A stretch of DNA of 64,000 nucleotides from contig JAEUUG010000009.1 of assembly GCA_016787565.1 (NCBI GenBank), positions 1-64,000 on the forward strand, written 5' to 3'. The translations under genes were made by a program, and so were the position numbers. This DNA is from Cyclobacteriaceae bacterium. Its GTDB lineage: Bacteria; Bacteroidota; Bacteroidia; Cytophagales; Cyclobacteriaceae. This document shows positions 1-64,000 of this stretch, one piece after another (the first letter of the stretch is position 1; each line of letters opens with the position of its first letter). The notes beneath the pieces are model-generated. The model ran no database searches. It was not told where the DNA came from and saw only the letters and a program-made list of their open reading frames with translations.

Positions 1-79
1 AACGTTGTTCCAGATCGGAAGTAAAGCCGACATAGGTCTTGTTAAAGGTTGGACTGTAAAGAATGTAAACATGGTACAT
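1..79 (-). CDS. GIY-YIG domain nuclease, cut by window edge
   Basis: Only the first 26 codons are inside the window. They read MYHVYILYSPTFNKTYVGFT and then SDLEQR, which is the typical opening of a small bacterial GIY-YIG endonuclease domain: YILY corresponds to the GIY half and TYVG to the YIG half of the motif. In Bacteroidota such proteins are usually 80 to 100 residues long and of unknown physiological role; the fold cuts DNA as a single-domain nuclease. The gene lies only 36 bases downstream of the tRNA-Met gene on the same strand and may be read from the same transcript. The catalytic Arg and Glu would lie beyond the edge and cannot be checked. Confidence 0.75.
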   Translation of the reverse strand, partial: MYHVYILYSPTFNKTYVGFTSDLEQR

Positions 80-90
80 AACAACAAGTA

Positions 91-108
91 GAGCAGCCGA
101 AGCTGCTC
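91..108 (-). terminator. Hairpin between tRNA-Met and GIY-YIG gene
   Basis: A perfect 7-bp stem (GAGCAGC/GCTGCTC) with a CGAA loop starts 7 bases after the tRNA discriminator base. On the minus strand it is followed by TACTTGTTGTT, a T-rich but interrupted tail. It could be a weak terminator or a processing signal for the tRNA 3' end; the GIY-YIG start codon follows within 12 bases. Confidence 0.4.
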
Positions 109-115
109 TGAATTG

Positions 116-189
116 TAGCGCGGGGGAGAGTTGAACCCCCGACCTTTGGGTTATGAATCCAACGCTCTAACCACCTGAGCTACCGCGCC
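116..189 (-). tRNA. tRNA-Met (anticodon CAT)
   Basis: The minus strand folds into a full cloverleaf of 74 bases without CCA. The acceptor stem GGCGCGG pairs with CCGCGCT (one G-U pair), followed by discriminator A. The anticodon loop TTCATAA gives anticodon CAT, and the T-loop reads TTCAACT. The acceptor stem pairs from its first base, which argues for elongator Met rather than initiator, but tRNA-Ile with a modified CAT anticodon cannot be excluded by eye. A decayed copy of the same tRNA lies about 30 bases upstream in the transcript direction. Confidence 0.92.
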
Positions 190-219
190 ATAAACAAACA
201 ATAAACTTCTTTCTTTTAA

Positions 220-308
220 GGTTGAACTCCCGTCCGCCTGTGGTGGATATGAATCCAACGTTCTTCCCGACAGCTATCGGGACAGCTTAGCCTGCCGAGA
301 AAGCGCCA
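220..308 (-). pseudogene. Degenerate tRNA-Met-like remnant with palindromic repeats
   Basis: Compared on the same strand with the intact tRNA at 116-189, several blocks recur in the same order: gttgaactccc (T arm), tatgaatccaacg (anticodon arm), cagcttagcc (D arm) and agcgcc (acceptor). The block at 246-265 matches 150-169 at about 17 of 20 positions. Between the blocks are two near-palindromes: TCCGCCTGTGGTGGA at 233-247 and TCCCGACAGCTATCGGGA at 265-282. The cloverleaf can no longer form. I read this as a duplicated tRNA that has decayed and taken up, or been remodelled into, palindromic repeats. Confidence 0.6.
265..282. repeat. Palindrome TCCCGA-N6-TCGGGA
   Basis: The 18-base sequence TCCCGACAGCTATCGGGA is a near-perfect palindrome with a 6-bp outer stem. 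Palindromes of the form TCCCGATAGCTATCGGGA are, from general knowledge, dispersed intergenic repeats in Cytophagales genomes. I found no second copy in this window. A shorter one, ACCTC-CGTCC-GAGGT, lies at 337-351. Confidence 0.5.
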
Positions 309-404
309 AAGCAATTAACTTCCAAATAATAGGATAACCTCCGTCCGAGGTCAAACTCCAAACAAACCTTCAAGGGGATGCTTCCCTTCTGCTTTTTGGG
401 AGCG

Positions 405-436
405 CAAACTTACAAACTTTGATTACATTCTTCCAA
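405..436 (-). promoter_or_regulatory. Predicted promoter of the tRNA-Met transcript
   Basis: On the minus strand TTG (complement of 434-436) is followed after 21 bases by TAAGTTTG (complement of 405-412). This matches the Bacteroidota primary sigma consensus TTTG-N19-21-TAnnTTTG. Transcription would start near 398 and read through the tRNA remnant and then tRNA-Met. Between the start and the remnant is a short hairpin (AAGGG/CCCTT, about 371-388). The region 190-499 holds no protein gene. Confidence 0.45.
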
Positions 437-514
437 GTCCGATATTTTTATTTTACTGTGTTTAAAAAATGGTTAACTTAAAATCGAAACAACAAACACA
501 TGGCTACCCTCAGC

Positions 515-916
515 ATGGCGAAGAAAAGATTGTTCACAGCCGATTATGAGATACACGCATCAATCAAGATGCTTTATCCATATATACAAACAGCCAGCGG
601 TCTGGCAGAGTGGTTTGCGGATGACGTAAATATTAATAATCAGGACAAGAGCTACATATTTTTTTGGGACAATGACGAGCACAAAGCAAAGCAAGTGGCA
701 CACCGTACCAATCATTTTGTCAGGTTTGAATTCCTTCCAGAAAATGAACAGGATGAAAAGGATCCTTCTTACTTTGAATTAAGACTGGAGTTCAATGAAT
801 TAACTCAATCCGTTTTTCTTAAAGTTTTTGATTATTCTGATTTTGATGACATGAAAGAACTTCAAGACCTTTGGGATAGCCTGATTGATGCGCTTCGAAA
901 AACTGTTGGTGGCTAA
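515..916 (+). CDS. START-like domain protein (SRPBCC superfamily)
   Basis: About 133 residues, all one helix-grip domain. The run KMLYPYIQTASGLAEWFADD is typical of the START-like proteins that occur as single-copy genes throughout Bacteroidota and are distantly related to AHSA1 proteins. They are thought to bind a hydrophobic ligand or a chaperone partner; no activity is established. I place the start at the second ATG, giving the family's MAKKR beginning; an in-frame ATG at 500 would add five residues. Neither has a ribosome binding site. The gene ends 54 bases before the LptF/G-type permease on the same strand and is probably cotranscribed with it. Confidence 0.8.
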   Translation: MAKKRLFTADYEIHASIKMLYPYIQTASGLAEWFADDVNINNQDKSYIFFWDNDEHKAKQVAHRTNHFVRFEFLPENEQDEKDPSYFELRLEFNELTQSVFLKVFDYSDFDDMKELQDLWDSLIDALRKTVGG

Positions 917-970
917 TATTTCGTTTTCTGAAGCCTATCTTTGGCTTTATTTTTGAGCCTTTTGGCCAGC

Positions 971-2662
971 ATGAAAAAGATCGACAAACTAGTACTTGAC
1001 TCCTTTGTTGGGCCGTTTATCATCACCTTTCTGGTAGTCGTATTCATACTGCTGAACATCAATATGCTTCGGTATTTTGATGATATCATCGGAAAGGGTT
1101 TAGACTGGGGAGTAATTGGTCAGTTGTTTTTTTACTTCGCGGTATTTACTATCCCTACAGCCATGCCGCTAGCTGTTTTACTATCCTCTCTGATTGCCTT
1201 TGGAAATCTTGGCGAGCATTTCGAACTAACAGCTATAAAAAGTGCGGGCATATCATTGATCAGGGTGCTTCAGCCGATCTTTCTCTTCGTTGTGTTCCTT
1301 ACGGTCATGGCATTCCTTGCCAATAATTATATGGTTCCAAAGGCGGCACTTGAAGCTTATAGTTTGTTATATGACATCAAGCAAAAGAAACCAGCACTCG
1401 AACTTCAGGAGGGTGCGTTTTACGATGGGATTCCCGGTATTAGTATAAAAGTCAATAAAAAATTTCCAGATGGTATCACCTTTAGGGATGTAGTCATTTA
1501 TGACCATCGCAAAAACGATGGCAATAAAGAGGTTACCATTGCTGATTCGGGTAAGATGTATACTATTCTGAATGAGCGGTATCTGAAACTTGAATTGTTT
1601 CGGGGTTACCATTACACCGAAGGCTCGAGTAAGGAACGTGAAATGACTGGCCAGCGCGGAAAGTCAGCTGAGTCTTTAACACGAAGTAGATTTGATAAGA
1701 CACAGGCTGTTTTTGATTTATCCTCATTTCAACTGGAACGAACCGATAAAAAATGGTTTCAGGGAAACCGGATCATGCGCAATCTTAACGAACTCAATCA
1801 GGATATTGATTCGATTCAAGCACAGGTCATGCAGCAGCGCCTGAATCATTACAAATTCCGGCAAACTTTCTTTTCTTTTTTTTCGCGAACAGAGACAGTT
1901 ATTATGCCTCCGGAAGTCATAGCATTTGAAATAAAAAAAGACTCCCTGTATACCAAAAGGTATGGTGGCTCAGTCGTACCTGATCCTGTTATTCAAAATC
2001 CCATACTCCAAGAAAAAGGAAATCCGGCCGGCAGAAAACTAAGCAGGAATAAGGAATTGGATAGTGAAGAAGGCAACAATCCAGATTCGATTGTTCTCGA
2101 TAGAACTAAACAAGAACTAACCCGAAAGGAAACACTTGGGGATTCAGTGACCCTAAAGTTGCTCGACAGCCTTTTTATGATGAACCCTGATAAGAGTATT
2201 GTTAAGAGTGCTACCAATATGGCTCGCCAGATAAAAAGTCAGGTCATGAACACCAATAGCCAGATTGATAATTACAACAAAGAGCTAACAATTTATGCTA
2301 TTCAGTGGCATAAGATTATTGCCAGTTCATTGGCATGCATTGCCATGTTCCTGATTGGCGCGCCTCTTGGTGCGATTATCAAAAGAGGCGGATTGGGCAT
2401 GCCGTTTCTCGTCTCGATTCTCTTCTTTATCATCTACTATGTCCTATCCATGCAAGGTGAGAAAATAGCCAAGCAAGGGTTCTTTCCAGTAGTGACCTGT
2501 ATTTTCGCGGCAGATGCTGTACTCTTTCTGATTGGAGCTTTCTTTCTGCGGCAAGCTCGGATTGATGCTCGCTTGTTCGAGTCCGATTTTTATGCGGTTG
2601 TGTTTGATAAAGTCCGCAAATGGCTGGAAACACGTAAGAAGGTGTCGTGGAAACGTGCTTAA
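971..2662 (+). CDS. LptF/LptG family LPS export permease
   Basis: About 563 residues of the YjgP/YjgQ (LptF/LptG) family, the inner-membrane part of the ABC exporter that lifts lipopolysaccharide off the inner membrane. Three predicted membrane helices lie in the first 120 residues, beginning at SFVGPFIITFLVVVFILL. A long periplasmic jellyroll section follows (about 130-450), then three more helices near the C terminus (LACIAMFLIGAPLGAIIKRG onward). The periplasmic part is longer than in E. coli, as is usual in Bacteroidota. I use ATG 971 (MKKIDKLVLDSF); an upstream TTG at 941 would add ten residues that do not fit the family start. Whether it is the F or the G partner cannot be decided from sequence. 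Confidence 0.9.
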   Translation: MKKIDKLVLDSFVGPFIITFLVVVFILLNINMLRYFDDIIGKGLDWGVIGQLFFYFAVFTIPTAMPLAVLLSSLIAFGNLGEHFELTAIKSAGISLIRVLQPIFLFVVFLTVMAFLANNYMVPKAALEAYSLLYDIKQKKPALELQEGAFYDGIPGISIKVNKKFPDGITFRDVVIYDHRKNDGNKEVTIADSGKMYTILNERYLKLELFRGYHYTEGSSKEREMTGQRGKSAESLTRSRFDKTQAVFDLSSFQLERTDKKWFQGNRIMRNLNELNQDIDSIQAQVMQQRLNHYKFRQTFFSFFSRTETVIMPPEVIAFEIKKDSLYTKRYGGSVVPDPVIQNPILQEKGNPAGRKLSRNKELDSEEGNNPDSIVLDRTKQELTRKETLGDSVTLKLLDSLFMMNPDKSIVKSATNMARQIKSQVMNTNSQIDNYNKELTIYAIQWHKIIASSLACIAMFLIGAPLGAIIKRGGLGMPFLVSILFFIIYYVLSMQGEKIAKQGFFPVVTCIFAADAVLFLIGAFFLRQARIDARLFESDFYAVVFDKVRKWLETRKKVSWKRA

Positions 2663-2686
2663 ATTCATGAAAATTTCCAGTCAGAT

Positions 2687-2718
2687 TTTGATTTATGAGC
2701 ATATTTCGAGTACATTTG
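2687..2718 (+). promoter_or_regulatory. Predicted promoter of rpsO
   Basis: TTTG at 2687-2690, a 20-base spacer and TACATTTG at 2711-2718 match the Bacteroidota consensus TTTG-N20-TAnnTTTG exactly. The expected start is near 2724, leaving a leader of about 30 bases before the rpsO ATG. This is the best promoter match in the window. Confidence 0.7.
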
Positions 2719-2752
2719 CCCCCTGAAATAAAGAATAAAATAATTTTTTGCG

Positions 2753-3028
2753 ATGTATTTGACCACTGAAATCAAGCAGGATCTGTTTAAGAAACACGGC
2801 TTTGGTAAGAAAAAAGAAGACACTGGTTCACCAGAGTCTCAAGTTGCATTGTTTACGCACCGTATTAATCATTTAACGGAGCACCTGAAAGAGAACAAGA
2901 AGGATTTCTCCACTCAACAAGGTTTGATGAAATTGGTAGGAAAGCGTAAGAAACTCCTCAATTTCCTTCAAAGCACTGACATCGAGCGCTATCGATCAAT
3001 CATAGCAGAGCTCCAGTTAAGAAAATAA
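2753..3028 (+). CDS. rpsO: 30S ribosomal protein S15
   Basis: 91 residues, close to the 89 of E. coli S15. Diagnostic stretches are DTGSPESQVALFTHRINHLT and, further on, KNKKDF and LVGKRKKLLNFL, which contact 16S rRNA and start assembly of the platform of the small subunit. It is flanked by a strong predicted promoter and followed by an excellent terminator, so it appears to be mainly a single-gene transcript although pnp lies next to it as in most bacteria. In E. coli S15 represses its own translation; nothing in the short leader here lets me claim the same. Confidence 0.97.
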   Translation: MYLTTEIKQDLFKKHGFGKKKEDTGSPESQVALFTHRINHLTEHLKENKKDFSTQQGLMKLVGKRKKLLNFLQSTDIERYRSIIAELQLRK

Positions 3029-3036
3029 CATTCCCC

Positions 3037-3065
3037 GGGGAACCAAAACAATGGTTCCCCTTTTT
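3037..3065 (+). terminator. Rho-independent terminator of rpsO
   Basis: A perfect 8-bp stem GGGGAACC/GGTTCCCC (3037-3044 and 3053-3060) with an 8-base A-rich loop is followed directly by TTTTTC. It lies 8 bases after the rpsO stop codon. Confidence 0.9.
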
Positions 3066-3118
3066 CATTTTTAATCCAAGGATGGCCTGGTGAAGGCTCT
3101 TCCTTTAACTCATCATTT

Positions 3119-5266
3119 ATGAATTCTACAGTCATTTCAAAATCGTGTAAACTACCCGATGGCAGGGAAGTTACCCTTGAGACCGGTAAACTTGCCCGCC
3201 AGGCAGATGGTTCAGTCGTATTGCGTATGGGTAATACCATGTTGTTGGCAACCGTTGTCTCATCACAGGACGCAAAAGAAGGTATTGACTTCCTTCCATT
3301 ATCAGTTGACTATCAAGAGAAGTTTGCTTCTACGGGTAAAGTTCCCGGAGGCTTTTTGAAGCGCGAAAGTAAACTGTCTGATTACGAAATTCTGATCAGC
3401 CGTCTGGTTGATCGTGCTATACGCCCACTTTTCCCAAGTGATTATCATTCGGAGACCCAAATGATGATCTATTTGATTTCAGGAGATGCAAATGCATTGC
3501 CTGATTCATTAGCAGCCTTTGCTGCATCAGCTGCATTGTCTATTTCGGATATTCCGTTTCAGGGCCCTATTTCTGAAGTTCGGGTTGTTCGTGTGGATGG
3601 CAAGTTTATTGTCAATCCAACCATGGCCGAAAAAGAACGAGCCGATATTGATTTGATGGTGGGAGCATCCATTGAAAATATTTTGATGGTAGAAGGGGAG
3701 ATGAAAGAGGTAAGTGAAGATGATATGGTAGAAGCTCTTCGTGTAGCCCACGCTGCTATTATCGACCAATGTAAAGTTCAAATTGAATTGGCCGAGGCCG
3801 TTGGTAAGACTGTAAAGCGAACCTATAGCCACGAAACAAACGATGAGAGCCTACGTCAGGAATTGTGGAAGCTGATGTATGACAAAGCATACGAACATGC
3901 TTCAAAGCTGACGAAGAATAAGAAAGAGCGGGGCGATGGTTTCAAGAAAATCCTCAGCGACTATTTAGAATCTCTCCCTGAAGATACAACCATCAATAAA
4001 GACCTGGTAAAGAAGTATTACAAGGAAATTGAGAAGAAAGCAGCACGCGATCTGGTACTTAATCAAAACGTTCGTTTAGATGGTCGTAAGACCAAAGAAA
4101 TCAGACAGATATCATGCGAAGTTGATTATCTTCCTTCACCCCACGGATCTGCAGTCTTTACCCGTGGTGAGACACAATCGCTTACAACGGTTACGTTGGG
4201 AACCAAGATGGACCAACAGATGATTGACGGAGCCATGATCTCAGGTTCCAACAAATTCATTCTTCATTATAATTTCCCTGGCTTTTCAACAGGTGAGGTA
4301 AAACCAAACCGAGGACCCGGAAGAAGGGAAGTTGGTCATGGAAATCTTGCTCTGCGGGCACTGAAGCAAGTGCTTCCTGCTGACGCAGAAAATCCTTATA
4401 CCATCCGAGTTGTTTCTGATATTCTGGAATCAAATGGTTCATCATCAATGGCAACGGTTTGTGCTGGTTCACTCGCCTTGATGGATGCCGGTGTGCCGGT
4501 AAAAGGCCCTGTTTCTGGTATTGCTATGGGTATGATTTCCGATAGCGAAACAGGTAAATATGCTATCCTGTCTGATATTTTGGGAGATGAAGATCACTTG
4601 GGGGATATGGACTTTAAAGTTACGGGAACTGAGAAGGGTATCACAGCCTGCCAAATGGACCTTAAAGTTGACGGACTTACATATGAGGTTTTGAAAGAGG
4701 CTCTTCTTCAAGCTAAAGAGGGAAGACTTCATATCCTGAATGAAATGAAGAAAGCTTTAGCAGCACCCCGTGCAGACCTAAAACCTCATGCTCCTCGTGC
4801 TCATACACTCACCATTGAGAAAGAGATGATCGGTGCAGTAATTGGTCCTGGAGGTAAAGTGATTCAGGATATCCAAAATACTTCAGGCGCTACAGTGGTA
4901 ATTGAAGAAGTTGATGGAAAAGGAGTGGTGAGTGTTTTCGCTACTGATAAAACGGCAATGGATAAGGCCTTAGGAAGAATTAAAGGCATTGTGGCCATTC
5001 CAGAGGTTGGCGAGGTTTACGATGGTAAAGTTAAGTCTATCATGCCGTTTGGCGCATTCGTTGAATTTATGCCGGGTAAAGATGGCTTGTTGCACATTTC
5101 AGAAATCAAATGGGAGCGTCTGGAGAATATGGAAGGTGTGATGGAAGTAGGTGAGGAGGTTAAGGTTAAGCTTATTGAAGTCGATAAGAAAACCGGTAAA
5201 TATCGTCTTTCCAGAAAAGTGCTCCTGCCAAGACCTCCAAAAAAGGAAACATCGCCAACTGAATAA
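3119..5266 (+). CDS. pnp: Polyribonucleotide nucleotidyltransferase (PNPase)
   Basis: 715 residues, the normal length. PNPase degrades RNA from the 3' end using phosphate and forms a trimer. Domains in order: first RNase PH domain (about 5-145), helical linker, second RNase PH domain (about 315-545) with the conserved acidic catalytic stretch [10 protein letters not shown] near residue 490, KH domain (about 555-620, [11 protein letters not shown]) and S1 domain (about 630-700, [20 protein letters not shown]). All parts are intact. It sits between rpsO and rpoD, an order common in Bacteroidota. The 53 bases between the rpsO terminator and the start hold no clear promoter, so some read-through or a weak promoter is implied. 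Confidence 0.97.
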
Positions 5267-5337
5267 TCGTTGTATCTTCGAATTGACAGGAACTATCTTT
5301 TAACACTATATTGTTCATTAATCGAATCTAACATAGC

Positions 5338-6201
5338 ATGAGACAGCTTAAGATTAGTAAACAAATTACCAACCGTGAGAGCCAGTCGCTGGACAAATAT
5401 CTTCAGGAGATTGGCAAGGTAGATTTGCTTACTCCGGATGAGGAAGTTGAATTAGCGAAGCGCATTAAAGAAGGTGATCAGATTGCCTTGGAGAAGCTTA
5501 CAAAAGCTAATCTTCGATTTGTGGTTTCTGTTGCGAAGCAATATCAGAATCAGGGCCTTTCATTGGGCGATTTGATTAATGAAGGAAACCTTGGTTTGAT
5601 TAAAGCTGCTCAGCGATTTGACGAGACACGTGGTTTTAAATTTATCTCATATGCGGTGTGGTGGATTCGTCAATCCATACTTCAGGCATTGGCAGAACAA
5701 TCCAGAATTGTTCGCTTGCCCTTGAACCGTGTAGGATCGTTGAATAAAATATCAAAGACTTTTTCTGAACTAGAACAGAAATACGAACGCGAGCCTTCTC
5801 CGGAAGAACTTGCTGAAGTACTTGACGTGACAACCGCGGAAGTTGTTGATACCATGAAAATCTCCGGACGGCATGTATCCATGGACGCTCCATTTGTTCA
5901 GGGGGAAGAAAACAGTCTGCTGGATGTTTTAGAAAATGACAGTGAAGAAACACCTGACTCAGGCTTGATGAATGACTCTCTCCGGAGAGAAGTACAGCGT
6001 GCGCTTTCTACCTTGACCCAACGTGAGGCTGATGTTATCACCTTGTATTTTGGTCTGAATGGTGAGCACGCCATGACTCTCGAAGAAATCGGGGAGAAAT
6101 TTAACCTCACCCGGGAACGTGTCAGACAGATCAAAGAAAAGGCTATCAGGCGGTTACGACATACATCCAGAAGTAAAGCTTTGAAGCCTTACCTGGGTTA
6201 A
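5338..6201 (+). CDS. rpoD: Primary RNA polymerase sigma factor, copy 1
   Basis: 287 residues: the short form of the housekeeping sigma-70 factor found in Bacteroidota, which lacks the long region 1.1 and the non-conserved region of E. coli RpoD. Region 1.2 lies about 13-45, region 2 about 50-125 ([25 protein letters not shown]), region 3 about 130-200 and region 4 about 220-285 with the recognition helix [13 protein letters not shown]. It directly follows pnp. The spacer contains TATCTTCG at 5272-5279, which resembles a -7 box, but no good -33 partner. A second copy with 261 of 287 identical residues lies at 55090-55953. I regard this one as the ancestral copy because of its conserved position after pnp. 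Confidence 0.96.
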
Positions 6202-6226
6202 AGATTACTGAATTTACCAAAATTAT

Positions 6227-6258
6227 AAGGGTCTCCAGTGAGGCCCTTTACTTTATCA
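6227..6258 (+). terminator. Predicted terminator after rpoD copy 1
   Basis: Stem AAGGGTCTC/GAGGCCCTT (6227-6235 and 6240-6248, one G-U pair) with a CAGT loop, followed by TACTTTATC. The tail is less T-rich than in the other terminators of this window. Confidence 0.6.
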
Positions 6259-6280
6259 ACTTTTTTAACATTTGGAAAAT

Positions 6281-7234
6281 ATGAACACCGAATCTGTAAA
6301 AGTTCTCATTATTGGTTCTGGACCAGCAGGTTATACGGCTGCCATTTATGCAGCGCGAGCCGGTCTAAAGCCAATCCTGTATACAGGGGGCCAGCCCGGG
6401 GGCCAACTCACCACTACGAATGATGTTGAGAATTTCCCCGGCTATCCAGAGGGTATCAATGGCCCACAGATGATGATGGATCTACAAAAACAGGCCGAGC
6501 GTTTTGGTACCGTGATCAATTACGGTATGGTTACATCGGTTGATTTTTCAGGCTATCCACACAAAGTAGTTGTCGATGAGAATACTGAAATCATAGCGGA
6601 GACTGTTATTATAGCTACAGGTGCAACTGCAAAATATTTGGGAATTCCATCGGAAGAAAAGTTTAATAACAAAGGTGTTTCTGCCTGTGCTGTTTGCGAT
6701 GGATATTTCTATCGCGGAAAGGAAGTGGCTGTTGTTGGTGCGGGAGATTCTGCTGCTGAAGAAGCAACTTACCTCTCGAAGCTTTGCACCAAGGTTCACC
6801 TTATTGTAAGACGGGATGAGATGCGTGCTTCTAAGATAATGCAACAACGGGTAATAAATACTCCAAACATTGAAGTGCATTGGAATACAGAAACAGATGA
6901 AATACTCGGTGATGACTCGGGTGTTACCGGTGTGCGATTGAAGAATAACAAAACAGGCGAGTCGAAAGAAATTTCAGTGCAGGGTTTCTTCCTGGCCATT
7001 GGGCATAAGCCCAATACTGACATTTTCAAAGACTTTCTGGATATGGATGAAACCGGTTACATTAAAGTGATTCCGGGTTCATCCAAAACTAACATTGAAG
7101 GAGTTTTTGCTGTAGGTGATGCTGCAGATAAAGTTTACCGCCAGGCAATTACAGCCGCAGGAACAGGTTGCATGGGAGCTCTTGATGCCGAGAAATTTTT
7201 GGCAGCTAAAGAAATGGAGACTGCCCACGCATGA
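6281..7234 (+). CDS. trxB: Thioredoxin-disulfide reductase
   Basis: About 317 residues. This flavoenzyme reduces oxidised thioredoxin with NADPH in the cytoplasm. The FAD-binding GSGPAG near residue 12, the redox pair CAVC (Cys136 and Cys139), the NADPH-binding GAGDSAAEEA and the second FAD motif GVFAVGDAAD are all present. I choose ATG 6281; an in-frame TTG at 6272 would add MEN. The stop overlaps the bshB1 start by four bases (ATGA), so the two are translationally coupled. Some bacillithiol-linked reductases belong to the same fold, but the CxxC in the NADPH domain identifies a TrxB-type enzyme. Confidence 0.93.
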   Translation: MNTESVKVLIIGSGPAGYTAAIYAARAGLKPILYTGGQPGGQLTTTNDVENFPGYPEGINGPQMMMDLQKQAERFGTVINYGMVTSVDFSGYPHKVVVDENTEIIAETVIIATGATAKYLGIPSEEKFNNKGVSACAVCDGYFYRGKEVAVVGAGDSAAEEATYLSKLCTKVHLIVRRDEMRASKIMQQRVINTPNIEVHWNTETDEILGDDSGVTGVRLKNNKTGESKEISVQGFFLAIGHKPNTDIFKDFLDMDETGYIKVIPGSSKTNIEGVFAVGDAADKVYRQAITAAGTGCMGALDAEKFLAAKEMETAHA

Positions 7235-7950
7235 AAGTAGATATTCTTGTCATCGCAGCTCATCCTGATGATGCCGAACTGGGTGCTGGTGGAACAATTG
7301 TCAGTCATGTGGCGATGGGTCATAAAGTAGCTGTTGTGGACTTGACGCGCGGTGAATTAGGTACACGCGGCACCGCTGAAATACGGGATGAGGAAGCGGC
7401 AGCTGCTGCCAAAATTCTAGGTTTAACCGTGAGAGAAAACCTCCAGCTAAAAGATGGGTTCTTTCAGAACGATGCGGATACACAGCGAATTGTTATTCAG
7501 GCTTTGCGCAGGTTTCAGCCTGATATTGTTTTAACAAACGCTATTTACGATCGTCACACCGATCATGGAAAGGGTGCTTCGCTCGTTGCTGATGCCTGCT
7601 TCCTTTCAGGACTGGCAAAAATTCTAACAACTGACAGAAATGATCAAGAACAACAAGCCTGGAGACCTAAAGCCGTTTATCATTTCATTCAAAGTCAGTT
7701 TATCAAACCAGACTTTATTGTTGATGTTTCGGATCATTGGGAAACAAAAATGAAAGCCATCAGAGCATTCAAAACCCAATTTTATGACCCTGCGAGTAAT
7801 GAACCGGAGACCTATATTTCCAATCCCGGTTTCCTGAAAATGATTGAAGCACGCGCTATTGAATTTGGACACGCGATTGGCGCTAAGTACGGTGAGGGCT
7901 TTACCATCAGGAGGTTCCCAGGTGTAAAATCCCTTTATCACCTTCTTTAA
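7231..7950 (+). CDS. bshB1: Bacillithiol biosynthesis deacetylase BshB1
   Basis: 239 residues of the PIG-L/LmbE zinc deacetylase family. BshB1 removes the acetyl group from GlcNAc-malate, the second step of bacillithiol synthesis. The zinc motif AHPDDAELG is at residues 9-17 and the second metal histidine is in DRHTDHGKG; the stretch LTRGELGTRGTAEIRDEEA is characteristic of BshB1 rather than of other LmbE proteins. Bacillithiol is the low-molecular-weight thiol of many Bacteroidota. The four-base overlap with trxB puts two thiol-redox functions in one operon. The stop codon directly abuts the stop of pdxH on the other strand. Confidence 0.92.
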   Translation: MKVDILVIAAHPDDAELGAGGTIVSHVAMGHKVAVVDLTRGELGTRGTAEIRDEEAAAAAKILGLTVRENLQLKDGFFQNDADTQRIVIQALRRFQPDIVLTNAIYDRHTDHGKGASLVADACFLSGLAKILTTDRNDQEQQAWRPKAVYHFIQSQFIKPDFIVDVSDHWETKMKAIRAFKTQFYDPASNEPETYISNPGFLKMIEARAIEFGHAIGAKYGEGFTIRRFPGVKSLYHLL

Positions 7951-8592
7951 TCAAGGCGCAAGCCTGTGGATTTTCCAGGAGTTTTCCACTTTGGTGAATT
8001 GAATTCTGTCATGTAACCGGTTGGGGCGGCCCTGCCAGAATTCAAACAACATGGGCTCCACCTGATATCCTCCCCACTGATTGGGGCGTGGTAGTACGGC
8101 AAATCCTTCAAACTTTTTAGTCATCTTCACTACACGTTCCTCCAGTATTTTTCGATCCTGAATCATCAAGCTTTGCGGTGATGACCAAGCTCCAACCTGC
8201 GATTCACGGGGGCGGCTTTGAAAATATCGCGTAGATGCATCGGCATCAACACGCTCGGCAAAGCCCTCAATTCTTACCTGTCTTTCTAAATCAGGCCAGA
8301 AAAATGTTAAGGCACACGCAGGATTTAATTCCAGTTCCTTTCCTTTTTGACTTTGGTAATTGGTGTAGAAAACAAATTTTCTGCGTTCAATACCCTTCAA
8401 TAGAACGACACGTGATGTGGGGCGACCATGCTCATTAACCGTTGCCAGGTTCATGGCAGTAGGTTCGGCAACATCAGCTTTCAGGGCTTCACCAAACCAA
8501 TGTTCAAACTGCAGCACAGGATCCGGATTAACCGTTGAGATGTCGAGCGATTCTTTTGTGTATTCTTTTCGGATGTCAGCTAGGTTTTGCAT
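7951..8592 (-). CDS. pdxH: Pyridoxamine/pyridoxine 5'-phosphate oxidase
   Basis: About 213 residues. PdxH is a cytoplasmic FMN enzyme that oxidises pyridoxine or pyridoxamine phosphate to pyridoxal phosphate. Typical stretches are MNLATVNEHGRPTSRVVLLK near the N terminus, FYTNYQSQKGKEL, RYFQSRPRESQVGAWSSPQS and the C-terminal ending IHRLAP. I place the start at MQNLADIRKEY (complement of 8590-8592), the usual beginning, rather than seven codons upstream. It converges with bshB1 with no base between the two stop codons and is divergent from the YqgE gene. Confidence 0.95.
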   Translation of the reverse strand: MQNLADIRKEYTKESLDISTVNPDPVLQFEHWFGEALKADVAEPTAMNLATVNEHGRPTSRVVLLKGIERRKFVFYTNYQSQKGKELELNPACALTFFWPDLERQVRIEGFAERVDADASTRYFQSRPRESQVGAWSSPQSLMIQDRKILEERVVKMTKKFEGFAVLPRPNQWGGYQVEPMLFEFWQGRPNRLHDRIQFTKVENSWKIHRLAP

Positions 8593-8685
8593 ACGGTTGC
8601 ATTTATGTTTCAAATGTTATCAAAGAAATAAGATTTGCATAGATGAATATGAAGTATTTTATTCAAGTGATGAAACGTAGACTTC

Positions 8686-9264
8686 ATGATTGATTTCTTC
8701 AAATATAAGAACCAGGTAAAACCGGAAAAGGGCAGGCTTCTGATTTCAGAACCGTTCCTTCCTGATCCGAATTTTGAACGTACAGTTGTCTTGTTGTGCG
8801 AGCATAATGAGGATGGGTCTTTTGGATTTGTCCTAAACAAACCATCTATTGTTCGAGTTAATGAAGTAATGGAAGATTTGAAAACGTTTGATGAAACCGT
8901 CTATATTGGTGGGCCTGTCCAACAGGATACGCTGCATTTTATTCATCGTCATACTGCTGTCGATCGCGCAGTTGAAGTTGCAACAGGTATTTATTGGGGA
9001 GGAGATTTTGAGAGTCTGATTCTTCAGACAGAAACAGATCAGATTAAGCACAGTGATATCAGGTTTTACCTTGGATATAGCGGATGGGGACCTGGTCAGT
9101 TGGAAACTGAATTAGAGGAAGATTCGTGGATTGTATGTGATTTCGTGACAGATTCATTGTTATTTGATACTGATCCAAAATTGATGTGGAAAAGTGCATT
9201 AGACAACATGGGAGGTCGGTTTTCCGTGTACTCCAACTATCCAGTAGATCCACGATTGAATTAA
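8686..9264 (+). CDS. YqgE/AlgH family protein
   Basis: 192 residues. The family signatures are all present: GRLLISEPFLPDPNFERTVV, LNKPS, YIGGPVQQDTLHFIH and FYLGYSGWGPGQLE. The fold is known but no biochemical role is established; the AlgH name comes from an old alginate regulation study in Pseudomonas. It shares a 93-base divergent spacer with pdxH and is followed after 48 bases by the DUF349 gene. Confidence 0.92.
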   Translation: MIDFFKYKNQVKPEKGRLLISEPFLPDPNFERTVVLLCEHNEDGSFGFVLNKPSIVRVNEVMEDLKTFDETVYIGGPVQQDTLHFIHRHTAVDRAVEVATGIYWGGDFESLILQTETDQIKHSDIRFYLGYSGWGPGQLETELEEDSWIVCDFVTDSLLFDTDPKLMWKSALDNMGGRFSVYSNYPVDPRLN

Positions 9265-9312
9265 TCATTTTTACTAACTTAGCGCTCTATCGTAGCGAAA
9301 TGGAAATTGACC

Positions 9313-11166
9313 ATGGAAATCGAAAAGGAAAAAGAGTTGGAACAAGCACAAGGGGCAGGATTTGAAGGTGACCATGTCAATGGCGTTATTCATTCTGAAG
9401 TTGACTTATCCGAAAAAGACGAATCTTCCGAGGGAACGCTGGAGGATGACCACAAACAAATTGACTACAGCAACTATTCTAAAGCGCAACTCACAGCGCT
9501 GATCACTGATCTCTCGAAAGACGATAACATTAAAAAAGTTGATCTGATCCTCAAAGAGATTAAGCCTTTCTTTGATGAAATCAAGGAGAGAGAAAAAACT
9601 GAAGCACGCTTAAGGTTCGTGCAAGACGGTGCAAATCCCGATGACTTTGAATATAGAGGTGACGATCTTGATACTGCATTTGAGGCCAACTTTAAATTGA
9701 TCAAGGACAGAAGAGCACAATTTCTTCGTCAACAGGAGAATCAGAAGCAGGACAATCTGCGTAGAAAAATTGAGATTATCGAAAAGCTTCGAGAGTTAAT
9801 CGATTCGCCAGAAAGTTCGCAACAATTTGAAATCTTCAAAGAGCTTCAAAAGGAATGGAAGTCAATCGGTGCAGTTCCGGGTACGCAAGCAAAAACATTG
9901 TGGGCGAATTATCATGCGTTGGTCGACAGGTTCTATGATCACCAAAATATCTACTTCGAGTTGAAGGAACTCGATCGAAAGAAAAACCTGGAGGCAAAGT
10001 TGGAATTGTGCGCCCGTGCTGAGCGCCTGCTTGCGGTTGAAATCATCAATACTGCGATTCGTGAACTGAATGAATTACATCACGAATTCAAACATACTGG
10101 CCCTGTTCCAAGAGAAGATAAAGAAGTTGTTTGGCAGCGTTTCAAAGCTGCCTCCGATGCTATTTATGCCAGGCGTGATGAGTACCTGAGTAAAATGCAA
10201 CAAGACTTGCAGGTTAATTTTGATGAGAAATTAAAGTTAGCAGATGAAGTTCAGGAATTTGCAACCTATCAATCCGACAGAATCAAAGAGTGGAACGAGA
10301 AAACAAAAATAATTCTTGATATTCAGAAACGCTGGGAAATTGTGGGTGGACTACCACGCGCTAAAGCGAAGGAAGTCAACAGGAAATTCTGGTCTGCCTT
10401 TAAAGCATTCTTCAACAATAAGAACAATTTCTTCCGGAAGCTTGATGAAGAACGTGAGCAAAACTTACAACGCAAACAGGAGTTAATTCAAAAAGCCATT
10501 GCGCTTAAGGCAAGTCACGATTGGGAAAAAACTTCCAATGAATTGAAGTCACTCCAGTTGAAGTGGAAAGAAATCGGACCTGTTCCGGAAAAGCTGCGGG
10601 AAAAAATATTCAAAGAATTTAAGGATGCCTGCGATTATTTTTTTGAACAACGAAGAGAGCAGCATGGTAAATTAGAACAGGAGCAGGCAGCAAATCTTCA
10701 ACGTAAATTAGAGCTGTTTTCTGAAATAGAAAACCATATTCAGGCAGGAACAGCCACCATGGACATTCTAACCTCCTTGCAGGAGCGTTATACTTCCATC
10801 GGCTTTGTACCGCGGAATGATATGAACAGCACGAAAAGCCGTTACGGAGAATTATGTGAGAAGTTTATTGCTGCAATCCCGAATCTATCTGACGATGAAA
10901 AGAGCAAAATCATCCTCACAAATGAACTTCAGGATCTTAAAAATGATCCAATGGCTGAGCGGAAACTTTATCAACGCGAGCAGGGTATCCGTAAGAAAAT
11001 TCAGAAGATTGAAAACGACATTGCGTTGTGGAAAAACAATCTTGAGTTTTTCTCGCGATCATCCAATGCGGATAGCCTTCGGGCGGAGTTCAACGAGAAG
11101 ATCAACGATGCTACCGATCAACTAAAGCAATTAAAGGATCAACTCAAACTTCTACGAACTGTATAA
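9313..11166 (+). CDS. DUF349 repeat protein
   Basis: About 617 residues, very rich in charge and predicted almost wholly helical. At least five DUF349 repeats are visible, each with a W/F-x3-G-x-V/L-P core: EWKSIGAVPG, EFKHTGPVPR, RWEIVGGLPR, KWKEIGPVPE and RYTSIGFVPR. The N-terminal 60 residues are acidic and probably disordered; the C terminus ends in a coiled coil. DUF349 proteins are universal in Bacteroidota and act in unknown processes. I start at ATG 9313; the ATG at 9300 is out of frame and the TTG at 9307 adds only two residues. Confidence 0.88.
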   Translation: MEIEKEKELEQAQGAGFEGDHVNGVIHSEVDLSEKDESSEGTLEDDHKQIDYSNYSKAQLTALITDLSKDDNIKKVDLILKEIKPFFDEIKEREKTEARLRFVQDGANPDDFEYRGDDLDTAFEANFKLIKDRRAQFLRQQENQKQDNLRRKIEIIEKLRELIDSPESSQQFEIFKELQKEWKSIGAVPGTQAKTLWANYHALVDRFYDHQNIYFELKELDRKKNLEAKLELCARAERLLAVEIINTAIRELNELHHEFKHTGPVPREDKEVVWQRFKAASDAIYARRDEYLSKMQQDLQVNFDEKLKLADEVQEFATYQSDRIKEWNEKTKIILDIQKRWEIVGGLPRAKAKEVNRKFWSAFKAFFNNKNNFFRKLDEEREQNLQRKQELIQKAIALKASHDWEKTSNELKSLQLKWKEIGPVPEKLREKIFKEFKDACDYFFEQRREQHGKLEQEQAANLQRKLELFSEIENHIQAGTATMDILTSLQERYTSIGFVPRNDMNSTKSRYGELCEKFIAAIPNLSDDEKSKIILTNELQDLKNDPMAERKLYQREQGIRKKIQKIENDIALWKNNLEFFSRSSNADSLRAEFNEKINDATDQLKQLKDQLKLLRTV

Positions 11167-11178
11167 TATACAAAAACC

Positions 11179-11204
11179 AAAGCAGCGAAATCGCTGCTTT
11201 TTTC
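11179..11204 (+). terminator. Terminator after the DUF349 gene
   Basis: Perfect stem AAAGCAGCG/CGCTGCTTT (11179-11187 and 11192-11200) with an AAAT loop, continuing into TTTC. It begins 12 bases after the stop codon. Confidence 0.88.
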
Positions 11205-11225
11205 TTACCGCTCAAGTCACAGATA

Positions 11226-11885
11226 ATGAAAATACTGAAACTTGTTGTATTACTTTTCACGATGGTAAGTACCCAAACCTGGGCACAGCAGAAACCATAT
11301 TGGACTGAAATACAGGAATTCAAAAAGCAGGATAGTATTCAATTTCCACCCCAAAAAGCAATTCTGTTTGTTGGTAGTTCATCCTTCCGGATGTGGAACT
11401 CTGTTCAACAGGATTTTCCCGGATATACCATCATTAACAGAGGCTTTGGCGGATCAACATTGTCCGATGTCATGTTGTATGCAAATGATATCATCATCGC
11501 GTATAAGCCGAAACAGGTAGTAATCTATTGCGGTGAGAATGACCTAGCTTCAGCAGGTGAGGTAACAGCCGAAATTGTAACGGAGCGCTTTATTGATCTC
11601 TTCACGGCTATTAGAGACAAAATGAAGAAGGTAAATATTGTTTTTGTTTCGATAAAGCCTAGTCCGAGCAGAAGCCAATTGATGCCAGCGATGGCGCTTG
11701 CCAACAAGCAGATTGAAGCCTTTTTAAAAATTCAGAAACGTACGGCTTTTGTTAATGTTTACGACCGCATGCTTACCGCGGAAGGTCACCCGAGAACCGA
11801 ATTATTTATCGATGACATGCTGCATATGAATGCCGAGGGTTATGCCATTTGGCGGGAGGCTATTTTGCCATACCTGAAGAAATAG
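11226..11885 (+). CDS. Secreted SGNH/GDSL-type hydrolase
   Basis: 219 residues with a cleavable signal peptide (MKILKLVVLLFTMVSTQTWA, then QQ). The four SGNH blocks are visible: GSSS with the nucleophile near Ser51, GFGGST with Gly near 75, GEND with Asn105, and DDMLH with the Asp197/His200 pair. Such enzymes are esterases, often acting on acylated sugars in the periplasm. The substrate cannot be read from the sequence and the gene stands alone between a terminator and a convergent gene. Confidence 0.85.
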   Translation: MKILKLVVLLFTMVSTQTWAQQKPYWTEIQEFKKQDSIQFPPQKAILFVGSSSFRMWNSVQQDFPGYTIINRGFGGSTLSDVMLYANDIIIAYKPKQVVIYCGENDLASAGEVTAEIVTERFIDLFTAIRDKMKKVNIVFVSIKPSPSRSQLMPAMALANKQIEAFLKIQKRTAFVNVYDRMLTAEGHPRTELFIDDMLHMNAEGYAIWREAILPYLKK

Positions 11886-11908
11886 CATAATCCCGGCTTC
11901 ATGATGAT

Positions 11909-12349
11909 TTAGTTTTCATCCACGATAACAACTTTCTCCATCACATCACCACCTCGAATTTGGTCAATAACGTCTAATCCCTCATACACTTTTCCAAAGA
12001 CGGTGTGGTTTCGATCAAGATGTTTGGTTGTGTCGCGGGTGTGGCAGATAAAGAATTGAGACCCCCCAGTATTGCGCCCGGCATGTGCCATAGAAATAAC
12101 ACCGCGATCATGGTACTGATTGCCTCCTGTCAACTCACAATCGATGTGATATCCCGGGCCGCCATTGCCAATACCATTCGGGCAACCGCCCTGAATCATA
12201 AAGTTGGGGATCACCCGGTGAAAGGTCAATCCATTATAAAAACCTTTTTCAGCCAGATCAATAAAATTCTGTACTGTTTTCGGGGCGTCCTCAGCAAAGA
12301 ACTTTAGCTTCATGACTCCCTTTTTTGTGTGAATTTCTGCTACCTTCAT
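11909..12349 (-). CDS. Cyclophilin-type peptidyl-prolyl isomerase
   Basis: About 146 residues, a single cyclophilin domain catalysing cis-trans isomerisation of proline bonds. The active-site stretch FHRVIPNFMIQGG, then GGSQFFI and HTVFGKV are intact. There is no signal peptide, so it is cytoplasmic and of PpiB type. I start at MKVAEIHTKKG (complement of 12347-12349), where the domain begins; the longer frame adds eight residues. It converges with the SGNH hydrolase gene, 23 bases apart. Confidence 0.92.
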   Translation of the reverse strand: MKVAEIHTKKGVMKLKFFAEDAPKTVQNFIDLAEKGFYNGLTFHRVIPNFMIQGGCPNGIGNGGPGYHIDCELTGGNQYHDRGVISMAHAGRNTGGSQFFICHTRDTTKHLDRNHTVFGKVYEGLDVIDQIRGGDVMEKVVIVDEN

Positions 12350-12431
12350 TTTAACGTTTAATTTGTCCGGCAATTTAAGCTGAGATTTTGATTTCTACTA
12401 CCAACGTTTACAACTAACGAACACCAATACA

Positions 12432-12689
12432 ATGGCATCCTGCAGTAGTGGTAAAAAAATGTATGCCAGTGAGGCCATTGCGGAAGACGTGCTGATTGAA
12501 GCCTGGACCCGGTATGACTATGCACCAAACCACGGACCCATTGCCATTTACCTGTGTGAGGATTGTGGTGCCTATCACCTTACTTCTAAAGGTGTGATGA
12601 ACGAAAAACTAGCACAATACATCAAAGAAGGAAAAATCAGTCGGCAGAAAGAAGCAGATCGTTGGCTAAATCGTCTGAAAAAGAAATAG
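12432..12689 (+). CDS. Small conserved protein with CxxC, function unknown
   Basis: 85 residues. I recognise it as a small conserved Bacteroidota protein but know no function. A central YLCEDCGAYHLTSKG carries one CxxC pair, with an extra Cys4 and a histidine in AYH that could complete a metal site. The C-terminal half is basic and helical and ends in LKKK. It faces the 145-residue unknown protein tail to tail, with a seven-base gap. Confidence 0.7.
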   Translation: MASCSSGKKMYASEAIAEDVLIEAWTRYDYAPNHGPIAIYLCEDCGAYHLTSKGVMNEKLAQYIKEGKISRQKEADRWLNRLKKK

Positions 12690-12696
12690 CAATGCC

Positions 12697-13134
12697 TCAG
12701 AATAAATTGATGTGGTACACATCTTTTTCATTTCGTGGAATGTTGGTGATATGAAATCCACCCGGTTGCGGAATTTCTTCCTTTAAATCAAACTGCCGAC
12801 AGGATTTTGGTAATCCTGCAAAAATCAATAAGAATGAGTAGGAACTACTATCCGGAATCATCGTCCAATAGGGCGCGTAGGAAATATTTTCAGCATGCAC
12901 CAGTTGCGACCGTGTGCCGCTGGTAGCATCAATCAGGAAAGTAGTTTTCCAAATCCTTATAAGCATTCCTTCTACCTGCGAGTCGCAATGACAGTGAACG
13001 TACACAAAGGAGTCTTCGAGCATTTCAGGGTCAATGGATGTCATGACTTCCGTATCGACAGAAGGTTTTGGCTTTACCACAGGTTCCAGAACCTTAGTGC
13101 CCGCCTGAGGTTGAAATAGACCATGACTATTCAT
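12697..13134 (-). CDS. Conserved hypothetical protein
   Basis: 145 residues, no signal peptide and no membrane helix. Conserved-looking blocks are LIRIWKTTFLID, LVHAENISYAPYWTMI, YSFLLIFAGLPKSC and FDLKEEIPQPGGFHI. I remember similar proteins from other Bacteroidota but no assigned function. The N-terminal 45 residues are proline-rich and poorly ordered in appearance. It lies between two unrelated plus-strand genes. Confidence 0.7.
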   Translation of the reverse strand: MNSHGLFQPQAGTKVLEPVVKPKPSVDTEVMTSIDPEMLEDSFVYVHCHCDSQVEGMLIRIWKTTFLIDATSGTRSQLVHAENISYAPYWTMIPDSSSYSFLLIFAGLPKSCRQFDLKEEIPQPGGFHITNIPRNEKDVYHINLF

Positions 13135-13264
13135 GATAGTTTTTGATTTCGAAGTTTCAAATTTCGCTTCTTTTCACGGCTGCATCAAGTTGCTAACAGA
13201 TTTCTTCCGGATTTCATAGCGTGTTGATCGAAAGCAGAAATTCTTTTTTAACTTCCAAACGGAT

Positions 13265-14230
13265 ATGAAGATTGTTGTACTAGACAGCTATACCCTTAAT
13301 CCCGGGGATTTAAACTGGGACGCATTGCGAGCTATGGGTGACCTTGTATTGTATGACCGTAGCACACCGGAGCAAGCACTACCACGCATGCAGGAAGCTG
13401 AAATTGTCTTAACTAATAAAGCTCCTATTACACGTGAAGCTGTACATCAATCACCCCAACTAAAATATATTGGTGTGTTGGCCACCGGGTATAATGTTGT
13501 TGATGTTCAAGCAGCCTCTGAGCATAACATTACCGTTTCGAATGTGCCGGCCTATGGAACGGCATCAGTGGCGCAGCATACATTTGCCCTGATCCATGAA
13601 CTGGCATCGCATACCGGCATGCATGCGCAGAGTGTGCGCAGCGGTGATTGGTCTGCTCAACAAGATTTTAGTTATTGGCGAAAACCCATACTTGAGCTTG
13701 ATGGGAAAACCCTAGGCATCATTGGACTTGGAAAGATTGGTCAACAGGTGGCCCGCATTGCCCTCGCAATGGGCATGAAAGTAATTGCCTCCCATCCACA
13801 TCCTGAGCGTGACAGGATGGAGGGCGTATCTTTTGTTGATTTAAACACATGCTTTCGCGATGCGGATATTGTTTCTCTGCATTGTCCTCTGAATGACCAA
13901 AACAAAGGTTTTGTCAACGACTCATTATTATCAATAATGAAACGTTCTGCATTTCTCATTAACGTCAGTCGCGGTCCCCTGATTAACGAACGTGATCTTG
14001 ACGATGCCCTCAATAGCGAACGGATTGCTGGAGCGGGTCTTGATGTTTTATCTCAGGAACCACCGCCACCGCATCATCCGTTATTGACGGCAAAAAATTG
14101 CATCATCACACCACACATTGCGTGGGCATCGCAGGCTGCCCGTCAGCGACTGATGGACATTGCTGTTCAAAATGTTCAGGCATTTCTTTCGGGCAAACCA
14201 CAGAACGTAGTAAATAAAAAAAATGATTAG
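13265..14230 (+). CDS. D-2-hydroxyacid dehydrogenase (glycerate dehydrogenase-like)
   Basis: 321 residues of the NAD-dependent D-isomer 2-hydroxyacid dehydrogenase family. The dinucleotide motif GLGKIG is at 154-159. The catalytic triad is in place: Arg236 (SRGP), Glu265 (SQEP) and His284 (TPHIAWAS). The overall pattern, including TGYNVVDV and PAYGTASVAQHTFAL, is closest to hydroxypyruvate reductase/glycerate dehydrogenase (HprA-like), which interconverts hydroxypyruvate and D-glycerate. The next gene, a fucosidase, starts eight bases later and is likely in the same transcript, although no common pathway is obvious. Confidence 0.85.
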   Translation: MKIVVLDSYTLNPGDLNWDALRAMGDLVLYDRSTPEQALPRMQEAEIVLTNKAPITREAVHQSPQLKYIGVLATGYNVVDVQAASEHNITVSNVPAYGTASVAQHTFALIHELASHTGMHAQSVRSGDWSAQQDFSYWRKPILELDGKTLGIIGLGKIGQQVARIALAMGMKVIASHPHPERDRMEGVSFVDLNTCFRDADIVSLHCPLNDQNKGFVNDSLLSIMKRSAFLINVSRGPLINERDLDDALNSERIAGAGLDVLSQEPPPPHHPLLTAKNCIITPHIAWASQAARQRLMDIAVQNVQAFLSGKPQNVVNKKND

Positions 14231-14238
14231 CATTAAAC

Positions 14239-15681
14239 ATGAATAAGGTATTTGCATCGATGGTAGTACTGCTGATCGTCTCTTGCAGTAAAAAGGAAGT
14301 AGCACCACCGGCTCCGTTGAGTCCCGTTCCAAGTGAAGCACAGATGGCATGGCATGAAATGGAGCTTACATCGTTCGTTCATTTTACCATCAATACATTT
14401 ACAGGATTAGAGTGGGGAATGGGCAGTGAAAGTCCATCGTTGTTCAAACCCGATCAACTCGATGCCGAACAGTGGGTGAGTGTTCTCAAGGAAACCGGGT
14501 TTAATAGTTTGATACTTACCTGCAAGCACCACGATGGTTTTTGTTTATGGCCAAGCCAATACACCGAGCACTCAATCAAAAATTCGCCCTATAAAAATGG
14601 GAAAGGAGATCTGGTACGTGAAGTTTCGGAAGCTTGTAAAAAATATGGATTGAAGTTCGGCATTTACCTGTCGCCTTGGGATAGAAATCATGCGGAGTAT
14701 GGAGGACCTCCATACATTACTTATTACCGCGATCAGCTGAAAGAATTATTCACCAACTATGGTCCTGTTTACGAGATGTGGTTTGATGGCGCTAATGGCG
14801 GAACAGGTTACTATGGTGGAACGAATCAAAAGCGCAACATTGATGGTAAAACATACTATGATTGGCCAAACACTCTTTCCCTAGTAAAATCCATGGAACC
14901 CAACATTATTTTCTTTAGCGATGCCGGACCCGGAGTGCGTTGGGTGGGGAATGAAAGGGGGATTGCTGGCGAAACAAATTGGAACAGCATTACACCCGAT
15001 ACGTTGTATGCGGGCAAAGCAGGAATTGAAAAATTATTAGGTACGGGTGCCGAAAACGGAACAGCATGGATTCCAGCCGAAGTGGATGTCTCTATTCGGC
15101 CAGGTTGGTTCTATCATGCGGAAGAAGATTCACTTGTTAAGTCTCCAGAACAGTTATTCGAAATTTACTTGTCCTCGGTGGGAAGGGGTTCTACACTGTT
15201 GCTGAATATTCCCCCGGATAAGCGCGGGTTATTTCATGAAAATGATGTGGCTTCTTTACGAGGATTTAAACAGTTGCTGGAGCAAGAGTTTACAACCAAT
15301 CTGGCGGCAAATGTTACTGTTACAGCGAGTTCCTATCGTGGTGATGCAGAAATATACTCGGCACGGCAGGTAGTGGATGATAATAAAAAAACGTACTGGT
15401 CTACCGATGATGGTGTTACCTCTGGTCAACTCGAATTAAACCTGGTCAGTCCTCAAAAAATTAAATATGTTGTTCTTCAGGAATACATTCGATCAGGTCA
15501 GCGTGTAAAAAGTTTTTACGTAGAGGCCTGGGTAAACAATGCCTGGCAGAAAATTGCAGAGGGTACAACGATAGGTTACAAGCGCATACTCCGGGTAGCT
15601 CCGGTTGAAACGTCTGGAGTTCGCTTAGTTATAAACGAAGCAAAAGCCAGTCCCATGATTACAACGATAGCGTTGTACTAG
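14239..15681 (+). CDS. GH29 alpha-L-fucosidase, lipoprotein
   Basis: 480 residues. A lipoprotein signal (VLLIVSC, Cys16) predicts anchoring in an outer leaflet. The catalytic TIM barrel (about 35-345) carries the GH29 hallmarks SFVHFTINTFTG, TCKHHDGFCLWPS, and the nucleophile Asp183 in MWFDGANGG. The last 130 residues form an F5/8 type C (CBM32-like) module, seen in NVTVTASS and the region to the end. GH29 enzymes release terminal L-fucose from glycans. The gene may be used in scavenging of fucosylated polysaccharides; no SusCD pair is nearby. Confidence 0.88.
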   Translation: MNKVFASMVVLLIVSCSKKEVAPPAPLSPVPSEAQMAWHEMELTSFVHFTINTFTGLEWGMGSESPSLFKPDQLDAEQWVSVLKETGFNSLILTCKHHDGFCLWPSQYTEHSIKNSPYKNGKGDLVREVSEACKKYGLKFGIYLSPWDRNHAEYGGPPYITYYRDQLKELFTNYGPVYEMWFDGANGGTGYYGGTNQKRNIDGKTYYDWPNTLSLVKSMEPNIIFFSDAGPGVRWVGNERGIAGETNWNSITPDTLYAGKAGIEKLLGTGAENGTAWIPAEVDVSIRPGWFYHAEEDSLVKSPEQLFEIYLSSVGRGSTLLLNIPPDKRGLFHENDVASLRGFKQLLEQEFTTNLAANVTVTASSYRGDAEIYSARQVVDDNKKTYWSTDDGVTSGQLELNLVSPQKIKYVVLQEYIRSGQRVKSFYVEAWVNNAWQKIAEGTTIGYKRILRVAPVETSGVRLVINEAKASPMITTIALY

Positions 15682-15767
15682 AACTCCAAATGTGATTCAA
15701 GATGTTACGTGAACAAGCCTGCTGATGATCGCGATCAAACTGTTGACTATTTTCTGGAGATTGCTTC

Positions 15768-16244
15768 GTGCTATTTTTTTTTTTACTTCCCGGAATATTG
15801 TTGTTTATATGTTGCCGGACACCACAGCCTGTTTACACTCATCAGCCTATGCCAAAAGCTAATCGCTTTTCAGATGAGATTATCTTTATGACCTTCAAAA
15901 TTTATCAGGACAGTACATCGATAAGCAAAATTGAATTACTCGAAAAAAAATCTATATCCGGCACGCTGAAAGGAACTCAAACGAGCGTACATGCTGAAAA
16001 TCGTCTTATCATTAAACAAGAGGATGTTCAACATCAAGTAGTAAACGAGATGTCGATTGAGCACCCGCTGTTTAGGTATGTAGAGTATGGAAACCAGGTT
16101 GGAGAACTTGAAACCAGATTGGTCGAACAGAAATCTGCAGAATTTTTTATTCGTGTAGCCCTGCATCCCAAGACTTATTATATTCGCATTGACGAAATTC
16201 GCAATGATGAGAAGCGAACGTCAACAGCAATGAAAATCCGGTAG
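15768..16244 (+). CDS. Putative lipoprotein upstream of M64 peptidase; T11 tract at start
   Basis: About 158 residues if started at GTG 15768. A hydrophobic segment ends in LLFICC, a plausible lipobox-like signal, followed by a soluble domain that I do not recognise. The start runs into eleven consecutive T residues (15774-15784). If one T were absent, the frame would join ATG 15725 and give the much better N terminus MIAIKLLTIFWRLLRAIFF plus the same LLPGILLFICC. The annotated start may therefore be an artefact of a sequencing slip or of a real slippage site. The stop lies three bases before the M64 start, so the two are one operon and may work together. Confidence 0.5.
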   Translation: MLFFFLLPGILLFICCRTPQPVYTHQPMPKANRFSDEIIFMTFKIYQDSTSISKIELLEKKSISGTLKGTQTSVHAENRLIIKQEDVQHQVVNEMSIEHPLFRYVEYGNQVGELETRLVEQKSAEFFIRVALHPKTYYIRIDEIRNDEKRTSTAMKIR

Positions 16245-16247
16245 CCT

Positions 16248-17660
16248 ATGAAACTAACTATACTATTTGTTTTGGTTTTGATTTCGGCTACCGCATCAGG
16301 TCAAATTTTTCCGGTAGACACGTTATTTAAAAATGGCAAACTGGAAGATCGCATTAATCTTGTTTTTTTGAGTGATGGATATCAGTCTGGTGAATTAGAT
16401 AAATACATTTCGGATGTACAGGGTTTACTCAATAGCTTGTTTGATCAGGTTCCCTTTGTGCACTATAAGAATTACTTCAACGCGTTTGCCGTAAAGGTTC
16501 CATCAAATGAATCGGGAGCCAGACATCCACAAACTTCTCCTGACAGTGACTGTTCACCGGTACCACAAAAAACTGTAGTCGATAATTATTTTGGTTCCAC
16601 GTTTGATAGTTTCAATATTCACCGGTTGTTGGTGCCTGTTAATGGAGGTGCCATTGCAAGTGTGTTGGCCAATAGTTTTCCCTTATACGATCAGGTTTTT
16701 GTTTTGGTAAATTCACCCTACTACGGAGGTTCGGGTGGAGCAAACGCTACATCGTCTACACATACGAGTGCCCATGAAGTAAGTATTCACGAAATCGGAC
16801 ATTCCTTTGCCGGGCTGGCGGATGAGTATTGGGCCGGAGCCAGTTATGCGGCTGAGCGTTCTAATCTTACCCAACAGAGTAATTCAGCACTGGTAAAATG
16901 GGCGAGTTGGGTCGGTAGTTTTGGTGTTGGTGTTTATCCGCATGCTGAAGCACCAACGTGGTACAGGCCGCATCAAAATTGTAAAATGCGGTTTCTTAAT
17001 GTGCCTTTTTGCAGTGTTTGCAATGAAGCATTCATTGAACGGATACACACACTTGTCAATCCATTAGTATCGTACGCACCAACAACACTTTCTATGGAGG
17101 TTGGTGATCAGCCGATTGAGCTTTCATTGTCTTTGATTAAAACTGACCCAAACACGATGTCTATAACCTGGAAGCGCAATAACGTCACATTTGATTCAGA
17201 CAAAGAATCGGTAGTGCTTTTGCCCGCGAGTTTCACGTCTCCTGAAACGAAGATAAAGGCGATTATTACGGATAATACATCGTTATCGCGAAGTGCAACG
17301 CATGCTTCTGCTCATGTTTATGTAGTGGAGTGGACGATTACGACTGATAATCCTTCTGATCCGGTTGTAGGCCTTGATATCAAAGGTGAGAAATCTGAAT
17401 ACCGGATTCAGGTTTATCCAAACCCGGCTAAAGAAGATTTTAATTTTTCCTATACCATGCCAAAAAGAGGAAGTGTACATGTTTCAGTATATGACCTGAA
17501 TGGGAGAAAAGTAAAATCACTGCTATCAACGTATCAGGATGCAGGGGAGCACAACTATCAGTATAGAACATCTGATGTATTTCGATCCGCAGGAGAATAC
17601 ATCGTTGTTTTTACTTTTGGTGATGTGGCTATTTCCAAAAAGGTAGTCCTGATTGACTAG
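16248..17660 (+). CDS. M64 family metallopeptidase with T9SS sorting domain
   Basis: 470 residues. A signal peptide (first 18 residues) is followed by an M64 (IgA peptidase-like) domain containing HEIGH at 181-185 and DEY at 192-194, the extended zinc site typical of this family. A beta-sandwich linker spans about 280-380. The last 85 residues begin YRIQVYPNPAKEDF and contain VYDLNGRKV, a type A sorting domain for the type IX secretion system. The protein is thus predicted to cross the outer membrane and be released or attached to the surface. The Cys near 250-260 (NCKMRFLNVPFCSVCNEAF) probably form disulfides. It follows the putative lipoprotein by three bases. Confidence 0.9.
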   Translation: MKLTILFVLVLISATASGQIFPVDTLFKNGKLEDRINLVFLSDGYQSGELDKYISDVQGLLNSLFDQVPFVHYKNYFNAFAVKVPSNESGARHPQTSPDSDCSPVPQKTVVDNYFGSTFDSFNIHRLLVPVNGGAIASVLANSFPLYDQVFVLVNSPYYGGSGGANATSSTHTSAHEVSIHEIGHSFAGLADEYWAGASYAAERSNLTQQSNSALVKWASWVGSFGVGVYPHAEAPTWYRPHQNCKMRFLNVPFCSVCNEAFIERIHTLVNPLVSYAPTTLSMEVGDQPIELSLSLIKTDPNTMSITWKRNNVTFDSDKESVVLLPASFTSPETKIKAIITDNTSLSRSATHASAHVYVVEWTITTDNPSDPVVGLDIKGEKSEYRIQVYPNPAKEDFNFSYTMPKRGSVHVSVYDLNGRKVKSLLSTYQDAGEHNYQYRTSDVFRSAGEYIVVFTFGDVAISKKVVLID

Positions 17661-17680
17661 TCCCTGAAAACTAAAGTCAC

Positions 17681-18025
17681 TTAAATCGCCTCTGAACCTC
17701 TTTCACCCGTACGAATACGAATAACTTCTTCCAGCGGCTGAACAAATATTTTACCACTTCCGATCAATCCTCCTTCATTTGCTTTTGTTGCGTTAATGAT
17801 GGCATTGCATGTAACATCAACGAAGTCATCGTTAACGGCAATTTCTAACCTGACATTGGGAACGAGGTTGGGTATAATTTTCTGTCCACGGTAAATTTCT
17901 TCGGTCTGTCTTCTTCCGTGACCAGAAACATGGCTCACGGTGATTCTGGATACACCGGCTTCGATAAGACTTTCGCGCACCTGGTCCAGTTGGTTTTCGC
18001 GAATGATAGCGATGATGAGTTTCAT
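17681..18025 (-). CDS. PII nitrogen regulatory protein
   Basis: 114 residues of the GlnB/GlnK family, trimeric sensors of ATP/ADP and 2-oxoglutarate that bind AmtB. Conserved segments include EIYRGQK in the T-loop and ANEGGLIGSGKIFV and IRTGERG near the nucleotide site. The residue aligned with the uridylylated Tyr51 of E. coli is Ile50 (YRGQKII against YRGAEYM), so this PII is probably not uridylylated. It starts eight bases after the end of the ammonium transporter gene, the classic amtB-glnK pairing. Confidence 0.92.
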   Translation of the reverse strand: MKLIIAIIRENQLDQVRESLIEAGVSRITVSHVSGHGRRQTEEIYRGQKIIPNLVPNVRLEIAVNDDFVDVTCNAIINATKANEGGLIGSGKIFVQPLEEVIRIRTGERGSEAI

Positions 18026-18033
18026 TGTCGTGT

Positions 18034-19356
18034 TTAATTAGGATTGATCATTCCGTAACCTCTTTCACCATGATAATGGTTGTCGAGGCCGCGCATTTCA
18101 CCTTCTTCGCTGGAGCGTATCGGTGTGAACTTATTGACTACAAACAATATGATCAATGTACCCACACCGGCATAGGTTATCGCGATGAGAACGGCAAGTG
18201 ATTGTACACCGAGTTGTTGCCAAACTGACCAGCTTCCCCCGGCAATCGAGGCGGCATCGGCCATCCAGGATTCGCGAATAAAGAATACCAGAAAGATAGC
18301 GCCCACAATACCACCAACTCCGTGAATACCGAAAGCATCAAGCGTATCATCATAGCCCAATTTGTTTTTCAGCATGATGGCAAGATAACAGATAATGGTT
18401 GCCAGGGCGCCCAACGCCATCGCGCCCACAGGTTGTACAACTCCGGCAGCAGGAGTAATGGCAACTAATCCGGCCAGAATACCACTAACAAACCCGAGTG
18501 CAGTTGCTTTGCCCTGATGAAAGCCTTCGATGATAACCCATACCAACGCACCGGCTGCGGCTGCAATTTGCGTTGCGGTAAGTGCTTGGGCTGTGCTGAG
18601 TCCACTGGTGATGCTGCTTCCGGCATTAAAGCCAAACCAACCCACCCATAGGAGTCCCGCGCCAATCATGGTCATCACTAAATTACTAGGGCGCATGGGA
18701 AGGTGAGGATGTGATTTGCGTGCACCCAGCCAGATGGCTGCCACCAATCCGCTGACACCGGCAGAGATGTGCACAACAGTTCCTCCGGCAAAATCGATAG
18801 CCCCCTTTGCACCCAGATTGAATAAGAATCCATCGGATGCCCACACCCAATGACAAAGCGGATTGTAAATGAGAATACCCCATGCCGCAATGAAAAAACA
18901 ATATCCTTTAAAGGAAACACGCTCAGCAAAAGCTCCGGCAATCAATGCCGGGGTGATGATGGCAAACTTCGCCTGAAACATGGAGAAGATATATTCCGGT
19001 ATGCCGCCTTCCATGATACTCTCATCAATACCGGAAAGCAGAAAATAGTCTGGGTTCCAACCGAACCAACCTCCCAGAATATTGCTTCCGAAGGCCATGC
19101 TGTATCCGCAGATTACCCACAACACGGTCATGATGCCCATAGCAGCAAAGCTGTGCATCATTGTACCCAATACATTTTTTGTGCGGACGAGCCCACCATA
19201 AAACATAGCCAGTCCGGGAATCATTAACAGCACTAAAGCCGTTGAGGTTAACATCCAGGCTGTAGCACCAGTATCAATTTCAGGTGTGTCAGCCGCTTGG
19301 AGTTGTGCGAGGGGCAGGAGAAATAGGAATAGAAAAAGATAAAATACTTTCTTCAT
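18034..19356 (-). CDS. amtB: Ammonium transporter, Amt family
   Basis: 440 residues with a cleavable N-terminal signal (ends near QLQA), as in other Amt proteins, and 11 predicted membrane helices. Amt signatures are LMIPGLAMFYGGLVRTKNVL, DFAGGTVVHISAGVSGLVAA and FGIHGVGGIVGAIF, the last two holding the pore histidines. It takes up ammonium at low external concentration and is gated by the PII protein encoded next to it. The unusually good match of both genes and their spacing makes joint nitrogen regulation likely. Confidence 0.95.
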   Translation of the reverse strand: MKKVFYLFLFLFLLPLAQLQAADTPEIDTGATAWMLTSTALVLLMIPGLAMFYGGLVRTKNVLGTMMHSFAAMGIMTVLWVICGYSMAFGSNILGGWFGWNPDYFLLSGIDESIMEGGIPEYIFSMFQAKFAIITPALIAGAFAERVSFKGYCFFIAAWGILIYNPLCHWVWASDGFLFNLGAKGAIDFAGGTVVHISAGVSGLVAAIWLGARKSHPHLPMRPSNLVMTMIGAGLLWVGWFGFNAGSSITSGLSTAQALTATQIAAAAGALVWVIIEGFHQGKATALGFVSGILAGLVAITPAAGVVQPVGAMALGALATIICYLAIMLKNKLGYDDTLDAFGIHGVGGIVGAIFLVFFIRESWMADAASIAGGSWSVWQQLGVQSLAVLIAITYAGVGTLIILFVVNKFTPIRSSEEGEMRGLDNHYHGERGYGMINPN

Positions 19357-19385
19357 GATTGGTTAAGGTATAGGGTTTGGTAACG

Positions 19386-19415
19386 CGAAATTAACAGAGG
19401 AAAAGAATTTAGCAA
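19386..19415 (-). promoter_or_regulatory. Possible promoter of amtB-glnK
   Basis: On the minus strand TTG (complement of 19413-19415), a 19-base spacer and TAATTTCG (complement of 19386-19393) resemble TTTG-N19-TAnnTTTG with one mismatch in the -7 box. The predicted start is about 25 bases before the amtB ATG. I found no sigma-54 type GG/GC pair in the spacer. Confidence 0.35.
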
Positions 19416-19589
19416 CCAGCAATTTATTTTTATACCCAACCGAACAAGTGTTAAGGAGTGAGCTTATATTCATATGGATCATCCGTTGTGGGATGAAGTG
19501 TCATTTACAATAAATATTTTTAGAGATAGAGAATCAGAGTCGTGCAAACGGGTAACTCAATCAGACTGAATGGAGTTTAGAATAATAAC

Positions 19590-20807
19590 CTATGTCTTTT
19601 GCTTCTTCCGCCTGGCGGATGGAAAGAGCACGTTGTTGAGAATCAGGCGGTAGCCTGGTGAATGCGGCACTGTGTTTAAATCGGTGGATGCCCTGCCTCG
19701 CCCCGGTGAACCTTCGGGATCATGACCTCCATAAAACGTCCAGTGACCGTTGCCCATTTCACCGTAGATATAGCGCACGTTACTTTCGGTTCTGCTTTCT
19801 CCGAGGATCAGCACATCGGGCTTAACAACTGCTTTATTGAAGGCTGTTGTGAGACCGGTGAATTCTTTAATAACCTGTGTATGGTTTTGCGTGAGCAGCG
19901 TTGGGATAACATCCCACTTTGCAGAAAAACTAAACAGTGTAAAATAACCTTTGCTGCTTCCATAAAAATTGCGTCCTGAATTGATATCGGAAAATCGCCT
20001 GCTTTGGCTCTCCTCAAGCGAGAAATTTTCAAAGGCGAAGGTCTTACTGAAATCAAGATGGTACTCTTCTTCAGCATTGCTTTCCATGGCAGTACTGATA
20101 TCAGAGGCTAATGCAATATCAAGTGTTTCGGCAGCCGAGCACATCGCAAAGAGATAGCCTCCCGAATTACAAAAAACTTTGATTTTTTTTGCGACAGCCA
20201 ATTTCATTTCAGGCACAGTGGTGTAACCCAGGCGAAGTGCCAGCGTCTCCTGAAATTTTGATTCAATAACGGATGACTCGCCTCTGAGGAATCGCTCATG
20301 CTGGCCGGTGAAATCCTCATGGTGCAGGTGCAACCAATCGTATTTTACCAGTTCATCTTTCAACACTTCTTCATCGTACAATAGCAAAAACGGTATCTCT
20401 GCATAGTTGAGAACGGCAATTACGGCATCGGTATCGTCTGTGATGAATTCGTTCTTGGGCGAGTACACTGCAATGCGTGGTGCTTTTTCAAGTTTGATTA
20501 CATCCATGTTTACATTGGGGCTTGAGATTTGCTGGAGGATGGAATTAACCTGAATAGCGGTGAGCTTTTCAACGGTAACTCCGCGCACGGTACACTCATT
20601 TTCAAGCAGGGGAGTAGCATCGATCAAAAAACTTCCACCACGATAGTTCAATAACCAGTTGACTTCCTGGTTTTGCTGCAAGGTGAAGAAAGCGATACCG
20701 TAGGCCTTCAAATGATTTTTTTGAGTGTCATCCATTGGAATGAGCAACGCTCCGCTATAACTTATAGTCATCACAAAACTTAACCATACGGTAAAAACCC
20801 ATTTCAT
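19590..20807 (-). CDS. Conserved Bacteroidota protein (named 'asparagine synthetase B' in databases)
   Basis: About 405 residues. The family is recognised from LIPMDDTQKNHLKAYGIA, WLLNYRGGSFLID, NMDVIKLEKAP, YDWLHLHHEDFTGQ, FAMCSAAETLD, FALENFS-like FAFENFSLEE, LTQNHTQVIKEF and the C-terminal KKQKT. Databases call it asparagine synthetase B, but I see neither an N-terminal glutaminase Cys nor an ATP-pyrophosphatase loop, so the name is unsupported. The start is placed at MKWVFTVWLSF (complement of 20805-20807), which gives a signal peptide; the upstream frame adds 28 residues with no family match. It is therefore probably exported. The HHED motif and the conserved CSA stretch hint at a metal or catalytic site, unproven. 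Confidence 0.72.
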   Translation of the reverse strand: MKWVFTVWLSFVMTISYSGALLIPMDDTQKNHLKAYGIAFFTLQQNQEVNWLLNYRGGSFLIDATPLLENECTVRGVTVEKLTAIQVNSILQQISSPNVNMDVIKLEKAPRIAVYSPKNEFITDDTDAVIAVLNYAEIPFLLLYDEEVLKDELVKYDWLHLHHEDFTGQHERFLRGESSVIESKFQETLALRLGYTTVPEMKLAVAKKIKVFCNSGGYLFAMCSAAETLDIALASDISTAMESNAEEEYHLDFSKTFAFENFSLEESQSRRFSDINSGRNFYGSSKGYFTLFSFSAKWDVIPTLLTQNHTQVIKEFTGLTTAFNKAVVKPDVLILGESRTESNVRYIYGEMGNGHWTFYGGHDPEGSPGRGRASTDLNTVPHSPGYRLILNNVLFPSARRKKQKT

Positions 20808-21054
20808 TGACTCGGTATTTTTGAAGGATACCTTAAGATCGTCAATTTTCCCTAACGTTCGGGTAATGAAAAGGAAAGATGCGAACGACAATTCCCTGAA
20901 TGGGTCAAATAAGAGAAGAATGGAGGGAAGTCAAAAAAAACATCCCGGCATCTTTATGGAAATTTACGGGTATCTGCCTATCGATTGATGGAATACTTCC
21001 ACAAAGACACCAGGATGCCAGCCTTTTTTTGGATCACACAACGTCAAATGCAAC

Positions 21055-21315
21055 TCAGTTATCGATTGCTTGAGGCTTCCTCATTTTGTTAACATCCGCC
21101 AAATCTTCCGACTTGGGTCTGCTAAACTTTACTGATTTCAAAAGTTCATCCATTTTCTTTTCTACCTTATCGGTGAATTCATCAACAAGGTCTTCTCCTT
21201 TTTTCACAATTTTTTTCCGGGTATCTACGCCCTTATTGGGGGCAAACAATAAACCCAAAGCAGCACCTGCAGCAATCCCTGCTACAACAGCCAATAAAGC
21301 TTTTCCGGTAGTCAT
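21055..21315 (-). CDS. YtxH domain protein
   Basis: 86 residues. An N-terminal glycine/alanine-rich membrane helix (LLAVVAGIAAGAALGLLFAP) is followed by the family's NKGVDTRKKI and a charged helical tail with GEDLVDEFTDKVEKKMDELL. YtxH proteins are small general-stress-associated membrane proteins of unknown mechanism. It is a single gene, divergent from the DUF3820 gene. Confidence 0.85.
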   Translation of the reverse strand: MTTGKALLAVVAGIAAGAALGLLFAPNKGVDTRKKIVKKGEDLVDEFTDKVEKKMDELLKSVKFSRPKSEDLADVNKMRKPQAIDN

Positions 21316-21483
21316 ATATGTGTTTTTTAATGGTGAATAAGTAATCTTTAAAACGTCTAAAAATAGTTTTCACACATCCATTTTGCGATGATCTTCATCA
21401 TTGGCAACCGGGATTTTCATCGCCCTATGGCGGATGATAATTTTAGTTTACATTTCGGAACACGGTACAACAGCCGGCACGGA

Positions 21484-21720
21484 ATGGAGACTTCCCAAGA
21501 CACACCACAAGGTGAAATACTGCTGACGATTGTTCGGATGAAGATGCCCTTCGGAAAATACAAGGGAACTGTGCTTTGCAATTTGCCGGTTAGTTACCTG
21601 GAATGGTTTGCCAAAAAGGGCTTTCCTCCCGGTAAGATAGGTATGTTGCTGGCAACCTTGTATGAAATCAAAATGAATGGATTGGAATATCTGCTCGAAC
21701 CTTTAAAAAAGCAGCGATGA
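21484..21720 (+). CDS. DUF3820 family small protein
   Basis: About 78 residues from ATG 21484. The whole family consensus is present: MPFGKYKGTVLCNLPVSYLE, WFAKKGFPPGKIGMLLA and EIKMNGLEYLLEPLKK. The domain occurs alone and at the C terminus of some exonucleases, and a nucleic-acid-related role is suspected but not shown. The frame stays open upstream to 21388, but those residues (HRPMADDNFSLHF) do not look like family sequence. The PBP1A gene follows after 71 bases. Confidence 0.78.
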   Translation: METSQDTPQGEILLTIVRMKMPFGKYKGTVLCNLPVSYLEWFAKKGFPPGKIGMLLATLYEIKMNGLEYLLEPLKKQR

Positions 21721-21791
21721 TCGTTTCTGCTCATTCTGGTTTGCTCCCTTGGTGCGGTCTCACTATCTTCCCGTTCAACAGGTAAGTTTGC

Positions 21792-24263
21792 ATGCAGTCA
21801 TTGGGTAAGAAGTTCTGGCATCATTTCCGTATTTATTCCAGTTGGTTTTTGGGTAACGTAATCGGCTTCGGAAAATGGCTGAGGCGAGAGTTCTTAAAAA
21901 CTGCAGACTACCTCGGCTCGCACCCGGCAGATCGGAAACGCGCAATTATTTTTGGTCCGGTTGGTTTTTTCTTTCTGGTGTTGTTTTTCGTTGTGCTGTT
22001 CGAAACCCCCAGCATTCGTAAAATCAAGAATATCCGCAATCAAGTGGCTTCTGAAGTATACAGTGCCGACAGTGTGTTGCTGGGACGTTATTATATTCAG
22101 GATCGCACGGAAGTGAAGTATGAAGATATTGCTCCCGTCATTTTTGATGCCCTGATCTCGACCGAGGATGTGCGGTTTTACCAGCATACCGGTGTTGACT
22201 TTAAGAGCCTTGGGCGTGTACTTGTTAAGTCAATCTTTTTACAAGACGAATCATCCGGTGGGGGAAGCACGCTGACACAACAATTGGTAAAGAATCTTTA
22301 TCCGCGTAAGCGATATTGGATTTTATCCATGCTGATCAATAAAATGCGTGAGGTTATCACGGCCAGCCGCCTTGAAATTATTTACACAAAGAAAGAACTG
22401 ATAACACTTTATCTGAACACGGTTCCCTTTAGTGATAATGCTTTTGGTATTCAGACTGCCGCTTTGCGTTTTTATTCCACCACAGCAGATAGCATTCGAA
22501 CAGATCAGGCAGCTGTATTAATTGGTATGCTAAAGGCCACAACGAGTTACAACCCACGGTTATTTCCGGACCGGGCACTACAAAGGCGCAATGTGGTCTT
22601 AGCACAGATGGTGAAAAATAACGTGCTCAGCGAAGATAAAGCCGATTCGCTCAAAGCACTTCCGATAGAATTGCGCTACAATCGAACAACACATCATCAT
22701 GGATTGGCGCCCTATTTTCGTGAATACCTGAAGGCTGAATTGCTGACATGGTGCAAAAACAATAGGAATGATGATGGAGAGGAATACAACCTCTACACCG
22801 ATGGATTAAAGATTTACACTACACTCGATTCGAGACTTCAGCACTATGCTGAGCAGGCTGTTGCTCAGCAAATGGCGGAAGTCCAAAAACAATTTTTCGA
22901 TCATTGGGGAAAAGAGAAACCCTGGAAGGGCAAAGAAGAAGTATTGGAAGAGGCAATACACCGGTCATCACGGTACAAAGTCTTAAAGGAACAGGGGCTC
23001 TCGGACGAAGAAATACTGATCGAAATGGAGAAGCCAATTCCGATGAAACTTTTTTCGTGGCAAGGGGTTCAAGAGGCTGTTGTGAGTCCAGTGGATTCTA
23101 TTGTTCATCACCTGCAATACCTCAACGCAGGATTTCTTGCGATGGAGCCATCCACAGGAATGGTAAAGGCCTGGGTGGGTGGCATCGATCATGATTTTTT
23201 TCAATACGATCATGTAAAAACATCCACCAAGCGACAAGTAGGTTCCATCTTCAAACCCATTGTATATGCTACTGCTATTGAAGCCGGTATTGCGCCTTGC
23301 GATTTGATTCCTGCCGGGCAGCAAACCTACATCGACAAAGAAGGAGAGAAGTGGACACCGCGTAATATGCAGAACGATTATCAGGTGCAGTACACCATGC
23401 GTGGTGGACTGGCATACTCGGTGAATACAATTGCCGTTAAACTGATTGATAAAGCAGGGGTTGACAATACGATAGCCATGGCCCGAAAAATGGGTATTAC
23501 CAGTGAACTGCCCGATGTCCCTTCGATAGCATTAGGATCCTCTTCAATTTCATTGATGGAAATGACAACTGCCTTTGCTTGTTTTGCCAATCAAGGTATG
23601 TCAACCAATCCGTATTATATTTCTTCCATTACCGACCAGTACGGTAAAATGTATTCAAATTTTAAGTCGACTCAGCCCGTGCAACAGGCCATGGCGTCAG
23701 CGACAGCTCAACTTGTTACAGCACTCCTGAAAACCGTTGTACATGAGGGAACCGCTGCGCGTATTCGGTGGAAGTATGGGGTATTAAATGACATGGGTGG
23801 TAAAACCGGCACAACACAATCAAATGCCGATGGTTGGTTTATGGCCATTACACCCGGATTGGTGATGGGTTCATGGGTGGGCGCTGATGATCCGCGCATA
23901 CGCTTCCGGTCGAGTAAACTTGGACAAGGATCGAACACGGCTTTACCAATAACAGGCTACTTCCTGAGTCAACTGAATAAGGATACAAACTTTCGAACTG
24001 TAACCGATGCCCGATTCGCACAACTTCCTGCTCTCTTACAGCAAAAACTCGATTGCGATTTATACGAGTTAAGCGATGAACTGAAATACAGAATTCAGCT
24101 TATGGCATTCAAACGCGATTCGCTCATGCGGGCCGATACACTTGCTGTTATTCCTGATGAATCATTTCTGGAAACAATCTACAAGCGAAAAATGAAAATG
24201 ATTCGTGCGCAGGAATTGCGTGACAGCCTCCGGATTGAAATTGTTGAAGACCTTGGAGGATGA
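21792..24263 (+). CDS. Class A penicillin-binding protein (PBP1A type)
   Basis: 823 residues, a bifunctional peptidoglycan glycosyltransferase/transpeptidase anchored in the inner membrane by a helix at about 53-75. The GT51 domain has the catalytic Glu125 in STEDVRFYQHTGVD and GGGSTLTQQLVKN. The transpeptidase domain has the three penicillin-binding motifs: SIFK with Ser485, SVN at 543-545 and KTGT at 671. A long insertion between the two domains (about 345-440) holds the regulatory ODD-like region. The gene ends five bases before the next start, so it heads a small operon with two short conserved genes. Confidence 0.94.
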   Translation: MQSLGKKFWHHFRIYSSWFLGNVIGFGKWLRREFLKTADYLGSHPADRKRAIIFGPVGFFFLVLFFVVLFETPSIRKIKNIRNQVASEVYSADSVLLGRYYIQDRTEVKYEDIAPVIFDALISTEDVRFYQHTGVDFKSLGRVLVKSIFLQDESSGGGSTLTQQLVKNLYPRKRYWILSMLINKMREVITASRLEIIYTKKELITLYLNTVPFSDNAFGIQTAALRFYSTTADSIRTDQAAVLIGMLKATTSYNPRLFPDRALQRRNVVLAQMVKNNVLSEDKADSLKALPIELRYNRTTHHHGLAPYFREYLKAELLTWCKNNRNDDGEEYNLYTDGLKIYTTLDSRLQHYAEQAVAQQMAEVQKQFFDHWGKEKPWKGKEEVLEEAIHRSSRYKVLKEQGLSDEEILIEMEKPIPMKLFSWQGVQEAVVSPVDSIVHHLQYLNAGFLAMEPSTGMVKAWVGGIDHDFFQYDHVKTSTKRQVGSIFKPIVYATAIEAGIAPCDLIPAGQQTYIDKEGEKWTPRNMQNDYQVQYTMRGGLAYSVNTIAVKLIDKAGVDNTIAMARKMGITSELPDVPSIALGSSSISLMEMTTAFACFANQGMSTNPYYISSITDQYGKMYSNFKSTQPVQQAMASATAQLVTALLKTVVHEGTAARIRWKYGVLNDMGGKTGTTQSNADGWFMAITPGLVMGSWVGADDPRIRFRSSKLGQGSNTALPITGYFLSQLNKDTNFRTVTDARFAQLPALLQQKLDCDLYELSDELKYRIQLMAFKRDSLMRADTLAVIPDESFLETIYKRKMKMIRAQELRDSLRIEIVEDLGG

Positions 24264-24267
24264 TTAC

Positions 24268-24744
24268 ATGAAGGCTGCCACGGTACAGGAGATTAAAAAG
24301 GAGTTAAGCTTTCTTGAAACAGAGAAGATACAGGACCTATGCCTTCGTCTGGTAAAGTATAAAAAGGAAAATAAAGAATTACTTACCTACTTACTGTTTG
24401 AGGCGCACGATGAACAAGGCTACATTGACGGTATCAAGCAAGAGCTTGAGCAGGAATTTCAAACAATATCGAACCTGAATGTATATTACGTTAAGAAAAG
24501 TCTGCGGAGAATTTTACGGTTTGTAAACAAGCAAATAAAATATTCAGGGGTGCCCAAAACAGAAGTAGAATTGCGCATTCATTTTTGTCAGCAAACGAGA
24601 GAAGCCGGAGTTCCGATCAGCAAGAGTCAGGTGCTCATTAATCTATACCAGCAACAAATCAATAAGATCAACCAGGCAATGATCAAGCTGCCTGAAGATT
24701 TGCAGTACGACTACCAAAACGAAATTGAAAATTTGAGTCTTTAG
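24268..24744 (+). CDS. Conserved hypothetical protein, helical
   Basis: About 158 residues. I do not recognise a named domain. It is helical and charged, with [20 protein letters not shown] at the start and [20 protein letters not shown] in which a basic patch leads into a hydrophobic helix. The start at 24268 ([13 protein letters not shown]) lies right after the PBP stop; the frame is open further upstream inside the PBP gene but in a different frame from it. The position suggests cotranscription with the PBP gene and with the VF530 gene two bases after its stop. Confidence 0.7.
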
Positions 24745-24746
24745 AT

Positions 24747-24965
24747 ATGGCCGAAATGCAACCTAATAATCCCCTGCATGGAATTACGTTAGAAATGATT
24801 CTCCACCATTTAGTAGACCGCTATGGCTGGGAAGAATTAGGCGAACGCATTACGATAAACTGCTTCATACTCAATCCGAGTATTAAATCCAGTTTAACCT
24901 TTTTACGCAAAACACCCTGGGCAAGGAAGAAAGTTGAAGATTTGTATTTGGAATCATTGGATTGA
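24747..24965 (+). CDS. VF530 family (DUF2132) DNA-binding-like protein
   Basis: 72 residues. The family pattern is complete: [54 protein letters not shown] structure of the Vibrio homologue shows a small helical fold proposed to bind DNA; no target is known. It is the third gene of a tight cluster that begins with the class A penicillin-binding protein. Confidence 0.88.
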
Positions 24966-25079
24966 AGAAACACCTTTACCTTGACAGGATAAAATTTCTC
25001 ATCGCATTTACGAAAGACTTACTTTTTCTACTTTCGAGAATACGTTTATCTTGTCGAAATTTTCATTTATAGAAATCAC

Positions 25080-25829
25080 ATGAATCAGGAAAAGCATTGG
25101 AATAAAATTGCACCGAGCTACGAAGATGAAATCTTTGATGTTTTCAAAAGTGATACGTTGAAGATACTTCCGAAATACTTTAAGAAACATGCTGATAAAA
25201 ATAATCTGGCCATTGATTTTGGGTGTGGTGTGGGAAAATCCTTTGCGTATTTATCGCCATTATTTAAAACGATTCTGGCTACTGATATTTCTGCTGAATG
25301 TATTTCAATCGCTAAGCAAAAGGGATATCCCAATATCCAATTCAAGCGGGCTGACCTGACCAGTACCAGGCTAAGCTTTCCGCAAGCTGATTTTGCGTTC
25401 TGTTGTAATGTGGCCATGTTGCCGGGCATTCAAAGCAACATTGCTATTTTTAAAAACATCCAGAAGGCATTAAAACCGAATGGTCATGCTGTTATTGTCA
25501 TTCCTTCGCTGGAATCCATTCTCTATGCTGCCTGGCGGTTGTTGCAGTGGTATGAAACGGAAGGTGTTAATCAGGAGGACGTGCCCAATTCAGAATTAAA
25601 CTACTTCAAGGGATCAAAAAAAGATATCATTCAAGGTCAGGTTTATATCAATGGTGTGTTGACAAAACACTATACGCAGGAAGAGATTCATGTGCTGCTG
25701 AAAGGAGTGGGGCTTACCGTTACGGCAATTGAAAAAGTGCAATACAACTGGTCTACAGAATTCAGTTCACCGCCTGCTTGGATGCAGGATCCCTATCCAT
25801 GGGATTGGCTCGTTGCGTGTAAAAAATAA
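25080..25829 (+). CDS. Class I SAM-dependent methyltransferase
   Basis: 249 residues. The SAM-binding motif I is AIDFGCGVGKSFAYL, motif II follows in ILATDISAECISIAKQ, and RADLTSTRLSF precedes the acidic motif. The N-terminal NKIAPSYEDEIFDVF resembles small-molecule methyltransferases of the UbiE/Methyltransf_11 type. The substrate cannot be told. It stands alone after a 114-base spacer and before the large redox region. Confidence 0.82.
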   Translation: MNQEKHWNKIAPSYEDEIFDVFKSDTLKILPKYFKKHADKNNLAIDFGCGVGKSFAYLSPLFKTILATDISAECISIAKQKGYPNIQFKRADLTSTRLSFPQADFAFCCNVAMLPGIQSNIAIFKNIQKALKPNGHAVIVIPSLESILYAAWRLLQWYETEGVNQEDVPNSELNYFKGSKKDIIQGQVYINGVLTKHYTQEEIHVLLKGVGLTVTAIEKVQYNWSTEFSSPPAWMQDPYPWDWLVACKK

Positions 25830-26113
25830 TTTATTTCATAGTTAAGCTGCTTACACCACTTTTCTCCACTCGGAGTAATAGAGTGGTATTCTCTTTTGTA
25901 TTTCGGGGTTAACTTTTGCGCAGCACACACTTCTTTTTCCGGATACTGACTAAAATCATACTCGCTGCTGATGCATGACAGCATGCGGTAAAACGGGCTG
26001 GACTAATTTTCACTAACGATTGAATGTTATGAATTGGCCCACCGCAATATCTGCCTATAAAAAGATCGCATGCCTGGCCATTCTGTTTTTACGCCAACAA
26101 AAATTACACACAG

Positions 26114-29100
26114 ATGAAAAGTAAACCCACGTACATTAATACCGATGGCAATTCAGCAGTAGCCAACATTGCATACGGATTCAGCGAAGTAGCTGCGATT
26201 TATCCCATTACACCCTCATCCGATATGGGTGAGCGGGCGGATGCATGGTCGGCTGAAGGACGAAAAAATATATTTGGTGAACGCGTTGATGTGGTTCAAA
26301 TGCAGTCAGAGGCGGGAGCAGCCGGTGCTATTCATGGAGCCTTAAGTGGTGGCGCCATGGCCACAACGTTTACAGCATCACAGGGACTGATGCTCATGGT
26401 TCCGAATATGTTTAAGATAGCCGGTGAGATGATTCCCACCGTTTTTCATGTTTCGGCACGTTCATTAGCCTGCCAGGCGCTTTCTATTTTTGGTGATCAC
26501 TCCGATGTAATGGCAACCCGCGGAACAGGCTTTGCTATGCTGGCTTCCGGTAACGTACAAGAGGCACAGGATTTGGCCGTGGTTTCGCACCTCGCTACGT
26601 TGGAAGCACGTATTCCATTCCTTCACTTCTTTGATGGCTTTCGAACCTCACACTCCATACAAAAGATTGTTCCAATAGAATATGAAGAACTGAAATCCAT
26701 GCTTGACATGAAGTATGTTGAAGCTTTCCGCGATATGGCATTGAAGCCTGAAGCGCCTGTATGTAAAGTGGGTGCACAAAATCCGGATGTGTATTTTCAG
26801 GGAAGGGAAACGGTTAATCAATATTATGATGCTTGTCCAGGTATTGTGAAGAAGTACATGGACCTGTTCGCCAAAAGAACCGGTCGTCAATATAAATTGT
26901 ATGAATACATTGGCGATCCAAAAGCTACTAAGATTCTTGTCTCTATGGGATCGTCTATCGAAACCATTGAAGAAACCATCAACTACTTAACGAAGAAGGG
27001 CGAGAAGGTCGGAGCGATTAAAGTAAGATTGTACAGACCATTTGCTCTGGAAGATTTCACGTCAATTATTCCTACCTCCGTCAAGAAAATTGCCGTACTG
27101 GATCGCACTAAAGAACCGGGATCAATCGGAGAGCCGCTCTATATGGATGTGTTGGCTGCACTGCGCGATCGCCCCGAGATCAAAATCATTGGAGGACGCT
27201 ATGGACTGTCGTCCAAGGAGTTTACACCATCCATGGTAAAAGCCGTTTTTGATCACCTCGAAAATAATGGCTTCCATGGTTTCACAGTAGGCATCAACGA
27301 TGATGTAACGCATAAATCCATTTCCGTAAAAGAAGATATTGATGCCGAGCAGGAAGGTATCGTACGCTGCAAGTTCTGGGGATATGGATCGGATGGAACC
27401 GTAAGCGCTAACAAGAACTCAATCAAAATTATTGGCGAAAGCACTGATCTCTTTGTACAGGGGTATTTCCAATATGACTCAAATAAGTCGGGTGGCTATA
27501 CCGTATCGCATTTGCGATTCGGCAAAAAGCCTATTCAATCAGAATACTTATTGAACAAAGTTGATTTCGTAGCACTGCACCGGCCGCAATACATTGGTCA
27601 GTATGACATTCTTGAAGGCATAACCGAAGGCGGAACCTTCCTGATCAACTCTAGTCAGAAACCCGAAAACATTTTCAGACTATTTACCCGCGATATGCAG
27701 GAAACAATCTGGAAAAAGAAAATAAAAGTTTATGCAATTGATGCATCGAAGATCGCCAAGAGCGTGGGCCTCGGAGGCCGCATTAACTCGGTGATGCAAA
27801 CAGCTTTCTTCAAAGTTTCAGGCGTAGTGCCGGAAGAGGAAGCGATTACGCTGATCAAAAAATATGTCGAGAAACAATTCGCCCGTAAGGGAAAGGAAAT
27901 TGTGGAAATGAACTGGAAGGCCATTGATGCATCTGCGGAGGCAGTAACACTCATTCCGATTCCTGCTGAGGCAGAGAAATTTGCAGAAATCACAGAACTT
28001 GTTCCGGCTGGGTCGGGTGACTATGCCCAATTCATCATGGATCCGATTCTTCGGTTGAAAGGTGATAGCATTCCTGTATCGCGCATGCCGCTGAATGGCG
28101 CTATCCCTACGGGAACGAAACGATTTGAATACCGCGGTGTGGCGGGCAATCCGGCAACGTGGATTGATAAGCTTCCATTCGTGCAAGAACCCTATACTGC
28201 TGAGCCCTATATCGAATACCCTCCAAGCTGTTCAGGTTGTGGCGAAGTGCCCTACATCCACCTGGTAACTCAGTTGTACGGTGACCGGATGATCATCGCC
28301 AATGCCACAGGTTGTACCTCTATTTATGGCGGAACATTTCCCGCTACGCCTTATACAAAAGATAGCCGAGGAAGGGGACCGGCCTGGGCAAATTCACTCT
28401 TTGAAGATAATGCTGAATTTGGTTTTGGTATGCGCCTCGCAGTAGATGCTAATCGCAGACAATTGAAAACAAATGTTGAATCGCTTTTGGCCAGTCTGAA
28501 AGACGGTACGCTGAAAGAAGCATTACTGCGGAGTCTTATACTTTTCAACGAAGTAAATAAGGAAGCGAAGGAACATGCCGATACCGTAAAGGCTATACTG
28601 GCCGAAGCTCAAAAAGATATTGATACTGCTTTAAAACCTACGTTAGAAAAGATCATCGAGCTTCAAGATTACTTTGTTGATAAGAGCGTGTGGATTTTTG
28701 GAGGTGATGGTTGGGCCTACGACATTGGCTTTGGTGGACTCGATCACATCATGGCCTCAAACCGGAATGTAAATGTGCTGGTCATGGATACTGAAGTTTA
28801 CTCCAATACGGGTGGTCAGGCGTCAAAGGCAACACCCCGCGGAGCCGTTGCAAAGTTTGCTTCCGATGGAAAAAAACTCGGTAAGAAAAACCTCGGCCTC
28901 ATGATGACAACGTATGGCAATGCCTACGTGGCCAGCGTGAACATGGGTATGGATCGTGAGAAAACAGCACTGGCGTTTGTTGAGGCTGAGAAGCACAACG
29001 GGCCGTCCATCATCATTGCGTACTCGCCTTGCATCGCACATGGTTATAGCATGAACCAGGCAAAGAAACAATCTGAAAAGGCAACCAAGAGTGGCTACTG

Positions 29101-29326
29101 GCCGATGTATCGTTTCAATCCGGATTTGAGAGCGGAAGGACTGAATCCATTTACATGGGATGTTCAAACAGAAGAGGTAGTGTCATTTAAAGATTATCTG
29201 GAAGAAGAGATTCGATACAAGACACTGAATCTCTCTAACCCGGTGGAAGCTGAACGCCTCATTGAACTGGCGAAAAAAGATAATGAACAACGTTTCCACG
29301 ACATTAAACATTTAAGTGAAGTTTAA
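26114..29326 (+). CDS. nifJ: Pyruvate:ferredoxin/flavodoxin oxidoreductase lacking the ferredoxin domain
   Basis: 1070 residues; family members normally have about 1170 to 1230. The enzyme oxidises pyruvate and CoA to acetyl-CoA and CO2 with thiamine pyrophosphate. Domains I-III are normal (YPITPSSDMGERADAW at the start; GYFQYDSNKSGGYTVSHLRF in the gamma-like domain). The EKR site reads FEYRGVA at 671-677. In other enzymes about 100 residues with two 4Fe-4S clusters follow; here only 31 residues without cysteine separate Arg674 from the proximal cluster. That cluster is intact: Cys706, Cys709, Cys734 and Cys973. The TPP site GDGWAYDIGFGGLDH and VYSNTGGQ is intact. Reading frame is clean, so this is a domain loss, not a frameshift. 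The flavodoxin two genes downstream is a likely acceptor. Confidence 0.95.
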   Translation: MKSKPTYINTDGNSAVANIAYGFSEVAAIYPITPSSDMGERADAWSAEGRKNIFGERVDVVQMQSEAGAAGAIHGALSGGAMATTFTASQGLMLMVPNMFKIAGEMIPTVFHVSARSLACQALSIFGDHSDVMATRGTGFAMLASGNVQEAQDLAVVSHLATLEARIPFLHFFDGFRTSHSIQKIVPIEYEELKSMLDMKYVEAFRDMALKPEAPVCKVGAQNPDVYFQGRETVNQYYDACPGIVKKYMDLFAKRTGRQYKLYEYIGDPKATKILVSMGSSIETIEETINYLTKKGEKVGAIKVRLYRPFALEDFTSIIPTSVKKIAVLDRTKEPGSIGEPLYMDVLAALRDRPEIKIIGGRYGLSSKEFTPSMVKAVFDHLENNGFHGFTVGINDDVTHKSISVKEDIDAEQEGIVRCKFWGYGSDGTVSANKNSIKIIGESTDLFVQGYFQYDSNKSGGYTVSHLRFGKKPIQSEYLLNKVDFVALHRPQYIGQYDILEGITEGGTFLINSSQKPENIFRLFTRDMQETIWKKKIKVYAIDASKIAKSVGLGGRINSVMQTAFFKVSGVVPEEEAITLIKKYVEKQFARKGKEIVEMNWKAIDASAEAVTLIPIPAEAEKFAEITELVPAGSGDYAQFIMDPILRLKGDSIPVSRMPLNGAIPTGTKRFEYRGVAGNPATWIDKLPFVQEPYTAEPYIEYPPSCSGCGEVPYIHLVTQLYGDRMIIANATGCTSIYGGTFPATPYTKDSRGRGPAWANSLFEDNAEFGFGMRLAVDANRRQLKTNVESLLASLKDGTLKEALLRSLILFNEVNKEAKEHADTVKAILAEAQKDIDTALKPTLEKIIELQDYFVDKSVWIFGGDGWAYDIGFGGLDHIMASNRNVNVLVMDTEVYSNTGGQASKATPRGAVAKFASDGKKLGKKNLGLMMTTYGNAYVASVNMGMDREKTALAFVEAEKHNGPSIIIAYSPCIAHGYSMNQAKKQSEKATKSGYWPMYRFNPDLRAEGLNPFTWDVQTEEVVSFKDYLEEEIRYKTLNLSNPVEAERLIELAKKDNEQRFHDIKHLSEV

Positions 29327-29343
29327 AACCAACACATACCAAC

Positions 29344-30393
29344 ATGGCCGATTTAAAAACAACATATTGTGGATTGACGCTCAAAAACCCCATCGTGGTT
29401 GGAGCCAGCAATCTGGTTACAGAAGTAGATAATCTGGTAAAACTTGAGAAGGCTGGTGCGGCTGCCATTGTATACAAGTCTCTTTTTGAAGAACAAATTC
29501 AGTTGGAAACACTGGAGATGGAAAACACACACGATGACTACAGTAATTGGGACGCTGAGCACGATTCATTTTTTCCAAAATTAAAACATGGTGGCCCTGC
29601 CGAGCACTTACTTCGGCTGCGCCAGGCGCGCAATGCTATAAGCATTCCACTGATTGGCAGCCTCAATGCGGTGTATCACGACACATGGGTTGAATATGCG
29701 CAAAAAATGGCGGACACCGGAATTGATGCACTGGAGTTGAACTTCTACGCCAGCGAAAACGACTTTGAAGCAGATCCCGCATCAATCGAAAAAAATCAAC
29801 TTGAAATTTTAAAGGATGTGCGCAAAGCCATACGCATCCCGGTAATAGTAAAATTAAGTCCATACTACACCAACACGTTATCGCTTGTTTCACGAATGGA
29901 TAAAGCGGGTGCTGCAGGCTTTGTTTTATTCAACAGGTTGTTTCAACCCGATATTGATATTGAAGGTCAGAAACATCATTTCCCCTATAACTTTAGTAAC
30001 GAAAACGACAACAGGCTGGCACTGCGCTATGCCGGACTTTTGTACAGCAAAATTCATGGCTCCATCATCGCCAATACGGGCATTTTAAACGGTCACGATG
30101 TCATTAAAATGTTGTTGGCCGGTGCAGATGCTGTACAGGTAGTAAGTGTGATTTATAAAAAAGGTATCGGATACATTGAACAATTGCTGGCTGATCTTGA
30201 GAAGTGGATGGAGAAGAAAGGCTATGGATCGATCAATGAATTCAAAGGAAAATTATCCAAAGAAAATCTTACCGATCCCTTTGCTTACAAGCGCGCACAG
30301 TATGTGGATATCCTGATGCGTTCCGAGATTTTTATGCAGTATCATCCCAAGCGGGGAGAGCTGCATGATAAGCATGAAGATTATTCAGAATAA
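29344..30393 (+). CDS. Dihydroorotate dehydrogenase-like flavoprotein
   Basis: 349 residues, an FMN-binding TIM barrel of the DHOD/PreA superfamily. Recognisable parts are CGLTLKNPIVVGASNLV at the start, LELNFYASEND, IPVIVKLSPYYTNT and ANTGILNGHDVIKMLLAGADAVQV, the last binding the FMN phosphate. It is not the pyrimidine enzyme: the usual Cys/Ser catalytic loop is not apparent. Genes of this kind sit beside nifJ in many bacteria, so a role in a low-potential redox step coupled to the pyruvate enzyme is likely but undefined. It starts 17 bases after nifJ. Confidence 0.88.
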   Translation: MADLKTTYCGLTLKNPIVVGASNLVTEVDNLVKLEKAGAAAIVYKSLFEEQIQLETLEMENTHDDYSNWDAEHDSFFPKLKHGGPAEHLLRLRQARNAISIPLIGSLNAVYHDTWVEYAQKMADTGIDALELNFYASENDFEADPASIEKNQLEILKDVRKAIRIPVIVKLSPYYTNTLSLVSRMDKAGAAGFVLFNRLFQPDIDIEGQKHHFPYNFSNENDNRLALRYAGLLYSKIHGSIIANTGILNGHDVIKMLLAGADAVQVVSVIYKKGIGYIEQLLADLEKWMEKKGYGSINEFKGKLSKENLTDPFAYKRAQYVDILMRSEIFMQYHPKRGELHDKHEDYSE

Positions 30394-30427
30394 ATTTTTA
30401 TAGAACATAAAAGATAAAACGAAAACT

Positions 30428-30937
30428 ATGGCAAAGATTGGAATTTTTTACGGCTCAACGGAAGGTAATACCGAAAGGGTCGTTACGCAGATTCAGGCTC
30501 AACTTGGTGGCGAAGCCGAAGCGGTATTGCATAACGTTAGCTCAGCTTCTGCGGATGATATGCAGCCCTATTCATACCTCATTTTGGCTTGTCCTACCTG
30601 GGAGATTGGCCAGCTTCAGGAAGATTGGGATACGTTCATCGATGAACTGGCCGATGTGGATTACACAGGTAAGAAAGTAACCTATGTGGGTTTGGGAGAT
30701 GCAGATGGTTATCCGGATACATTTCTGGATGCGATGGGCCTTATTCACGATAAGATCAAAGACAAGGGTGCATCTTTTGTCGGAGCCTGGCCAACCGATG
30801 GGTATAACTTCGAAGCTTCAAAGGGTGTTGTGGATGGAAAGTTTCTCGGCCTGGGTATTGACGAGGACAATCAAAAAGATTTAACGGCAGGAAGAATTGA
30901 GAAGTGGGTCGCACAGCTTAAAACTGAATTTGCATAA
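30428..30937 (+). CDS. fldA: Long-chain flavodoxin
   Basis: 169 residues. The FMN phosphate loop is FYGSTEGNTE (8-17), the isoalloxazine-flanking loops are CPTWEIGQLQEDW with Trp near 58 and GLGDADGYPDTF with Tyr near 97, and the extra loop of long-chain flavodoxins is present near 120-140. Flavodoxins carry single electrons at low potential in place of ferredoxin. Its place between a pyruvate oxidoreductase without its own ferredoxin domain and an Rnf complex makes it the obvious mobile carrier of this operon. Confidence 0.93.
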   Translation: MAKIGIFYGSTEGNTERVVTQIQAQLGGEAEAVLHNVSSASADDMQPYSYLILACPTWEIGQLQEDWDTFIDELADVDYTGKKVTYVGLGDADGYPDTFLDAMGLIHDKIKDKGASFVGAWPTDGYNFEASKGVVDGKFLGLGIDEDNQKDLTAGRIEKWVAQLKTEFA

Positions 30938-30946
30938 GCTGAAATC

Positions 30947-32011
30947 ATGGCAGGCATTCGGTTCAAAAAACCTTCGTATCCAGTCAGTGAACAATTACGA
31001 CAATACCTGACTGAAACCAATCGGGAGATTGATGTACCGATTGCCTACCGCGATCTATTGCATTACAACAGCGCCATTACCTTGTATGATAAGAAGGGTG
31101 CCGATACGCTTTGGGAAACGCTGATCTATTCAGAGTCCGATCGTCATTACATTCATGACAGCCTGCGAAAAATCTATGCGCAACTAAAAGTGGGTGGTGA
31201 TGTCAGCACAATTGAGCACCTCTATATTGACCGCGTGGATTATTGCCTGTACGCCAACACGCATCCCGTTCGGGTGCGGATAGTAAACAAGCTAAACGAT
31301 CTGTTCGATTATTTTTACATAAAGGAAGCAGATGCTTCACGCATTTATGGGATGGAGATTGAGCATCTCTTGTCGCCCAACAAAATCAATTACCTCGTAA
31401 AGGGAAATACGCTTATAGAAGAACATATTCAGGGAATACCGGGCGATAGCTTCAACCAATATTATTTGAAAGAGAACCACAGCTTTAATCCGCTGCGCAT
31501 CGCCAAGGAGTTTGTTAAATTCAATGAGAGGAGCCTGGTGCAGTTACTGGGCGATATGCGAAGGGATAATTTTGTTGTGGAAATTATCCCCGACTTTGAT
31601 GAGATGTATTTTCGGTTGCGCGCCATTGATTTCGATCAGGAATGTTATGAAGGCAACCGCGCCATCTACATGCCGCAATATTTCAAGGAGAATAATCCCA
31701 TCATCAACCTGGGCTTTAAAACCATGTCGGCAGTGTTGGAGCTCCAATATCAAAAAGAAGAACGCACCCGGATACTCAATCGGGTAAAAGCTTCACAGGA
31801 GCAACTCACACGCCTGTTGAATGCTATGGTTGAGGATACACTCTCAACACCCGATAATGTAAAGCAACTGAGGGAAGAGTTAAGTGACTTGTATGGTGAT
31901 GATGAGTTTTTATCATGCCGGTCGATGGGAGAAATTGTTCGTGTTAGTTTACGCATGCTGGAGAAGTATCCGCAGCGTAAGCGAAACACAGTAAAAGCAT
32001 TTGTCAACTGA
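30947..32011 (+). CDS. Unknown protein with kinase-like catalytic motifs, in the redox operon
   Basis: 354 residues, soluble, not a family I can name. The pattern resembles the protein kinase-like fold of choline/aminoglycoside phosphotransferases: FDYFYIKEAD (candidate ATP lysine Lys126), GMEIEHLL (candidate Glu137), a hinge-like NTLIEEHIQGIPGDSF (154-169), then GDMRRDN at 202-208 matching GDxxxxN, and RAIDFD at 225-230 matching the metal-binding DFx. The C-terminal 90 residues are helical and rich in charge. It begins nine bases after the flavodoxin stop and ends three bases before the RseC-like gene, so it belongs to this operon. Role is unknown; control of the pyruvate enzyme, flavodoxin or Rnf is a guess. 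Confidence 0.75.
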   Translation: MAGIRFKKPSYPVSEQLRQYLTETNREIDVPIAYRDLLHYNSAITLYDKKGADTLWETLIYSESDRHYIHDSLRKIYAQLKVGGDVSTIEHLYIDRVDYCLYANTHPVRVRIVNKLNDLFDYFYIKEADASRIYGMEIEHLLSPNKINYLVKGNTLIEEHIQGIPGDSFNQYYLKENHSFNPLRIAKEFVKFNERSLVQLLGDMRRDNFVVEIIPDFDEMYFRLRAIDFDQECYEGNRAIYMPQYFKENNPIINLGFKTMSAVLELQYQKEERTRILNRVKASQEQLTRLLNAMVEDTLSTPDNVKQLREELSDLYGDDEFLSCRSMGEIVRVSLRMLEKYPQRKRNTVKAFVN

Positions 32012-32014
32012 GCT

Positions 32015-32431
32015 ATGGAAGAGAAATCCTATATCCAACATGCTGGTTTTGTGGTAGCGCACGAGAAAGGTAAACTGCACATTTCCCTTCTGGAAACAGC
32101 AGGCTGTTCATCGTGCCACAATGCCTTATGCCTATTGGGTAACACCGGATCGAAGCAAGTGGAAGTACGGGATTCCACGAGTCATTTTCTTGTTGGAGAA
32201 GAAGTGGTGGTTCGCATCAATCCTGCCTCCGGCTATGCAGCTGTAGCGTGGCTATACATGCTTCCGTTTGCCCTTATCATGGCGGTTATGATTTTGCTTT
32301 TGCAACTGCAATATGCTGAAGGCATAGCCGGGCTTCTTTCCTTTGGTGTACTTGTTCCGTATTACGGCACTTTGTATCTGTTGCGAAAACAATTTCGTGG
32401 CCAATGTAAAATTGAAATTGCAAAACGATGA
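32015..32431 (+). CDS. RseC/RsxC-associated SoxR-reducing family membrane protein
   Basis: 138 residues of the RseC/MucC family. Cysteines in ETAGCSSCHNALCLLG near 29-38 match the family's cysteine-rich loop. Two membrane helices follow (AAVAWLYMLPFALIMAVMIL and GLLSFGVLVPYYGTLYLL). In E. coli RseC acts with the Rsx (Rnf) complex in keeping SoxR reduced. Here it overlaps rnfB by four bases (ATGA), so it is translated with the Rnf subunits. Confidence 0.88.
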   Translation: MEEKSYIQHAGFVVAHEKGKLHISLLETAGCSSCHNALCLLGNTGSKQVEVRDSTSHFLVGEEVVVRINPASGYAAVAWLYMLPFALIMAVMILLLQLQYAEGIAGLLSFGVLVPYYGTLYLLRKQFRGQCKIEIAKR

Positions 32432-33366
32432 ATCCAGTTATTTTTTATACCATCATCAGCCTTGTCGGGATTGGAATCATCGCAGCGATTGTTCTGTATT
32501 TTGTATCCAAGAAATTCTATGTTCAGGAGGATAGCCGGATCAATGCCGTTGAACAAGTTTTACCCAACACAAACTGTGGCGGATGCGGTCAGCCCGGATG
32601 CCATGCTTTTGCACAAGCGGTTGTAAAGGCAGGTGATCTTTCTTCGTTGCATTGCCCCGTAGGAGGAAATGACGTGATGAAGCAAGTGGCTGAAATACTG
32701 GGTGTGAAGGCTGTTGAAAAAGATCCCTACATCGCAGTGGTACGGTGTTCCGGCTCATTTGAATATAGAAAAAAAACGAATGTATACGATGGTGCTGACT
32801 CCTGCAAGGTAGCCGCCTACCTCTATAGTGGTGATACAGGATGTGCCTACGGATGTTTAGGCATGGGTGATTGCGTTCAGGTGTGCGACTTTGAAGCCAT
32901 GTACATGGATGAAAAAACCGGGCTTCCGGTAGTCATCGAAGATAAATGTACTGCCTGCAACGCCTGCGTCAAAGAATGCCCAAAGGGTATACTGGAGCTT
33001 TGGCCAAAAGGTAAGAAGAATCAGCGCGTTTACATCGCCTGCCTCAATGAAGAGAAGGGCAGCACAGCTCGCAAAGAATGTGCTGTTGCCTGTTCAGGTT
33101 GTTCCAAGTGTTTTGAGGCTTGTCGCTATGATGCCATCACCATGGCGAACAGCCTGGCGCACATTGATCCTGAAAAGTGCAAGTTGTGTATGGAGTGTGT
33201 TGATACGTGTGATGTACACAACATTATTACAGCAAACGTAACACCTGAAAAAATACAGGCTGCCAACGAGCAGCGTCTGAAGCGTGAGGAACGTGCACGA
33301 AAGAAAAAGGAAGAAGAAAAACTGGCTGCTAAACAACAAGGTGATGAGCACACAGAACAAGCTTAA
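32428..33366 (+). CDS. rnfB: Rnf complex subunit B (ferredoxin-type iron-sulfur protein)
   Basis: 312 residues. An N-terminal membrane anchor (3-25) is followed by the 4Fe-4S site Cys50-x2-Cys53-x4-Cys58-x17-Cys76 (NTNCGGCGQPGC). Further 4Fe-4S sites lie in the ferredoxin-like part, for example CTACNACVKECPKG and CKLCMECVDTC, together with CSGCSKCFEAC. The C-terminal tail after residue 270 is a lysine/glutamate-rich helix. RnfB receives electrons from the soluble carrier on the cytoplasmic side. Its 3' end overlaps rnfC by 23 bases. Confidence 0.94.
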   Translation: MNPVIFYTIISLVGIGIIAAIVLYFVSKKFYVQEDSRINAVEQVLPNTNCGGCGQPGCHAFAQAVVKAGDLSSLHCPVGGNDVMKQVAEILGVKAVEKDPYIAVVRCSGSFEYRKKTNVYDGADSCKVAAYLYSGDTGCAYGCLGMGDCVQVCDFEAMYMDEKTGLPVVIEDKCTACNACVKECPKGILELWPKGKKNQRVYIACLNEEKGSTARKECAVACSGCSKCFEACRYDAITMANSLAHIDPEKCKLCMECVDTCDVHNIITANVTPEKIQAANEQRLKREERARKKKEEEKLAAKQQGDEHTEQA

Positions 33367-34681
33367 GACATTTAACATCGGTGGCGTGCACCCGGATGAT
33401 CATAAGATTTCGGCTCGTATACCGATTACAACATTGCCATTGCCCAAAACCGTAATCATTCCCGTGGCCCAGCACATTGGGACACCGGCAACCATTGTTG
33501 TTCAGCGTGGTGATTCCGTAAAAGTCGGGCAGGTATTGGCAAAACATCAGGGTTTTGTTTCTTCTAATATTCATTCCTCTGTCAGCGGAAGAGTTGGGAT
33601 TATCGAAGAAGTAATGGATAGTTCCGGATTTAAGCATACAGCCATTTCTATAAAAGTTAAAGGAGATGATTGGGAGGAAACCATCGATCGAAGTGATAAT
33701 CTCGTTGAGGACATTTCCCTGGAGGGAAAAGAGATTGTAACCCGCATCATGGAGGCCGGAGTAGTGGGTATGGGTGGTGCCGCGTTTCCATCGCATGTTA
33801 AGCTGAGTGTTCCCGAAGGAAAGCATGTGGACTACCTGTTGATCAATGGTGTGGAGTGTGAGCCCTATCTTACATCCGACCACCGCATCATGCTCGAAAA
33901 ACCCAGAGAAATAATAGTCGGTATAAAAATTCTCATGAAAGCATTGGGGGTAAAAAATGCCATCATTGGGATTGAAGATAATAAGCGTGATGCAGTGGAA
34001 AATTTTAGCGACCTGCTTCAACATGAAACAGGCATTGAGGTTCAGCCACTCGAAGTTCAGTATCCGCAAGGAGGAGAGAAGCAGTTGATCCAGGCGCTCT
34101 TGAATCGTGAAGTTCCGTCTGGTGGTTTGCCCTCGGATGTGGGCGTGATTGTGCACAATGTAGGTACCACCTTTGCGATCTATGAGGCTGTACAAAAAAA
34201 TAAACCACTGGTTGAGCGTGTGGTAACCGTAACCGGAAAATCCGTTAAGCAACCGGGTAACTTTTTAGTTCGAATCGGCACTCCTGTAATTGACGTACTG
34301 ATTGCTGCGGGTGGCGTACCCGAAGATACAGGCAAGATTGTGAGTGGCGGCCCGATGATGGGAAAAGCCATTGCCGACCTCGATGTTCCGGTGGCAAAAG
34401 GAACTTCCGGAATTTTATTAATTCCAAAGGCCGAAGCACTGCGCGCTGAAATTTATAATTGCCTCCATTGTGGTAAATGTATTGAAGCCTGCCCGATGGG
34501 ACTGGAGCCTTACCATCTGCTATTGATGACAAAAAAAGGAAATTATGATAAGGCAAAACACGAGCACATTATGGATTGCATTGAATGCGGATCATGCTCG
34601 TTCGTTTGTCCATCGAACCGCCCCATACTGGACTATATCCGGTTGGGTAAAACTGAAATTAGAAAACCGAAGAAAGCATGA
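33344..34681 (+). CDS. rnfC: Rnf complex subunit C (NADH-binding)
   Basis: About 445 residues from ATG 33344, which has AAGG upstream; the frame remains open earlier within rnfB. RnfC is the peripheral NADH-interacting subunit, related to Nqo1. Present are the barrel-sandwich N terminus, the nucleotide/FMN motif GVVGMGGAAFPSH and two 4Fe-4S sites, CLHCGKCIEACP and CIECGSCSFVCP. It overlaps rnfD by four bases (ATGA). Confidence 0.95.
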   Translation: MSTQNKLKTFNIGGVHPDDHKISARIPITTLPLPKTVIIPVAQHIGTPATIVVQRGDSVKVGQVLAKHQGFVSSNIHSSVSGRVGIIEEVMDSSGFKHTAISIKVKGDDWEETIDRSDNLVEDISLEGKEIVTRIMEAGVVGMGGAAFPSHVKLSVPEGKHVDYLLINGVECEPYLTSDHRIMLEKPREIIVGIKILMKALGVKNAIIGIEDNKRDAVENFSDLLQHETGIEVQPLEVQYPQGGEKQLIQALLNREVPSGGLPSDVGVIVHNVGTTFAIYEAVQKNKPLVERVVTVTGKSVKQPGNFLVRIGTPVIDVLIAAGGVPEDTGKIVSGGPMMGKAIADLDVPVAKGTSGILLIPKAEALRAEIYNCLHCGKCIEACPMGLEPYHLLLMTKKGNYDKAKHEHIMDCIECGSCSFVCPSNRPILDYIRLGKTEIRKPKKA

Positions 34682-35709
34682 GCGAACAATTGCTTGCCGT
34701 TTCACCGTCACCCCACATTCATACGGAACTTACCGTGCCGCAAATTATGAAGGGTGTAATTATCGCCATGTTACCGGCATTTGCGCTTTCCATTTACAAT
34801 TTTGGAATTACATCGCTATATGTAACCGTATTGTCCGTTTCGTTCTGTGTTGCAGCCGAGTATTTAATCACCCGGTATTTACTAAAAAAATCAGCGAGCA
34901 TTCAGGATGGTTCCGCAATCATTACAGGTATGTTGCTGGCCTTTAATGTACCCAGTAATTTGCCGTGGTATATCATTCTGATCGGAAGTCTTGTATCCAT
35001 CGGAATTGGCAAGATGAGCTTTGGTGGTTTGGGAAACAATCCCTTTAATCCGGCTTTGGTTGGACGCGTGTTTTTATTGTTGTCGTTTCCGGTACAGATG
35101 ACAAGCTGGCCCGTGGCGAAGGCAACCTTATCCTTCGATGCTGTTACCAGTGCAACACCATTAGGTTTATTGAAAGAGGGTATTCGCGCTGGTGATTCGA
35201 TGGACACCATCATGCAAACTATGCCAACGTATAGCGATTTCTTTTTCGGCTTTCAATCCGGATCGCTTGGTGAAATGTCAGCTTGTGCATTACTCCTTGG
35301 ATTAGGATACATGCTTTACCGAAAAATAATCACCTGGCATATTCCGGTCACCATGCTGGCAACTGTTCTTATTATGACCGGAATATTCTGGCTGATCGAT
35401 CCCAATCGATTTGCAAATCCGTTGTTTCATGTATTGACGGGTGGTGTTATGCTCGGTGCTGTTTTTATGGCAACCGATTATGTTACCTCACCGGTATCGC
35501 ATCGTGGAATGATTGTGTTCGCTCTTGGTATTGGTGTGCTGACAGTTTTGATTCGGTTGTTCGGTAGTTACCCGGAAGGTGTATCCTTTGCTATCCTGAT
35601 TATGAATGCTTTTGTTCCCATGATTAATACCTACATCAAACAACCTCGGTATGGTGTGCAAAAGGAAGGCAAGCCCCGTAAGGAACCAACACCCATTAAA
35701 GCAAATTGA
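34678..35709 (+). CDS. rnfD: Rnf complex subunit D (membrane FMN protein)
   Basis: 343 residues with about nine predicted membrane helices. Thr160 in VTSATPLG corresponds to the covalent FMN attachment threonine of RnfD/NqrB. GKMSFGGLGNNPFNPALVGR is the family signature. The subunit is part of the ion-translocating core. Its stop TGA is followed at once by the rnfG start region. Confidence 0.95.
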   Translation: MSEQLLAVSPSPHIHTELTVPQIMKGVIIAMLPAFALSIYNFGITSLYVTVLSVSFCVAAEYLITRYLLKKSASIQDGSAIITGMLLAFNVPSNLPWYIILIGSLVSIGIGKMSFGGLGNNPFNPALVGRVFLLLSFPVQMTSWPVAKATLSFDAVTSATPLGLLKEGIRAGDSMDTIMQTMPTYSDFFFGFQSGSLGEMSACALLLGLGYMLYRKIITWHIPVTMLATVLIMTGIFWLIDPNRFANPLFHVLTGGVMLGAVFMATDYVTSPVSHRGMIVFALGIGVLTVLIRLFGSYPEGVSFAILIMNAFVPMINTYIKQPRYGVQKEGKPRKEPTPIKAN

Positions 35710-35711
35710 TT

Positions 35712-36302
35712 ATGGCAGCTATTGCTTCATCGTTTAAAAATATGACCATCACACTGGTACTTGTCACGCTGGTGGCCGCTGTTTCAATGGGGTATGTTTT
35801 TCAATGGACAAAGGTACCCATTGCTGAAGCAAGATTAGCGAAACAACTGAAGGCCATTGAAGCCGTAGTGAAGGGATATGATAATAACCCGGTATTGGAA
35901 AAGTACAAGGTGATAACTCCTGATGGAAAAGATAGTCTTGAGTTTTTTCCGGCAAAGGCCGATGGCAACCTTATCGGCATGGCAGTAAAGACACGTTCCT
36001 CAAAAGGCTACAGTGGTGATATTTGGCTGATGGTAGGGTTCTCGATGAAAGGCGAAATTCTCAAGGTATATGTAGTGGAGCACCGCGAAACTCCCGGCCT
36101 CGGCTCTAAAATGACAGATCTGAAATTTTATCAGCAGTTTGTCGGAAAAAATCCGGAGCAGATGAAATTGAAAGTCAAGAAGGATGGAGGAGATGTGGAT
36201 GCCATCTCCGGAGCCACCATTAGCTCACGTGCCTACGCTGAGGCTGTTCAATTGGCATACGATACGTTTAAAGCCGCAAATTATGGTGAAGCAAATCAGT
36301 AA
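35712..36302 (+). CDS. rnfG: Rnf complex subunit G (periplasmic FMN protein)
   Basis: About 196 residues. One N-terminal membrane helix (about 10-28) anchors a periplasmic domain of the FMN-binding family; Thr169 in [10 protein letters not shown] is the covalent FMN site. The start is ATG 35712; an upstream TTG at 35706 overlaps the rnfD stop. The 3' end overlaps rnfE by 20 bases. Confidence 0.94.
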
Positions 36303-36894
36303 TAAAGAAAATTTTCTGAAGGGAATCATTAAAGAGAATCCCGTCTTTGTGCTCTTGCTGGGGTGTTGCCCGACACTGGGCGTAACATCATCTGCCATTA
36401 ATGGATTGGGCATGGGCGTGGCCACCATGTTTGTCTTGATCATGTCCAATGTGGTGATCTCGCTGGTGAAAAATGTTATTCCCGATAAAGTTCGTATACC
36501 CTCTTTCATCGTAATAATTGCTGCCTTTGTAACCGTTGTTCAACTGCTGATGGAAGCTTACACACCTGCGCTACACGAACAATTGGGATTATTTATTCCC
36601 CTTATTGTTGTGAATTGTATTGTGCTGGGAAGAGCCGAGGCCTTTGCATCGCGTAATACACTTTTTTCAAGCATGATCGATGGATTAGGCATGGGTGTTG
36701 GGTTTACTTTTGCCCTTGTATTGCTGGGAAGTATACGCGAGGTGTTGGGGAGTTTGTCATTGTTTGGCTTTCGGTTCGCAGAAGCAGATGGCATGCTCAT
36801 TTTTATTCTGGCACCTGGTGCTTTTATTACCCTTGGATTTATTATTGCCGTGATGACCTGGATAAAAAAACGTAAACCAAAAACCACTTCTTAA
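36283..36894 (+). CDS. rnfE: Rnf complex subunit E
   Basis: About 203 residues from ATG 36283 ([14 protein letters not shown]), the typical beginning; the longer frame runs backwards through rnfG and is not family sequence. Six membrane helices are expected. [11 protein letters not shown] near the first helix holds a cysteine that, in the RnfA/E pair, takes part in binding an intramembrane 2Fe-2S cluster, and [14 protein letters not shown] contains the second. Confidence 0.94.
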
Positions 36895-36908
36895 GTACAG
36901 ACAATACT

Positions 36909-37481
36909 ATGGAATACATCATCATTATCATATCCACGATTTTCATCAACAACATTGTATTGGCAAAATTTTTAGGGATTTGTCCTTTTTTAGGCGTCTC
37001 CAAAAATACATCAACTGCTGTAGGCATGGGAGGCGCTGTCATTTTTGTGATGACCATCGCCACCATCATGACCTACCTGGTGCAGCATTATATTTTAATT
37101 CCGCTTGACATCGAATACCTTCAAACCGTTACCTACATTCTGGTGATTGCTTTTTTAGTACAAGTGGTGGAAATTGTTCTGAAGAAAGTAAGTCCGGATT
37201 TATACCAGGCACTGGGCGTCTATCTTCCGTTGATCACAACCAACTGCGCCATTTTAGGTGTAGCCATTCTGGTTATTCAAAATGATTTTAACCTCTTGCA
37301 AAGTGTAACATTCGCCATCGGAAATGCCATCGGGTTTACACTGGCCATCGCTATTTTTTCAAGCTTGCGTGAGCAGTTGGAGAACGCTGATCTTCCCGAA
37401 TATATGCAGGGTGTTCCGGCTGCCCTCATCACGGCCAGTATTCTTTCGATGGCATTTATGGGCTTTGCAGGTCTGGTATGA
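36909..37481 (+). CDS. rnfA: Rnf complex subunit A
   Basis: 190 residues, six membrane helices, homologous to RnfE with opposite topology. LAKFLGICPFLGVSK and TTNCAILGVAI carry the conserved cysteines for the intramembrane iron-sulfur cluster shared with RnfE. It is the last gene of rnfBCDGEA, and its stop is 11 bases from the stop of the convergent phosphate transporter gene; I see no terminator between them. Confidence 0.95.
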   Translation: MEYIIIIISTIFINNIVLAKFLGICPFLGVSKNTSTAVGMGGAVIFVMTIATIMTYLVQHYILIPLDIEYLQTVTYILVIAFLVQVVEIVLKKVSPDLYQALGVYLPLITTNCAILGVAILVIQNDFNLLQSVTFAIGNAIGFTLAIAIFSSLREQLENADLPEYMQGVPAALITASILSMAFMGFAGLV

Positions 37482-37492
37482 TCTGCTACAGA

Positions 37493-39751
37493 CTAAACTG
37501 ATTTCTTAACCGATTGTATGGTGAAATCGCAATATAGTGTGTGTACACGTTCTACTATTGTGATTACATCTTTTACTTCGAGGAAAATTCGGGTCTGTAA
37601 TAATCCCAGTTTATTGCCGATATCATTTTTTTGAATATCAAGGATCAGGCCGTCAATAGCGATGTTGATGTAAGCAATTAATTTATCGTGTTTATCCTGA
37701 ATGATGGCGTCATTCTCAACAGATAATTTTTCAATGCTGATCACAGCCAAATCAATGTAGCTCTCTAAATCTTTCTCTAACTCGCTAAACACTTTCTGGT
37801 ATTTTTTTGTGGGAGGCGAATGGTGATTGATCACATGGAAGGAGCAGACTTCATTCACAAGTTGGGCACTTTGGTACAGGTCCTGCATCAGGTCAAACAC
37901 CAGAATGTACAATCTGCCGGCAGGCAAATTTCCTTTTTCCATTTTCTGAACATACTTGATGAGTTTGCCGTGCAGTTTTTCATTCTGCTCTTTCAGTTTT
38001 TTAATTTCCTTTCCGGACTTATTCAGGGCGTTGCCGTCTTCTTTTAATAGTGATTGAATGCTATGCAGCGTTACTTTGCGTACTGTCTTTAAATTTTTAA
38101 TGGTGTTGCTCTTGCTTTCACTAATAACCTGATGGATATCGGCTGATGGGGATTCTAGAACCTGATTTGAAATTTTTTCTTCACTGGATTTACGTTTAAA
38201 TACAACGTGACTACGGATAATAAGAAAACCTGCCAGACCACTCAATGCCAACATGCCTATGATACCTGTATGATACATGATGAGCGCAAACAATCCGCTG
38301 GTAAGTATGGCAACGATGGCGGTAATGAGCCATCCGGCTATCACATTCATGACACCCGCCACGCGGTATACAGCACTCTCTCTTCCCCAGGCCTGATCGG
38401 CAAAGGATGTACCCATCGCTACCATAAAGGTTACGAATGTAGTTGAAAGAGGTAGTTTCTGTGAAGTGCCATACGCAATTAAGGCACTTGAAACAATAAG
38501 ATTTATAGAGGCCCGGATAAGATCGAAAGATGGTTTTTCAGGATCCTGCTTAAGTTTCTCCTGGTCGAGATTTTCTTTTTTGAAACGAACCAGCATGACC
38601 TGATTGATGTATTGCGGAACAATACGTTGCACGCCACGGCCAAGCCACATCGCACTGCCTACTAAGGCACGAGACAAAAAATTGGGTCTGAATTTTTCGT
38701 CACCATCATCCTGGCGGGCCAGCGAAATTTCTGTCTCTGTAACCTTGCGGCTTTTTGCATTCGTCCACAACGTAATGGTCATCACGATTCCCGCACCAAC
38801 TAAGATCAATGTAGGCGTTACAATTTTTTCATTGAGTATACCCATATTAAACTCACTGGCAGGAACTCCGGAAGCACTCCAGGCCTGAAAGGACATTAGC
38901 CCGGCTACTGAAACACCAATAAAATTGACCAAGTCGTTTCCGGCAAAAGCCATAGCAAGCGAAAAGGTGCCCAACAAAACAATGATTTTCAGCGGGTTTA
39001 CATCTTGCCACCACATCAGCACCTGAATGAAAATAGACCAAAAAATAACGAAGACCACTAAGATCATTCCGGTATTTTTCATGATCCAGCTAACCTGACT
39101 ATCGGTGACAAGTGCACTTCCTTTTACGCCCTTGATCAACAAGAAGTAAATAATGGTGGTGATGGCGATACCGCTGAAAATTGCACCATACTTTTTAAGG
39201 TTCCGTTTGAAATTGAAGGTGAAGATTAAGCGGGAAACATGTTGAATGATAGTCCCGGTAATAAAAGCGAGAAACACTGACAAGAATATCCCTACAATAA
39301 TGGTTATGGCGCTGGAATAATTAATAATCTGTTTCCAGGTCTCAAACCCCATTCCTTGATCAAAGGCATACAATAATCCGGTTACAAGGGCTGCACCGAG
39401 CAGTTCGAAAATAAGAGATACGGTAGTAGAGGTTGGTAGCCCGAGGGAATTGTAAAAATCAAGTAAGATAATGTCGGTAATCATCACTGCCATAAAAATG
39501 ATGATGACCTTATCGAAAGTGAAGAAACTTGGATTAAAGATGCCACTTCGGGCAATTTCCATCATACCGCTGGAAAACAGGGAGCCCATCAGGATACCCA
39601 AACTGGCAATGATCAGAATAGTTCGAAAAGAGGCCACTTTTGACCCGATCGCAGAGTTTAGAAAATTAACAGCATCATTACTAACACCCACGATAAGATC
39701 GACCACAGCAATGGCCATCAGGATGATGACGAGGACAAGATAAATATTCAT
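37493..39751 (-). CDS. PiT-family phosphate transporter fused to PhoU-like domain
   Basis: 752 residues. The first 520 residues form a PiT (Pho4) inorganic phosphate permease with two inverted copies: GVSNDAVNFLNSAIGSK near 22-38 and AGNDLVNFIGVSVAG near 270. The last 200 residues are soluble, helical and resemble a PhoU-like bundle, starting after FLIIRSHVVFKRK. In most bacteria a separate pit accessory protein plays this part, so the fusion is a compact version. It is transcribed with korAB on the minus strand or alone; the gap to korB is 97 bases. Confidence 0.88.
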   Translation of the reverse strand: MNIYLVLVIILMAIAVVDLIVGVSNDAVNFLNSAIGSKVASFRTILIIASLGILMGSLFSSGMMEIARSGIFNPSFFTFDKVIIIFMAVMITDIILLDFYNSLGLPTSTTVSLIFELLGAALVTGLLYAFDQGMGFETWKQIINYSSAITIIVGIFLSVFLAFITGTIIQHVSRLIFTFNFKRNLKKYGAIFSGIAITTIIYFLLIKGVKGSALVTDSQVSWIMKNTGMILVVFVIFWSIFIQVLMWWQDVNPLKIIVLLGTFSLAMAFAGNDLVNFIGVSVAGLMSFQAWSASGVPASEFNMGILNEKIVTPTLILVGAGIVMTITLWTNAKSRKVTETEISLARQDDGDEKFRPNFLSRALVGSAMWLGRGVQRIVPQYINQVMLVRFKKENLDQEKLKQDPEKPSFDLIRASINLIVSSALIAYGTSQKLPLSTTFVTFMVAMGTSFADQAWGRESAVYRVAGVMNVIAGWLITAIVAILTSGLFALIMYHTGIIGMLALSGLAGFLIIRSHVVFKRKSSEEKISNQVLESPSADIHQVISESKSNTIKNLKTVRKVTLHSIQSLLKEDGNALNKSGKEIKKLKEQNEKLHGKLIKYVQKMEKGNLPAGRLYILVFDLMQDLYQSAQLVNEVCSFHVINHHSPPTKKYQKVFSELEKDLESYIDLAVISIEKLSVENDAIIQDKHDKLIAYINIAIDGLILDIQKNDIGNKLGLLQTRIFLEVKDVITIVERVHTLYCDFTIQSVKKSV

Positions 39752-39848
39752 GCCGAAAATTAAGCTATGCGATTTGCGTGCGGCAAGAAAGTAAATTAAT
39801 TTATTGTTACCAATACGTAGTTACCGTTGTCTTTTCACTACTTCCTTA

Positions 39849-40895
39849 CTACACCTCCCAATAATTGCTTCCCTGCAATAAGGATTCAAGGTTGCCCTCA
39901 CCTTTCTCTTTAATTTCGTTTTCAATCTGATCTTCAACCTGTTGCTCATAAGATGATTTGTCGATGTTTTGTAATACCCCCATTGGCCTGGGCAATTCTT
40001 CAGAGTAGGTCATGTTCGCTAAAATGAACGCCAGTGTTGTATCATTTTGATTATGCACCATTACATCGTTCAGGCTTCTGCCATCCCCATCGAGGGCCAC
40101 AACACGTGGCGTAAAGCCATCCATGATGAGTCCTTTATTCTTAGTCTTTCCGAAAACGAGAGGTTTTCCGTGCTCTACAAAGATTGTATGGTCATCACGA
40201 GTGTCTGCATTTGTATATTGATCGAATGCTCCATCATTGAAAATGCGGCAATTCGTATAAATCTCTATAAATGATGTACCCTTATGTTGATAGGCCTGTA
40301 ACAATAAGTTTTGCAACTGCTGGCGATCTTTATCATGACCACGGGCCACAAAGGTAGCACTGGCACCAAGGGCTAAAGCAACAGGATTGAAAGGATCATC
40401 CAGCACACCAAGGGGAGATGACTTTGTAATCTGGCCCCGATGAGATGTGGGTGAATATTGACCTTTCGTTAAGCTATAGACTTCATTATTGAACATCAGG
40501 ATGTTCAGATCAACATTCCTGCGGCAGGCATGAATAAAATGGTTTCCACCGATGCTCATGTTATCGCCATCACCGGTTACAACCCATACGCTTAAATCGG
40601 GTCGCGCAATTTTCAATCCGCTGGCGATGGGTAATCCTCGTCCGTGTATACCATGAAATCCATAGGTATCCATATAATAAGGAAACCGGCCGGAACAACC
40701 TATACCGGATACAAACACAATCTTCTCCTTCGGGATTCCCAGGTCAGGCATTAAGCGCTGGGCAGGTGAAAGAACTGAAATAGCGCCACAGCCGGCACAC
40801 CAACGCACATCCACATCGGGTTTAAAGTCTTTTGATGTAAGGTGGTCTTCGCCTACATGGGGTTTTTCAAGTATCTGATCAATGATTGTTTTCAT
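39849..40895 (-). CDS. korB: 2-oxoacid:ferredoxin oxidoreductase, beta subunit
   Basis: 348 residues. This is the TPP-binding subunit of the two-subunit enzyme. Four cysteines bind its single 4Fe-4S cluster: Cys33, Cys36 (WCAGCGA), Cys67 (GIGCSGR) and Cys216 (YTNCRIF). The TPP motif is GDGDNMSIGGNHF with NNEVYSLTKGQYSPTS. Together with korA it probably oxidises 2-oxoglutarate to succinyl-CoA, a ferredoxin-linked route common in Bacteroidota. There is no ferredoxin-like subunit nearby, so the enzyme has one cluster only. Confidence 0.93.
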   Translation of the reverse strand: MKTIIDQILEKPHVGEDHLTSKDFKPDVDVRWCAGCGAISVLSPAQRLMPDLGIPKEKIVFVSGIGCSGRFPYYMDTYGFHGIHGRGLPIASGLKIARPDLSVWVVTGDGDNMSIGGNHFIHACRRNVDLNILMFNNEVYSLTKGQYSPTSHRGQITKSSPLGVLDDPFNPVALALGASATFVARGHDKDRQQLQNLLLQAYQHKGTSFIEIYTNCRIFNDGAFDQYTNADTRDDHTIFVEHGKPLVFGKTKNKGLIMDGFTPRVVALDGDGRSLNDVMVHNQNDTTLAFILANMTYSEELPRPMGVLQNIDKSSYEQQVEDQIENEIKEKGEGNLESLLQGSNYWEV

Positions 40896-40907
40896 GGTAA
40901 TGCTTTA

Positions 40908-42794
40908 TTAAAGGTCAACAGGGAGATCTATTTTTGAACTGGCAGGCCACTTCTTAATATCTCGCATGGAGATCAGCATCGAGAGTTTTTCTTCCAGTTC
41001 CACAGCCTTAAAGGGTTTGCCTTGTACTTTATTGATGCCAATGACTGGCTTCAAATATTTGGCCTGAATCAGGCTTTTAAGTTGTCCCAGGTTTAATTCA
41101 GGTATGACAACACGATCGAATTTGTGTAGCAATTCACCCAGATTTTTTGGAAAAGGATTTAGGTACCGCAGATGCGCAAAGGAAAGATTATGCCCTTTTG
41201 CCTTCAGGTGTTCGACAGCGGTTTTAGCCGCGCCATAGGTGCTTCCCCAACTCAGCAGCAGTAAATCACCTTCGTGTTCACCGAATACTTCGAGGTCGGG
41301 TATATCATTGGCAATTCCATCAATCTTTCGCTGCCGGATTTCTACCATTTTCTGGTGGTTCATCGGATCGTGGCTCACCACGCCACTACCATCTTCCTTC
41401 TCTAATCCGCCAATGCGGTGTTCCATGCCCTGCATACCAGGAATAGCCCAAAGTCTGCTCAGCGTTTCCGGGTTTCGAAGGTAGGGTTTGAAGGTGGTTG
41501 AGTCATCCGCAAAATGCGGAGCAATTTCCGGTAATTGACCGATCGATGGTATTCGCCAGGGTTCGGATGCTTGACCTATGTATCCATCGCTCAATAGCAT
41601 AACCGGTGTCATGTATTTCAATGCGATGCGGGCAGCTTCAAGTGTCATATCGAAACAATCGGCTGAACTGGCTGCGGCCAGCACCGGAAGTGGTGCTTCA
41701 CCATGCCGACCATACATGGCTTGCATCAAATCACTTTGTTCTGTTTTGGTAGGTAAACCTGTTGACGGACCGGCACGCATCACATTCACAATAATCAATG
41801 GCAACTCCGTCATAATAGCGAGCCCGATGGCTTCACTTTTTAGGGATAGGCCAGGTCCACTCGTTGTCGTTACCGCCAGGCTTCCGCCAAACGCAGCACC
41901 GATAGCACTGGCAATACCGGCAATTTCATCTTCCGCTTGCAAGTGCTTGACACCATACTTTTTGTAACCGGAAATGGCATGAAGGATATCCGTGGCAGGC
42001 GTAATCGGGTAGGAGCCCAAAAAAAGCGGGAGGTGTGCTTTTGTGGCGGCTACCACTAAGCCCAATGCCACAGCCTGGTTTCCGGTGATGCTTCTGTATT
42101 TTCCCGACTCCAATTGCGATCTGTCAATGATGTATTGCTTTCGGAAATCCGGGTTTTTCTCAGCAAAGTTCCAACCCCCTTGCAGGGCATGCACATTAGC
42201 GAGAATAATATCTTCTTTGCCTTTAAACTTTTTATTGATCCACGATACCGTTGGTTCCAGCGGACGGTTGAACAACCAATAGGTTATACCAAGCGCAAAT
42301 ATGTTTCGGGTTTTTTGCACCAGTTTTGAAGGAACATCCAATTCAATGAATGCCTTCTTCAGCTCCTTATTTAAATCAACAGGAAAAACATTGTACTTCG
42401 CCAGACTTCCATCCTCCAGCGGATTTTGGGTATAACCGGTTAGTTTCAGGTTGCGGTCATCAAATCCATCTGAGTTGATGATGAGTAACCCTTGCTCGCG
42501 AACATGTGGAAGATTCACTTTCAGACTGGCAGCATTCATGGCTACGAGTACGTCTACAAAATCGCCAGGCGTATGAATGTTTTTGGTTCCGAAATGCACC
42601 TGGAATGCACTGACACCATAAAGCGTTCCTTCCGGAGCGCGAATTTCGGATGGATAATCCGGGAACGTATTGACTTCATTTCCGGCAAAGCCGGATGTGT
42701 CCGAAAATTGGGTGCCAATCAATTGCATTCCATCACCGGAGTCTCCGGCAAACCGGACGGTAACTTCTTCGAGGTGTTCAATAACTTTATTCAT
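40908..42794 (-). CDS. korA: 2-oxoacid:ferredoxin oxidoreductase, gamma-alpha fusion subunit
   Basis: About 628 residues from ATG at 42792-42794 (MNKVIEHLEEVTVRFAGDSG); the open frame continues 25 codons upstream without family match. The gamma domain is N-terminal (FAGDSGDGMQLIGTQFSDTSG) and the alpha domain starts near 220 with GNQAVALGLVVAA and GSYPITPATDILH. TSGPGLSLKSEAIGLA and RAGPSTGLPTKTEQSDL are strong signatures of the alpha subunit. The gap to korB is 12 bases. The gene is divergent from the nitronate monooxygenase-like gene. Confidence 0.94.
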   Translation of the reverse strand: MNKVIEHLEEVTVRFAGDSGDGMQLIGTQFSDTSGFAGNEVNTFPDYPSEIRAPEGTLYGVSAFQVHFGTKNIHTPGDFVDVLVAMNAASLKVNLPHVREQGLLIINSDGFDDRNLKLTGYTQNPLEDGSLAKYNVFPVDLNKELKKAFIELDVPSKLVQKTRNIFALGITYWLFNRPLEPTVSWINKKFKGKEDIILANVHALQGGWNFAEKNPDFRKQYIIDRSQLESGKYRSITGNQAVALGLVVAATKAHLPLFLGSYPITPATDILHAISGYKKYGVKHLQAEDEIAGIASAIGAAFGGSLAVTTTSGPGLSLKSEAIGLAIMTELPLIIVNVMRAGPSTGLPTKTEQSDLMQAMYGRHGEAPLPVLAAASSADCFDMTLEAARIALKYMTPVMLLSDGYIGQASEPWRIPSIGQLPEIAPHFADDSTTFKPYLRNPETLSRLWAIPGMQGMEHRIGGLEKEDGSGVVSHDPMNHQKMVEIRQRKIDGIANDIPDLEVFGEHEGDLLLLSWGSTYGAAKTAVEHLKAKGHNLSFAHLRYLNPFPKNLGELLHKFDRVVIPELNLGQLKSLIQAKYLKPVIGINKVQGKPFKAVELEEKLSMLISMRDIKKWPASSKIDLPVDL

Positions 42795-42960
42795 GGCGGG
42801 CTGTCGTTTGAAAGTATGTGTGAATCGTACATAAAAGATAGAATCATCAGTAATACCAGAATATGACAATAATCAGCCGTGTACCTTGATTTAAATCCTA
42901 AAAAACAGGAAGTGATCAGCACATGTCGACAATCGGAGATTTAGATTAATTTTGATTTCT

Positions 42961-43932
42961 ATGACCGAAATCACACTCGACAAATTGCTGGGCATCAACT
43001 ACCCGATTATTGTGGCGCCCATGTTTTTGATTTCCAATACCCGAATGATTAAAGCTGCCCTGGAAAATGGTGTGAGTGCAGCTTTCCCTGCACTGAATTA
43101 TCGCACAGATCAGGAATTAAGAGCCGCCATTCAGGATATTAAACACGCATCCACCAATCCTTTTGGTGTTAATCTTATCGTTAACAAATCCAATCCAAAG
43201 TATAAAGGTCAGTTGGAAACGTTACTGGAATTGAGAGTCGATTATATCATTACTTCGTTAGGCAATCCAAAGGAAGTGATTGAGCGATGCAAACCCCTTG
43301 GTATAAAAGTTTTCTGTGACGTTGTTGATCTGGCATATGCAAAAAAAGTTGAATCACTTGGTGCCGATGCCGTTATTGCGGTGAACAACAGGGCAGGAGG
43401 CCATGCCGGAAATATTTCACCCGAGGAATTAATCAAAAACCTGAAACAACATTGTACCATACCGGTTATTTCGGCAGGTGGAGTAGCAACCGGAGCAGAT
43501 GTAGCCCAAGCCATCAAGTGGGGTGCTTGTGGCGTTTCGGTAGGAACTATTTTTATTGCCTGTGAAGAATCGGATGTTTCGCCTGAGTATAAACAAGCCA
43601 TGATAGATTACGGAGAAAAAGATATCGTACGAACGAATAAGTTATCCGGCTCACCACTCACGGTGATTAATACACCTTACGTTCAGCAAATGGGTACCAA
43701 AGCAAATTGGCTGGAATGGATATTGAACAACAACAAAACATTAAAGAAATACGCCAAAATGATTATTGCCCTTCGGGGGATGAAGCAGGTTGAGAAAGCC
43801 GCAATGGGTGCAACCTATAAATCCGTTTGGTGTGCCGGCCCAGCGATTGAGCACGTACATAGTATTCGCCCGATGAAGGAGATTGTTCAAACCCTCACGG
43901 CAGAATTTGATAAGGCTAAGTCTTCAATTTAA
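42961..43932 (+). CDS. Nitronate monooxygenase-like FMN protein
   Basis: About 323 residues from ATG 42961; a TTG at 42952 is possible. This FMN TIM-barrel family (NMO, 2-nitropropane dioxygenase) includes detoxifying monooxygenases and enoyl reductases. Family parts: YPIIVAPMFLISNT, GVNLIVN, NNRAGGHAG and the FMN phosphate loop ISAGGVATGADVAQAI. VGTIFIACEESDVSPEYKQA matches common NMO proteins. Substrate is unknown. It is divergent from korA with a short shared spacer. Confidence 0.85.
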   Translation: MTEITLDKLLGINYPIIVAPMFLISNTRMIKAALENGVSAAFPALNYRTDQELRAAIQDIKHASTNPFGVNLIVNKSNPKYKGQLETLLELRVDYIITSLGNPKEVIERCKPLGIKVFCDVVDLAYAKKVESLGADAVIAVNNRAGGHAGNISPEELIKNLKQHCTIPVISAGGVATGADVAQAIKWGACGVSVGTIFIACEESDVSPEYKQAMIDYGEKDIVRTNKLSGSPLTVINTPYVQQMGTKANWLEWILNNNKTLKKYAKMIIALRGMKQVEKAAMGATYKSVWCAGPAIEHVHSIRPMKEIVQTLTAEFDKAKSSI

Positions 43933-43955
43933 TTTTCGCTTAGATTAACCAAAGC

Positions 43956-44774
43956 ATGGAATCATTTCTGAATTTCTTTGAAGCGATGCCCACGTGGCAA
44001 CGCGCAGCCTGGGTAATACTGTGCCTGATGGTCTGTTGGATACTGGAAGGTAACTTTCCGCTTTTCCGGTTTTCATATAATAAGTGGAAACACGCCAAAG
44101 TGAATTTCGTTTTTCTGGCCACGACCATGATCATCAATTCAATATTTGGAATTGCTACGGTTGGAATATTTGAGTGGGTAGGGCGGAGTCACATCGGGTT
44201 GATTTACTTCATTGATCTGCCCATCTGGGCGGAGCTTCTCATTTGCATTCTCATATTTGAGCTCATGGCGCAGTACCTGGTGCATTTTCTATTGCATCGT
44301 GTTAAGTGGATGTGGAAGTTTCACATGATTCACCACAGCGATACACACCTTGATGCTACCAGCGGAACGCGTCACCATCCGGGTGACTTTGCCATGCGAG
44401 AAGTTTTTGCATTGGCGGCTGTGATTATCACCGGAGCTCCCGCAGGCTATTATTTCTTCTACCGGATATGTACGGTGTTCTTCACCTACTTTACACATGC
44501 CAACATTACCTTACCACTCTGGATTGACAAGCCGTTGAGTTATATTTTTATTACACCTAATGTGCACAAGTTTCATCATCACTTTGAGCGCCCCTGGACC
44601 GACACCAACTTTGGAAATATTTTTTCCATATGGGACAGGCTCTTTGGCACGTTTGTGTACGATGATCCAAAAAAAATTCACTACGGTCTGGATGTGCTGG
44701 ACAATAAACGGGATGAGGATCTGAGCTATCAGTTTAAGCTGCCCTTTGATAAGTCGGTGAAAACAGATTATTAA
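43956..44774 (+). CDS. Sterol desaturase/fatty acid hydroxylase family membrane protein
   Basis: 272 residues, about five membrane helices. The three histidine boxes for the di-iron site are present: His110-x3-His114 (HFLLHR), His123-x2-His126-His127 (HMIHH) and His204-x2-His207-His208 (HKFHH). Such enzymes hydroxylate or desaturate lipids using oxygen. The bacterial clade has no fixed substrate. It starts 23 bases after the NMO-like gene and is probably cotranscribed. Confidence 0.9.
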   Translation: MESFLNFFEAMPTWQRAAWVILCLMVCWILEGNFPLFRFSYNKWKHAKVNFVFLATTMIINSIFGIATVGIFEWVGRSHIGLIYFIDLPIWAELLICILIFELMAQYLVHFLLHRVKWMWKFHMIHHSDTHLDATSGTRHHPGDFAMREVFALAAVIITGAPAGYYFFYRICTVFFTYFTHANITLPLWIDKPLSYIFITPNVHKFHHHFERPWTDTNFGNIFSIWDRLFGTFVYDDPKKIHYGLDVLDNKRDEDLSYQFKLPFDKSVKTDY

Positions 44775-44820
44775 TATGTTCGTGCAGGTAGGATACCCGA
44801 ATACTGTATAATGTCGGTGT

Positions 44821-44856
44821 AAAAAAATGAGAGCAGGGTTTTAGGGGCCTGCTCTC
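44821..44856 (-). terminator. Minus-strand terminator hairpin
   Basis: Stem GAGAGCAGG/CCTGCTCTC (44829-44837 and 44848-44856, 9 bp, loop of 10). Read on the minus strand it is followed by A and then seven T (44821-44827). It would end transcripts from the lmo0937-like gene at 45165-45320. The plus-strand gene also stops 47 bases before it, and the hairpin may work weakly in that direction. Confidence 0.65.
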
Positions 44857-44977
44857 GATTGAAGCCAACTACTCGATCACATATAGAAAGTGATTTTGTA
44901 TGACAAATATCGGCTGCTGATAGTTTAAAAAGTTATATACTGTTAGAGAAGTGTTACATAAATCACACATCTGAAGA

Positions 44978-45094
44978 TTATAATTCTAGTAGAGAAAACA
45001 CCGAATTATAAGTTCCTGATTTTATCTTCCCTTTCTTACTGATAAGTTTTTCAATCGCCAGTTCTGTGACGGATTTTTTCGGTGTTAGAACCAA
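44978..45094 (-). CDS. Possible 38-codon ORF, doubtful
   Basis: A short open frame on the minus strand begins with TTG and encodes a helical, lysine-rich peptide containing KSVTELAIEKLISKKGKIKS. There is no ATG and no ribosome binding site. It lies between the lmo0937-like gene and a minus-strand terminator, thus on the same predicted transcript. It could equally be chance or the remnant of a larger gene. Confidence 0.18.
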   Translation of the reverse strand: MVLTPKKSVTELAIEKLISKKGKIKSGTYNSVFSLLEL

Positions 45095-45110
45095 AAGTAA
45101 GCTGGAGAAA

Positions 45111-45141
45111 TATCAGCGCACGTGTAACGCCTGCGCTGATA
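45111..45141 (-). terminator. Hairpin after the lmo0937-like gene
   Basis: A perfect 10-bp stem TATCAGCGCA/TGCGCTGATA with an 11-base loop begins 23 bases after the stop codon at 45165. On the minus strand it continues with TTTCTCC, a poor T-tail, so it may be a partial terminator or an mRNA-stabilising end. Confidence 0.45.
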
Positions 45142-45164
45142 AGATTAGGAATCCTTAATTCTGA

Positions 45165-45320
45165 TTATACAACCTTATTGCCCTGTATAACCCTAAAGAT
45201 GATGGCGATAACTGCAATGACCAGTAAAATGTGAATCAATCCTCCGGCATTATAGCCTAAAAAGCCGATAGCCCAAAGAATTATTAAAACTACGGCAACG
45301 ATATAAAGCAAATTTCCCAT
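45165..45320 (-). CDS. lmo0937-family small membrane protein
   Basis: About 51 residues from ATG at 45318-45320. It consists of two membrane helices separated by a short turn: NLLYIVAVVLIILWAIGFLG and HILLVIAVIAIIFRVIQG. The family is widespread, and its genes are often found with stress-response genes in Bacteroidota. The longer open frame (to 45398) lacks family similarity upstream. It lies 184 bases downstream of the AraC-type regulator gene on the same strand. Confidence 0.82.
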   Translation of the reverse strand: MGNLLYIVAVVLIILWAIGFLGYNAGGLIHILLVIAVIAIIFRVIQGNKVV

Positions 45321-45504
45321 AAAATTGTTGGTTAGAATTTGAAACAATAGAACCCATATTAGATTTCGCAAACAAGAACTCAACGGCAGATGCTGCAAAT
45401 TTCATTGCTTTAAGTGCCAGAAGAGAACATCGTTATGAAACAGACAAAGTTGTCTGAAATAATACAGGAATGCGTTACATGCATTCGTCCAGATTTTACA
45501 GATG

Positions 45505-46065
45505 TTACAGGTTTTCGAGGTTAATCGTACGATTTTGCTTTAACTGCTTAAAAAAGGAAGGCGAAAGACCTGTTACTTTTTTAAATTGATTCGATAAATG
45601 CGCTACACTGCTATAGTGAAGTTTGTAGGCAATTTCTGTTAGATTAAATTCGTCATACAGAAGCAATTCTTTGACCTTTTCGATTTTATGAATAATGATG
45701 TATTGTTGAATGGTAATTCCCTTTACTTCTGAGAAGATATTCGAAAGGTAGGTGTAATCATGCTGCAATTTTTCACTGATGTAATCTGAGAAATTGGTTT
45801 TCGGTAATTCTTCCGAATAGTGTATCATATCGATGATTACATTTTTGATGCGCTCAATGAGGATACTTCGTTTGTCATCCATTAGTTCTAATCCGGATTG
45901 CAAAAGGTCAGACCGTAATGCTTCGCGTTGCTGTACTGTAATGTCTTCCAGTACCTCAACCATGCCGAGGTCAATTACCACATATCGCAATCCAAGTTTA
46001 GCAAGCGCTTCTTTTACAATCATTTTGCACCGCATGCTTACCATATATTTGATGTATAACTTCAT
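45505..46065 (-). CDS. AraC-type regulator with HMA-like N-terminal domain
   Basis: About 186 residues from ATG at 46063-46065. The C-terminal 100 residues form an AraC double helix-turn-helix domain (FSDYISEKLQHDYTYLSNIF; LTEIAYKLHYSSVAHLSNQF and KKVTGLSPSFFKQL). The N-terminal 70 residues (MKLYIKYMVSMRCKMIVKEAL then LAKLGL, VVIDLGMVEV) resemble the ferredoxin-like fold of heavy-metal-associated domains, with the CxxC pair reduced to one Cys13. The ligand is thus unclear. It is divergent from the CsbD-like gene and probably controls this small locus. Confidence 0.82.
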   Translation of the reverse strand: MKLYIKYMVSMRCKMIVKEALAKLGLRYVVIDLGMVEVLEDITVQQREALRSDLLQSGLELMDDKRSILIERIKNVIIDMIHYSEELPKTNFSDYISEKLQHDYTYLSNIFSEVKGITIQQYIIIHKIEKVKELLLYDEFNLTEIAYKLHYSSVAHLSNQFKKVTGLSPSFFKQLKQNRTINLENL

Positions 46066-46376
46066 TTTGCTATTCACTACGTTTCAAGGCTAATACCTGT
46101 AATAGATGTAATATGCTGCCAAAGTTATGTAATAGTTCAAAAAGCGAGGAATATTACTTTTACAGCTATAGAATATTGCCTATTGAACAAATACAGACTT
46201 TGCGGTCGTGTTTTTTTGGAGTTTGATTTATAAACAATCAAATGGTTTTATATGCCGGTGAGGAGTTAATTCCACAGCTTGCAAAAAAATCTATACAGCC
46301 AACATAAACCAATGCGAACTGGTTTCAAGTTCTTTAGCGGATATTGAATGGTTGTACGAATAAATGAAATGGTATC
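46066..46376. other. Divergent spacer of the regulator and CsbD-like genes
   Basis: About 310 AT-rich bases. On the minus strand TAACTTTG (complement of 46120-46127) is a good -7 box for the regulator gene, about 55 bases before its start, though a -33 partner is not clear. An inverted repeat at 46222-46242 is listed separately. No ORF seen. Confidence 0.5.
46222..46242. promoter_or_regulatory. Inverted repeat, possible operator
   Basis: TTTGATT (46222-46228) and AATCAAA (46236-46242) form a perfect 7-bp inverted repeat around TATAAAC. It lies in the middle of the divergent spacer between the AraC-type regulator and the CsbD-like gene. AraC proteins usually bind direct repeats, so the assignment is tentative. 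Confidence 0.28.
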
Positions 46377-46574
46377 ATGCTTGGAAAAAAAATAGAATTA
46401 CGATCTGCGCCACGCTGGGAAGTTCAAAAAGCTAAATTTAAGGTTCAATTTCCAAAATTAACGGATGCTGACCTTGACTATAAAGAAATTGAAAAGCGAA
46501 TCATGTGTGAAAAGCTTGAGTTTAAGCTGGCTATTCCTGCCGAAGAACTACAGGTTATTATAGGAAGACTTTAA
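46377..46574 (+). CDS. Small CsbD-like protein
   Basis: 65 residues. The order of features resembles CsbD stress proteins: a WE/N-x-QKAKFK segment, FPKLTDADLDY and a C-terminal LAIPAEELQVIIGRL. The match to the CsbD pattern (KGKxKxxxxxLTDxDL) is incomplete because the glycine of KGK is replaced. It is divergent from the AraC-type regulator and followed by a strong terminator, so it is a single-gene unit likely induced by stress. Confidence 0.6.
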   Translation: MLGKKIELRSAPRWEVQKAKFKVQFPKLTDADLDYKEIEKRIMCEKLEFKLAIPAEELQVIIGRL

Positions 46575-46594
46575 TTGGCCTGTTATGAAGGAAG

Positions 46595-46628
46595 CACCAT
46601 AATCTTACTGGATTATGGTGTTTTTTTT
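46595..46628 (+). terminator. Terminator after the CsbD-like gene
   Basis: Perfect 10-bp stem CACCATAATC/GATTATGGTG (46595-46604 and 46611-46620) with a TTACTG loop, followed by eight T. It begins 20 bases after the stop codon and overlaps no gene; the convergent acyl-CoA dehydrogenase stops at 46636. Confidence 0.93.
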
Positions 46629-46635
46629 GCCTCTT

Positions 46636-48936
46636 TCATGCCAATGCAATAGGCGCTGCCAGACAGCTATCAGGAATATTAAAAGCATTTACCAGTGGTA
46701 CAGCTTCTTGCCGTATTTCCCAACACAATTGATTTACCAGTTTTCGAATAGCTTTTGTTTTCACACCTTCCATGTAGCCTTGCTCGAGGTACCAACCTTT
46801 ATTCTTATCCATTTGCGACAGCGCAAATAAATCACACAGTTTTTTGAGAACAGCCTTACATCCGGCATCTTCTGTGCGATCCACTTGAAGTACAAATTGT
46901 TCCAGCACAATTCGCTCGATGTAAGCCGATCCGACTTGCACCAGGTGATGCTGACACACGTTGAAGGCATCAAAAGAATCCATGCCACTTTCGATGTGGC
47001 GCTTTAGTCGTTTGGCTGCAGAGGTAAGGATATCACGCTCACGATATTTGAAAGCCTGAAGCTGGAATTCAGGGTCAAGCAAATGAGCCTCATCTGTATT
47101 TCGAATAATGATAGGATTCATTTCTGTGATGGAGGTCTTCGCCTGATCGGCTACATAATTCAGTATTGTAAACACATTCATGTTGCTAAACTCCTGACGG
47201 AATTCTGTCAGTCGGCTTTTTGCCACCAGTTGCATCAGTACGGTATTGTCTCCCTCAAATGTAGTGTAGATGTCTGTGTCATTCTTGAGGGCATCAATCC
47301 TGTTCTCCGACAGATAACCTTTACCACCACAACATTCACGGCACTCTTGTAAGGTGGCCGTTGTATTCCAGGTAGCAAATGATTTCATGCCCGCAGCCAG
47401 GGCTTCAATCTCCTGCATATCTTCTTCCGTACGTTTCAGAAAGCGATCGGTCAGGTATTGCAGCGCAAAATGTAACGCATAGGTGTTCGCGAGTAGTGGC
47501 ATCAGTCTGCGCTGATGTGTACGGTAGTTTAGGATGGGTACTTCGGTTCCACCTTCAGGCCCGAATTGCCTGCGTTCATCACCATATCGAATCGCGATGG
47601 TAAGCCCTGATTTTGATGCGGAATTTCCGGATCGTGGTATACCGATTCGTCCACCCACCAGTGTGCCCAGCATGGTAAAGAATCTTCTATTGTCGCTGGC
47701 GATAGAACTTTCAAATTCTCCTTCCTCGCTTACGCAGGCAAACCTATCGAGCATGCTATCCTTCGGGATTACAACATGATCGAAATAAATCACACCATTG
47801 TCAACACCATTCAAGCCCATCTTACGTCCGCAATCTTCTATCGTTACACCTTTCTGAATGGTACCTTGCTTATCCCGCAAGGGCACTACAAAAGCACTGA
47901 CACCATAGTCTTGTCCATCCAGTATTAACTTGGCAAAAACTGTTGCCATTTGTCCGTGGCACGCAGCATTGCCGATGTATTCTTTCCGCGCATGCGGATG
48001 TGGCGTATGAATGATAAATGTTTTGGTATGATGATCGTAGGTAGCGGTAGTTTCAATTCCTTTCACGTTCGAACCGTGGTTGGTTTCAGTCATCGCGAAG
48101 CAACCCGGAAGTTCAAGCGCTCCGATGTCGCGCAAATATTTTTGGTGATGCTTTTCTGTACCAAGGAAGTAAACACTCATGCCCCATAAACCGAACTGAA
48201 CACCGAATTTGATAACCAGGCTCAGGTCATGGTAACTCAATGTTTCCATGATGGCAAAGTAGGCAGCCATGTCACCTTCACCTCCGTAAGCCTTCGGGTA
48301 GGCAATTCCACCAAAGCCTTGTTCTGCCAGGAAATGACACCACCGTAAAACCTGCGTACGATACCGTGTCAGGTCTCCGGGATCGACATACCGAAATTCA
48401 GGATCGGAAATAACCGTCTTAACTTTGCGGATAGTATCAGCTTGTGAACCATCTAATAGCTTTGTCAGTTGGGCAACATCAAACGACTGATGGGTGGCAT
48501 GTTGTGATGTTAGTGTGCTTCTGCCGGACTGAAAATTGAAAACGGCCTCATGACTGATGAATCCGAGTGTTGCTTCAATGTTGGCTAATGATTCTTTGGC
48601 TGAAACAAGTGTATTACTGATCGTTCCATCATTGTGAAGGCCAGCGAGCTTAAAGCCAAGATTAACCAGGCTTTCGTTAGAGGTTGTAGTGTCAGCAACT
48701 TTCTTGATTTCCTCGCGCCACGCTATTAGCTCCTGAACAGTGGGTGGATTTTTCGGATCAATTTGATTGAGCAAGAGTGCCCGTTCATCGGAAGTTAGCC
48801 ACGCCTGACTGTTAATGAGTCCTTCCAGGGCAGTCATTTCACTGGGGGTGAGTACCGCATCAGACCATACGGTATAGAGCAAGGGAAGAAAAACGTATAA
48901 GTTTGGATTTTGTAAGACAGCTGGTGCGTTAATCAT
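46636..48936 (-). CDS. Acyl-CoA dehydrogenase/oxidase with TerB-like N-terminal region
   Basis: 766 residues. The core (about 150-600) is an acyl-CoA dehydrogenase fold of the large, acyl-CoA oxidase-like kind: FAMTETNHGSNVKGIETTA, YGDERRQFGPEGG, CCGGKGYLSENRI and FEGDNTVLMQ, the last containing the Glu that acts as catalytic base in acyl-CoA oxidases. A C-terminal helical domain (about 610-766) is like ACOX. The first 130 residues are extra: FLPLLYTVWSDAVLTPSE resembles the helical TerB-like pattern. It oxidises the alpha-beta bond of an acyl-CoA, chain length unknown. Single gene, convergent with the CsbD-like gene. Confidence 0.85.
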   Translation of the reverse strand: MINAPAVLQNPNLYVFLPLLYTVWSDAVLTPSEMTALEGLINSQAWLTSDERALLLNQIDPKNPPTVQELIAWREEIKKVADTTTSNESLVNLGFKLAGLHNDGTISNTLVSAKESLANIEATLGFISHEAVFNFQSGRSTLTSQHATHQSFDVAQLTKLLDGSQADTIRKVKTVISDPEFRYVDPGDLTRYRTQVLRWCHFLAEQGFGGIAYPKAYGGEGDMAAYFAIMETLSYHDLSLVIKFGVQFGLWGMSVYFLGTEKHHQKYLRDIGALELPGCFAMTETNHGSNVKGIETTATYDHHTKTFIIHTPHPHARKEYIGNAACHGQMATVFAKLILDGQDYGVSAFVVPLRDKQGTIQKGVTIEDCGRKMGLNGVDNGVIYFDHVVIPKDSMLDRFACVSEEGEFESSIASDNRRFFTMLGTLVGGRIGIPRSGNSASKSGLTIAIRYGDERRQFGPEGGTEVPILNYRTHQRRLMPLLANTYALHFALQYLTDRFLKRTEEDMQEIEALAAGMKSFATWNTTATLQECRECCGGKGYLSENRIDALKNDTDIYTTFEGDNTVLMQLVAKSRLTEFRQEFSNMNVFTILNYVADQAKTSITEMNPIIIRNTDEAHLLDPEFQLQAFKYRERDILTSAAKRLKRHIESGMDSFDAFNVCQHHLVQVGSAYIERIVLEQFVLQVDRTEDAGCKAVLKKLCDLFALSQMDKNKGWYLEQGYMEGVKTKAIRKLVNQLCWEIRQEAVPLVNAFNIPDSCLAAPIALA

Positions 48937-49080
48937 GGCGTTATTTTAATCAAACTAAAAATACTGAATTTTAAAGTATTGAAATATACCGTTGGTGCGG
49001 AATAAGGTTTAAACGATCAACAATACTTTCGGTGCTTTAGCGTCTTATCAGCTGTTAATCTGTAACTGACTTATATTTGA

Positions 49081-50124
49081 ATGATGAAGTACAAACCTTT
49101 TGGCAGTTTACCATCCGGTGACCGCCTGGCTAGAATTCGAAATTCAGTAAACTATCGGGATGGAAATTTTCAGAACCTGACGGAAACACCCGTGATGGTT
49201 GAGGGAACTTCATACGTTAAACTGATGCGCGAGTTCTTTTTTACGAAGGGTGTGGATCGCGAACCAACTCAAGTTCTCCCATCCGTAAAAACTGATCTTT
49301 CTGTACATCACAATGAACCGGTTGTTATCTGGTTTGGACATTCTTCCTATCTCATCTGCATAGACGGGAAAAATATTCTGGTCGACCCGGTTTTTGAAAG
49401 CCGGCCATCGCCCATTCAATTTGTTGGTTCAAAAAATTTCAGATCAGATTCACCGTATGGGGTGGATGATTTGCCCAGCCTTGATCTTGTCATCATTACA
49501 CATGATCATTATGATCACCTGGATTATAACACCATTCTAAAAATCAGGCCTAAAGCAAAACGATTTGTGACGGCACTTGGCGTTGGAAGCCATTTGGAAT
49601 TTTGGGGCATCAATAAAACTAAAATCACCGAACTGGATTGGTGGGAGGGTGAATCTATTTTTCCAGGCATGGAATTAATTGCTACTCCCGCCAGGCATTT
49701 CTCTGGCAGGGGATTAAAGCGAAACCAAACCCTTTGGAATTCATTTGTGCTGAGGACATCAGTGTATTCTGTTTTCATAGGTGGCGACTCGGGTTATGAT
49801 GCGACCTTCCGTGAAATTGGAAACAAGTATGGACCTTTTGATCTGGCGATTCTGGAATGCGGACAATACAATGCGCGGTGGCCTTACATTCACATGATGC
49901 CGGAGCAGACAGCTCAGGCGAGTGTTGATTTACAAGCGCGTGTCTTTATGCCCGTTCACTGGGCCAGATTCAGCCTTTCGCTTCATCCCTGGAAAGATCC
50001 GATTGAGCGTGTTACCCGTCAAGCTGAGAATCTTCATGCTTTGATTACGACACCTGTTATTGGTGAGCCGATTAAACTGGGAGGTGAAACATTGAATGCA
50101 CCCTGGTGGGACACGATCAAATGA
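49081..50124 (+). CDS. Metallo-beta-lactamase fold hydrolase (NAPE-PLD-like)
   Basis: 347 residues. The zinc motif THDHYDHLD (His141, His143, Asp145, His146) is followed by TPARHFSGRG and FIGGDSGYD; the last metal histidine is in FMPVHWARFSL. The arrangement matches the PF12706 / UlaG- and NAPE-PLD-like group, which includes phosphodiesterases. It starts ATGATG; a TATATTTG box at 49072-49079 ends immediately before the start, so a leaderless transcript is possible. Confidence 0.87.
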   Translation: MMKYKPFGSLPSGDRLARIRNSVNYRDGNFQNLTETPVMVEGTSYVKLMREFFFTKGVDREPTQVLPSVKTDLSVHHNEPVVIWFGHSSYLICIDGKNILVDPVFESRPSPIQFVGSKNFRSDSPYGVDDLPSLDLVIITHDHYDHLDYNTILKIRPKAKRFVTALGVGSHLEFWGINKTKITELDWWEGESIFPGMELIATPARHFSGRGLKRNQTLWNSFVLRTSVYSVFIGGDSGYDATFREIGNKYGPFDLAILECGQYNARWPYIHMMPEQTAQASVDLQARVFMPVHWARFSLSLHPWKDPIERVTRQAENLHALITTPVIGEPIKLGGETLNAPWWDTIK

Positions 50125-50270
50125 TAATAGTGAACACCGCACTGTTCAGTACTGCACAACTTTCTCTGATTACTGTAGCATTCCGGATGAACAAAGTCAG
50201 TTTTGGCTTGTGGCATAACTGTTGACATAGCCACAGGCAATATCCACTGTGTTATCCCGTTAAGGCTTAC

Positions 50271-51317
50271 ATGCAAAAATTAACGTACTTTTTTTGGCTT
50301 TGCTCCGGAGCGGACATGGCTTTATTAAAAAAATGTCCGACCGAATCGAGTAAGTATACCGGAATAGGCGCCACAATTTTCTTTACGGGTTTATTCGCTG
50401 CCGCATCAGGAGCGTATGCGCTGTTTACTGTGTTTGATTCTCTTTGGGCATCCATCGCATTCGGTATGCTCTGGGGACTTTTAATTTTTAACCTCGATCG
50501 ATTTATTGTTTCCAGTATGCGCAAGACAGGCAAGCAGGCCAGTGAGTGGCTCCTGGCTTCGCCTCGTATTGTTTTAGCTGTATTGATTTCGATAGTCATT
50601 GCCAAGCCACTTGAAATGAAAATTTTTGATAAAGAGATTCAGCCGGAACTGATTGTGATGGAACAAGAAGCTTACGCGCGCCAAGAAAACCAACTTAAAT
50701 CACGGTTCATACCTTTCGCGGATAGTTTGAAATCTTCGATTGCAATGCTGAAATCAGAAATTAATGAACGTGCTGCCAAGCGTGACGCATTGATACGAAT
50801 CGCCCAGGAAGAAGCTGATGGAACAGGCGGGAGCAAGAAAAAAAATCTTGGACCGATTTATAAAATTAAGAAAGCAGATGCTGACTCCGCGGCAAAGGAA
50901 TATGCTGAAGTGGCTGCGCAAAACGGACTTCAGCTTCAAAAACTTGAAAGAGCTTTAGCTATGACTGACTCGACTGCGTTGGCCGAACTGGCGCTATTGG
51001 AAAAAACAAAGCGCAATGGTCCGGCTGCGCGAATGGAAGCACTCAGTCGCCTGACGGAACAGAGCAGTGCAATCTACTGGGCACACGTTTTTATACTGTT
51101 ATTATTTATTGCCATTGAGACAGCCCCCGTTTTTGTAAAACTTATATCATCGTCCGGACCGTATGATCATCTTCTTCATCAGGAAGAGCATCGGTATGCT
51201 GCAGCAGCTATAGAAGAAGTCGCAAAAGTGAGCAGCGAAACCCGAACGCGAACAGCTGATTTACAACCTCATGAGCATGGCTTTGCTGAAAGAAAACTGA
51301 ACGAGCTATTGCCTTGA
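50271..51317 (+). CDS. DUF4407 membrane protein
   Basis: 348 residues. Four membrane helices are predicted (about 31-52, 56-75, 100-118 and near 262-280) around a long central coiled coil (about 125-255). The stretch FGMLWGLLIFNLDRFIVSSM is the family signature. DUF4407 proteins have no known function; this topology is the norm. It starts 146 bases after the metallo-hydrolase gene. Confidence 0.85.
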   Translation: MQKLTYFFWLCSGADMALLKKCPTESSKYTGIGATIFFTGLFAAASGAYALFTVFDSLWASIAFGMLWGLLIFNLDRFIVSSMRKTGKQASEWLLASPRIVLAVLISIVIAKPLEMKIFDKEIQPELIVMEQEAYARQENQLKSRFIPFADSLKSSIAMLKSEINERAAKRDALIRIAQEEADGTGGSKKKNLGPIYKIKKADADSAAKEYAEVAAQNGLQLQKLERALAMTDSTALAELALLEKTKRNGPAARMEALSRLTEQSSAIYWAHVFILLLFIAIETAPVFVKLISSSGPYDHLLHQEEHRYAAAAIEEVAKVSSETRTRTADLQPHEHGFAERKLNELLP

Positions 51318-51484
51318 TACATCCTGTTTTTCTAAAATATTTACAGTCTGATTCAATTGAACTCTTTTGATATTTCATTTTCTTTTTTTTGATTTACGAG
51401 GGAATGTAAACGTTGTGGGTTAGTTAATTGATTATTGATCTCTTCTTCGAAAGCATTCCAAACCAAACCTAAAACCAATTCTAT

Positions 51485-52114
51485 ATGAGAACTATGTTTC
51501 TATGGATTTCCCTTGTCTTTATGTTGGCCAGTTGTGCATCATCGTACAAGCCACTAGATCCTCAAAATTTTAGTTATGATCGTTCATTTGTACGTGACTC
51601 CGTAGTCTTTAGCTATCGCTACCACATTCAGGGAGCGGTCAGAAATACCCGATATGAAAAACGCGAGCTTAAGTACGGCATGAAGGCCGTAGCTCTGAAA
51701 ATTGAAAACTTGTCCTCTAAGCCGGTAGTACTTTCAGAAAATAACCTTGACGTAATGATCAATGACCAGGTGAAGCCTCTGCTTTCACCGAGCGATTATG
51801 CAAAAGAAGTAAAACAACGTGTAGGCATACATCTTTTACATGCCTTGTGGGGGCCTTGGGCCATTTCGTGGCAGGAAGATGCTAACGGAGAAACTGATGT
51901 AGATTTTATTTATATTCCAGTCGGTGCTATAGTTGGAATTGCAAATGCCGGTACCGCTGCTAAAGCAAATAAGAATAACCTGGCCAATCTGGAGAACTTT
52001 TCTGTTCAAAATCATTTCGTACGGTCAGGCGGAACGCTCTATGGCATTATCATCATTCCAACCGTGTCGGATGAATCGCTTACGTTTCGGATTCGCGATG
52101 AAACGGAGAAGTGA
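51485..52114 (+). CDS. Hypothetical lipoprotein
   Basis: 209 residues. A lipoprotein signal with lipobox LASC (Cys17) is clear. A beta-rich domain (about 40-110, VVFSYRYHIQGAVRN) is followed by a glycine/alanine-rich hydrophobic segment IYIPVGAIVGIANAGTAA, which may be a membrane-active helix or a structural strand. I do not recognise the family. It converges with the DUF5916 gene, 12 bases apart. Confidence 0.7.
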   Translation: MRTMFLWISLVFMLASCASSYKPLDPQNFSYDRSFVRDSVVFSYRYHIQGAVRNTRYEKRELKYGMKAVALKIENLSSKPVVLSENNLDVMINDQVKPLLSPSDYAKEVKQRVGIHLLHALWGPWAISWQEDANGETDVDFIYIPVGAIVGIANAGTAAKANKNNLANLENFSVQNHFVRSGGTLYGIIIIPTVSDESLTFRIRDETEK

Positions 52115-52126
52115 GAACTCTTTGCT

Positions 52127-54757
52127 TCAGAGAACAAATCGATAGGTGTACTTCAGCAGGAAAATATTATGTGGCTGATCATTAAATTCAAATGCATATC
52201 TGTTGTAGCCTGGTGAAGAGGGATCGTAAAAGGCTCCATTTTTTTCCTGGGTCCATACCAGGAACAACGTTGAACCTGGAATGTACTCCCACCGAACAAC
52301 CATATTCGAGCGAAATTGTCCGAAATTAAAATCAGGTTTATCAAACGAATAATCTGTCACACCATCCTGATTTTCATCAACATGATAAATGCCATCATTC
52401 AAATTCATTGCTTCAACAGGAATGGGTGTGTACCGGCTTTGATATTCAGCGGCATTCGCGTTGGTTATGTTTTTAAACTCGCTATAGATTCCGGAAGAAC
52501 CAAAGGGTTGACCCCAGTATTGAATGGATAGGTTTGGCGTAACCATGTACGTGGCCCGCATCGAAACACGAAAGATAGATTGATCAATCTCACCAACGAT
52601 GTACCGCGACTGTCCATTGTAGGAAGCAGTAGAGACGTATTGCATTTCATTCACACTTTTAGTCAGGCTTGGCGAAACGGAGAGGCTTAGCGCATTGGTC
52701 GGTCTGTATGTCAGCTCTACTTCCACAGAGGCCCTTTTCTGGTAATGGTTTAGTCCCCATTGCCACTGTGGATTGATTTCTAACATCAGTTTCTTGCGGC
52801 TATCGGTGGCAATAAAAAACCAGTAATTAATGCTCCCGGGGTAGTGTAACGCGGGCCCGCCACGTAAATCGGCATTGGAGACATTGTGTGTTCCGTACTC
52901 ACCGCCCATACCGGTTACCCAGAAGTTCTTGAATTGAAAACGGGCATTGGCATTATAACCCGTAGAGAGGTTGCGCCAGTCAAAATCCCATTCGGTGTAT
53001 TGAACAGCATTGAATCGCATCCAGCGAAAAATACCGATCGGATTCAAGATGCGGTACTGCGCCCAAACCCATTGCGTCATCAAATCGGTTTGCATCAAAA
53101 ATCCGATATCATTTAATTCAAGTTCTGGCGAAAGCCAGGAGTAGCCGATGTCGTAAACCAGTTTTCCACTTTTTTTCCCAAGTACCAACGTTCCGCCTGT
53201 TCCGGTGAGTGACTTTCGTGTTGTATCCACACGTGCATGATCGTTGTCAGGGCGTTGAAAATATCGTTCCGAAGCCAACTGTGTTTCCGTAATGGATGCT
53301 TCACTTCCCTTAACGTGACTCACCAGCGTTTTCAGGCTAACATAGTATGTTCTGTTTTTCCAATGATGCATGACATCAATACCTCCCGAGTACGCTTTTT
53401 TATGAAGCCAGTCCAGTGCTGGTGATTGTATATTCCGGGTGGTAGCTGTAATCATTCCACCGATGAGTGTATTGCCTTTATTAATATCTTGTTGGGCTCG
53501 CGCGGTGAAGTAATTTGTTAGAGGTTCGATCTCCTGTTTGCGCCTTATGCCCAGGCTATCTATAGTAGCTTTTTCTGAAGCTGTAACAGATTCTAATATT
53601 CCCCATGAAAAGCCATGCTTGTTTTTTCCGGTTAGTTTAGCTGCCCCCAAAATAGTTGTATTGGTTTTACTGTTGACATACTCCGAAACACCATCGTCAC
53701 CTAATGGATCCGTGTCAACATACCCTTGTGGCTGCCTTCCAACTCGTCTCGAGTAAAAGAGGTTGTTGGGATTAAAGTCGGTTATGGGAAAATTCAAGGT
53801 ATTGTTTCCTTCAATAAAAAATGGTCTTCTCTCCTGGAAGAATAATTCAAAAGCCGACAAGTTAACTTGAGAAGGATCAGCTTCAACCTGGCCGAAATCA
53901 GGATTCACGGTTAAGTCAAGGGTAATATCACTGGTAATACCAATCTTGGCATCAAGGCCGGCATCCAGCGAGGAAGACTTACCCGTGAGAAAGGGGTTAC
54001 CCTCTTCTTTTTGATATTGCTCAGTTTTGGCAACAACATAGGGTTGAATTTCCAATTGTTTCTGCGGCTTAATTCCCTGGATTCCCTTCAGATCGCCAAA
54101 CAGATGAACCCATCCACCGGCATCGGGTGGAATATATTGCCAGTTGGATCGCTCCTGATTCCGGAAGTACAAACGCATGATCTGAAGGCCCCAAACATGC
54201 TCCGGCTTATCGGCAAAGCGCAACTGACTAAGTGGAATGCGCATTTCAGCTACCCATCCTTCCTTTACAATACTGGTTTTGAGATACCAAATCGGATCCC
54301 AGTTCCTATCCCAGTCATTACCATTATTGGATATATATTCATCACCCTTTACGCCTGAAACGGAAGCGGTAAAAGAGAACGCAGATCGCCTGTCATAATA
54401 GCTATCGATGTTAATCTCCACCAGGTCTCCCTCAAAGCCATCCCGCCTCGACATACGACTCACTATTTTGTTGGGTTCAGGGTCAAGATTTAAGAATGCC
54501 ACATAGAGATTTTTAGCATCGTACAAAATCTTAAACTGTGTTTGTACAGAGGCTGGTTTGCCTGCATCGGGGGCTAATTGTCTGAACTGTTCGGTTGACC
54601 AGGGCACCTCTTCCCAAGCCGGATCATCCAGAATGCCATCAATAATGGGCGGTGTTCCGGAAACTTGCTTCGTGGTATAGCTTTTTAGTGAATCATTCTG
54701 TGCCTGAATACCACAGGCAATGGAAAGGAGTGAAACTAAGGATACAAAAAACTTCAT
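52127..54757 (-). CDS. DUF5916 outer-membrane protein with CBM9-like domain
   Basis: 876 residues with a signal peptide (cut near IQA). Residues about 28-230 form a CBM9-like/DOMON-type beta sandwich (IDGILDDPAWEEVPW, FKILYDAKNLYVAF). The rest is DUF5916, beta-rich, with ELFFQERRPFFIEGN and NPDFGQVEADPSQVNLSAFE as signatures, and ends in FLLKYTYRFVL, a typical C-terminal strand of an outer-membrane barrel. Family members are common in Bacteroidota but no function is proven. Confidence 0.88.
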   Translation of the reverse strand: MKFFVSLVSLLSIACGIQAQNDSLKSYTTKQVSGTPPIIDGILDDPAWEEVPWSTEQFRQLAPDAGKPASVQTQFKILYDAKNLYVAFLNLDPEPNKIVSRMSRRDGFEGDLVEINIDSYYDRRSAFSFTASVSGVKGDEYISNNGNDWDRNWDPIWYLKTSIVKEGWVAEMRIPLSQLRFADKPEHVWGLQIMRLYFRNQERSNWQYIPPDAGGWVHLFGDLKGIQGIKPQKQLEIQPYVVAKTEQYQKEEGNPFLTGKSSSLDAGLDAKIGITSDITLDLTVNPDFGQVEADPSQVNLSAFELFFQERRPFFIEGNNTLNFPITDFNPNNLFYSRRVGRQPQGYVDTDPLGDDGVSEYVNSKTNTTILGAAKLTGKNKHGFSWGILESVTASEKATIDSLGIRRKQEIEPLTNYFTARAQQDINKGNTLIGGMITATTRNIQSPALDWLHKKAYSGGIDVMHHWKNRTYYVSLKTLVSHVKGSEASITETQLASERYFQRPDNDHARVDTTRKSLTGTGGTLVLGKKSGKLVYDIGYSWLSPELELNDIGFLMQTDLMTQWVWAQYRILNPIGIFRWMRFNAVQYTEWDFDWRNLSTGYNANARFQFKNFWVTGMGGEYGTHNVSNADLRGGPALHYPGSINYWFFIATDSRKKLMLEINPQWQWGLNHYQKRASVEVELTYRPTNALSLSVSPSLTKSVNEMQYVSTASYNGQSRYIVGEIDQSIFRVSMRATYMVTPNLSIQYWGQPFGSSGIYSEFKNITNANAAEYQSRYTPIPVEAMNLNDGIYHVDENQDGVTDYSFDKPDFNFGQFRSNMVVRWEYIPGSTLFLVWTQEKNGAFYDPSSPGYNRYAFEFNDQPHNIFLLKYTYRFVL

Positions 54758-55089
54758 GGTTAACTAAACGCTTGCCTGGACTTCTATAGTCTGTTGACTA
54801 ACGACTTATACTTTTCAATTCTAAATTGGTTACAATTACTCCTGATCAAAGACGCGAAAATCATGAAGAAAATACACGTAAAATTGAAATTTATATAGAC
54901 GGCAAAATTCCACCTTTCCATCTACCGTAAAGTGCGGGATTCGATTAAAACACTACATACGACAGGTAGAAGGTGAAATGTTTGCTAGCGTTAACCGGAA
55001 AAAAACCGTACTTTGCAGGAATTGGTTTTTAACAAAGTGGTTTTTCATCGCTTTTGGAACTAATCTTAACTTAACCTGTTCAATAGCTG
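54758..55089. other. Upstream region of the second sigma factor
   Basis: About 330 bases without a gene. It must hold the promoters of the DUF5916 gene and of rpoD copy 2. TTTG at 54981-54984 and TACTTTG at 55009-55015 are close to the consensus but with a 24-base spacer and a shortened -7 box. No hairpin or repeat stands out. Confidence 0.4.
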
Positions 55090-55953
55090 ATGAGACAACT
55101 AAAAATTAGCAAGCAAATCACTAACCGCGAAAGCCAATCGCTGGATAAGTACCTACAAGAAATTGGTAAAGTGGATTTGATTACTTCTGAAGTAGAAGTA
55201 GAACTGGCAAAACGCATTCGGGAGGGTGATCAGATTGCCCTTGAAAAGCTAACGAAAGCTAACCTTCGTTTCGTGGTTTCAGTTGCAAAACAATACCAAA
55301 ACAATGGTTTAACACTCGGGGATCTGATTAACGAAGGAAACCTGGGGCTGATTAAAGCGGCCAAACGCTTTGATGAAACCCGTGGATTTAAATTTATCTC
55401 GTATGCTGTTTGGTGGATTCGTCAATCAATCATGCAGGCGTTGGCCGAACAATCGCGTATCGTGCGTCTTCCATTGAACAGGGTAGGATCACTGAATAAA
55501 ATTTCAAAGACATTTTCTGAATTAGAGCAGAAATTTCAACGTGAACCATCCCCTGAAGAATTAGCAGAGGTACTGGAAGTAACCACGGCTGAGGTTATTG
55601 ATACACTGAAGATTTCAGGCCGTCATGTTTCCATGAATGCACCTTTCGTTCAGGGTGAGGAGAACAGCCTGTTGGATGTACTTGAAAATGATAGCGAAGA
55701 AACTCCTGACTCAGGTCTGATGGCTGATTCCTTACGCAGAGAAGTACAGCGTGCACTGGCTACCTTAACCCAACGTGAATCGGATGTGATGGCGTTGTAT
55801 TTTGGTTTGAATGGCGAACATGCTATGACCCTGGAAGAAATTGGTGATAAGTTTAAACTCACGCGAGAACGTGTTCGCCAGATTAAAGAAAAAGCTACGC
55901 GCAGACTCCGTCATAGTTCGAGAAGTAAAACGCTGAAGCCGTTTTTAGGATAA
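55090..55953 (+). CDS. Primary RNA polymerase sigma factor, copy 2
   Basis: 287 residues without any gap against copy 1 (5338-6201); I count 26 differences. They are mostly conservative and scattered: the largest group is in region 1.2 (LTPDEE becomes ITSEVE). The region 2.4 promoter contacts and the recognition helix [13 protein letters not shown] are unchanged, while the base of helix 4.2 differs (FNLT to FKLT, KAIRR to KATRR). Third codon positions differ widely, so the duplication is old and both copies are under strong selection. It has its own upstream region and terminator. It probably reads the same promoters but under other conditions. Confidence 0.95.
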
Positions 55954-55979
55954 GCATCCCCATTCAATGATATTCCATT

Positions 55980-56015
55980 AACCCTGAGGTTCATCACTTC
56001 AGGGTTTATTTTTTT
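55980..56015 (+). terminator. Terminator of rpoD copy 2
   Basis: Stem AACCCTGA/TCAGGGTT (55980-55987 and 55999-56006) with an 11-base loop, followed by TATTTTTTT. It starts 26 bases after the stop codon. Confidence 0.9.
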
Positions 56016-56145
56016 AAACATTTTCTATGTTGGTATTTTTTTGACCAATGTGAAAGATCATGCTCACACGCTGATTATCATCATACTTTTTGATTCATTT
56101 TAAGGCAACATTGAATTGTTGTCAAAAGATACTGGCACCAAACTA

Positions 56146-56658
56146 ATGCGCTATCTTATTTTATATATGAGCCATCACGGAACAACCCAACGTGTGGCTA
56201 AACAGTTATCGGAACTATTGGGCATTGAAAATTCTACGGTTGTCGATTTATCAAAAAGCAAACTACCTGATCTGAACTTGTTTCACACCATCATCATCGG
56301 TGGTTCAATTCATGGTGGAAGAATACAATCGCGCGTACGGAAATTCTGTGAAGCGCATAAAGGGAAACTACTGAATAAACGTATTGCGCTATTTCTTTGC
56401 TATATGGATAAGGCCCATGGGCACGAGGCCTTCCATAACGCTTTCCCGAAAGATTTGATAGAGCATGCCGTTGTGCATGGATTTTTCGGGGGCGAATTTC
56501 TATTCTCAGAAATGAATTTTCTGGAGCGCGCAATTGTGCAGAAATTAAGTGGCATTCAAACCGATGTATCAGAACTGGATACCCACGCCATCAGGTCATT
56601 CAGCGAATCAATATTAATGAATGACAAAAAGCACACACTCGAAGATACCGCTGCATAA
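56146..56658 (+). CDS. Flavodoxin-domain protein (HemG-like)
   Basis: About 170 residues from ATG 56146. The FMN phosphate loop is YMSHHGTTQRVAK and the following GGSIHGGRIQSRVRKFC is typical of the Flavodoxin_5 group that includes the protoporphyrinogen oxidase HemG and menaquinone-linked regulators. FFGGEFLF fits the same family. Whether it acts in haem synthesis or as an electron carrier cannot be decided; no haem genes are nearby. An upstream TTG frame to 56116 is not needed. Confidence 0.75.
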   Translation: MRYLILYMSHHGTTQRVAKQLSELLGIENSTVVDLSKSKLPDLNLFHTIIIGGSIHGGRIQSRVRKFCEAHKGKLLNKRIALFLCYMDKAHGHEAFHNAFPKDLIEHAVVHGFFGGEFLFSEMNFLERAIVQKLSGIQTDVSELDTHAIRSFSESILMNDKKHTLEDTAA

Positions 56659-56668
56659 CCCGCTGGGT

Positions 56669-57232
56669 TTAATCAGGAGCATTTCCAGTTTCTGCAAACC
56701 TGCGGATGACATCAATATCTAACCGATCATTCAAGCGTGTTGAATAATGAACTTTCCGAATCTGCAATCCTTTCTCCAACAGGAATTCAGCAGGAATGGT
56801 GCTGAAGGATTCGCCATCGGCCATCATGTGAATGGGAAGGTCCTTATTTTTTGCCTTTAGCGTTGTCTGAACAAATGAAGTCAGGTGACTCATCACTGAT
56901 TTGTAGGTTGATTCTTCCAGTCCATAGGTTTTATACCATTCCTTTTCCGGATCAGAGATCAGCGGAATCGGTGAAACTTCCTGATGAAAGGTGCTTCTCA
57001 GAATCACTTTTTCTTTAGATTCGAAGAAGAAGATCATCTCCAGTCCTTTGGCCTTAAACTCTTCATACACCTTCGTTAGATTATGGACACGCAAGTTGCA
57101 AAAGGGACACCCTGCATGGCGGAAGAAGGCAATCAATACTCTTTTACCCTGATAAGCATTCAGGTCTATTTCTCTGCCGAAAACATCTTTCAATTTAAAG
57201 ACAGGGGCAATTACACTCTTGTTTAGTTTCAT
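56669..57232 (-). CDS. Peroxiredoxin-like (AhpC/TSA) protein
   Basis: 187 residues of thioredoxin fold. FRHAGCPFCNLRV holds Cys42 and Cys45, a CxxC where peroxiredoxins have P-x3-T-x2-C, so it belongs to the peroxiredoxin-like family (AhpC-TSA_2). Such proteins are thought to reduce peroxides or disulfides; the lack of the catalytic threonine makes the activity uncertain. It converges with the flavodoxin-domain gene, 10 bases apart. Confidence 0.8.
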   Translation of the reverse strand: MKLNKSVIAPVFKLKDVFGREIDLNAYQGKRVLIAFFRHAGCPFCNLRVHNLTKVYEEFKAKGLEMIFFFESKEKVILRSTFHQEVSPIPLISDPEKEWYKTYGLEESTYKSVMSHLTSFVQTTLKAKNKDLPIHMMADGESFSTIPAEFLLEKGLQIRKVHYSTRLNDRLDIDVIRRFAETGNAPD

Positions 57233-57468
57233 GAAATTTCAATAAAATGGATGCGAAAGTTACTGTTTAAGGAAGGGTTTATCTCGTTATTCCCAAATTA
57301 TGTTGACTATTGGCAAAACCGGAACATGCATTTGATTGTCAGATTTCTTAAATAGTGCATGATTAATCCTGCGTATATGCACTTCACGTTGAAACACTGT
57401 CTGGAACTTATTGTTCGTTGGCTAATCAATATATTTTCTGTTTTACTGGTTAAGGTAACAACAGCCAC

Positions 57469-58962
57469 ATGCTAAAAATTTTCCAACAGGCAATGCATCA
57501 CAAGGATCGAATCGCGATCCGCGAAGGTGAACATCAAATAACCTACCAACTGCTAATGGATGCTTCTCAGCAAATGGCTTCCATTCTATTGCAAGATGAA
57601 CCCGACTTGAAAGAAGAACGGATTGCGTTTATGGCTAACCCCGGTTTTGATTATGTTAAAACACTCTGGGGAATCTGGCAAGCGGGAGGAATAGCCGTTC
57701 CATTATTTCTGCATGCACCTCCTTCAGCTTTACAATATGTGCTCAGCGTCACAGGAGCCGGATTCGTTATTGCGTCTGAAGAGTTTGAAGATTTACTCAG
57801 GCCCATCTGTAGTGCTCTGGGCATTCACTTACTTGTTCTTTCGGATTTAAAGCATCAACACTCCGTTGCCTTACCAACCATCGACAGTTCACGGGCTGCT
57901 TTGATCTTGTATACCAGCGGCACAACTAATTTGCCAAAAGGCGTGGTTATTACACATCGGAATTTAGAAGCTCAAATTTCAACATTGGTATCAGCGTGGG
58001 AGTGGAGTACAGAAGATCATACCCTCTGTGTTTTGCCCCTGCATCATGTTCATGGAATCGTGAATGTCGTGTGCTGTTCGCTTTGGGCTGGCGCTTGTTG
58101 TGAATTCCTCCCCGCATTTGAGGAAGAAAGTGTATTTAAAATTTTTAGCAAGCAACAGGTTAATGTCTTCATGGCGGTGCCAACCATTTATTATAAACTG
58201 ATTGCTTACTGGGATTCACGGGAAAAAGATGAGCGGGATAGTATCTCGTTATCGATGGCTAAATTCAGACTAATGGTTTCCGGTTCTGCAGCATTGCCTG
58301 TATCGGTGATGGAAAGGTGGAAAGCCATCAGTCATCACATTTTGCTGGAGCGCTATGGAATGACAGAGATTGGAATGGCCATCAGCAATCCATATCACGG
58401 TAAACGTAAGCCCGGATCCATCGGCCTGCCATTGCCTGGTGTGGAAGTTCGGTTGTGTGATGATACTAATCGGCCAGTAGGGGATGAACCCGGAGAGATA
58501 CAGGTTCGGGGCGCTAATGTTTTTAAAGGTTACTGGAAGAAAGATGAGGTAACGCAACAATCTTTTACGAAGGATGGCTGGTTCAAGACAGGCGATATTG
58601 CCGTTGTTGATGATGAGGGTTATTATAGAATTCTGGGACGAAATTCATTGGATATCATTAAGTCAGGAGGATATAAAATTTCCGCTATTGAAATAGAAGA
58701 AATCTTGAGGCAGTATCACGGTATTAAAGATTGTAGTGTTATTGGCATTCCGGATGACGAATGGGGCGAAGTGATCAGTGCTATTCTTGTTACAGAAACT
58801 GTTATTGATCTGAAAGCATTGCATGCATGGCTCCGCGAACGACTTTCGAATTACAAAATTCCACGCCAATTTAAAATTTTAAGTGAACTTCCACGAAATA
58901 CGATGGGGAAAGTCATGAAGAATGAACTCAAACTTCTTTTCAGTTCAACTGAATTGCAGTAA
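57469..58962 (+). CDS. Acyl-CoA synthetase (AMP-forming)
   Basis: 497 residues of the ANL superfamily. Motifs: the ATP loop LYTSGTTNLPKGVV (148-160), VLPLHHVHGI, ERYGMTEIGMA, GWFKTGDIAVVDDEGYY and the C-terminal Lys in PRNTMGKVMKNEL. The enzyme activates a carboxylic acid as the adenylate and passes it to CoA. The pattern is close to malonyl-CoA/medium-chain ligases (ACSF3-like). A PhyH dioxygenase gene follows after 39 bases and is probably cotranscribed. Confidence 0.88.
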   Translation: MLKIFQQAMHHKDRIAIREGEHQITYQLLMDASQQMASILLQDEPDLKEERIAFMANPGFDYVKTLWGIWQAGGIAVPLFLHAPPSALQYVLSVTGAGFVIASEEFEDLLRPICSALGIHLLVLSDLKHQHSVALPTIDSSRAALILYTSGTTNLPKGVVITHRNLEAQISTLVSAWEWSTEDHTLCVLPLHHVHGIVNVVCCSLWAGACCEFLPAFEEESVFKIFSKQQVNVFMAVPTIYYKLIAYWDSREKDERDSISLSMAKFRLMVSGSAALPVSVMERWKAISHHILLERYGMTEIGMAISNPYHGKRKPGSIGLPLPGVEVRLCDDTNRPVGDEPGEIQVRGANVFKGYWKKDEVTQQSFTKDGWFKTGDIAVVDDEGYYRILGRNSLDIIKSGGYKISAIEIEEILRQYHGIKDCSVIGIPDDEWGEVISAILVTETVIDLKALHAWLRERLSNYKIPRQFKILSELPRNTMGKVMKNELKLLFSSTELQ

Positions 58963-59001
58963 GTTAGTATCACACTATTTTTGGTCAATTTCATTTGAAC
59001 T

Positions 59002-59883
59002 ATGAAGCAACTCAAGGAAGATCTTTCAACCTGCCATAATCCGGTAAGTAATCTATTTCCTCATTTGAGTTGGGAAGAGGCTTGGAACGAATATCACTTA
59101 ACGGATGAACAGGTAGCCTTCTTCCATGAATTTGGATATCTGCACAATGTTAAACTGCTGGAGGAAAATCAGGTTGATCAATTGTTGCGTGAACTGGATG
59201 AGATAAAAGAACCTTCCCATCCGATGCATCATTTGTTTTATGAATTTCACAGCAACGAATCGAAGGACCTGAATGCTGTTCTCTTTCACTCACTCGGTCA
59301 TTGGCGCATTTCATCTGGCTTTCACGATGTACTGTGGAATCCGGCCTTTATAGTCGCGGCCTGTCAACTGTTGGGAAACAAACCTGTACGCTTTTGGCAT
59401 GATCAATTATTCTGCAAACCCGCACACCACGGGGGTGTTGTGGCATGGCACCAGGATTACAGTTACTGGACAAGAACGTTGCCGATGCAACACCTCACTT
59501 GCTGGACAGGCCTGGATGATGCTACACGCGATAACGGTTGCTTGTGTTACATTCCTAAAAGCCATACCTGGGGCTTGTTGGATAAACCGGAATTAGCAGG
59601 AGATATGAATGGTCTGGAAAAGTATTTAACGGATGACCAAAAAAAGCAGTTTGAGAATAAGGTGTTTATCGAAATACGAAAAGGTTACGGTGCGTTTCAT
59701 CATCCGTTATTGGTCCATGGTTCGTATGAAAATAAATCATCCCGTTCCCGAAGAGCATTTGTGTTGAATGTTTTTGCTGATGGCACAATGTCCGATTCGG
59801 ATAGTGAGCTCTTACACGGTGTTCCGGTTATTCCGAAAGGAAAAAAAATGGAAGGGCAGTTTTTTCCCTTGCTCTCACTATAA
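59002..59883 (+). CDS. Phytanoyl-CoA dioxygenase (PhyH) family protein
   Basis: 293 residues of an Fe(II)/2-oxoglutarate-dependent oxygenase fold. The metal-binding His150-x-Asp152 is in AWHQDYSYW, the distal His239 in LLVHGSYEN and the 2-oxoglutarate-binding Arg in SRSRRAF. Family members hydroxylate phytanoyl-CoA or other substrates. Its place after an acyl-CoA synthetase gene suggests a CoA-thioester substrate. Its stop codon region forms the T-tail of the terminator for the gene on the other strand. Confidence 0.88.
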   Translation: MKQLKEDLSTCHNPVSNLFPHLSWEEAWNEYHLTDEQVAFFHEFGYLHNVKLLEENQVDQLLRELDEIKEPSHPMHHLFYEFHSNESKDLNAVLFHSLGHWRISSGFHDVLWNPAFIVAACQLLGNKPVRFWHDQLFCKPAHHGGVVAWHQDYSYWTRTLPMQHLTCWTGLDDATRDNGCLCYIPKSHTWGLLDKPELAGDMNGLEKYLTDDQKKQFENKVFIEIRKGYGAFHHPLLVHGSYENKSSRSRRAFVLNVFADGTMSDSDSELLHGVPVIPKGKKMEGQFFPLLSL

Positions 59884-59914
59884 AAAAGATCAGCGTCCTT
59901 TTTCAAAGACGCTG
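59881..59914 (-). terminator. Terminator of the TIM-barrel gene, overlapping the PhyH stop
   Basis: Stem CAGCGTC/GACGCTG (59891-59897 and 59908-59914) with a 10-base loop. On the minus strand it is followed by ATCTTTTTTA, of which the last bases are the complement of the PhyH stop codon. It ends the gene that stops at 59941. Confidence 0.72.
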
Positions 59915-59940
59915 GTGTAAAATGATACGTTGATAAGACT

Positions 59941-60804
59941 CTATTCAGTTAAGCTTTTGAGATACGCAATGCTCTGTGGTACTTGCGTGTTCACCCTGCT
60001 GCTTTCATCTTCAATAAAGTAATGTTGCACACCTGCTTTTTTAGCTGCTTTGAGAATGGCAGGAATATTGATCTCTCCTGTACCCAACGCCACATCGTTT
60101 TCTTGTGATGTTCCACCGGTGCGATCTTTTGGAACACCCTTGCGCAAATCTTTCAGGTGAATGAGTTTCCAGCGGTTACCGTACTTGTTTAGCAGAGCTA
60201 CCGGATTGCCACCGCCAAAGTGCGCCCACAACACATCGAGTTCAAAGGAAACGTATTCAGGATTGGTATTTTGAATAATGTAATCCATTAATGTCCCTTT
60301 TTCATGTGGCCAGAATTCATAGCCGTGTATGTGGTAACAGAAGGTGATGCCATTTTCTTTCAAGACTTTTCCGGCAGCATTGAAATCCTCAACGGCCTTC
60401 TTTGCATTCTCGAAGTTAAAGCTTCCGCCTTTATGCGGTATCCAGGCCGTCATCACATATTTTGATCCCAGGATTTTTGCCCGGTCTGCCACAGCTTGTG
60501 GATCTTTAACCAACTCTTCATAGCCTGCTCCGGTGGATGGTATACTTAATCCTCTCTCATCACACAGTTTTCGAAACTCCTCCGGACTGACTTTACCTGC
60601 ATTGCCCTCTACCTCCGTGAAGCCCATTGCCTTAATGCTATCCAGTGTTTCGGCTACGCCATTGGGAAAGCTTTTTCGAAAGGTATACGTTTGCACTCCG
60701 AAGGCAGCTGTGTATAGGGGTTTCTTACTCTTTTGTGCTGACGTGTCAATGGTTAGCAGTGTGCCACATACCATTATCAGAACGAACAAGATATTTTTTT
60801 TCAT
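59941..60804 (-). CDS. Exported sugar phosphate isomerase/epimerase-like TIM-barrel protein
   Basis: 287 residues with a signal peptide (first 23 residues), hence periplasmic. The AP-endonuclease-2-like xylose isomerase barrel is recognised from FGVQTYTFRKSF, GFTEVEGNAGKVSPEE, FCYHIHGYEFWPHEKG, FELDVLWAHFGGGNPVAL and LIHLKDLRKG, which carry metal ligands. In Bacteroidota such proteins usually work with GMC or Gfo/Idh oxidoreductases on 3-keto sugars. The GMC gene is immediately upstream on the same strand (28 bases). Confidence 0.85.
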   Translation of the reverse strand: MKKNILFVLIMVCGTLLTIDTSAQKSKKPLYTAAFGVQTYTFRKSFPNGVAETLDSIKAMGFTEVEGNAGKVSPEEFRKLCDERGLSIPSTGAGYEELVKDPQAVADRAKILGSKYVMTAWIPHKGGSFNFENAKKAVEDFNAAGKVLKENGITFCYHIHGYEFWPHEKGTLMDYIIQNTNPEYVSFELDVLWAHFGGGNPVALLNKYGNRWKLIHLKDLRKGVPKDRTGGTSQENDVALGTGEINIPAILKAAKKAGVQHYFIEDESSRVNTQVPQSIAYLKSLTE

Positions 60805-60832
60805 ATTGAATTGTATTAAGTATAGATTCGTG

Positions 60833-62536
60833 TTACAGGTTTTGCTTCTTTAATTCTGTCACCGCGTAATTCGCGGCACGGGCGGTAAGTGCCATAAACG
60901 TCAATGTAGGGTTTTGCGAGCCGGTGGATGTCATGCACGCTCCATCGGTAACAAATACATTTTTACAAGAATGCACCTGATTCCACTCGTTAAGGAGTGA
61001 TGTTTTTGAGTCGCGGCCCATGCGCACACCTCCCATTTCATGGATGTCTGACCCAGGTGGTGTTTTCGTATCTTCTGCGCGAATGTTGATAAAGCCAGCG
61101 CTTTCAAACATTTCTTTTGATTGTTGAACGTAATCTTCAACCATCTTATCATCATTCTCACTCCATTCACACGACACAATAAGTTGAGGAATGCCATACT
61201 TATCTTTTAACTCCGGATGAAGACGAACATGGTTCTTTTCTTCGGGCACACATTCCCCCATCATCCAACTGCTCACATGCCAGTTGCCCAACGTAGGATG
61301 CAGTAAATTTTCACGCAACTGATCGCCAATCATACTGGTATCCGACCCGGCTCCTCTGCCGCCACCAATACCAATTGCGTAACCGCGAAGGAAATCCATT
61401 TCCTGTTTTTTAACATTCCGGAAACGGGGTATGTACGCGTTACTCGGATTTCTGCCATCCGTCATTTTATCCTTAAACCCTTCATATTGCGCACTGGCTT
61501 TACCCCGGTAATTGTGCCATGAAATATATTTACCCAGCAGACCGTTGTCGTTTCCCAAGCCCGTTGGGTAACGTTGTGATATAGAGTTGAGTAAAATCAT
61601 GTTACTGTTAAGAGTAGATGCATTAACGAAGATGATTTTAGCGTAGAACTCCATCATTTCTAATGTGAGGCCATCGATGATGCGAACACCAACGGCTTTA
61701 CTTTTTTTATCATCATAAATAACCGAGTGAACCACAGCATGTGGACGGATGGTAAGTTTATTTGTTTTCATGGCCCACGGAAGGGTAGAAGCATTGCTGC
61801 TGAAGTATCCTCCAAACTGGCAACCACGATTGCATTGATTTTGATTCTGACACTTGCCTCTTCCTTGTTGGCGGTGAACATCTTTTATATCCGTAATGTG
61901 TGCGCACCGCGCCTGAATCACATGGCGATCATGGTAATTTTTTTCGATGGTCTCTTTGAAGTACTGTTCAATGCAACTCAGTTCAAATCCCGGTCCGCAT
62001 TCGCTATCCGGTAGTTCGGGTAGTCCATCCTTATTGCCAGCAATGCCGGAAAACTTTTCTACATGGCTATACCACGGCTCCAAATCGCTGTAGCGAATGG
62101 GCCAATCAACGGCAAAGCCATCTCGCAGTGGGCCTTCAAAATCATAATCGCTCCAGCGCTGTGTCTGCCTGGCCCATAGCAACGATTTACCGCCTACATG
62201 ATAGCCCCGAAACCAGCGGAAAGGTTTTTCCTGAATGAAGGGTTGTTCATCATCGCGAATAGCCCAATGAAAAGTTTCTTCGCGTACAAATCGTGCAAGC
62301 TGAAAATCTTTTCGATTTTCGAGTGGCACAGAACCCCTGAGCTCAAATTGCCATGGAGCTTTTCCGGCCGTTGGATAATCCTTGATGTGCTTCACATCAC
62401 GACCACGCTCGAGTACAAGTGTATGGAAGCCATGTTCACAAAGTTCTTTGGCGGCCCATCCACCGCTGGCGCCTGAACCGATTACGATAGCATCGTATGT
62501 TCTTTTTTTTATGGAGCTGATATTCAGATTTGCCAT
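60833..62536 (-). CDS. GMC oxidoreductase, probable sugar dehydrogenase with Fe-S site
   Basis: 567 residues. The FAD-binding GSGASGGWAAKELCEHG is at 20-36 and the C-terminal GMC signature is DGACMTSTGSQNPTLTFMAL with the catalytic His/Asn region. Cys229, Cys235 and Cys239 in KCQNQNQCNRGC match the spacing of the 3Fe-4S site of the FAD-dependent glucose dehydrogenase group. With its small subunit it probably forms a periplasmic pyranoside (glucoside) 3-dehydrogenase-like enzyme. The gene is followed on the same strand by the TIM-barrel gene and preceded after three bases by the small-subunit gene. Confidence 0.87.
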   Translation of the reverse strand: MANLNISSIKKRTYDAIVIGSGASGGWAAKELCEHGFHTLVLERGRDVKHIKDYPTAGKAPWQFELRGSVPLENRKDFQLARFVREETFHWAIRDDEQPFIQEKPFRWFRGYHVGGKSLLWARQTQRWSDYDFEGPLRDGFAVDWPIRYSDLEPWYSHVEKFSGIAGNKDGLPELPDSECGPGFELSCIEQYFKETIEKNYHDRHVIQARCAHITDIKDVHRQQGRGKCQNQNQCNRGCQFGGYFSSNASTLPWAMKTNKLTIRPHAVVHSVIYDDKKSKAVGVRIIDGLTLEMMEFYAKIIFVNASTLNSNMILLNSISQRYPTGLGNDNGLLGKYISWHNYRGKASAQYEGFKDKMTDGRNPSNAYIPRFRNVKKQEMDFLRGYAIGIGGGRGAGSDTSMIGDQLRENLLHPTLGNWHVSSWMMGECVPEEKNHVRLHPELKDKYGIPQLIVSCEWSENDDKMVEDYVQQSKEMFESAGFINIRAEDTKTPPGSDIHEMGGVRMGRDSKTSLLNEWNQVHSCKNVFVTDGACMTSTGSQNPTLTFMALTARAANYAVTELKKQNL

Positions 62537-62539
62537 GCA

Positions 62540-63061
62540 TCAAGCTTTTACGTCCACACAGCCGTAGTAATGGCCGGGTACTTGTTTGTAGTGAAGATAA
62601 TTGACCATCACCTCGCGTGAGGTAGTGAAACCACGAATGGTTTCTGATTTGATCAGGTTGAAGAAGTCTTTTTCATTTTTGCTTTCGGACGATGCCAAAC
62701 GGAGTAATAGTTCCTGACGCTGCTGTTGATCACAGTCAGAAAAATCCTTTTCAAAAACTGACTTCGCAGTTTGATTCAGTTGATCTAATTGATGATTAAT
62801 ATTCTCCTGAATTTCTTTTTCGTAACACTGATCAAAAAGCTTGATTAAGAACTGATCTACACCCAGTGAAAGCGCACCAATGGAATCACCGGCAGGAATG
62901 AGGGCATCCACAACCGAAGCAAGAAGTTGTTGCTCTGCGGGTGCAAATACAGATGATGGGAATGATAAACTATCTGCTGTCCATTCTTTAGCCCAGGAGG
63001 GAAGGGCTACCAGTGCTCCCGAAGCCATCATGATTTTTTTTAGGGAATCGCGTCTGTTCAA
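62540..63061 (-). CDS. Gluconate 2-dehydrogenase subunit 3 family protein
   Basis: 173 residues with a twin-arginine-like N terminus (MNRRDSLKKIMMASGALVAL). The rest is helical with DALIPAGDSIGALSLGVDQFL and YLHYKQVPGHYYGCVDVKA, typical of the small subunit of membrane-linked sugar dehydrogenases. It acts as a Tat hitch-hiker partner for the GMC subunit, whose start is three bases after its stop. Confidence 0.88.
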   Translation of the reverse strand: MNRRDSLKKIMMASGALVALPSWAKEWTADSLSFPSSVFAPAEQQLLASVVDALIPAGDSIGALSLGVDQFLIKLFDQCYEKEIQENINHQLDQLNQTAKSVFEKDFSDCDQQQRQELLLRLASSESKNEKDFFNLIKSETIRGFTTSREVMVNYLHYKQVPGHYYGCVDVKA

Positions 63062-63216
63062 GGGTTGCGAATTTTAAGAATTGAATATACCAACTTATGC
63101 ATTCGAATATAGTATCCAGAATGCGAACGGATTGATTAATTTATAAGAGCGGTTGCGTGGCAATTGGATGGCATTGGATATATTACAGTAGGAATAAACC
63201 TTAAACCGTACGTACA

Positions 63217-64000
63217 ATGAAGCGCTCAATCTTATTTGTTTGGGTGGTGATTGGCCTGGCATGCCAGCAGCCAAAACCTGTCGAAGTTCAGCAATGGACC
63301 AGCTATGAGATTACCTTTTACGCACAGCAATCTTATGTAAATCCATACACCGATCAGGATGTGTGGGCTGTATTCGTTAATCAGAAAGGTGATTCCATTA
63401 CACGACCGGCCTTCTGGATTGGAGAGCAGGTTTGGAAAGTTCGCTTTGCTCCACCCGATACTGATTCCCGGTGGACATGGGTATCCTATTCTTCCATGCC
63501 GGATAAGGGGCTTGCCGATCAGCGTGGATCATTGCAATCTATTCCATATAGCGGAACAAATACCGTACTGCGTCACGGACTACTTAAAATGTCGCCTCAA
63601 AAGCGAAATGTTGTTCATGCCGATGGTACACCCTTTCTGGTAGTTGGCGATACCCCGTGGGCCATTCCGTTTCGGGCGCAACCCGATCAGGTGAAAGTTT
63701 ATGCCAGCGACAGGAAACGCAAGGGATACAATGCTGCCTTGCTGATGTCGGTTCAACCCGATCGGTACGCAGACGGGCCCGCCAGACGTGATACGGTTCT
63801 GGGTTATGCCCGTGCCTTTGATGATCTCCAAGATGGGCATCTGAATAAAATTAAGCCTGATTATTTTCAATATTTAGATTCACTGATTTCGATTCTCATT
63901 GAGCATGAAATTGTTCCGGTATATCAGCCGGTTTTTCACGGCTTCGGATGGAAAGGAAAAACGGTTTTGGGTACAACGGTTAATCCTGAAGAATATGCCC
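63217..64000 (+). CDS. DUF5060/DUF4038 glycoside hydrolase, lipoprotein, cut by window edge
   Basis: 261 codons are visible and the frame stays open to the window end. A lipoprotein signal ends in VIGLAC (Cys16). An N-terminal beta-sandwich (DUF5060, about 20-105: WTSYEITFYAQQSYVNPYTD) is followed by the start of a DUF4038 barrel (HADGTPFLVVGDTPWAIPFR, RKRKGYNAALLMSVQPDRY). Enzymes of this type include apiosidases and related glycosidases acting on plant polysaccharides. It is divergent from the sugar-oxidation genes. The catalytic residues are beyond the edge. Confidence 0.8.
   Translation, partial: MKRSILFVWVVIGLACQQPKPVEVQQWTSYEITFYAQQSYVNPYTDQDVWAVFVNQKGDSITRPAFWIGEQVWKVRFAPPDTDSRWTWVSYSSMPDKGLADQRGSLQSIPYSGTNTVLRHGLLKMSPQKRNVVHADGTPFLVVGDTPWAIPFRAQPDQVKVYASDRKRKGYNAALLMSVQPDRYADGPARRDTVLGYARAFDDLQDGHLNKIKPDYFQYLDSLISILIEHEIVPVYQPVFHGFGWKGKTVLGTTVNPEEYA

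Follow-up and report, generated by a model that had tools for sequence, protein, structure and literature searches.

Pyruvate:ferredoxin oxidoreductase (PFOR) is a textbook enzyme, and a wire of three clusters is regarded as part of its single-chain type. The PFORs of Moorella thermoacetica (6cin) and Desulfovibrio africanus (1b0p) are single chains with domains I, II, III, IV (EKR) and VI, together with domain V, which carries the medial and distal clusters. The Desulfovibrio enzyme also has a domain VII. According to the accessible part of PMC8091585, the EKR domain is reportedly restricted to dimeric PFORs. Enzymes of the KorAB/StOFOR type are divided into an alpha (III-I-II) and a beta (VI) subunit and have neither domain IV nor domain V. 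As described in the accessible text of PMC5020499, domains III and VI of the two-subunit StOFORs enclose a large pocket, the sole cluster lies near the surface of this pocket, and an external carrier was modelled in it. The literature searched by keyword contained no account of a single-chain PFOR that lacks domain V.

The window in this study is the whole 64,000-nucleotide stretch analyzed from contig JAEUUG010000009.1 of a Cyclobacteriaceae bacterium. Its features are given in Table 1. The PFOR frame is open from ATG to stop over 1070 codons, and a frameshift or truncated end was therefore rejected. The protein scored 1501.5 bits against TIGR02176 (PFOR/NifJ homodimeric type, curated cut-off 911). 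The match consists of two pieces, the first of which pairs residues 9-684 with profile positions 3-681. In the alignment with the Moorella PFOR, residues 10-684 correspond to 6-682 and residues 695-1069 to 798-1170, a net loss of approximately 105 residues exactly at the point of domain V. The comparison with the D. africanus PFOR, which the initial annotation had proposed, paired residues 8-685 with 5-685 and 696-1068 with 801-1166, and the gap again falls at domain V. Identity in the fold alignment was 50% with 6cin and 48% with 1b0p. Pfam (E up to 0.001) detected POR_N, PFOR_II, POR, EKR (domain IV, PF10371, 42.8 bits) and TPP_enzyme_C, and no ferredoxin-type domain anywhere in the chain. 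The eight Cys of the protein (120, 217, 241, 419, 706, 709, 734 and 973) all lie outside the junction. Because a short linker stands in place of domain V and its two 4Fe-4S clusters, we call the protein a domain-less variant and not an ordinary TIGR02176 member. Of 125 aligned sequences, 27 from as many different genomes share this junction, so it is neither chance nor an assembly fault. Judged from its sequence, the protein is a homodimer-type PFOR in which domain V has been replaced by a short linker.

Table 1. Features of the window around the PFOR gene
Feature	Position	Strand	Remark
Domain-less pyruvate:ferredoxin/flavodoxin oxidoreductase, 1070 aa	26114..29326	+	Domains I, II, III, IV/EKR, VI; without V and VII
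Domain III, residues about 416-627	27359..27994	+	5 of 8 clade-diagnostic residues (424Y, 431S, 457N, 488L, 524F)
Junction, residues 675-705	28136..28228	+	31 Cys-free residues at the place of domain V (two 4Fe-4S clusters); from alignment and Cys content
Stretch with proximal-cluster Cys	28229..29032	+	Cys706 (28229-28231), Cys709 (28238-28240), Cys734 (28313-28315), Cys973 (29030-29032)
Dihydroorotate dehydrogenase-like flavoprotein (PRK07565 subfamily)	29344..30393	+	After PFOR in domain-less and several full-length loci
Long-chain flavodoxin (TIGR01752)	30428..30937	+	Proposed electron acceptor
354-aa protein of no known family	30947..32011	+	Between flavodoxin and RseC
RseC/MucC family protein	32015..32431	+	
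RnfB	32428..33366	+	
RnfC	33284..34681	+	Overlaps RnfB; start codon from the mechanical listing
RnfD	34678..35709	+	
RnfG	35706..36302	+	
RnfE	36184..36894	+	Overlaps RnfG; start codon from the mechanical listing
RnfA	36909..37481	+	
KorAB-type two-subunit 2-oxoacid:acceptor oxidoreductase	39849..42869	-	Beta 39849-40895, alpha 40908-42869

The TPP, pyruvate-binding and proximal-cluster residues of the PFOR/NifJ type are all present by alignment and are common to the window PFOR, 6cin and 1b0p. Cys706, Cys709, Cys734, Cys973, Thr33, Glu66, Arg116, Asp865 and Asn898 are identical in all 27 domain-less sequences. The roles of the TPP and pyruvate-binding residues are those generally ascribed to them. 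Those of the substrate-site Arg and Thr are also given in the accessible part of PMC5020499. The initial annotation had described a clean frame of 1070 residues without the two-cluster ferredoxin domain, with 31 Cys-free residues between Arg674 and Cys706 and with the proximal cluster and TPP site intact. The data agree with it on each of these points, and the ferredoxin-like domain elsewhere in the protein that would have spoken against it was not detected by Pfam.

Domain-less PFOR was found in 13 of 196 genomes of the window's family Cyclobacteriaceae, its own genome included, and in at least 19 of 394 genomes of one spirochaete class. These searches were bounded at E-values of 1e-100, 1e-240 and 1e-200 and cover strong, near-complete forms only. 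Two fragments (G178 and G224) and a 583-aa frame (G1010, 66% identical over 4-566) were left out of the domain-less/full-length calls. In a wider search with uneven coverage of phyla, the best 80 of at least 596 contig matches comprised 4 domain-less rows (L032-L035) and 76 with the extra length of domain V, among them the incomplete L080 and L097; domain-less forms may occur elsewhere. The 27 domain-less sequences tested formed one clade (SH-aLRT 100, stem length 0.27). Its neighbours are full-length PFORs of spirochaetes, Lentisphaerota and Verrucomicrobiota (neighbourhood support 87). The nearest spirochaete and Lentisphaerota rows (L043, L174-L180, L039 and L044) carry domain V, and in L039, L043 and L044 the blocks flanking it are approximately 51-61% identical to the window PFOR. 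Trees uniting the domain-less and full-length rows of spirochaetes were rejected (p-AU 8e-56), as were those uniting the two forms of Cyclobacteriaceae (p-AU 1e-7), which rules out loss of domain V within each group's own full-length lineage. Since the single clade stands beside full-length forms of these three groups, a single loss of domain V with later transfer of the gene between phyla is most likely. The domain-less form probably arose in or near spirochaetes and would have reached Cyclobacteriaceae by gene transfer. By distribution and phylogeny, the domain-less PFOR is an inherited form common to two unrelated bacterial groups and not a broken gene.

The tree, which the initial annotation had also proposed, bears out its idea of a distinct class of single-chain enzyme. 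Its likeness to the KorAB enzyme, which does lie in the same region (alpha over the cut-off; beta at 248 bits, just below its own cut-off of 262), holds only in part. The anatomy is alike, with one cluster and no domain V in both, as judged for the window PFOR by domain and Cys content. In contrast, the kinship is not, because the closest relatives of the window PFOR are full-length PFORs. It is also one chain in the order I-II-III-IV-VI with EKR kept, and has no separate alpha and beta subunits.

The flavodoxin gene of the window scored 220.9 bits against TIGR01752 (cut-off 146.75). The order PFOR, dihydroorotate dehydrogenase-like gene, long-chain flavodoxin was found in all 11 Cyclobacteriaceae domain-less loci with enough flank, with Rnf next in 8, whereas none of 7 full-length loci of this family has a flavodoxin beside PFOR. 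The PFOR-flavodoxin pair is kept in three genomes without detected rnfC (G027, G185 and G205). In the spirochaete G964 (3.29 Mb contig), a flavodoxin lies upstream of the domain-less PFOR with 215 bases between them, and rnfBCDGEA is within 3 kb. Genome-wide, 28 of 32 domain-less and 10 of 25 full-length genomes have flavodoxin, in raw counts that ignore kinship. Of the 15 full-length spirochaete genomes scanned, 3 gave an above-cut-off match to long-chain flavodoxin, and an in-frame TAG is present in two of the three. In five of the seven full-length Cyclobacteriaceae genomes with flavodoxin, it lies approximately 2-3 kb from rnfC (G004, G107, G152, G180 and G200), so the place of flavodoxin near PFOR may partly reflect Rnf. 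Gene order and genome content thus favour flavodoxin as the partner by association, and in this respect the proposal of the initial annotation that the enzyme is fitted to a flavodoxin stands. However, 12 of the 13 domain-less loci of spirochaetes (several with short flanks) showed no adjoining flavodoxin, a long-chain flavodoxin was not found in 4 of 19 domain-less spirochaete genomes, and the window's own genome encodes a YfhL-type 4Fe-4S ferredoxin on contig C18.

We consider it probable that the gene encodes a working pyruvate oxidoreductase of the PFOR/NifJ homodimer type which has stably lost domain V and passes electrons through one cluster to flavodoxin and on to Rnf. Pyruvate would be decarboxylated on TPP, and the acetyl group would be accepted by CoA. 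Both electrons would leave singly through the sole proximal [4Fe-4S] cluster. Loss of domain V would open the pocket that domains III and VI form, and a soluble carrier could dock there, near the cluster. Such a pocket exists in the two-subunit StOFORs, which lack domain V too, and seven of the eight residues diagnostic of the domain-less clade fall within domain III or immediately ahead of the cluster (post hoc test of their clustering, p 0.02). The carrier would most likely be the long-chain flavodoxin of the operon, which the neighbouring Rnf complex would re-oxidise with NAD+ while pumping ions. Flavodoxin is, however, also reduced by NifJ-type PFORs that have domain V, so its use does not depend on loss of the domain. 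NifJ is likewise a single chain, and L047 (Pantoea), which we take as a NifJ-type row, retains domain V with 8 Cys and is far from the domain-less clade. A wider reading is conceivable, although we hold it only tentatively: a separate pyruvate:flavodoxin oxidoreductase class may have given up its ferredoxin once, turned the docking space into a flavodoxin site and re-shaped domain III and the cluster flank, as an iron-sparing, perhaps oxygen-tolerant route that moves between phyla with its partners. If so, the enzyme would need 4 Fe per monomer instead of 12, and the chain from pyruvate through flavodoxin to Rnf would have fewer exposed clusters.

Domain V may instead work in trans, with electrons passing to a stand-alone two-cluster ferredoxin and flavodoxin serving Rnf or low-iron growth only, which we regard as unlikely. 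StOFOR, which lacks domain V as well, passes its electrons to a free dicluster ferredoxin according to the accessible text of PMC5020499. Among the matches listed (to approximately 3.5e-6), ferredoxin-like frames below 200 aa occur in 3 of 6 domain-less spirochaetes examined. This and the YfhL-type gene fit such a role, but that gene and PFOR are on different contigs, and similar frames in G027 (by eye) and perhaps in the full-length G100 (116 aa) indicate that it is not special to the window PFOR. Frames below 100 aa were present in 5 of 5 full-length but 2 of 6 domain-less spirochaetes examined, among the matches listed to the same limit. G964 gave no Fer4_7 match in frames below 288 aa at E 0.001, yet flavodoxin adjoins its PFOR. 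The statement that domain-less genomes lack ferredoxin is true of some only, as small ferredoxin-like frames are found in others.

It is improbable that catalysis was altered rather than the partner, with a changed CoA-binding domain III leading the enzyme to use another acceptor, to synthesize pyruvate or to decarboxylate it slowly without oxidation. Five of the eight diagnostic residues are in domain III. Two of these changes, G431S in GLGSDGTVGANK and K457N in YDSKKSGG, hit strongly conserved motifs, and the CoA P-loop sits in this domain (PMC8091585, accessible part; the domain limits follow the D. africanus domain map in the accessible part of PMC8945911). A PF00676 match (PDH E1 and kin) in the window's own genome also means that PFOR is probably not its sole pyruvate route. 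Against this, S occupies the G431 place in the full-length L047 too, no change is seen at the TPP and substrate residues, and domain III also walls the pocket vacated by domain V, as far as PMC5020499 describes it in its accessible part. It is next to impossible that the gene is decayed, that the deletion is recent and limited to one strain, or that the assembly is at fault. In favour of such an event, the break is clean and the domains on either side show no further large change in the alignment, but the spread over both groups, the open frames, the conserved key residues and the one deep clade refute this reading, including the one-strain deletion that the initial annotation had named as a danger to its view.

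A natural lineage without the wire would reveal what domain V does, and a one-cluster PFOR would be a direct system for studying electron transfer to the carrier. The lineage also suggests how a free flavodoxin can take the place of a fused ferredoxin. For such genomes, the carrier named in the annotation 'pyruvate:ferredoxin oxidoreductase' may be incorrect.

The AlphaFold monomer was predicted with middling confidence (pLDDT 70.8), and residues 662-707, which span the linker, were below 50. The predicted monomer matches a whole PFOR (6cin, TM 0.86; Z 42.4, rmsd 3.6, 1003 residues aligned). No simple charge shift to a positive pocket for an acidic flavodoxin was seen between domain-less and sister rows, with kinship ignored: the charge was 2.2 versus 0.8 in domain III (p 0.15) and -3.7 versus -3.2 in the cluster region (p 0.21). 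The charge of domains I and IV differs between the same rows (p approximately 0.01, kinship ignored).

The pyruvate:ferredoxin oxidoreductase (PFOR) of the window is encoded by an uninterrupted frame of 1070 residues and scored 1501.5 bits against the NCBIfam model TIGR02176 (pyruvate:ferredoxin/flavodoxin oxidoreductase; cut-off 911). The product carries the Pfam domains POR_N, PFOR_II, POR, EKR, and TPP_enzyme_C; no ferredoxin-type domain was found in it with Pfam at E 0.001. In the alignment it was colinear with the solved Moorella and Desulfovibrio enzymes up to residue 684/685 and again from 695/696, and between these points each solved enzyme has 115 residues. Both results agree with the initial annotation, which had claimed that the ferredoxin domain with two 4Fe-4S clusters (domain V) is absent. 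Its figures for the frame and for a cysteine-free linker of 31 residues (675-705) were also correct: the protein has eight cysteines, none of them in the linker. The proximal cluster and the TPP site are intact, as had been proposed; all four cluster cysteines are retained, and these, the TPP site, and the substrate residues are unaltered in domain-less PFOR. Counted from Trp683 up to but not including Cys706, domain-less sequences have 23 to 26 residues. An AlphaFold model of the monomer alone matched PFOR along its whole length.

Coordinates of the features discussed (window positions unless a locus or genome is named)
Feature	Position	Strand	Remark
Domain-less PFOR	26114-29326	+	
DHOD-like flavoprotein	29344-30393	+	PRK07565
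Long-chain flavodoxin	30428-30937	+	TIGR01752
354-aa protein	30947-32011	+	No Pfam or NCBIfam family
752-aa protein	37493-39751	-	PHO4 phosphate transporter match in N-terminal part (25-332); long remainder without family match
Divergent PFOR homologue, G104	L171:7938-11399		
Divergent PFOR homologue, G097	L172:7824-11258		
DHOD-like, first copy, G964	L152:6181-7155		
DHOD-like, second copy, G964	L152:11204-12214		
Long-chain flavodoxin match	G1217:C35:794-1273		One in-frame TAG
Long-chain flavodoxin match	G963:C1:3072217-3072693		One in-frame TAG

PFOR was matched in 24 of 196 Cyclobacteriaceae genomes (E 1e-60), of which 13 (the window's own included) had the domain-less form, 10 the full-length form, and one a fragment. 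Identity to the window's PFOR was 73-88% for the other domain-less members and 44-59%, in the first block, for full-length ones. In the class, 60 of 395 genomes matched (1e-100; a few are fragments), and only four among the matches listed were domain-less, all from this family. In the phylum, 20 of 395 matched (1e-240): the same four, and 16 with a full-length-type break. A further domain-less PFOR was found in a Spirochaetaceae bin (L034). Its class gave PFOR matches in 277 of 394 genomes (1e-200), of which at least 19, this bin counted, were domain-less, judged by the span of the match against that of the query; the other matches listed broke mostly at 683-687, as in full-length forms. A recent deletion in a single strain does not fit 13 family and at least 19 spirochaete-class genomes.

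A quick tree of 76 sequences was built with the domain-V columns removed. The 27 domain-less sequences formed one clade, as the initial annotation had anticipated (SH-aLRT 100; stem 0.27 changes per site), divided into a family branch (14 sequences, support 100) and a spirochaete branch (13, support 98). The closest group (support 87) comprised full-length PFORs from spirochaetes, Lentisphaerota, and Verrucomicrobiota; those of the window's family were placed elsewhere. Constraining domain-less with full-length sequences was rejected for spirochaetes (p-AU 8e-56) and for the family (p-AU 1e-7). A single loss of domain V followed by transfer between phyla is the simplest history, and we infer the direction of transfer from the neighbouring group in the tree.

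The order PFOR, DHOD-like, long-chain flavodoxin was present in all 11 domain-less family loci with enough flank (the window excluded, G090 dropped for its short contig). In eight the 354-aa protein followed, and eight ran onward to RseC and RnfBCDGEA. The three genomes without Rnf at the locus (G027, G185, G205) gave no rnfC match genome-wide at 1e-40 and still had PFOR and flavodoxin adjacent, so the pair is independent of Rnf. In none of the seven full-length family loci, which include the divergent L171 and L172, did a flavodoxin adjoin PFOR. Full-length PFOR was grouped with DHOD-like and KorAB in four family genomes (G100, G152, G180, G107), and flavodoxin lay near rnfC rather than PFOR in 5/7 flavodoxin-bearing full-length family genomes. 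In the spirochaete-class genome G964, on a contig of 3,285,855 bases, rnfBCDGEA, one more gene, and a first DHOD-like gene on the opposite strand precede flavodoxin, domain-less PFOR, and a second DHOD-like gene. No flavodoxin was seen beside PFOR in the other 12 spirochaete domain-less loci, several with short flanks. Genome-wide, long-chain flavodoxin occurred in 13/13 domain-less and 7/10 full-length family genomes, in 15/19 and 3/15 spirochaete genomes, and in 1/10 family genomes without PFOR (domain-less vs full-length: p 0.0014 in spirochaetes, p 0.07 in the family, genomes counted singly and kinship ignored). Two of the three full-length spirochaete matches are those with a TAG.

Because the catalytic and cluster residues are unchanged, the reaction is expected to proceed as in PFOR as far as the first cluster. 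The Sulfolobus two-subunit enzymes likewise lack domain V. According to PMC5020499, a large pocket lies between their domains III and VI, with the only cluster close to its surface, and the cognate ferredoxin has been modelled there; by analogy, such a vacancy should be present in domain-less PFOR. Eight residues mark the domain-less clade: 424, 431, 457, 488, and 524 in domain III, 699 and 702 shortly before Cys706, and 931. Six other clades had 16 such residues, two in domain III and four in 631-760 (domain III, 5/8 vs 2/16: p 0.02, post hoc). This pattern is what a re-shaped pocket would give. Altered CoA handling is a rival explanation of the domain-III changes, since this domain also binds CoA (PMC8091585).

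Ferredoxin may also be the carrier, since it appears scarce in some domain-less genomes, not absent. No Fer4_7 match was found in G964 among frames under 288 aa (E 0.001). Among the matches listed, which for part of the spirochaetes go down to E near 3.5e-6, a Fer4_7 frame under 100 aa occurred in 5/5 full-length spirochaetes examined and in 2/6 domain-less ones (G1083, G1197); one other has a 138-aa frame. The window's own genome has one stand-alone candidate, of YfhL type (92.5 bits, cut-off 86). For flavodoxin as carrier, Rnf can reportedly oxidise it, going by the title of a 2016 paper of Chowdhury et al. Flavodoxin is the main carrier in Eubacterium limosum, according to PMC13390469 (2026). 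The presence of rnfC does not tell the two types of genome apart (domain-less vs full-length: 10/13 vs 9/10 in the family, 19/19 vs 14/15 in spirochaetes). The window's genome and all 23 genomes checked have a match to PF00676, a family that includes PDH E1 and its relatives, so PFOR may be used in growth at low oxygen.

According to PMC8091585, most PFORs have domain V, and domain IV is confined to dimeric ones. The window's PFOR shares domain IV with dimeric PFORs but lacks domain V, and as far as our literature searches reach, this is a new variation on PFOR.

L171 and L172 are a mirror image of the domain-less form: the eight cysteines of the domain-V region are retained, three of four proximal-cluster cysteines are gone (706 to D or V, 734 to S, 973 to N or S), and so is the EKR motif. 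By its position, the 354-aa protein gene is PFOR-linked; in L166 and L167 it precedes a full-length PFOR gene. RseC follows it in five of the eight domain-less family loci having it. The DHOD-like gene neighbours PFOR of either type, full-length or domain-less.
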